Shown here piece after piece: positions 1 to 25,296 of a stretch of DNA of 25,296 bases (position 1 is its first letter; each line of letters starts with the position of its first letter). This DNA is from Alphaproteobacteria bacterium UBA2954 (GTDB lineage Bacteria; Pseudomonadota; Alphaproteobacteria; Puniceispirillales; Puniceispirillaceae). Below the pieces are notes generated by a model, which was given only the letters and a program-made list of their open reading frames with translations, was not told where the DNA came from and made no database searches. The position numbers and the translations under genes are program-made. The stretch is taken from positions 1 through 25,296 of the forward strand of contig DEBO01000023.1 of the NCBI GenBank assembly GCA_002348585.1, in the 5' to 3' direction.

Positions 1-503
1 ATAATTCCTGTTTTTTGCCATTCATCCTCTCTGCGAATATCAACAATCACAGCGCCTTGAGCTTGAGCCTCTAATAATTTACCTGAGTTCACCTGTCCCA
101 GTATCAAAGGTCTGCTGACTGCTAATAGTTCAACTTCAAAAATCAGAGTAGCATTTGGCGGTATCACCCCTCCAGCCCCTGCGGTTCCATAACCCATTTC
201 AGGTGGGATTGTCAGACGGCGAATTTCCCCAATGGCCATACCCTCAATACCCAGGTCCCAGCCTTTAATCACTTGGCCTTTTCCAAGAATGAAGCTGAAC
301 GGCTGCCCACGTGGGCGCGAGGCATCAAAAACTGTCCCATCGGTTAATTTACCCTCATAATGGACAGAGATTTGTTGGTTTGCGGTCGCGAGTTTACCGC
401 TTCCCTTTTGCAGCGTTTCAACAATAAAACCCTCATTTGCTAACGCTGGCAAAGAACCTAAAACCGACATTGTAAACATAAGCGCAAAAATAAGTTTGAT
501 CAT
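1..503 (-). CDS. Secreted FKBP-type peptidyl-prolyl isomerase with C-terminal rhodanese-like domain (partial)
   Basis: The gene starts at the ATG at 503-501 and runs off the left edge of the window, leaving 167 residues. Residues 1-22 form a signal peptide (basic start, hydrophobic core, ALA just before Asn23), so the protein is exported. Residues about 40-130 are an FKBP domain, which catalyses cis-trans isomerisation of Xaa-Pro bonds; VHYEGKLTDGTVFDAS, GQVIKGWDLGIEGM and the IPPEMGYG and IPPNATLIFEVELL segments are diagnostic. After a short linker, residues about 149-167 read GAVIVDIRREDEWQKTGI, which looks like the beginning of a rhodanese domain; the active-site loop would lie outside the window. 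The FKBP assignment is firm and the rhodanese fusion is probable. The likely role is periplasmic protein folding, with the rhodanese part of unknown purpose. Confidence 0.9.
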   Translation of the reverse strand, partial: MIKLIFALMFTMSVLGSLPALANEGFIVETLQKGSGKLATANQQISVHYEGKLTDGTVFDASRPRGQPFSFILGKGQVIKGWDLGIEGMAIGEIRRLTIPPEMGYGTAGAGGVIPPNATLIFEVELLAVSRPLILGQVNSGKLLEAQAQGAVIVDIRREDEWQKTGI

Positions 504-661
504 GATAATTTCCAGTTCTGATGATTGCTGCTTCATCGCTAATTTTTATAAAGATTGCTTCAGAAAGTCAGGCAGTCACTATCTTGGCTCACACTTCCGG
601 GATAATGTGAATAGAATGAGTCGGCACATTCTTTAGCTCTCTAACAAATGGTCAAATTCTA

Positions 662-898
662 CTATAAATCCTTCAAAAGCCTCAGCTCGCGCGTCAGTAT
701 CTCTAATTTCATTAAATTTTCCATCACCAAATTATTTTTAAACGCTTTCGATGATTTTTCTCCATCATAGATTTGGATTGCAATCCTTTGCTCGGGTTTT
801 GGATTTAGCGTTATTAGATAAACCAAACCGTATTCCTTCGCTTCTTGCAAAACCATTAGAGTTAAAAGCGCGTCAGCAACCTTTGCACGCAAATTCAT
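662..898 (-). CDS. Small hypothetical protein, weak candidate
   Basis: A 78-codon ORF rich in Leu, Lys and Glu, with no signal peptide, membrane segment or motif I recognise. There is no convincing Shine-Dalgarno sequence before the ATG at 898 (the preceding bases read TCACATTTCAAA). It lies between the exported isomerase and another orphan ORF. It could be a real lineage-specific gene or a chance ORF. The 158 bases between 504 and 661 hold nothing I can identify. Confidence 0.25.
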   Translation of the reverse strand: MNLRAKVADALLTLMVLQEAKEYGLVYLITLNPKPEQRIAIQIYDGEKSSKAFKNNLVMENLMKLEILTRELRLLKDL

Positions 899-958
899 TT
901 TGAAATGTGATCTTTACTACACGAGCATACATTCTGGTTCGCCCCAGCTGTGCAATCT

Positions 959-1444
959 TTAAACCAAGTTTTCCAGAGGCCGTTGAGTTTGCCAACCCCC
1001 TAATAGGGTTGATGCTCGCGTCCGCTTTATAGGGTATTTAGAGAGTGTGACACTGAGCCGTTGGAATGTTTGGATTGGTAAGGATAACCCATCGTCGAAC
1101 CAACTTCCAAAAGCCGCAGATCGTACAACCAAAACCCCCACCCCTTCAAACAAAACCCAAAACTGATTACCAAAGCTAATCAGTAACCCCGTTTCGAGGT
1201 TCAAGGAGCGTGAGAATTGGTAGTCGGACCTATAACCTGGGCTGCTATCCAAAATACGGCACTTTACCTTTAGTGCTGATGTTCTAAGATATTGATATTG
1301 TTGAAAATCAGATTGCTCATAGCCCCGTGGTAGTGTATCGAACTTATCTCCTGGGCACCAAGTAATCCTACATATCATGAGACCCACATCGAGCAAGACC
1401 ACTGAGGGCGCACAAGTATTAGTTATGAAGTCAAAAACTTTCAT
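959..1444 (-). CDS. Hypothetical protein of unknown family
   Basis: This is a 161-codon ORF whose ATG lies two bases after the TAA of the upstream DMT permease gene (on the minus strand), an arrangement compatible with translational coupling. The protein is mixed in composition, with four cysteines in its first half and a hydrophobic stretch FWVLFEGVGVLVV near residues 95-107; no signal peptide or known motif is seen. The length makes a random ORF unlikely but not impossible at this base composition. No strong ribosome binding site is visible. I do not recognise a family and assign no function. Confidence 0.4.
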   Translation of the reverse strand: MKVFDFITNTCAPSVVLLDVGLMICRITWCPGDKFDTLPRGYEQSDFQQYQYLRTSALKVKCRILDSSPGYRSDYQFSRSLNLETGLLISFGNQFWVLFEGVGVLVVRSAAFGSWFDDGLSLPIQTFQRLSVTLSKYPIKRTRASTLLGGWQTQRPLENLV

Positions 1445-1446
1445 AG

Positions 1447-2289
1447 TTAGGCGGTACGTAGGACAATCACTCCGCAGAAAATTATCAGGATGATACTTAC
1501 CTTCAACAGCGTCATTTTCTCATTCAGAAATAACACCCCCAAACCAACCGCAAATAAAACTGAAGTTTCACGGAGGGATGAAACGACGGCTACAGGTGTT
1601 GATAAACAGGCCCATAATACAGCTACATAGGCAAAATATGAGGCATTCCCACCAATAATGAAGGTGCGAAGAGCATCACGATGTATACGCCCGAATACTC
1701 CGGGTTGAAACCACAATAGATAAAGCGCAAACAGTAAAGCATTGGCAGTTGTTGACGCTCCATAATAGCTTATTGCGCTTTGTGTGATGCGAGTGCCTTC
1801 TGCATCAACAATTGAATAACTTGCAATAAAAAAGCCAGTTATAACTGCCAATATAATCCCAGTGAAACCAACAGACTTGGTTCGGTACTGTACAAAGCCG
1901 TAAGTTATGATAGCGCCAGAAATCATAATCACGCCAATTACTTCCATTATTTGCAAAACACCGGGAACTGTCATCATAGTAAAAAGAGTTATCAGCAGTG
2001 GTGAAGCACCGCGGGCAACGGGATAAATTTGCGTTAATTCACCAAATCGATAAGCGTTTAGCAAAAATACCTGGTAGCCAAGGTGCAGCACAGCGCTGGC
2101 GATAACATACGGCCAGCTACCGCTAACAGGCAAGCCCACAAAAGCTAGTCCTATTATGGCCAATGGCAGATGCCCAAACATCACAGCCGCCATACCGAGA
2201 GCCTTATCTTCAGTGCCGCGCACCTGAAAATTCCAGAAAGCATGCAGAAATGCTGCACCTAGCACCGCAAAAATAACGCCTACTTCCAT
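1447..2289 (-). CDS. EamA/DMT-family permease
   Basis: A 280-residue integral membrane protein of the drug/metabolite transporter superfamily, normally ten transmembrane helices made of two EamA repeats, exporting or importing small metabolites across the inner membrane. The sequence is hydrophobic throughout. The N-terminal repeat has FWNFQVRGT and a loop YPVARGASPLL ahead of its fourth and fifth helices; the C-terminal repeat has the matching signature SSLRETSVLFAVGLGVLFLN followed by a charged Asn-Glu-Lys turn before the last helix. The length is typical. No neighbour indicates a substrate. The start at 2289 has only a poor upstream purine stretch. Family assignment is firm; the substrate is unknown. 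Confidence 0.9.
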   Translation of the reverse strand: MEVGVIFAVLGAAFLHAFWNFQVRGTEDKALGMAAVMFGHLPLAIIGLAFVGLPVSGSWPYVIASAVLHLGYQVFLLNAYRFGELTQIYPVARGASPLLITLFTMMTVPGVLQIMEVIGVIMISGAIITYGFVQYRTKSVGFTGIILAVITGFFIASYSIVDAEGTRITQSAISYYGASTTANALLFALYLLWFQPGVFGRIHRDALRTFIIGGNASYFAYVAVLWACLSTPVAVVSSLRETSVLFAVGLGVLFLNEKMTLLKVSIILIIFCGVIVLRTA

Positions 2290-2365
2290 TTATCGCTGGG
2301 TCTCATGCTTTTACCATGTTTACAAATCATGTGACTTACCCCATTCGTTGGCCAAAATTGATGTC

Positions 2366-3010
2366 TTAGTCGTATTGAAACGCGAGTTGTGTTGACGCGT
2401 TGCCATTTCGTATACCGTCTACTTTCAGGTATCGAAGCACAAATGCGCCATCTTCAGCCAACCATTGAATGGTTGTGCTTAGTTTACCAGCACAACAGTA
2501 ATTGTGAGAGTTAATTAATTTCTTGTTTGGATCAAATTCAGCGTCCGTAAGCACAGCCGTTTTCTTGACGCCTGTTGCTGTAATGCTTTCAACGATCTGC
2601 TTTTCTAAATCTTCGAAGTTCCAATCGAACGTTGGATATTCCAAATGTATAGGCGCGACACCGTCATTGGACACTACAAACCAGACAGAACTGATGAGAT
2701 ATCCGCTGTGGTCACAGTAGGTTTGTATCAGCCAAGACTCATCGTCTAGTGGCCATCTGTTGTTAAGGGCACACAATTCTAATGGATGATCTATGCCACT
2801 TCGGCATGAAAATTGGAGCAGTTTCTCAATTTTGTTTTGCCAAAAATAATTCAATTTGCCACCTGACAGACGAGAGCTTGGTTGGCTCTGGCCTTCGAGT
2901 GAATTGCAGTTCATGGAAAAATTAACGCTAGTTTCTTCTGCCTGTACAAAGCTTATGAAACTGATCATTAGCGAAAAAAATTTTAGCTTTAGGAAACTCA
3001 TTAATGCCAT
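2366..3010 (-). CDS. Exported hypothetical protein, possibly DUF1176-like
   Basis: The reading frame opens at 3061, but I place the start at the ATG at 3010 (another ATG follows at 3001) because it gives a compact signal peptide: a short basic start, a hydrophobic core FFSLMISFISF and a VQA cleavage site before Glu-Glu-Thr. The mature part is about 190 residues with several cysteines, including adjacent ones in NYCCAGKL, which suggests a disulfide-bonded periplasmic protein. The C-terminal pattern, LTDAEFDPNKKLINSH followed by a cysteine segment and GAFVLRYLKVDG, reminds me of DUF1176 proteins, but that is a recollection of style and not a proven match. It lies 76 bases upstream of the DMT permease on the same strand. 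The function is unknown. Confidence 0.6.
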   Translation of the reverse strand: MALMSFLKLKFFSLMISFISFVQAEETSVNFSMNCNSLEGQSQPSSRLSGGKLNYFWQNKIEKLLQFSCRSGIDHPLELCALNNRWPLDDESWLIQTYCDHSGYLISSVWFVVSNDGVAPIHLEYPTFDWNFEDLEKQIVESITATGVKKTAVLTDAEFDPNKKLINSHNYCCAGKLSTTIQWLAEDGAFVLRYLKVDGIRNGNASTQLAFQYD

Positions 3011-3113
3011 GACCCGAGTATACATGATAGATGTACAGCAGAGTAAAAATAAGAGGGGCATTTATAAATACGATAATGTATATTTTTCAACAATTATTGA
3101 TTAGGGAACGTGT

Positions 3114-3746
3114 TTGCTTAAAAATAATAATATGTCCTGTGATAGTATTTTATCTTTAATAGATTGGCGGTTTGAAATGGCTGCCTTATATCAACGCGTT
3201 AGCTCAAGTGAGTCACTCAAAGATATTTGGCCAAGCTTTATTGCAGAACGGAAACGACTTTATCAAACTCATAAACAAAGTCCGCTGCAGAAGGGCAAAT
3301 CAATTGCATTTTTTGACTATGAACCTGCCTTCTCCTTTGAGGTTTCATTAAGGCCTCTGTCTGCCATAAAATCTCAAACGGTGGACGGTGGCAAGGATGG
3401 TCTAATACACCTAAATGCAGTGGCGATTACATCAGGTTTGGCGCCATCTCTTGGTGTGGAACTCACAATTTATCAATTGGCTCATTATGGTAGTGGATTA
3501 TTTTTACCATTTCATGATGATACAAATGGGGGCTTAAGCTATGGAGGCGGCCGCTATTTAATTGATACCGCAAAATCTGCTTGGTTAGGTTTTAAATCAG
3601 ATAGGCTTAGACTTGATTTTAATTTTTCCTACTTCCCCTCGTGTGCTCATGACAACAGCTATATCTGTCCGCTTAGCACACCAGAAAATAGACTACCAAT
3701 TGCCATCAAAGCTGGCGAAAAATGGGAGCCGAATAACTCTGGATAG
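3114..3746 (+). CDS. DUF1684 family protein
   Basis: A 210-residue protein of the DUF1684 family, a widespread but uncharacterised group. Its hallmark C-terminal half is present: GGLSYGGGRYLIDT, then RLRLDFNFSYFPSCAH, a YICPLSTPENRLP segment and the terminal IAIKAGEKW. The Asn-Phe-Ser-Tyr and Cys-Pro-Leu...Pro-Glu-Asn-Arg segments are the conserved family core. The start is the TTG at 3114: AGGGA at 3103-3107 sits six bases before it, while the next in-frame ATG at 3132 has only an A/T stretch upstream. No signal peptide is visible. It is transcribed on its own, convergent with the cupredoxin gene. The family is confident; no biochemical role is established. Confidence 0.85.
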   Translation: MLKNNNMSCDSILSLIDWRFEMAALYQRVSSSESLKDIWPSFIAERKRLYQTHKQSPLQKGKSIAFFDYEPAFSFEVSLRPLSAIKSQTVDGGKDGLIHLNAVAITSGLAPSLGVELTIYQLAHYGSGLFLPFHDDTNGGLSYGGGRYLIDTAKSAWLGFKSDRLRLDFNFSYFPSCAHDNSYICPLSTPENRLPIAIKAGEKWEPNNSG

Positions 3747-3851
3747 CGAGGTGAATTTATAAACCCATTCCCTCTCTAATCTTAGATGGCTCTGCAGGCA
3801 CATCGTTTTAAATACATAGTTTTATATCGGGGTAAAGGATTACAGAATGAT

Positions 3852-4313
3852 TCAATTACTTTTAATTTGAGACTTTGCTTTTTTTGCAAGCCTCTTCAAT
3901 ACTGAATTTGCCACCGGGGAAAGCTTAATTTCATTAATGTCTTCAATATTGTGAAAATCATTGCCAACGACTATCAGTCCTAACATCCCTGTATTTAAAT
4001 GAGGCGTGCATCCATACACATAAATTCCTGCCTCTTGAAAAATCACAGAATGGGGTTCGTTCATTTTAGATTTTTCAGGTGAAGACACCATTATTGGAGT
4101 CATAATAAACTCCACATTGTGCCCTTCATTTGTTGGCAACCATTCAACAGTATCACCAACATTAATATGAATGATTTCCGAACTGTAAGTGTCAAATTCT
4201 GTAAATTCAATTTTGATAACTTTTGCTAACGCAGCGTCAGAACTAGCAAAAACTTGTAGGCAAAAACAAAGATAAATTAAAAGTTTTTTGATCAATGCAA
4301 ACTTGATTTTCAT
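3852..4313 (-). CDS. Exported cupredoxin, pseudoazurin-like
   Basis: A 153-residue periplasmic type 1 copper protein, expected to shuttle electrons. Residues 1-30 are a signal peptide ending AALA. The plastocyanin/azurin fold follows, with the four copper ligands visible: His65 in EGHNVEF, Cys102 and His105 in YGCTPHLNTGMLG, and Met110. This spacing fits the pseudoazurin group. The last 30 residues are a Lys-rich tail. It is the second gene of a pair, nine bases downstream of the 105-aa gene. Pseudoazurins usually donate electrons to nitrite or nitrous oxide reductase or to peroxidases, but none is present here, so the partner is unknown. A structural copper-binding role is an alternative. 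Confidence 0.85.
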   Translation of the reverse strand: MKIKFALIKKLLIYLCFCLQVFASSDAALAKVIKIEFTEFDTYSSEIIHINVGDTVEWLPTNEGHNVEFIMTPIMVSSPEKSKMNEPHSVIFQEAGIYVYGCTPHLNTGMLGLIVVGNDFHNIEDINEIKLSPVANSVLKRLAKKAKSQIKSN

Positions 4314-4322
4314 CTCAGTTAC

Positions 4323-4640
4323 TTACTCTTGAACGAACGGCTCCGGAAAATTAGTAAAGAACTCATTTTCAGAAATCATTGTCATTAAACCAGATTCAAC
4401 AACAGCACCTGCCTTCCTTCGTTCTTCTGTTAATTCTTCATTAGCACCAAATGCCTGAAATGCTTCCATGTCAGGAAATTTCATGATGGCATGAAGTTTT
4501 GTTGGGTCATCCTTCTGCACCCCGGCAAAAAGCATCACCATGCCCATTTCATCCATTCTGTGTTTGTTTTTCTTCACCATTGATTTCCAGGTATTAAATC
4601 CTTTGGTGATTGTAATTTCACCTTTAACGATTATTGCCAT
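4323..4640 (-). CDS. Small ferredoxin-fold protein, DUF3764-like
   Basis: A 105-residue soluble protein. The alternation of strands and helices, with FNTWKSMVKKN at the start, a central MLFAGVQKDDPTKLHAIMKF and a final VVESGLMTMI, fits a dimeric alpha-beta barrel of the DUF3764 or antibiotic-biosynthesis-monooxygenase type. The resemblance to DUF3764 (the hydrophobic-Gly-Val-x-Lys-Asp-Asp-Pro segment) is from memory. The start codon at 4640 follows GGCGAGGA at a reasonable distance. It is the first gene of a two-gene unit with the cupredoxin. No catalytic residues are evident and the function is unknown. Confidence 0.65.
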   Translation of the reverse strand: MAIIVKGEITITKGFNTWKSMVKKNKHRMDEMGMVMLFAGVQKDDPTKLHAIMKFPDMEAFQAFGANEELTEERRKAGAVVESGLMTMISENEFFTNFPEPFVQE

Positions 4641-4960
4641 TTCTAAATATCCTCGCCATTATTCAAAGGAGAATCTTCAATCAGTCTCAGAGATTAGTCA
4701 ATCAAGGTCAACACCCTCCGGAGTAAAGCTCACATTTGTTTTTGGGTAATCCAAAGTGATTCAATTGAGGTGTTCACGAACAAATGAGATTTGCAAAATA
4801 GCTTCAATTACAGTGCAGACATGGTGCTCACATAGAAACTTTGACTACTCCTGAGCATCGTTCGTTCACCATATGATTTTCCAGTCATTGAGCCGCAAGC
4901 ACAAGAACAGTATTTCGGGCTTAAAACTCGGAAGAATTACCCTTTCCATAAGTTTTTTAA
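4641..4960. other. Intergenic stretch without a supported gene
   Basis: This stretch separates the leftward cupredoxin unit from the rightward dps unit. A rightward open frame reaches in from the neighbouring gene to 4749 but is antisense to it and has no coding signature. I see no RNA gene, strong hairpin or mobile-element remnant. A promoter for the 105-aa gene should lie near 4650-4720, but I cannot pick a convincing one. Confidence 0.5.
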
Positions 4961-4989
4961 TTGACTCAATGATTGTGATTGAAGACAAT
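4961..4989 (+). promoter_or_regulatory. Sigma70-type promoter of the dps unit
   Basis: TTGACT at 4961-4966 is separated by 17 bases from GACAAT at 4984-4989. This gives a 5/6 match at -35 and 4/6 at -10 with ideal spacing, and it lies 45 bases before the first ORF. The Fur box begins at the last base of the -10 element, consistent with repression by iron-loaded Fur. Confidence 0.55.
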
Positions 4990-5003
4990 GAGAATGATTA
5001 TCA
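4989..5003 (+). promoter_or_regulatory. Fur box upstream of the dps unit
   Basis: TGAGAATGATTATCA matches the 7-1-7 Fur consensus TGATAATnATTATCA at 13 of 14 defined positions. It covers the expected transcription start of the promoter at 4961-4989, so Fur binding would block initiation. A fur-family gene is present at 10129-10569, and two similar boxes lie upstream of the DUF4856 operon. Confidence 0.75.
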
Positions 5004-5033
5004 ATATTTTTTTGATTATGGTCTCCAATAATA

Positions 5034-5405
5034 ATGATACTAAAAAATGTAGATATTACATTATTGGAAAGAGCTAGAGCTTGCGCGATGGAGGTGCGAG
5101 CGTACCCCCGCTTAGATATTCTAAAAGCTTGTCAGCTAATTTCGCTCGATATCGATTTACTCAGTTCAGAAATGCTTGAAATATTCATCAGATCACTGCC
5201 AGAGGCCTTTGGACGACAAATCGTAATTCATAAACCAGGGACTAAGCAATTGTCTTGGGACGAAAAGTGGCTCCTCTCAATCATTGAAGTAGTCTCAAGA
5301 GCAGATTATGACAGCGTTCATTTTCTAATTCGGTCTGCAGTTAAACGAAAACATCGCCGTGAGTTTTTGACAATAGCCCATGAACTCTGGAAAATTTCAG
5401 CTTAA
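5034..5405 (+). CDS. Hypothetical protein in a Fur-controlled unit with dps
   Basis: A 123-residue protein, predicted mostly helical and soluble, with no signal peptide or membrane segment. It has an acidic middle (IDLLSSEMLEIF), a LSWDEKWLLSIIEVVSRAD segment and a basic region AVKRKHRREF near the end. I do not recognise a family. It starts 31 bases after the Fur box and lies 58 bases before dps on the same strand with no terminator between, so it is probably cotranscribed with dps and induced by iron limitation. No strong Shine-Dalgarno is seen before the ATG. The helical character and basic patch would allow nucleic-acid or protein binding, but that is speculation. Confidence 0.6.
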   Translation: MILKNVDITLLERARACAMEVRAYPRLDILKACQLISLDIDLLSSEMLEIFIRSLPEAFGRQIVIHKPGTKQLSWDEKWLLSIIEVVSRADYDSVHFLIRSAVKRKHRREFLTIAHELWKISA

Positions 5406-5463
5406 TATCATCCAAACGCTCACCTTTTAAGTAACAAAAACAAATGGAGAAGGAGCTGTGAAG

Positions 5464-5934
5464 ATGGAAAAGCTTAAATCTGCTATCGCACCTAGCAACA
5501 GAGAGGCAATAGCCAATGCGCTATACCAATGTGTAAGCGAAACCGCAGTCACTACCATGCTCGCCCAGAATTATCATTGGAACGTTACTGGAATGGCATT
5601 TGGTCCGCTGCACAAATTATTTCAAGAAATTTATGAAGACCATTTCGCTGCGCAAGACGAACTGGCAGAAAGAATGAGAGCGCTGGGGTCTTTTGTTGAC
5701 GGCAATCTAACATCTATGGTCAATCAATCAAAGGTGACCGAATGTGAAAGCCAAATCTCAGCGGTTGATATGATCAAAAACATGGTGAACGCTCAAGAAA
5801 CTCTGGGTTCAACAAATGCGGGTGCTAGTGATATCGCGGCCTCTCACGGCGACAAACTGACGGAAGACCTTTGTATCGAGAGAGGTCAAATCCATGAAAA
5901 ATTTGCCTGGATGCTTAGGTCACATATCGAATAA
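5464..5934 (+). CDS. dps: Dps family DNA-protecting ferritin-like protein
   Basis: Dps proteins form 12-subunit shells that oxidise Fe(II) with hydrogen peroxide and store the iron, protecting DNA. This 156-residue protein has the family core: NYHWNVTG with His38, LHKLFQEIYEDH with His50, and QDELAERMRALG with Asp65 and Glu69. These correspond to the inter-subunit ferroxidase ligands His51, His63, Asp78 and Glu82 of E. coli Dps; the fifth, Asp67, is Gln54 here, next to Glu55. I chose the ATG at 5464 because AAGGAG at 5450-5455 lies eight bases before it; a GTG two codons earlier (5458) is the alternative. Control by the Fur box at 4989 is inferred. A terminator follows 25 bases after the stop. 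Confidence 0.93.
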   Translation: MEKLKSAIAPSNREAIANALYQCVSETAVTTMLAQNYHWNVTGMAFGPLHKLFQEIYEDHFAAQDELAERMRALGSFVDGNLTSMVNQSKVTECESQISAVDMIKNMVNAQETLGSTNAGASDIAASHGDKLTEDLCIERGQIHEKFAWMLRSHIE

Positions 5935-5959
5935 TCAGCAAAAAATTAGTGTAATTTGC

Positions 5960-5984
5960 GGGGCTTATTAGGCCCCTTTTTTTT
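5960..5984 (+). terminator. Rho-independent terminator after dps
   Basis: A GGGGC/GCCCC stem (5960-5964 with 5972-5976) with a seven-base loop is followed directly by eight T residues. It begins 25 bases downstream of the dps stop and closes that unit. Confidence 0.85.
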
Positions 5985-6124
5985 ACGCGCAAAAGCTGCT
6001 TGCCAATGTCCACAACCGCCCATTTTCTCCTGCTGGAAAATGAGCATGGAGATAAACTCATTGATCTAAGGCCGCCTCTCAAGTTTCTTTGAAATTTCTT
6101 TCTGCTCTTTGGTCATAGAACAGC

Positions 6125-6440
6125 CTATGCAATGTCCCTCGCGTTTAAATTTACATACACCGATACAAAGACTATTTTTCCTTCCCATTCACTTAGATCC
6201 GCAAACCAGGGTTTAATACCATTGCCACTTTTTTGGTACCCGCCATTCTGGAATTTCAGGATTGATTTGGCTGTAAAACTTGCATGTCGGCATAAATGCT
6301 TTTTGAGCAGTTTTTTCTTGAACATCAACTAAACAGGTATAGTAACGGTTTATTGCTTCCCGCTTCAATTCTGCGGGAAATTTACCATCCGGTTTCATTG
6401 ATGATGCGTTGCGCCTGCGGCGAGTTATCCGCAATAACAT
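6125..6440 (-). pseudogene. Possible frameshifted remnant downstream of the iron-binding protein gene
   Basis: Two overlapping minus-strand frames (6440-6213 and 6328-6125) would join into one reading of about 105 codons if one base were changed in the six-T run at 6229-6234. The joined C-terminal part would read KPWFADLSEWEGKIVFVSVY and end shortly after; the upstream part contains INRYYTCLVDVQEKTAQKAF. The first frame overlaps the end of the iron-binding protein gene. I do not recognise a family, and a chance pair of ORFs is the alternative. The rest of 5985-6381 holds only weak inverted repeats (6021-6027 with 6036-6042, and 6357-6363 with 6373-6379) and no RNA gene I can identify. Confidence 0.25.
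6357..6379 (-). repeat. Short hairpin just after the iron-binding protein gene
   Basis: TTCCCGC at 6357-6363 pairs with GCGGGAA at 6373-6379 across a nine-base loop. It starts three bases past the TAA at 6382. There is no T run on the minus strand, so it is a poor terminator, but it could protect the 3' end of the operon transcript. Confidence 0.35.
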
Positions 6441-7392
6441 TCATTGGCAACATATCCATTTTGAATGTGCCCCATGACGCTACCTCATCGCTCAATTTCG
6501 AATTTGGATTGACTGGGTACTCAAAATTCACTTTTGTATATATTTGTTGCGCCTCTTCAGAAGTTACCCACTCCAAAAATGCTCGCGCTACATCCTTTTT
6601 CTTTGAACCTTTTGTAATGCCAGCTGCTGAAATGTTAACATGTTGACCTCTGCCGTCTTGGTTGAAGAACGCAATCTCTATCGCATTAGCCCATTTTTGC
6701 TGCTCTGGTTTATCTTTGGCAAATTTCATCTTGCCATAATAGTAAGTATTCATGAGAGCTAAATCACATTGGCCTGAATAAATGGCTTTTGCCTGTGCTC
6801 TGTCATTACCCTGCGGCCGACGGGCTAGGTTATCAACAAGTCCAAGAGTCCAGTTCTTTGCAGCTTCTTCACCGTTGTGTGCAATAAGTGAAGCTAAAAC
6901 AGCGCGATTATAAACATGGCTACCTTTTCGCGAGCACACTCTTCCTTGCCATTTTGGCGAGGCTAGGTCCTCAATTGTTGTAATTGCCTCTTTGCCAACA
7001 CGTTCTTTTGAAACTGCAATTATTCGGGCTCTTAAGGACAAAGCCGTCCATCTATCATTGGCATCACGCAGGTGGCTTGGTACATGTTTGTTAAGTGTGT
7101 CTGATGCTAACGGCGCCAAAAGACCTGTATCGGCCAATTCCTTTATTCGGCTGATGTCTACAGTAAGCACTAGGTCAGCTTCTGTGCGTTCCCCCTCAGC
7201 TTTGAGACGAGCTGCTAGTCCCTTTGGCGAATAAACAGTCTGGAATTTTACCCCAGTCTTTTTTGTATAAGCCTCAAGAATAGGCTCTAACAGAAAAGGC
7301 TGACGGTGTGTATAAATTCCCAAGCTCTCTGCCCATGCAGTCCCGCTGCTGATGACTGCCATAAGAAAAACTCCAAATATAGCTCTTAACAT
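6382..7392 (-). CDS. Periplasmic Fe(III)-binding protein of an iron ABC transporter, FbpA/FutA-like
   Basis: A 336-residue extracytoplasmic solute-binding protein. Residues 1-21 are a signal peptide (cleavage after AWA). The mature start SLGIYTHRQ places Tyr27 at the first iron ligand. Tyr161 in SHVYNRAV and the run YYY (217-219) in MNTYYYGKM match the tyrosine ligands of FutA/FbpA proteins that clamp ferric iron. The length is normal. The ATG at 7392 overlaps the stop of the upstream hydroxylase gene by seven bases, and AAGGAG inside that gene serves as its ribosome binding site, so the two are coupled. It is the last gene of a Fur-box operon. No permease or ATPase gene lies nearby; those must be elsewhere, or the protein acts with another partner. 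Confidence 0.88.
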   Translation of the reverse strand: MLRAIFGVFLMAVISSGTAWAESLGIYTHRQPFLLEPILEAYTKKTGVKFQTVYSPKGLAARLKAEGERTEADLVLTVDISRIKELADTGLLAPLASDTLNKHVPSHLRDANDRWTALSLRARIIAVSKERVGKEAITTIEDLASPKWQGRVCSRKGSHVYNRAVLASLIAHNGEEAAKNWTLGLVDNLARRPQGNDRAQAKAIYSGQCDLALMNTYYYGKMKFAKDKPEQQKWANAIEIAFFNQDGRGQHVNISAAGITKGSKKKDVARAFLEWVTSEEAQQIYTKVNFEYPVNPNSKLSDEVASWGTFKMDMLPMNVIADNSPQAQRIINETGW

Positions 7393-8420
7393 TTTCTGGT
7401 CTCCTTAAATTCTTCATTCGCTTCCTGCTTCGAGATATAATTGTAGTTCCTAAAAATCGTATTTTTCGTTCTTGCCAACGAACAAATACTCTCTGCCGCT
7501 TTAATAAACGGAAGAAAATACATATGCCCTATCGTCTTTGTGTATTGTTTTGTTTCTGAGCCAATACCGAAAGTGAAAGGGGCGTTAGTCGAATGCAGAA
7601 AAGTACCTGCCATTCTATCCCAGACAGACAAAGCCACTCCAAAATTCTTATCAAAATGCTTGATGTCGCTAGAATGATGCAAATGATGTTGAGCAGGAGA
7701 CATCAAAATGCGTTCAACTACTTTAGGGTATTGAATAGAAATATGTGAATGGCGTAGGTTCGAGCCTAGCCCATGAAATAGTATTACAAATACATTTACA
7801 CCGAGAATGGTTACTAAGTTTAGTTGTTGGCCAAACAAAAACAAAAAAATAGCAATGGTCGTTCCTTGAACCACAGCGCTGCGCAGAGTAAACAGCACGC
7901 CTTCAACTGGATGAGCTCTTGTTACCGTGAGCGGAGTTAATGTTTCTGCACTATGGTGAAACTTGTGGAATTCCCAGAGTAAAGGCACCTTGTGAAGTGC
8001 GTAATGCATTGCGAAGCGAGCAAAGTCATCGAGCAAGAAAAAGCAAGTGGTGAAAAGTAAAGCTGATAGCGCGTATGATGTGTCACTGAAAACCCCCAAT
8101 GGGAAGAGATTTTGGTAATGGAGGAAGTGATACAAAGCAGTTGCCACTGCAATTTGTGTTATCAGCATTGGCCTGAGAGCCACAAACAGGACACGGTTTA
8201 TGAAAAAACAAACCACATCTAACTTACTCGATCTACTCAACCAAACCACTGGCGAAAAAATGGTTTTAAAAACCTGTTTTACATTGTTGTGGCGGAGCAA
8301 ATATAACCATAAAAACGAGATTAAAAAGGCTGTGAACAAGTAACCCAAAAATAATCGTTTTTTTGGATTCAGAAATTGTCCCAAAATATCTGTTTGAAAA
8401 AGTTCTAAATATTCAGCCAT
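7386..8420 (-). CDS. Membrane di-iron hydroxylase, sterol desaturase / fatty acid hydroxylase superfamily
   Basis: An integral membrane protein of about 344 residues whose histidine clusters bind a di-iron centre that hydroxylates or desaturates lipid-like substrates using O2. The motifs are complete: HYALH (139-143), HKFHH (152-156) and HHLHH (245-249), with extra His residues at 170, 216 and 224. Several hydrophobic helices precede and separate them. The frame is open to 8465, but I chose the ATG at 8420 because the region upstream is occupied by a perfect 12-bp hairpin. It lies between the DUF4856 gene and the ferric-binding protein gene in an apparent operon with iron control. Its substrate is unknown. 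An iron-dependent oxygenase in an iron-limitation operon is unexpected and may point to lipid or siderophore modification. Confidence 0.85.
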   Translation of the reverse strand: MAEYLELFQTDILGQFLNPKKRLFLGYLFTAFLISFLWLYLLRHNNVKQVFKTIFSPVVWLSRSSKLDVVCFFINRVLFVALRPMLITQIAVATALYHFLHYQNLFPLGVFSDTSYALSALLFTTCFFLLDDFARFAMHYALHKVPLLWEFHKFHHSAETLTPLTVTRAHPVEGVLFTLRSAVVQGTTIAIFLFLFGQQLNLVTILGVNVFVILFHGLGSNLRHSHISIQYPKVVERILMSPAQHHLHHSSDIKHFDKNFGVALSVWDRMAGTFLHSTNAPFTFGIGSETKQYTKTIGHMYFLPFIKAAESICSLARTKNTIFRNYNYISKQEANEEFKETRKC

Positions 8421-8433
8421 TGGGGCAAACCCG

Positions 8434-8466
8434 ATTGCAGGGGGAAGAACTGGCTCCCCCTGCAAT
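8434..8466. repeat. Perfect 12-bp intercistronic hairpin
   Basis: ATTGCAGGGGGA (8434-8445) is the exact reverse complement of TCCCCCTGCAAT (8455-8466), with a nine-base loop. It lies between the DUF4856 stop (8480) and the hydroxylase start (8420). Neither strand has a T run after the stem (minus strand continues CGGG), so it is more likely an mRNA processing or 3'-end stabilising element than a simple terminator, giving more DUF4856 protein than downstream products. Confidence 0.75.
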
Positions 8467-8479
8467 TTCTTGCCGGTCC

Positions 8480-9880
8480 CTAATCGTTTTCGGCACTGTC
8501 GCTCGAGCCCAATACCTTTGCGATATCCGCTATACCAGACAGTTTGTCATTGTTTTTGGCTGTCACTCCAAACTCATCTTCCATTAATTTCTGGACTTTG
8601 AGCATGTGCACCATGTAGCTGTCTATGGTCCTATCTTTCATGGTGAAATTACCGTTACCATCAACGCCGTCTACTTGCTTTGGCATCATGTTAAGACTTG
8701 CCGGAGAAACACTACCTACAACCGGACCATGGCCAATTAGTCGATCCATTTTCACACCAACTTCGCCGAGGTTTTGACCACTTGTATGCAAAGATAATGC
8801 AAAACCTTTTAACTCGCCCCAATGCTTTACATACTTCCGATATAATTTTCCATCGCCTGGAGTTGCCTTAAGCTTTTCAAGGTCTCCATAAACACTGCCA
8901 GCGTACTTAAATACAGCTTCAGCGATTACTTTTTCCCAGTTTGAACAAATAATTCGCGCTTTTCCTTTGAGATCTGAGCGTGCACTATTGCTCAGTGCCT
9001 GACCTTTAGCATCGACAATTATTTGACGACCATCAATAAAAGCTTGGGTGATGGTGTTGTAGTAATCTGTTACACCACCTTTATCGAACGATGATGCATA
9101 ATAAGCGTGAGCGTAATTCATTTCCGACTTCAAATTAACAACACCATCGCCATTGGCATCGGCTGCGCCCATATCTTTCTTCTTTGCTATATCATAGTTT
9201 TGTCGAGCAGAGAGTGTAGCGCCGTGTGCCGCAGCTCCCCAGTAGCCAAAGCCCTCGTCCCAAGAATGCTCCTTACCAGTGTAATGCTTTCCTTTTTTGT
9301 AAGGCTTGTTGTTAGGCTTATTGTCAGCCTCTAACTTCTCGTCAAGATAATTATCGCATGCTTGATGGTAGAACACCGCACCCATAGCAAATTTCGATAC
9401 AAGCTGGGTATAGTCATATCCGTGTTCCGCATCAAAACCTTTGTTTGATGCAGCTCCGCGCTCAATCATCGAAGCAAGAACTTCCTTACCGGTCATATTT
9501 CCTGGCCAGCCATTTATAGCACCCTTGTAGGCCTTTCCTGACAAATTAGTTTTTGACACATCATTGATATTTGTCACATCTACCTTGAATTTATCACTGG
9601 ACTTTGGATCCAATAATTCAAGCGCTGAATCTGAGCCGTTAAAATAACCATTCAAGACATCAATAGAGGCACCTGAACTCATGGCTTTCTTCAAACTATT
9701 ATGGAGAAGCTGTCGACCAACTTGACCAGAGTAAGACACAGAATTCGTCTCGCCGCCCTGGTAGCCTAGGAGCGTTACAGGATACGGACCGTAAACATGA
9801 TTTGCGTGTCCATCCGCGAAAGCAGTGCCAGCACAAATAGCACCGGTTGCCGCCATCGCTATAAAATATGCAATTTTCAT
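8480..9880 (-). CDS. Secreted DUF4856 domain protein, Fur-box controlled
   Basis: A 466-residue exported protein of the DUF4856 family, whose function is not established. From the ATG at 9880, residues 1-22 are a signal peptide (cleavage after AFA). The family features are SYSGQVGRQLLHN (49-61), the tract SKFAMGAVFYHQACDNYLDE (162-181), HSWDEGFGYWGAAAH (205-219) and a late TIDSYMVHML. Residues 241-253 (DANGDGVVNL and a Glu three residues later) resemble an EF-hand or dockerin calcium loop. The frame opens at 9922, but that would run through a Fur box; the ATG at 9880 has AAGGAAGAG just before it and gives the signal peptide. It heads an operon with a membrane hydroxylase and a ferric-binding protein. 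A periplasmic or surface role in iron acquisition, similar to imelysin-type proteins, is inferred from context only. Confidence 0.8.
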   Translation of the reverse strand: MKIAYFIAMAATGAICAGTAFADGHANHVYGPYPVTLLGYQGGETNSVSYSGQVGRQLLHNSLKKAMSSGASIDVLNGYFNGSDSALELLDPKSSDKFKVDVTNINDVSKTNLSGKAYKGAINGWPGNMTGKEVLASMIERGAASNKGFDAEHGYDYTQLVSKFAMGAVFYHQACDNYLDEKLEADNKPNNKPYKKGKHYTGKEHSWDEGFGYWGAAAHGATLSARQNYDIAKKKDMGAADANGDGVVNLKSEMNYAHAYYASSFDKGGVTDYYNTITQAFIDGRQIIVDAKGQALSNSARSDLKGKARIICSNWEKVIAEAVFKYAGSVYGDLEKLKATPGDGKLYRKYVKHWGELKGFALSLHTSGQNLGEVGVKMDRLIGHGPVVGSVSPASLNMMPKQVDGVDGNGNFTMKDRTIDSYMVHMLKVQKLMEDEFGVTAKNNDKLSGIADIAKVLGSSDSAEND

Positions 9881-9906
9881 TTGCTCTTCCTTACCGAATA
9901 AATGTT

Positions 9907-9921
9907 TGAGAATCATTTTCA
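9907..9921 (-). promoter_or_regulatory. Fur box 1 of the DUF4856 operon
   Basis: Read on the plus strand, TGAGAATCATTTTCA matches the 7-1-7 Fur consensus at 12 of 14 positions. It lies just downstream of the -10 element, around the expected transcription start and 27 bases before the chosen start codon. Confidence 0.7.
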
Positions 9922-9926
9922 ATATA

Positions 9927-9956
9927 ATTCTTATTGAGAAAGATTATCAGTGTCAA
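9927..9956 (-). promoter_or_regulatory. Promoter of the DUF4856 operon
   Basis: On the minus strand, TTGACA (9956-9951) is a perfect -35; 18 bases later AAGAAT (9932-9927) matches the -10 at 4 of 6. One Fur box fills the spacer and another follows the -10, a textbook arrangement for iron repression. Confidence 0.6.
9935..9949 (-). promoter_or_regulatory. Fur box 2 of the DUF4856 operon
   Basis: Read on the plus strand, TGAGAAAGATTATCA matches the 7-1-7 Fur consensus at 12 of 14 positions. It sits in the spacer between the -35 and -10 elements, with its centre 28 bases from that of box 1, leaving room for two Fur dimers. Confidence 0.7.
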
Positions 9957-10128
9957 TAAAAAGAAGAGGAAATTAGTCCTATTTTAGATTATGGAACATT
10001 TACCTGCTTAAGTTCGTTAAAAATCACTCATGTTAAGCATGCTCGCAGCAAAGAGGTTAGTAGAGGATAAATATGTCTTCATGGTAACATTGGATTTTTT
10101 CACATCGTCTGCTTCAGGTTATCTTTTT

Positions 10129-10569
10129 TCAATAAACGTTAATTTGAATACAACCACATTCTGTATCGCCGCGTTTTTTACCAATAACTTCCACGCGAAA
10201 ATTCACAACATCATATCCCATCTCACCAATAGTTTTATTGATAAGTGCACTTAACTCATCATTCTTGAATTCATGTATACGACCGTTTTCTTCATCTACA
10301 AGATGGTTGTGGTCATCACGCTCAATTTCGAAACGAACTTTGCCGTCCTGCATATTTAATTTCCGGAGAATACCGACGTCTCCCAACAGATTCAAAGTGC
10401 GATATGTTGTTGCTACCGATATGGAACTATCTTTTTGTATCGCACGCCGGTAAATGAGGTCAGCGTCAGGATGGTCGTTGGACTCAACGAGTGTTTCAAC
10501 AATGAGAGCGCGTTGAGGTGTAAGCCGGATTTTTGCCTGCTTGAATCTTTCTTCAATCGGATAAGACAA
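10129..10569 (-). CDS. fur: Fur family metal-dependent transcriptional regulator
   Basis: A 146-residue regulator. The N-terminal winged helix has RLTPQRALIVETLVESNDHPDAD (residues 15-37), and the recognition helix contains SVATTYRTLNLLGDVGI (51-67). The C-terminal dimerisation domain has DDHNHLVDEENGRIHEF (85-101), with His87, His89 and Glu100 as likely metal ligands along with His33 and Glu81. The paired CxxC structural zinc motifs of E. coli Fur are absent; only Cys138 and Cys140 near the C-terminus exist. This is usual for alphaproteobacterial Fur/Mur proteins, some of which respond to manganese. It lies directly upstream of two Fur boxes and in a window with three, so it probably controls them. 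GGGA seven bases before the ATG at 10569 is the likely ribosome binding site. Confidence 0.9.
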   Translation of the reverse strand: MSYPIEERFKQAKIRLTPQRALIVETLVESNDHPDADLIYRRAIQKDSSISVATTYRTLNLLGDVGILRKLNMQDGKVRFEIERDDHNHLVDEENGRIHEFKNDELSALINKTIGEMGYDVVNFRVEVIGKKRGDTECGCIQINVY

Positions 10570-10626
10570 TTTTAATCCCGTTTTCGAATACTGAATAACT
10601 GAACAATTTTAGAATCTTAAAATAAA

Positions 10627-10644
10627 AAATATCAACTGATATTT
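10627..10644. repeat. 8-bp inverted repeat upstream of fur
   Basis: AAATATCA and TGATATTT are separated by AC. It lies about 58 bases before the fur start codon and could be an operator for fur or, less likely, for the divergent oxidoreductase gene. It does not match the 7-1-7 Fur consensus well. Confidence 0.4.
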
Positions 10645-10736
10645 GTACAGTCAATCCATCTGAGAAACATAGATATTCCCACAGGAAAAAAACACAACAC
10701 AGCTAAAAAAAGCACGATGGAATAAAATTCATTCAC
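10632..10736 (-). CDS. Candidate single-helix membrane microprotein upstream of fur
   Basis: A 34-codon frame starting at GTG 10736 encodes a peptide whose middle, IVLFLAVLCFFPVGISMF, would make one membrane helix flanked by Asn-Glu and Arg-Trp. A very strong Shine-Dalgarno (AAAGGAGGTGA, about 10743-10733) lies here, but it overlaps the GTG. In the next frame, an ATG three bases after GGAGG opens only a nine-codon peptide. Either product, or a leader peptide for fur, is possible. No homologue is known to me. Confidence 0.25.
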   Translation of the reverse strand: MNEFYSIVLFLAVLCFFPVGISMFLRWIDCTNIS

Positions 10737-10836
10737 CTCCTTTTTCTCTAAACTTGAGCTTTCAATGAGAAAGCCTTATTCTAAATCAATTGATAAGTAG
10801 CCCGCGCAGTTTACTAAAAGTAGTCTTAGCACCGAC

Positions 10837-12120
10837 ATGACCCTTCACACACATAACAGTTGCTATTGGTGGGAAGGAGCTCCGCCAAGGTCAGCGCCAA
10901 CTATGGATTGGTCTGATAAAACAGATATCGCCATAATCGGTTGTGGCTTTACTGGTTTATCTGCGGCGTTAACATTAGCTCGTGCTGGACGTGAGGTTGC
11001 AATACTTGAAAAAAATTTAATAGGAGAGGGTGCCTCAACTCGCAATGGCGGCATTACTAGTGGAAACATTAGGTTATCTCAAAAACAATTAACAAGCAGA
11101 TTTGGTCCAGAACGAGCACAAACATTTATCGATGAGTCAGTTGCGGCACGTGCCGATCTTGAACGATTTATAAGAGAAAACAAAATCGATTGTGACTACC
11201 AAGCAGTTGGCCGAATTGTGGGCTTAACAGGCTCTTTTTCATCACAAACTATAGAACGAGATCATAATGAGTTTGCTAACCGATATGATATAGAACCGCG
11301 CTTAATTTCAAAGGCGGAGATGGCTGAATATACAAATTCAAAAAAATATGGGGCTGGCATCCTCAGACCAGACATAGGCGGCATCCATCCAGCAAAATTA
11401 CTACATGAAATGGTACGATTGGCTTTAGATGCGGGAGTAAAAATCTTTTCTGAAACACCTGTCACACAAGTTGCTAATCGTAAAACGACATTCACCTTAA
11501 CAACAACTAAAGGTCAAGTTACTGCACAGCACCTTATATCAGCAACAAATGCCTATACCGACCAGGCTCAACCTTGGCTGCGGCGCAGGCTTATACCTGT
11601 GATTTCAGAGATGATTGCAACCGAAAAACTAGGAACCAACCGAATGCGTGCACTCATGCCTAAATTGAATATGTTCGGCGAGTCAAAGCAACTTGGACAT
11701 TACTATCGCCCCTCTCCTGATGCCCAGCGTATACTTTTGGGTGGCCGTCGTATGCATAAACAAGAAAGTTTTGCAAAGCAAAGACTTCACGATGGACTGA
11801 CAGCGATTTTTCCGGAACTTAAAGACACAAAAATAAATTCGTATTGGCGCGGCTTCGTCGCATTTCCCTTTGATCAGTTGCCAAAACTTGCAGTTCATAA
11901 GGGCATTATTTATCCCTCAGGATTTTGTGGCTCTGGAACTGTATGGGCTAGGTGGCTTGGGCAGAAAGCAGCTTTTATGGTTTTGGGCGAAGCGGCAGAA
12001 AGCGCATTCAAAAATTTACCAATGAAGACCCTGCCGCTGTATTCTGGTGACCCATGGTTTTTGCCTTTGGCAATGAGCTACTACAGACTTAGGGACCGAT
12101 TGTCAGTTAGCACCAAATAA
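10837..12120 (+). CDS. FAD-dependent oxidoreductase, PuuB/OrdL-like
   Basis: A 427-residue flavoprotein of the D-amino acid oxidase superfamily (COG0665), which oxidises C-N bonds of amines or amino acids. The N-terminus SCYWWEGAPP, typical of gamma-glutamylputrescine oxidase-like proteins, precedes the dinucleotide fold DIAIIGCGFTGLSAALTLA. GASTRNGGITSG, which contacts FAD, follows near residues 66-77. The substrate domain and a final GFCGSGTVWARWLG complete the family. The start at 10837 agrees with the conserved WW extension. It is divergent from fur and ends eight bases from the convergent HcnC-like gene, so it is outside that operon but may feed the same pathway. The exact substrate is unknown. 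Confidence 0.88.
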   Translation: MTLHTHNSCYWWEGAPPRSAPTMDWSDKTDIAIIGCGFTGLSAALTLARAGREVAILEKNLIGEGASTRNGGITSGNIRLSQKQLTSRFGPERAQTFIDESVAARADLERFIRENKIDCDYQAVGRIVGLTGSFSSQTIERDHNEFANRYDIEPRLISKAEMAEYTNSKKYGAGILRPDIGGIHPAKLLHEMVRLALDAGVKIFSETPVTQVANRKTTFTLTTTKGQVTAQHLISATNAYTDQAQPWLRRRLIPVISEMIATEKLGTNRMRALMPKLNMFGESKQLGHYYRPSPDAQRILLGGRRMHKQESFAKQRLHDGLTAIFPELKDTKINSYWRGFVAFPFDQLPKLAVHKGIIYPSGFCGSGTVWARWLGQKAAFMVLGEAAESAFKNLPMKTLPLYSGDPWFLPLAMSYYRLRDRLSVSTK

Positions 12121-12128
12121 CCAAAGTC

Positions 12129-13253
12129 TCAATTCACAAATCTATCAGGTCGAAATGCTTCGAGTGAAATTCTTGGTTGCTGACCCATAACAAGGTCAGC
12201 TAATGCCTCACCAACACCCGGTCCCAATTGAAAGCCATGAGCTGAAAAACCAAAGCCATGAAAAAGGCCATTCTGCCTGCCACGTCCGATGATTGGTAAA
12301 TTGTCTGGCATGTAACCTTCTATACCTGACCAACAACGAACAACTTGAGCGTTGCCAATTTCTGAAAATAATTTAGATGCTAACTTCATCGATGAAGAAA
12401 GTTTTGGCAATAACACATCACTTTGGTTGATTGAGGGGCTTGCTTTTGACCTGACACCACCTCCTATTACAAACTGTCCGGTTTCAAGTTGCTTCAATGA
12501 CAAGGTGTGAGCAACCACGCCCATAACAGCAGGTAGTATTTTAGGACGCTTGTCTGTCACAACAAGCATGGGCGCATAAGCCTCAAGTGGGAAAATATGA
12601 TCATCTGCTAAGCGAGCGATACCTGCTGCCCATGCACCTGCACAATTCACTACACTTTCTGCTTCGAATAATCCTTTTGCTGTTTGAATTTGCCAAAAAT
12701 CTTGAAATTTCGTTAGAGATGTAACACGGCAATCTTCAATAATCTTTGCGCCATGCTTTTTAGCAACATTTGCAAAACCTTGCACAATTCGCCAAGGTGT
12801 TGCCCATCCATCACCCTCAACCAGAAGGCCACCATGTGTGGGCGTTGAAAGGTGAGGCAACCTTGCTTGTATATGATCATCCTCAACCCAGACCTCATGC
12901 GTGAAACCTGCCCTACTGAGGTCCTCTGCACGCATCAATCCAATTTCACGGCCAGCCTCATCAACCGCAACTTTCAGGTAAAAGCAGGGATGAAAGTCCT
13001 TTGCGTATTCACCGATTTCTTGATAAAGATTTTGCCATATATCCATTGCCGCTAAGCTAAGTGGAATTTCGAGGACATCACGGCCTAATCGACGCACGCC
13101 TCCTGCATTTACTCCAGATGCATGGCGTCCAATTCGGTCTTTTTCAATCAATGTTACATTTTGTCCACGTTTGGCTAAAAAATAAGCAGTGGCGCAACCT
13201 TGGATACCACCACCTATGATTAAAATCTTGTTACTTTGCAGGGACATTTTCAT
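12129..13253 (-). CDS. FAD-dependent oxidase, HcnC/OoxB/SoxB-like subunit
   Basis: A 374-residue DAO-family flavoprotein, the presumed substrate-oxidising subunit of a heteromeric dehydrogenase like hydrogen cyanide synthase HcnC, opine oxidase OoxB or D-hydroxyproline dehydrogenase. It has the FAD fold ILIIGGGIQGCATAYFLAKR (residues 10-29), RHASGVNAGGVRRLGRD near 43-59, and the C-terminal YMPDNLPIIGRG and GFGFSAHGFQLGPGVGEA segments. The ATG at 13253 overlaps the end of the HcnB-like gene by 23 bases, and a second ATG lies two codons later. It is the last gene of a seven-gene leftward operon. Which amine or amino acid it oxidises is not shown by sequence. Confidence 0.88.
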   Translation of the reverse strand: MKMSLQSNKILIIGGGIQGCATAYFLAKRGQNVTLIEKDRIGRHASGVNAGGVRRLGRDVLEIPLSLAAMDIWQNLYQEIGEYAKDFHPCFYLKVAVDEAGREIGLMRAEDLSRAGFTHEVWVEDDHIQARLPHLSTPTHGGLLVEGDGWATPWRIVQGFANVAKKHGAKIIEDCRVTSLTKFQDFWQIQTAKGLFEAESVVNCAGAWAAGIARLADDHIFPLEAYAPMLVVTDKRPKILPAVMGVVAHTLSLKQLETGQFVIGGGVRSKASPSINQSDVLLPKLSSSMKLASKLFSEIGNAQVVRCWSGIEGYMPDNLPIIGRGRQNGLFHGFGFSAHGFQLGPGVGEALADLVMGQQPRISLEAFRPDRFVN

Positions 13254-14628
13254 CAGCCATAGAGGCTAACTCGCCTACTGTAAGTGGGCGAATAGGTGGA
13301 CGTAATCTAAAATATCCTATGTCCTTTTCGAGGAGATTATTGTGATCAGCAATCATTTGTTGAATGGTCAGTCCGCACATTCTGCCCTGACATCGACCCA
13401 TACCAGCACGGCAAAAACTCTTCAGCTGATTTGGGCCCGCAACACCTAGAGAGATAGCAAGGGAAATATCTGCTTTTTTAAGTGCTTCACATCGACACAC
13501 TATAGTTTCATCATCAAAAGGAACGCGCCAATCTTTAGGAGGACGAAATAAATTATCCAGAAATGGCCGCGCCGCTGCATGCCTATATCTTTTAAATTTT
13601 GAGAGAAAAATACTAAAAATTGGAGGTCTGCGGCTGTATTGAAAAATACGTTTAGCTGCAGTTTTTCCTGACAATATTGCTGCGCCCACGCCTGCTATAC
13701 CGCTTCCATCACCAGCAACAAAAACACCCTTCAGGCTGCTTTCGCCATATATATTTGTCTCTGGATGCCAACATAGCTGGCGAGGACACCAATAGTGTTT
13801 TAGGCCCGTCGCCATCGTCAAATTGACATTTGGGACAACACCTTGATGAAGAAAGATATGAGATGCGAATAATTTTTTACTTTCTCCATACCTATCTATA
13901 AAACTCAAACTCTCAGCAGCAAACTGACCAGAAATAGAGACCTTTCTAACTTGGGAAAAATATTTAGTATTTTTGCGGATATAGGATTTCCAACGCAAAC
14001 CCTTTAGAAGAAGATTTAGCTGCAAAAGTGCTGGGATAGCCCGAAGATAATGATGCAAAGACAAGCGTGCTGGCGCAGTGTCAACAACTGCAACTATCTT
14101 AAGGCCAGCGATTAAATACTGCCAAATCGTTAGGTAAAATAATGGTCCTGAGCCTGCAAACACAGCCCCATCCACACCTGAATTATTGGATTTCAGAAGA
14201 GTTTGGGCACCACCTACGCTCATCACACCTGGTAGTGTCCAACCTGGAATTGGCATCGGACGTTCCATAGCTCCCGTTGAGATAAGAATAAAGTCTGCTT
14301 GCACTTGGTGCGCTAGGCCTTTTTGACTGAAAAAAATGAGCTTATCTCGTGTGATTTGCCAGACCCGGCTTTCCGATAAAAGTTCTGCTGATGAGTGCCA
14401 AAAATTGTCAACCAGCTTTTTACCTAGCCAGTAGTCTTCTCCCAAATAGGATAGCTCATCACTATTGTGATAATTTTTATCAATCTGTCTGTAAACTTGG
14501 CCACCTACTGCCGGCTGGTCATCCAAAACAAGCACCTTCAAATTATTTTTTGAAGCCTCGACTGCTGCGGCCATGCCCGCAGGGCCTGCGCCTATAATAG
14601 CTAAATCATAATGCTGATTTAAGCTCAT
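13231..14628 (-). CDS. NAD(P)/FAD oxidoreductase with BFD-like [2Fe-2S] domain, HcnB/OoxA-like subunit
   Basis: A 465-residue protein with a two-dinucleotide pyridine-nucleotide-disulfide-reductase fold and a C-terminal iron-sulfur module. GAGPAGMAAA (13-22) binds FAD; a second Rossmann motif GAVFAGSGPLFYL spans 154-166; GVFVAGDGSGIAGVGAAI (301-318) is the second FAD contact. Cys378, Cys380, Cys413 and Cys418 form the Fer2_BFD-type cluster. This architecture is that of HcnB, opine oxidase subunit A and the alpha subunit of D-hydroxyproline dehydrogenase, which pass electrons from the DAO subunit to the respiratory chain. It starts in an ATGA overlap with the preceding small [2Fe-2S] gene and overlaps the next gene, so the three subunits are translationally coupled. 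Confidence 0.9.
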   Translation of the reverse strand: MSLNQHYDLAIIGAGPAGMAAAVEASKNNLKVLVLDDQPAVGGQVYRQIDKNYHNSDELSYLGEDYWLGKKLVDNFWHSSAELLSESRVWQITRDKLIFFSQKGLAHQVQADFILISTGAMERPMPIPGWTLPGVMSVGGAQTLLKSNNSGVDGAVFAGSGPLFYLTIWQYLIAGLKIVAVVDTAPARLSLHHYLRAIPALLQLNLLLKGLRWKSYIRKNTKYFSQVRKVSISGQFAAESLSFIDRYGESKKLFASHIFLHQGVVPNVNLTMATGLKHYWCPRQLCWHPETNIYGESSLKGVFVAGDGSGIAGVGAAILSGKTAAKRIFQYSRRPPIFSIFLSKFKRYRHAAARPFLDNLFRPPKDWRVPFDDETIVCRCEALKKADISLAISLGVAGPNQLKSFCRAGMGRCQGRMCGLTIQQMIADHNNLLEKDIGYFRLRPPIRPLTVGELASMADENVPAK

Positions 14629-14918
14629 TTGCGTACCTTATTTCTATCTGAAATTGGGAGATAAATTTTCAGACCTTCCGTCGCATCAATCTGACAGGCC
14701 TGCTCACTTTGTCCATTCTCCAGGGTGATCATACAGTCAAAACAGACCCCCATCATACAATAGGGGCCTCTGGGCTCCCCATCTGGCGTAGTGTGCACTG
14801 CATAAATATTTTCACGCAGCAAAACAGCCGCTACTGTTTCCCCACTCATCGCGTTTGTGGGCTTCTCATCTATAAATATAGTAATATCTGCTTTATGAAC
14901 GTTAATGGGCCGAAACAT
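14625..14918 (-). CDS. (2Fe-2S)-binding small subunit, HcnA-like
   Basis: A 97-residue ferredoxin-like protein that would carry electrons within the HcnABC-type complex. Cys54, Cys59, Cys62 and Cys75 give the C-x4-C-x2-C-x12-C pattern of the small subunit of hydrogen cyanide synthase and opine/hydroxyproline dehydrogenases; GEPRGPYCMMGVCFDC is the core. The frame is open to 14990, but the ATG at 14918 gives the family length and is preceded by AGAAAGG. It overlaps the upstream DAO gene by 17 bases and the downstream gene by four (ATGA), a sign of a single tightly coupled operon. Confidence 0.88.
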   Translation of the reverse strand: MFRPINVHKADITIFIDEKPTNAMSGETVAAVLLRENIYAVHTTPDGEPRGPYCMMGVCFDCMITLENGQSEQACQIDATEGLKIYLPISDRNKVRK

Positions 14919-16014
14919 CAAACCGCCTTTCTGTAAAAGCTTGAAGGCCGACGCCAAAATTTCCCGCCTCGATATCCGCGGCCATATCAAAGCAATGAGC
15001 TGCCGCTAGGGTTACGCCACTATGGCATGTTATTGCAAAGCCGCCTGGACAACTTTCTGATTGGTCATAAATAGGAAAACCATCGGGTGACATTACACGG
15101 AGAGCTGCCCAACTACGTATGATTTGTTGTTTTTCTAGCACTGGTAAGGTCCTTCTGGCACGATCTGCGATCTGAGCCATAATGTCGATCGATGAACTTA
15201 TATCAAAACCTACTTCTTCTTTACTATCACCGATCATGATACTCCCCTCTGCTGTCTGTCTTAATAGAGTCATCGGGACATCAATAAGCTTGTCAATTTT
15301 TTGCGTAACTAAAATTTGACCTTTCTGGGGTCTTACAGGTTGTTTGAGCCCGATAAGGGGAGCAAGTTTGTGATTACCCAATCCGGCTGCAAGAACTAGA
15401 CAAGGCGCTTGATATTTTCCTTTTCTACTGAACACATCGAAAACACCCTCTCCATGAGTAATGTCAAACACCTCTGCGTCATGAAGCGACTGGCCGTTGC
15501 GTTTTAAAAAACAATTATGAAGACTTCTTAAAAGATAAAGCGGGTTTACATGGCCATCGTGTGGACACCATGAACCGCCAACCACATCTGACCCAAGGCC
15601 CGGCTGAATATCCAGTAGGGCTTTTCTATCAAGCATTTCATATTTGAATTTACCATTCTGATGTGAATAGAGAATTTCAAGTTGAGCTTTGCGATCTGCA
15701 AATTCCTTTTCACTCAAGCAAATATGGATTCCTCCATCTTGCTCTAGTGCAAGAGAGAGGTCACCGTATTCCTGTAACTCATCACGTAATTCAGACCAAA
15801 GTTCTGATGAACGCATAGTCCAATCCGCATATGCAGGAAACCCTTTGCCCTTGCCCTGAACCCAAACAAGACCAAAGTTGCCCCTCGCAGCTTTAAAATC
15901 TGTATCTGAAGAGTCCAAGAGAAGACAGTCATGTCCACGGCGTACAAGACCGTATGCGACGCTTAAGCCGATCACCCCTCCTCCAACAATAATCACATCA
16001 AAATTTGTTTTCAC
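14902..16014 (-). CDS. FAD-dependent amino acid oxidase (DAO family)
   Basis: A flavoprotein of 370 residues from a GTG start at 16014. I prefer this start because it overlaps the TGA of the upstream gene as GTGA, and the FAD fold follows at once (FDVIIVGGGVIGLSVAYGL); the frame is open to 16074 but that adds 20 unlikely residues. Further DAO features are NFGLVWVQGKGKGFPAY, GGSWCPHDGHVNPLYLLR, RPQKGQILVT and a terminal CHSGVTLAAAHCFDMAADI. It is similar in type to the HcnC-like subunit encoded three genes downstream and might be an alternative or additional catalytic subunit of the same complex. The substrate is unknown. Confidence 0.87.
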   Translation of the reverse strand: MKTNFDVIIVGGGVIGLSVAYGLVRRGHDCLLLDSSDTDFKAARGNFGLVWVQGKGKGFPAYADWTMRSSELWSELRDELQEYGDLSLALEQDGGIHICLSEKEFADRKAQLEILYSHQNGKFKYEMLDRKALLDIQPGLGSDVVGGSWCPHDGHVNPLYLLRSLHNCFLKRNGQSLHDAEVFDITHGEGVFDVFSRKGKYQAPCLVLAAGLGNHKLAPLIGLKQPVRPQKGQILVTQKIDKLIDVPMTLLRQTAEGSIMIGDSKEEVGFDISSSIDIMAQIADRARRTLPVLEKQQIIRSWAALRVMSPDGFPIYDQSESCPGGFAITCHSGVTLAAAHCFDMAADIEAGNFGVGLQAFTERRFDVSAH

Positions 16015-17273
16015 TTGAACCTGTCTATTCTGTAAGGTGTCAAATCCACGCCAGATTTTTTGCCCATTATGCAATCAGCGATGATCTGGCCAGTGTTTGG
16101 AGCTTGACCCAATCCGTAATGAGAATGACCAAAGGCTGCAAATAGCCCTTTTAGATTTGAAACGGGGCCAATACATGGCAGGCTGTCAGGAAAAGTAGGG
16201 CGCCGCCCCATCCAAGGTTCAGCGTGTTCAACGTCAATCAACGGAAACAAATTCTTTAATGCTTTTTTGAAAACAAAAGCACGGCGATAGTCCGGCTCCG
16301 CATCAATGCCTGCAAATTCTGCTGTTCCAGCTATCCGAATTCCACTTTCCATCTGGCTTGCAACGCACATGCGTTCAACATCCATGATAGAATGGTTTAT
16401 GGTTATGCCCGGATTTTGACACAAAAGATGATAGCCACGCTCAGCCTGCAAAGGCAAATCATAACCAAAGGGTCTCAAAAGTGAAGCAGACCAAACCCCT
16501 GCAGCGAGAACTAATTTATCTGAAAAATATCTGTTTTCTCCACAATTTGTCACCCAAACATTTTCATCTTTTTGAATAAATTTTACTTTAGATTGAAAAA
16601 ATTTTACCCCCAAAGCCCTTGCTTTTGAGACCAAACCTTTCCCAATCGCATGAGGATCCAATGCGCGCGCTTGTTCGTGTATCAAAATTGCAGCCTGGAA
16701 ATCCGGGGATATGCTAGGCTCCAATTCTTGCAATTCTGCTGCAGTTATTAAGCTGAGTGGCACATTACGTTTCTTCCTCATTTGCCACCCAAAAAGGTCA
16801 AAACTAGCCTGCTCAGCCTTCTTATATGCAAAAATATAATATGAGTCTTTCACTAGTTCTAATTCAGAAGTTTCTGAGAGAAGTTCGCGGTAATGTGATG
16901 GTGAACGATTGCTGAGCACCATCATGGCATCGCCAATTTGTTCAACCTTTTCTATCTTTCCCGCTTGTAAAAATTTTAATCCCCAAGGAAGAAAAGAAGC
17001 TAAATAACGTTTCCGGATAAAAATAGGACCTTCCGGGTCAATAACCCACTTTGGCAGCTTTTTCCATAAACCTGGAACTGATTGAGGTACACAACTCCAT
17101 GGTGATATAACACCAGCATTTCCAAAACTCGCCCCCTGACAGGGCGCATTGCTATCAACCAGAGTCACAGAAAGGCCACGTTCGACCAACTTTAAGGCAC
17201 AACAAATGCCAATTATTCCGGCGCCAATAATGACAACATCGCTTTTTTCATTTTCGTGTTGAGTGACACTCAT
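16011..17273 (-). CDS. D-amino acid dehydrogenase-like FAD oxidoreductase (DadA-like)
   Basis: A 420-residue flavoprotein resembling the small-subunit D-amino acid dehydrogenase DadA, which deaminates D-amino acids to 2-oxo acids and feeds electrons to quinone. DVVIIGAGIIGICCALKLVE (residues 12-31) is the FAD fold; QGASFGNAGVISP (43-55) is the typical DadA segment; PLQAERGYHL and WMGRRPTFPDSLPCIGP, with the final GHSHYGLGQAPNTG, are conserved in the DadA family. The length is close to DadA (about 430). It is the third gene of the operon after the TRAP transporter, and the next gene overlaps its stop. A specific D-amino acid or N-substituted amino acid is not indicated. Confidence 0.88.
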   Translation of the reverse strand: MSVTQHENEKSDVVIIGAGIIGICCALKLVERGLSVTLVDSNAPCQGASFGNAGVISPWSCVPQSVPGLWKKLPKWVIDPEGPIFIRKRYLASFLPWGLKFLQAGKIEKVEQIGDAMMVLSNRSPSHYRELLSETSELELVKDSYYIFAYKKAEQASFDLFGWQMRKKRNVPLSLITAAELQELEPSISPDFQAAILIHEQARALDPHAIGKGLVSKARALGVKFFQSKVKFIQKDENVWVTNCGENRYFSDKLVLAAGVWSASLLRPFGYDLPLQAERGYHLLCQNPGITINHSIMDVERMCVASQMESGIRIAGTAEFAGIDAEPDYRRAFVFKKALKNLFPLIDVEHAEPWMGRRPTFPDSLPCIGPVSNLKGLFAAFGHSHYGLGQAPNTGQIIADCIMGKKSGVDLTPYRIDRFK

Positions 17274-17379
17274 AGGCTCTAACCCGTTTAAACGCTGACG
17301 GCCTCAGTCTTCTGCACAATTCTTTTTTGGTTTATTTGATTTGAAGGCCGTTTGTGGTGTCCATTTCCCAAAGCATGAA

Positions 17380-17396
17380 TTGTTTCTGTGAAACAA
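17380..17396. repeat. Small hairpin after the TRAP permease gene
   Basis: TTGTTTC (17380-17386) pairs with GAAACAA (17390-17396) around a three-base loop, 15 bases past the permease stop. There is no T run on the minus strand. A second, more distant pair (ACGGCCT at 17298 and AGGCCGT at 17345) lies in the same 137-base gap. Either could modulate read-through into the oxidase genes. Confidence 0.25.
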
Positions 17397-17410
17397 ATTT
17401 TGCCATCTTC

Positions 17411-19501
17411 TCATGTCCTTTGTTTAGCGGATTTGAAGTGAAAATATTGAGCAATTTGTAGGAAAAGAACTGGGGACGCAAATATCAACGCGTAAATTGT
17501 TGACGTCCACGAAGGTGCAACAAGGTAGATACCCGCCAGCCCGAACAACACTCGGCTCGGTCCATTCATTGAAACAAGAAAGTATCCTGCCACAGAGGCA
17601 GATAAGAGAAAAACCCCCAGGCTACAGGTTATAACTGTGTGAAGAAATTCATGCCAAGTAAAATAGTCATCCAGCACAATCAGCATCGCAGGCGAATAAA
17701 CAAACACCATAGGCACAATCAGTTTCCCAATGCCAAGAGAAAAGGCAGAGAGCCCGGTTCTAAATGGGTTGGAGCCCGCTATTCCCGCAGCAGCATAAGC
17801 AGATGCGCAAACTGGAGGCGTTATTTCAGATATTACCCCGTAATACAGCACAAACAAATGTGACGCTAATGATGGCACACCAAGATTACCAAGAGCAGGC
17901 TGGGCAACAGTTGCAAGCATGATGTAAAGAGCGGTTGTTGGTAGCCCAGCGCCCATAAAAATACAAGTAACCGCAATCATGATAAGCGAGATAAAAAGTG
18001 TTATATCTTGAAGGCTAAAATCAGCAAACGGGAACCAAGAAATTAACGGCAAGGTTGCCTCACCGAAGTTAACCGCAACTTCCGTAACCATAAAACCTAG
18101 GCGGAACCCCAATCCGGTTGTGTTTACAACCCCAACAACGATGCCAATGGCGGAACAGACTGCACCAACAGCAAGAGCATATTTAACCCCGGTCACGCAG
18201 CCGTCCATGATATCATTGAGGCCTATGCGGTGCATCGGGTTAATGAAACCAACAACTAATGCAGTGGTTATGCCCCAAAAGGCTGCCATGTGTGGAGAGT
18301 ACCCACTAAAAAGCACATAAATTAAAACTGCGAGTGGTATAGCAGTAGGCCAGCCTCTTTTTAGCACATCCCACAGTTTTGGGATTTCAGAGTCTGGCAT
18401 GCCTCTCAACCCAAGGCGCTTAGCCTTAAAATGAACAATCGATATAACACCAATATAATGCATGGCAGCTGGAACTAGCGCAGCCAAGATTATTGTAGTG
18501 TAAGGAAGCTCAAGAAATTCTGCCATGACAAAGGCAGCTGCACCCATAATTGGGGGAGTAATTTGACCGCCTGCGCTTGATGCCGCTTCAACACCTCCCG
18601 CTAGGTGACCGGGATATCCCATCCTTTTCATATTTGGAATTGTCAAAGAACCAGTGGATACAGTGTTTGCTATTGACGACCCTGATATGGTCCCAAAAAA
18701 AGCTGAGGACACAACACTAACCTTTGCTAGTCCGCCCGTGTAACGCCCTGCTGCTACCGTTGCAATATCAACGAAGAATTGGCCTAATCCCATTCGCTGG
18801 GCGAGTATGCCAAATAGAACAAAATGGAATACCACCGTTGAAACAATCCACAGCGTTACCCCAAAAATGCCCTCTTCCGGGAAGTACATACTATTAATAA
18901 AAAGGTCCCAGCTGACACCTGGGTGTTTAAGAATTTGGAAAGGCATATACATGCCAAACACCGCATATACCGTAAATATACAGATAATAATGGGTACGAT
19001 TATACCAAGAGTTCGACGCACAGCCTCCAGTAAAACACACACGAGAATTGTTCCAAAAACCACGTCAATTCTTGCAGGGTTCCCCTGACGCATTACCTGG
19101 TCAGGCAGTTGAAAACGTTGACCGAGAAATTCGAAATCGATCTCGTACCAGGTAATGCCAACGTAATATGCCGAGGAGACACCGGCGATTATCAAAACCC
19201 AGTCCCAAATCGGCACGTTTCCATATATCCACCAACTGTTGGGCTTAAGCGAACTAGCACTTTTTCCACGAATAGCTGGAAATCCAATAAATACCAAAAT
19301 CATCACTCCAGCCATGTGCGAACCCATGTGCCAGTAATCTATGGGCACGCCGATACCAGAAGTAATGTAGTGGTACGCTGCGAAAAGTATTGAAAAAAAG
19401 TATGTGAACTTTAATAAATTTGGTCCAATAACGCGGGTCTGAAGGCCAGAGTCATATTTCTTCTCTAACTCCTCAGCTTCTTTAATATTAATCTCAGCCA
19501 T
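17411..19501 (-). CDS. TRAP transporter permease, fused DctQ-DctM type (TAXI family)
   Basis: A 696-residue inner-membrane protein that imports organic substrates delivered by a periplasmic binding protein, using a sodium or proton gradient. The N-terminal 170 residues hold several helices corresponding to the small permease; the DctM-like domain follows, with the hallmark GTISGSSIANTVSTGSLTIP (270-289), GYPGHLAGGVEAASSAGGQI (295-314) and ITPPIMGAAAFVMAEF. A second repeat contains GAGLPTTALYIMLATVAQPA and ISEITPPVCASAYAAAGIAG. The hydrophobic C-terminal 100 residues match the extension typical of TAXI-type fused permeases. It lies about 110 bases downstream of the TAXI binding-protein gene across a terminator-like hairpin, as expected where the binding protein is needed in excess. 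Confidence 0.93.
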   Translation of the reverse strand: MAEINIKEAEELEKKYDSGLQTRVIGPNLLKFTYFFSILFAAYHYITSGIGVPIDYWHMGSHMAGVMILVFIGFPAIRGKSASSLKPNSWWIYGNVPIWDWVLIIAGVSSAYYVGITWYEIDFEFLGQRFQLPDQVMRQGNPARIDVVFGTILVCVLLEAVRRTLGIIVPIIICIFTVYAVFGMYMPFQILKHPGVSWDLFINSMYFPEEGIFGVTLWIVSTVVFHFVLFGILAQRMGLGQFFVDIATVAAGRYTGGLAKVSVVSSAFFGTISGSSIANTVSTGSLTIPNMKRMGYPGHLAGGVEAASSAGGQITPPIMGAAAFVMAEFLELPYTTIILAALVPAAMHYIGVISIVHFKAKRLGLRGMPDSEIPKLWDVLKRGWPTAIPLAVLIYVLFSGYSPHMAAFWGITTALVVGFINPMHRIGLNDIMDGCVTGVKYALAVGAVCSAIGIVVGVVNTTGLGFRLGFMVTEVAVNFGEATLPLISWFPFADFSLQDITLFISLIMIAVTCIFMGAGLPTTALYIMLATVAQPALGNLGVPSLASHLFVLYYGVISEITPPVCASAYAAAGIAGSNPFRTGLSAFSLGIGKLIVPMVFVYSPAMLIVLDDYFTWHEFLHTVITCSLGVFLLSASVAGYFLVSMNGPSRVLFGLAGIYLVAPSWTSTIYALIFASPVLFLQIAQYFHFKSAKQRT

Positions 19502-19549
19502 TTTTTCGACCTTAAAATATCTTAGGGACTTAAATATCGTTTTCTAGAT

Positions 19550-19587
19550 AAAAAATTACAGAGGCTTCGATAAAAACCTCTGTAATT
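19550..19587 (-). terminator. Intercistronic terminator/attenuator between TAXI protein and TRAP permease
   Basis: An 11-bp perfect inverted repeat (19554-19564 with 19577-19587, AATTACAGAGG and its complement) with a 12-base loop is followed on the minus strand by a run of six T (19555-19550). It lies 22 bases after the binding-protein stop. Partial termination here would lower expression of the permease and oxidase genes relative to the binding protein. Confidence 0.75.
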
Positions 19588-19609
19588 AAAATTTATTACC
19601 TCATGATTT

Positions 19610-20605
19610 CTAATTCATCATGCCCTTTTCTTTGTAGAATTTTGCAGCACCCGGATGAACTGGTATTAAAACGCCTTTTAGCGCTGTGTCGAGTTGGATC
19701 GCTTTACCCTTTGAATGACCCTTATCGAGAAGAGCTCTAGTCTTATCGCTCCACAGTGCTTTAGTGATACCGTAAATCAGCTCTTCAGGCTGGTCTATTG
19801 ATGTTACTAATTGTCCATTTACAGCCACAGTTGCTACGTCATAGCCAATTGTCTCATAGGTGCCCGCGGGAATTTTTGACTCAACGTAGTAAGGAATGAT
19901 TTTATTAATTTCTTTCTGTTCTGCTGAAGAGAAATTATAAAGTTCGAAGCCTTTGGTTGAGCCTAGCTGAATGAGCGCGGCGAACGGTGTTCCACCAGCA
20001 TAGAAAAACGCATCCAACTGACCGTCAGCTAAGCGCTGAGCACTCTGTTTGAGACCCAATTCGTTTTCTTTCACTGATATACCGTAATGCTTCAAGATCA
20101 TCTTAACAGAGACCTGTGTTCCGGAACCGGCAGATGCAACACCTACACGCTTACCTTCTAGGTCTTTCAGGCTATTAAGTTTTGCACCTTTCGGCAGAAC
20201 TAAATGCATGTCTTCTGGATAAAGGTTAGCAATGATACGAACCTTGTCTTTTTTGTCACCTTTGAATTTGCCAGTACCCTCAAAGCCTTGAGTTACACTT
20301 TGTGCTCCAGCTAAACCAGCTTCAAGGTTTCCAGCCTGAACTGCATTCATGTTGAAAACAGATGCATTTGTCGAAACAGCGATTGCTACTAGACCGGGAA
20401 CTCCGCAAGTTCCACCTTTGTCGCATGAGCGAGCCCCTGGAGGACTAGAAATGGCGTTAGCAATAAGACCACCGATCGGAAAATAGGTGCCACCAGCACC
20501 GCCCGTCCCAATTCTGAAAAATGTCATATCAGCTGCTTGGGCAACCCCGCCCATCGCAAAAAGCGAAACAAGAGCTGTTGCGAATAGTTTCTTCAAATAT
20601 CTCAT
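19610..20605 (-). CDS. TAXI family TRAP transporter substrate-binding protein
   Basis: A 331-residue periplasmic receptor. From the ATG at 20605, residues 1-24 form a signal peptide ending VAQAAD. The mature start FFRIGTGGAGGTYFPIGGLI is the TAXI signature (GTG-GGTYYP-like); the GARSCDKGGTCGVPG insert, NMNAVQAG, GVASAGSGTQVSVKMILKHY and VHPGAAKFY segments are also typical. AAGGAGGAG lies three bases before this ATG, so the upstream in-frame start at 20632 is unlikely. It is the first gene of the operon, divergent from lysR. Known TAXI substrates include glutamate and related amino acids, which fits the amino-acid oxidases downstream, but the ligand is not determined. Confidence 0.92.
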   Translation of the reverse strand: MRYLKKLFATALVSLFAMGGVAQAADMTFFRIGTGGAGGTYFPIGGLIANAISSPPGARSCDKGGTCGVPGLVAIAVSTNASVFNMNAVQAGNLEAGLAGAQSVTQGFEGTGKFKGDKKDKVRIIANLYPEDMHLVLPKGAKLNSLKDLEGKRVGVASAGSGTQVSVKMILKHYGISVKENELGLKQSAQRLADGQLDAFFYAGGTPFAALIQLGSTKGFELYNFSSAEQKEINKIIPYYVESKIPAGTYETIGYDVATVAVNGQLVTSIDQPEELIYGITKALWSDKTRALLDKGHSKGKAIQLDTALKGVLIPVHPGAAKFYKEKGMMN

Positions 20606-20768
20606 ATTCTCCTCCTTTATTTTTATGTCCAAACTTGTGTTTCACTTAGAATTCTGGCGTAACCATATCAGGCACTGAAAAGCTTAATCAGCCAAGAAAC
20701 CAGAACACACCACTCATTATATAATAAAGTAGACAACCGAACGCCTATTTAACCAAATTATAAAAACT

Positions 20769-20801
20769 GTTATAATTATAAGTTATTCTTATAATTATAA
20801 C
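20769..20801. promoter_or_regulatory. Perfect 14-bp inverted repeat, probable LysR operator
   Basis: GTTATAATTATAAG (20769-20782) and its exact complement (20788-20801) are separated by five bases. Each arm is itself nearly palindromic (ATAATTAT). It lies 29 bases before the lysR start codon and about 50 bases upstream of a TATAAT-like sequence on the minus strand (20721-20716) that could be the -10 of the TAXI operon. This position suits a LysR-type binding site that represses lysR and activates the operon. Confidence 0.65.
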
Positions 20802-20830
20802 CTAATTGACGACTTCATTTGGAGATTAAC

Positions 20831-21784
20831 GTGCTAAAATTATGGCACCTGACAGTGATTAGAGAAGTAATAAATACTGGCTCGATTTCCAAAGCAGCTC
20901 AGGCTCTAGGGCGGTCTCAACCAGCATTAAGCTTAGTGATTGCTGATGCAGAAACACAAATTGGCTACAAATTATTCAGACGTCTAAATGGTCGCCTCCA
21001 ACCAGTCCCTGAAGCAAAATATTTTTTGGAACGCGCCGAAGAAATACTCGAAAAAATGAGAAACCTCGAACGATTTATGGTCGGAGGTTCGAATCAACCT
21101 TTTCAAATCCGTATTGCCTGCATGCCAGTGTTATCAGAGATATTCTTGCCAAAAATTATCGCCGACTTTGCGGCAGAACATAAAGATGCTCACTTCTACC
21201 TCAGGGCTCAACCATCTGCGCGAGTTCATGAAAGCATTGCCTCTCAGCAATTCGACATTGGCTTTGCGGAAAACCCAAATAAGTCTGAACTTTATTTTAC
21301 CAAAGATTTTTCGTTGCCTACTATGATCGCATTGCCAGAAGGTCACTTGCTTTCTTGTCATAGTGTGCTTACACCAAAACACCTAGATAACGTGCCATTT
21401 TCGACATTTTTGCCCGAACATGAGTTAACCATTCAACTGAGAGCCGCCTTTGAAAGCGTTGATGCCAAGCTCAATATTCCATTTTTCCTTCAAAACGCTG
21501 CAGCGCAATATTCTATTGTGGAGAATGGTCACGCTGTTGGCTTTATGTCTTTGCTCAGCGTTTGGTTGTACCAAGAAAACTGGGAAAAGAGCTCTAGAAA
21601 AAAAATAATTTTTCGACCTTTTGCGCCTCAAATATATCAAAACATAAGCTTAATTACCCCAAGACACCGACCCCTCCCCCTTATCAGCCAATTGTTTTCA
21701 GCAAAACTGGAAAAATCAGTTCACAACATATTCAGCGAGACAAAATCTCAATTTCAACTCGATGAATTGGAAGAGTTAAATTGA
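20831..21784 (+). CDS. LysR family transcriptional regulator
   Basis: A 317-residue regulator with an N-terminal winged helix-turn-helix: KLWHLTVIREVINTGSISKA, then AAQALGRSQPALSLVIADAE and YKLFRRLNGRLQPVPEAKYF (residues about 3-70), followed by a periplasmic-binding-type effector domain. I place the start at the GTG at 20831 because GGAG (20821-20824) lies six bases before it; an in-frame TTG at 20819 would be upstream of that site. It is divergent from the TAXI/TRAP/oxidase operon and shares its control region, so it probably senses the transported compound or a product. Its last 31 bases overlap the convergent ureohydrolase gene. Confidence 0.9.
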   Translation: MLKLWHLTVIREVINTGSISKAAQALGRSQPALSLVIADAETQIGYKLFRRLNGRLQPVPEAKYFLERAEEILEKMRNLERFMVGGSNQPFQIRIACMPVLSEIFLPKIIADFAAEHKDAHFYLRAQPSARVHESIASQQFDIGFAENPNKSELYFTKDFSLPTMIALPEGHLLSCHSVLTPKHLDNVPFSTFLPEHELTIQLRAAFESVDAKLNIPFFLQNAAAQYSIVENGHAVGFMSLLSVWLYQENWEKSSRKKIIFRPFAPQIYQNISLITPRHRPLPLISQLFSAKLEKSVHNIFSETKSQFQLDELEELN

Positions 21785-22704
21785 AGCATGAGTAATTTTA
21801 AAATGAGACGGCCGGCAGTGATCATGGAAATCTGATTTAGATCATTTTGAGGGGCTAGCTCAACTACGTTCAGCCCCACGATATTACCTTTCTTAGCTAA
21901 CTCCTTAAATAGTTCAACCATTTCCCACCACATGATGCCACCAGGAGCCAAAGCGATAGTGCCAGGAATAACTGAGGGGTCGAGGCCATCAACATCCAGA
22001 GATACAAAAAAATTTCCACCCACTGGCAGGCTATCCACTACTGACTTCACCCCGTTAGCATGTATTTCTTTAGCGCTGTGAATTTTTGCTCCCCATCGGC
22101 GTGCTTCTTCGAGATCTGACGTCTTAGAACTCCCAAATGACCTTATTCCAATCTGATGAATGGCCGATATATGTGCCAACTCAGAAGCGCGACGCATTGG
22201 ACTGGAATATCCGTCTTTCTCGCCAAATCGCTCATCTCGCCAATCCAGATGGGCATCGATTTGAATAATCGTTATGTTGTTTAAGCCATTAAGCCCCCTG
22301 ATGACAGGGTTTGTAATGCCATCATCCCCTCCAATTGAGACTGGCAATGCACCCTTTTTTATTGCGTAACGCACAGCTTCTTCAGCATCATCATAATGCC
22401 GCTGTATATCATTTGCATTGAGTGGAATATTCCCTCCATCGATAAGTTTGAATTGGGAAACAGCATTTTTCCCTGACATGTCTGTGTCGATAACATCATG
22501 GTCAATAAGAATGCGTGAAGAGGCTGCCCGAAGAGCATTTGGAGCGCGTGATTGGTCGTTAGGAAACTGTGAAATTTGGTATGGCTTGCCGTGGGGGATT
22601 CCAAATATTACAGCTTGCGCATCAAGTTCTCGCCAATCTGTTACAATAGGCAAATTCACAAAACTGCAAGGAGTTGGTCGGTCAGTTTTTGGTATCTTTT
22701 TCAT
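21754..22704 (-). CDS. Agmatinase/arginase family ureohydrolase with variant metal site
   Basis: A 316-residue enzyme of the ureohydrolase superfamily, which uses two manganese ions to hydrolyse guanidino (or formimino) groups, releasing urea. DAHLDWRD (Asp150, His152, Asp154) and SLDVDGLDPSVIP (Asp237, Asp239) are intact. The first motif reads GGDDGIT instead of GGDHSIT, so Asp128 replaces the usual His ligand. NVVELAPQND near the C-terminus is also typical. The gene starts two bases after the PLP-enzyme stop, so it is the second gene of that pair. Its substrate is probably a guanidino compound other than agmatine or arginine. It overlaps lysR tail-to-tail. Confidence 0.87.
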   Translation of the reverse strand: MKKIPKTDRPTPCSFVNLPIVTDWRELDAQAVIFGIPHGKPYQISQFPNDQSRAPNALRAASSRILIDHDVIDTDMSGKNAVSQFKLIDGGNIPLNANDIQRHYDDAEEAVRYAIKKGALPVSIGGDDGITNPVIRGLNGLNNITIIQIDAHLDWRDERFGEKDGYSSPMRRASELAHISAIHQIGIRSFGSSKTSDLEEARRWGAKIHSAKEIHANGVKSVVDSLPVGGNFFVSLDVDGLDPSVIPGTIALAPGGIMWWEMVELFKELAKKGNIVGLNVVELAPQNDLNQISMITAGRLILKLLMLQFNSSNSSS

Positions 22705-22706
22705 CG

Positions 22707-23747
22707 TTATTTTTTCATCATTTTTTGCATATCATTTTGGTAGGCAAATATTGCCGCATTCCCTCCTGTGTGTACATACAATACACGGCTCCCAGCGCCT
22801 ATTAGGCCATCAGCAATAAGGCCTGGAATGGCAGCAAAAGATTTTGCTGTATATACAGGGTCTAAAAGATGTCCTTCATTTTTAGCCATAAGTTTAATAG
22901 CATTTTCTGCTAACGGCCCTATTTGTCCATAACCTGGTTCAAAAGCTTTGTCCCACAAAAAAATATCTCGCTCTGTCAAAAAATTTGGGCAACCTGAAAA
23001 GGAATTAAACAACCCACACAAACGCCTAAATCTTTCAAACTGCATTTCATGATTGCGGCGTACACAAGAACCAATAACTTTTGTTGAGGGACTTAGTTGC
23101 TTCATTCCTGCTGCTAATCCAAGATGTGTAGCCCCACTGCCTGAAGCTACAATCACATAGTCAAACGTTAAATCTAGTTGACCAGTAATTTCTTCAACAC
23201 ACCGATAATATCCTAATGCACCAAGAGGAGGCTTGTTCCCAGACAAAGGAATGACGTATGGGTTTTTACCTTCCCCTTCCAATTTTTCCGCTAAAACATA
23301 AAGCGCTCTATCAGCTCCCTCCTCATCTTCCCCTTCAGGATAATGAATGATCTCTGCGCCAAGAAGGTTGCTAAGCAGAACGTTTCCAGAATTTTTATAA
23401 ATGTTATCCTGCTTCAAAACCCGTTGTTCGAGCTGGAGAATGGGCTTTATCCCAAACCGAGCAGCACAGGCTGCAGCTAAACGCACAAAATTTGATTGAA
23501 CAGCTCCAGTTATCAAGATTGTGTCTGCATTTTGGGCAGAAGCTTCACCAAAATAATACTCTAACTGCCTTGCTTTATTTCCACCAAAAGATGGACCAGC
23601 CAGATCATCCCGCTTCATCCAAAGTTCAATGCCTAGCTTCTTTGAGAGACTCTCTAAAGGAATTAATGGTGTTTCAAAATCAATAATGCTCTTGCGCGGC
23701 TTAGACGACACAAACTCAGCGAGCTGGCTATTTGTTTGATTCAACAT
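22707..23747 (-). CDS. PLP-dependent D-cysteine desulfhydrase / ACC deaminase family enzyme
   Basis: A 346-residue fold-type II PLP enzyme. Such enzymes cleave D-cysteine, L-cysteate, 1-aminocyclopropane-1-carboxylate or related beta-substituted amino acids to a 2-oxo acid and ammonia. WMKRDDLAG precedes FGGNKARQLEY, in which Lys58 is the PLP Schiff-base lysine; GAVQSNFVRLAAACA and ASGSGATHLGLAAG (phosphate loop) follow. I prefer the ATG at 23747; an in-frame TTG lies at 23753. It is followed two bases later by the ureohydrolase gene, forming a two-gene unit. The pairing suggests a product of one may be the substrate of the other. Which amino acid it acts on cannot be settled without structure or assay. 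Confidence 0.85.
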   Translation of the reverse strand: MLNQTNSQLAEFVSSKPRKSIIDFETPLIPLESLSKKLGIELWMKRDDLAGPSFGGNKARQLEYYFGEASAQNADTILITGAVQSNFVRLAAACAARFGIKPILQLEQRVLKQDNIYKNSGNVLLSNLLGAEIIHYPEGEDEEGADRALYVLAEKLEGEGKNPYVIPLSGNKPPLGALGYYRCVEEITGQLDLTFDYVIVASGSGATHLGLAAGMKQLSPSTKVIGSCVRRNHEMQFERFRRLCGLFNSFSGCPNFLTERDIFLWDKAFEPGYGQIGPLAENAIKLMAKNEGHLLDPVYTAKSFAAIPGLIADGLIGAGSRVLYVHTGGNAAIFAYQNDMQKMMKK

Positions 23748-23965
23748 CGGCAAACCGTAAGCTGATATTCCTGTGCGAACAACCCAACTTGTTCTCGAAG
23801 ATCATTCAATATTCTCAAAATGACTTACAAAGTATGATGCAACTTAGCAGGTTAAAAATGAATAAAAAAAGGAAATTATTTGTCACTTACAATGCATAAT
23901 ATTTTGCTAATACAACTTGTTTGAAGTTGCGGTGCATAGAAATAATGGAAGATTCACAAGAAGAG

Positions 23966-24005
23966 AAATTCAGCTATTCTCAATTAAATTCAGCTATTCT
24001 CAATT
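23966..24005. repeat. Perfect 20-bp tandem duplication at a gene end
   Basis: AAATTCAGCTATTCTCAATT occurs twice head to tail (23966-23985 and 23986-24005). The right copy contains the stop codon and last codons of the metal exporter gene; the left copy repeats them beyond the stop. This is a recent slippage or duplication product. Confidence 0.95.
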
Positions 24006-25171
24006 AAGAAGTACCAACCGTAAGCCACAACAAGCGCCGGCAATGCAGAATAAGCAGTCGCTACTATTGCAGCCTTGGGAGCCATTGCTATAGCTGGAAA
24101 TAACGCATCACCGTCATTACTTATAGCATTGCCAATTTGGGCAGAAAGAGGGATGAAGCCCGAAAGGTACATCGTAGTTATAAGCATCTGTGGACCACAT
24201 CCAGGCAAGAAGCCAATTAAGATTGCTATTAAAGGCGTAAATGCCGCCATTGGCGCGAACACAGTGCTCAAGTCAAAATCTGCAAAGTGTACAGTTAATT
24301 CAAACACCAAAAAAGCAATAACAACCCATCCTGTAACGAAATTAGTGTCGCTTATTGCGCGTCCTATTACACCTTCATAGTGCCCCTGCCGGGTCGGGAT
24401 TTGAGTGAAAATACGAGGTAAAGCCCACATGCTAAAGCATAAAGCTCCTCCAACAAAACCCCATACGGTTGCAGGACTTTTCACACTTTCAAATCCTAGA
24501 AGAGCATCTAAATCATATTGGAACGCCAGCGCAAAACCCATCACAATGCCGGGAATAACCAGAAACATCCATAGTCTATCGAGCAATTTGATTGATAACC
24601 CTCTATTGCCGGTCAAGACTTTGGTGGACTTCACACCTTTTATTTTTTCTTCATGTTTCGGACGCATGAAATCAGGACCATGGATCAAGTCCGTGATCAA
24701 ACCTGTTAATGCACCAACGATAAAGCTTATCGCAATGATTAACATGCCTGTTGCAGGCTCTTTAGCTATGAGCAGGAAAGCAGCATCACCCATCGTTGCC
24801 GTTAATGTGGCTAAAAGTGACCCAAAACTTAAATTTCCAGAGACATATCTTGTGACAACAATGATTGCTCCACCACATCCTGGCAATGCTCCAAGTGCCG
24901 ATGCAAGCAAAACTTGCCATCGGCCGCTTCTTGCCAAAACAACTGATAGGTCAAATTTAAAAAGTTTTTCGATAGAAAAAAACAAGAGAAGAGTTGCAGC
25001 AACAAACGTCGAAACCGCAAGGTAGGCTTCAGAGACTGCAGATACAACAACATCAATGGCAGATGGATCAACCATCGATATAATGATTACAGCAATAATG
25101 ATAAGGAGCAGCGTCTTGTTGATAGGCTGCTCAATTGTATTAATGCTAGTAGCCGGAACTGCGTTGCTCAT
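23990..25171 (-). CDS. Putative heavy-metal/manganese exporter, ArsP_2 family
   Basis: A 393-residue polytopic inner-membrane protein. It resembles the ArsP_2 family (10-TM putative heavy-metal exporters, often called putative manganese or arsenic efflux proteins). Two similar halves each carry a buried PGCG motif: GALPGCGGAIIVVTRYVSG (about 94-112) and LIGFLPGCGPQMLITTMYLS (about 330-350), and each half has an acidic residue pattern GDAAFLL or GDALFPA. The cysteines in PGCG could bind a soft metal. The loop between the halves is charged. It is not close enough to the PLP-enzyme gene (236 bases) to be certainly in one operon. Substrate is unproven; arsenical, manganese or organic sulfur export are alternatives. 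Confidence 0.7.
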   Translation of the reverse strand: MSNAVPATSINTIEQPINKTLLLIIIAVIIISMVDPSAIDVVVSAVSEAYLAVSTFVAATLLLFFSIEKLFKFDLSVVLARSGRWQVLLASALGALPGCGGAIIVVTRYVSGNLSFGSLLATLTATMGDAAFLLIAKEPATGMLIIAISFIVGALTGLITDLIHGPDFMRPKHEEKIKGVKSTKVLTGNRGLSIKLLDRLWMFLVIPGIVMGFALAFQYDLDALLGFESVKSPATVWGFVGGALCFSMWALPRIFTQIPTRQGHYEGVIGRAISDTNFVTGWVVIAFLVFELTVHFADFDLSTVFAPMAAFTPLIAILIGFLPGCGPQMLITTMYLSGFIPLSAQIGNAISNDGDALFPAIAMAPKAAIVATAYSALPALVVAYGWYFLIENS

Positions 25172-25296
25172 ATTGTCTCAAATCCAAAAACTTTGCCACC
25201 ATAAGTAGGGAGAGGATTGATTAACATGACCAAAATTATCCTTAGCCTTTAAAGTATCTGTATGTTTACTCTTAAATTATACGCTTATCAAGTTAG

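Follow-up and report, generated by a model that had tools for sequence, protein, structure and literature searches.

A conserved DUF4856 and membrane hydroxylase gene pair as the core of a putative iron-acquisition operon in an alphaproteobacterial genome

Introduction

Iron limits growth across much of the ocean, and several types of bacterial iron-uptake system have been described that offer points of comparison for the locus studied here. For the FbpABC/FutABC (SfuABC) transporters, the SfuC protein is reported as 27-fold up in iron-limited Pelagibacter (PMC2864753). The present locus resembles these transporters in its FbpA-like binder and, in many relatives, in an FbpB-like permease and ABC ATPases encoded alongside, but differs in that the genes for a DUF4856 protein and a membrane hydroxylase precede the binder. 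To our knowledge, canonical fbp operons contain neither of the two.

The EfeUOB/imelysin (M75) systems are similar in combining an extracytoplasmic helical protein, an enzyme that uses O2 or peroxide, and an importer, and imelysin itself is present in a second version of the operon described below. In imelysin operons, however, the enzyme is a heme peroxidase, whereas here it is a di-iron-type hydroxylase (PMC3143127). Hydroxylases of the OlsE/Scs7p type (PF04116) share histidine boxes, hydrophobic helices and possibly a distant fold likeness with the enzyme of this locus, which differs from them in scoring below the OlsE cut-off, in being tied to DUF4856 and in forming one frame with FbpA in many genomes. 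The Shewanella operon SO1188-SO1190, considered as a possible parallel, is unrelated by its printed annotation.

We know of no described iron-uptake system that includes a lipid-hydroxylase-type enzyme, and no precedent was recognised among the papers listed in the literature searched. Likewise, no paper on imelysin, a TonB-dependent receptor and a sterol desaturase together was found in the literature searched, and no mention of DUF4856 or PF16148 was found in the literature searched, which consisted mostly of papers outside subscription. In Bacteroidota, DUF4856 may be paired with other genes.

Gene organization and encoded proteins

The window is the whole analysed stretch of 25,296 nt, which corresponds to contig 47 of a host genome of 1.79 Mb that is 78 percent complete. 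Three genes follow each other in the same direction on the minus strand, as a sequence-only reading of the window had proposed: a DUF4856 gene (8480..9880; 466 aa; start set by alignment), a gene for an FA_hydroxylase membrane protein (7386..8420) and a gene for an FbpA/FutA-like periplasmic ferric-binding protein (6382..7392; 336 aa). The first two were assigned by Pfam (PF16148 and PF04116), the third by matches to solute-binding families and homology to PDB structures. The seven-base coupling overlap named in the same reading is present as ATGTTAA (7386..7392, minus strand), which holds the hydroxylase stop and the FbpA start. Upstream of the DUF4856 gene and on the same strand lies a gene for a Fur-family regulator (10129..10569, minus strand; PF01475, 104 bits), for which all nine NCBIfam matches, which would give the subtype, are under cut-off.

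The DUF4856 protein matches PF16148 with 47.2 bits against a cut-off of 22.3, the best stretch covering profile positions 108-247 of 358. Its start is most likely the ATG at 9880 rather than the TTG at 9922, because most aligned homologue rows begin there. The N-terminal stretch is signal-peptide-like, and the predicted structure is mostly helical with high confidence (pLDDT 91.7). No significant structural match to this model was found, and for this reason no iron site was identified in the protein. Among the Pfam and NCBIfam profiles no heme-binding family was found for it, nor was it recognised as an imelysin; the imelysin motif GxHxxE is absent from the protein of the window, and a pattern match finds it in 5 of the 62 rows of the alignment. 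The histidine of GxHxxE is also missing from some imelysins (PMC3143127). The C-terminal residues END are shared by all 22 close rows and by 53 of the 62 wider rows, and the stretches KEHSWDE and NYAHAYY are conserved. The closest relatives with a named source come from SAR116 genomes, and one homologue carries the name Candidatus Puniceispirillaceae, so that the host probably belongs to this family.

The hydroxylase matches PF04116 with 80.9 bits (cut-off 31) and carries three histidine boxes, HYALH at 139, HKFHH at 152 and HHLHH at 245, whose histidines are invariant in 39 aligned rows. Its gene most likely starts with the ATG at 8420, with an alternative TTG at 8465. Besides the histidine boxes, hydrophobic helices and possibly a distant fold likeness link it to Scs7p-type enzymes; its score against the OlsE equivalog is 48.9 bits against a cut-off of 475. 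In solved relatives of the enzyme the active site faces the cytosol, and a direct reaction in the periplasm is therefore hard to picture.

Conservation of the DUF4856 and hydroxylase gene pair

A search of genome contigs yielded 229 matched stretches; of the 202 that encode relatives, the 80 best were retained for analysis. The hydroxylase gene directly follows the DUF4856 gene in 79 of these best 80 of 202, and the contig of the 80th ends at this point. Because close relatives make up much of this set, with the same downstream neighbours at 26 loci, the locus counts are not independent, and wider samples at the level of class, family and phylum were used because of this leaning.

DUF4856 was found in 10 of the 385 genomes of the class sample, and the same 10 hold an adjacent hydroxylase of at least 400 bits; genomes without DUF4856 reach at most 278 bits with a profile that was built from linked hydroxylases and favours these, the gap in scores still being wide. 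Within the family sample, all 16 of 61 genomes with DUF4856 have the hydroxylase, the pair being split between two contig ends in one of them (G430). Hydroxylase was found in 18 genomes; in the two extra ones its gene is near a contig end, in one case beside a cut DUF4856 gene. The phylum sample gave DUF4856 in 10 of 398 genomes, and in each of the ten the hydroxylase belongs to the same run of genes; these ten are eight loci read anew, the window and G107. At the eight loci the hydroxylase gene is downstream on the same strand, directly in three and after two other genes in five. The linked hydroxylase is the best match of its genome in these eight as well as in G107 and G001. The phylum-level claim is limited to this statement because the scores do not separate cleanly: a linked hydroxylase with 265 bits falls below unlinked alphaproteobacterial ones with 278.

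The conserved neighbourhood for which related genomes were searched was thus found at all of these levels, and DUF4856 and the hydroxylase, judged by gene content and order, are a near-inseparable pair. One exception is a second, C-terminally shortened DUF4856 copy in G420 (L187) without an adjoining hydroxylase. Protein distances of the two partners correlate with r 0.953 over 55 loci. Around the next-best hydroxylases (about 189-278 bits; 20 regions) no partner, ABC ATPases included, occurs in more than three regions. The distribution of the module is patchy, with DUF4856 in none of the seven other genomes of the host genus; many of the relatives are uncultured marine bacteria, with SAR116, MarineAlpha5, Pelagibacteraceae and Rhodobacteraceae among the names of their records. 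Culturable carriers include Thalassovita and, among the homologues of the fused hydroxylase-FbpA protein described below, Nisaea and Terasakiella.

The ferric-binding protein and its fusion to the hydroxylase

The FbpA-like protein is homologous to the solved structures 1q35 (E 3e-77) and 2pt1 (E 2e-70). Its tyrosines in GIYTHRQ (25), SHVYNRA (158) and NTYYYGK (215) line up with 1q35 tyrosines that serve as ligands. Neither a linked permease nor a linked ATPase is encoded in the window, in agreement with the sequence-only reading. A permease homologue interrupted by contig ends was located elsewhere in the genome (C10:9108-10178 and C148:33-422), and a 12/14 Fur-box match (C10:8963-8977) lies some 85 bases upstream of where it probably starts. 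The two contigs were searched for FbpC, and none was found there.

Among the 74 loci with sufficient room, FbpA directly follows the hydroxylase in 50. Of the other 24, four have FbpA on the other strand, and several without FbpA after the hydroxylase have no recognised iron gene; altogether, FbpA adjoins DUF4856 on the other strand at five loci. An FbpB-like permease is encoded at 35 loci, directly after FbpA at 32, frequently with ABC ATPases in the vicinity. Within the class sample, the gene that follows the hydroxylase is FbpA in 8 of 10 cases, window included, three of these forming one open frame. A search with one such hydroxylase-FbpA protein of 673 residues found 520 proteins. In the best 120 of these, query included, both domains cover 98-100 percent of the query in 120 of 120, the histidine boxes are kept in all 120 and the tyrosine pair in 114. 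Since the junction of the fused protein retains a signal-peptide-like stretch, the fusion may be cleaved post-translationally to give two proteins.

The earlier proposal of a distinct iron module was thus upheld as to its conservation and its tie to iron, and modified as to its core, which is formed by DUF4856 and the hydroxylase with FbpA as a frequent third part.

An operon version with imelysin and a TonB-dependent receptor

Five genera that lie outside Alphaproteobacteria, and probably within Gammaproteobacteria, have imelysin and the receptor in the place of FbpA, with the genes in the order DUF4856, imelysin, TonB-dependent receptor and hydroxylase. In G641 the pair adjoins genes for an imelysin and a Dps-like protein. 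For two TonB receptors that were tested, the best NCBIfam match was TonB-siderophor, below its cut-off.

Promoter and predicted iron-responsive sites

A sigma-70-like promoter match, TTGACA-18-AAGAAT, is located at 9927..9956 on the minus strand, with 10 of 12 positions matching and the TTGACA hexamer at 9956-9951. It is the best of seven such matches in the region 6200-10300, for which 9.2 are expected from shuffles; as these matches are no commoner than in shuffled sequence, it is weak evidence. The hexamer claimed in the sequence-only reading hence stands, and its status as a promoter is weakened. The two Fur boxes of that reading are present, each as a 12/14 match, one in the promoter spacer (9935..9949) and one near the presumed transcription start (9907..9921), the score being the number of matches out of 14 to a Fur-box consensus. 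With at most two mismatches the window contains four sites, these two upstream of DUF4856 and two elsewhere; the mean in the shuffled window is 0.24, and none of 100 shuffles reached four. Genome-wide, 29 sites were counted against 7 for a reversed control. In close relatives bearing the trio (L026, L029 and L030), two Fur boxes of 13-14/14 are found in the same region.

For the counts across relatives, 76 distinct upstream regions from the 80 loci, with the window left out, were compared with those of 825 other genes. Fur boxes of at least 12/14 were found upstream of DUF4856 in 10/76 regions against 7/825 other genes, and perfect boxes (14/14) in 4/76 against 1/825; all four hits of at least 13 among the other genes come from neighbours of DUF4856 encoded on the strand opposite to it (L024, L085, L088 and L098). 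Inverted repeats of the Irr type with at least 12/14 matches occur in 26/76 regions against 25/825 other genes, all 26 belonging to a single set of related loci; at 14/14 the counts are 0/76 against 1/825. Iron-responsive control sites are accordingly predicted to recur in some clades. Fur boxes of at least 12/14 are absent from 66 of the 76 regions, many of which have neither a Fur nor an Irr-type box, and just one of the eight phylum loci read has such a Fur box upstream. With one member per relative family tested in addition to the window's own gene, Fur-family genes were found within the stretch at 11 loci, window included, and Irr-like genes at seven.

Candidate iron-rhodo (RirA) boxes were spotted by eye in some Rhodobacteraceae loci.

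Proposed function and alternative explanations

We read the locus, with a probability of roughly 0.6, as an iron-acquisition operon of uncharacterised type with a core of DUF4856, as a predicted secreted helical protein, and a predicted O2-activating membrane di-iron enzyme, connected to FbpABC or a TonB receptor. Iron acquisition as the role is very likely, because the pairing, the single frame with a ferric binder, the alternative version with imelysin and TonB receptor and the predicted Fur or Irr control at part of the loci all point to it. DUF4856 is a putative binder of iron or an iron chelate, an assignment we favour with reserve, and it is slightly less likely than not that the hydroxylase works on an iron ligand or in the handling of iron instead of on bulk lipid. 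The fixed pair, often in one frame with a ferric binder, gives DUF4856 its first testable role and, if the reading is true, would give a lipid-hydroxylase-type enzyme a part in iron uptake. The paradox seen earlier in the repression by iron of an enzyme that needs it carries little weight, since iron enzymes, heme oxygenases and siderophore reductases among them, are often encoded in iron-uptake operons under Fur control. Much more tentative is the idea of a new class of oxygen-dependent iron-acquisition machines, in which a membrane hydroxylase in physical contact with FbpA would chemically process an iron ligand or carrier lipid, together with FbpABC in marine forms or with imelysin and a TonB receptor.

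The main rival is remodelling of membrane lipids, in which, under iron stress, the hydroxylase would hydroxylate an aminolipid or an acyl chain, so adapting the membrane that holds the uptake components, and would take no part in iron chemistry; it is unlikely, as it leaves unexplained both the near one-to-one bond with DUF4856 and the single frame of hydroxylase and FbpA. An improbable alternative is that heme or organic chelates are processed, DUF4856 serving as hemophore or chelate binder while the enzyme opens the ligand oxidatively and FbpA takes the freed Fe(III). The co-occurrence with TonB receptors or FbpA/FbpB, the constant partnership of an O2-using enzyme and the sub-threshold TonB-siderophor matches of the two receptors would agree with this, but the profiles gave no heme-binding family for DUF4856, and the enzyme's active site is probably on the cytosolic side.

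The near-exclusive pairing and the conserved C-terminal END of DUF4856 would also be compatible with the hydroxylation of DUF4856 itself before or during export, yielding metal-binding side chains; topology speaks against this, and we know of no protein hydroxylase in the PF04116 superfamily, so that we consider it quite improbable. Least credible of all are chance neighbours with ordinary separate roles: the patchy occurrence, exemplified by the host genus, would suit them, but they are contradicted by the co-occurrence in relatives, class, family and phylum and by the distance correlation.

Under the preferred reading of an iron-acquisition operon, a Fur-type repressor, or Irr in other clades, would leave the promoter when iron is short. 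Owing to a hairpin behind the first gene, DUF4856 would be the most abundant product, and it would capture iron or a chelate of iron outside the cytoplasm. With O2, the membrane di-iron enzyme would alter a substrate required for iron capture, release or passage through the membrane, and FbpA would carry Fe(III) to FbpB/FbpC. By analogy, the di-iron hydroxylase may supply the oxidative step that a heme peroxidase acting with an extracytoplasmic iron protein provides in EfeUOB/imelysin operons.

The hairpin, with a 13-bp stem and a 7-nt loop, is located between DUF4856 and the hydroxylase (8434..8466, minus strand) and has a z of -2.02 against dinucleotide shuffles, 10 of 200 of which fold as well. 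It is likely, judging from its position and folding, that its effect is an amount of DUF4856 larger than that of the downstream product, as in operons whose binding protein is required in excess. In a survey of junctions based on single-base shuffles, with junctions shorter than 20 bases left out and identical sequences counted once, a z of -2 or lower was obtained for 48 of 61 distinct DUF4856 junctions compared with 36 of 155 co-directional controls from the same loci. The hairpin sequences differ between clades, and five junctions of the eight phylum loci reach a z of -2.

A probable second iron locus

A predicted Fur box matching 13 of 14 consensus positions was located at 4989-5003 of the window, where it precedes a 123-aa open reading frame (5034-5405), for which a Pfam search gave no match, and a Dps/ferritin-like gene (5458-5934). 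The region 4989-5934 is probably a second iron locus adjoining the DUF4856 operon. The Dps-type gene close to the window's operon has a parallel in L200 (6067-10557), a stretch of another alphaproteobacterial genome, where genes for imelysin and a Dps-like protein adjoin the DUF4856-hydroxylase pair.

Other features of the window and of related loci

The window also carries a cluster (12129-22704) comprising FAD-dependent oxidoreductases, one of them with a sarcosine-oxidase A3 domain, as well as TRAP transporter parts (DctM, NMT1-like), a LysR regulator and an arginase-family gene, which looks like a cluster for the catabolism of an amino-acid derivative. A further predicted Fur box (13/14 match, 14468-14482) lies within the open reading frame 13231-14628.

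Among stretches of other genomes carrying DUF4856 relatives, L187 holds a second, orphan DUF4856 copy (5942-7273), which is shortened at its C-terminus and has SpoIIE-like, guanylate-cyclase and SiaC genes nearby. In L031, the DUF4856-hydroxylase pair is followed, in the place expected for FbpA, by two tandem open reading frames of 559 and 549 aa (3552-6877) with no Pfam match at E 1e-8. In L201, an AraC-type regulator gene (7356-8330) is located upstream of the pair on the same strand.
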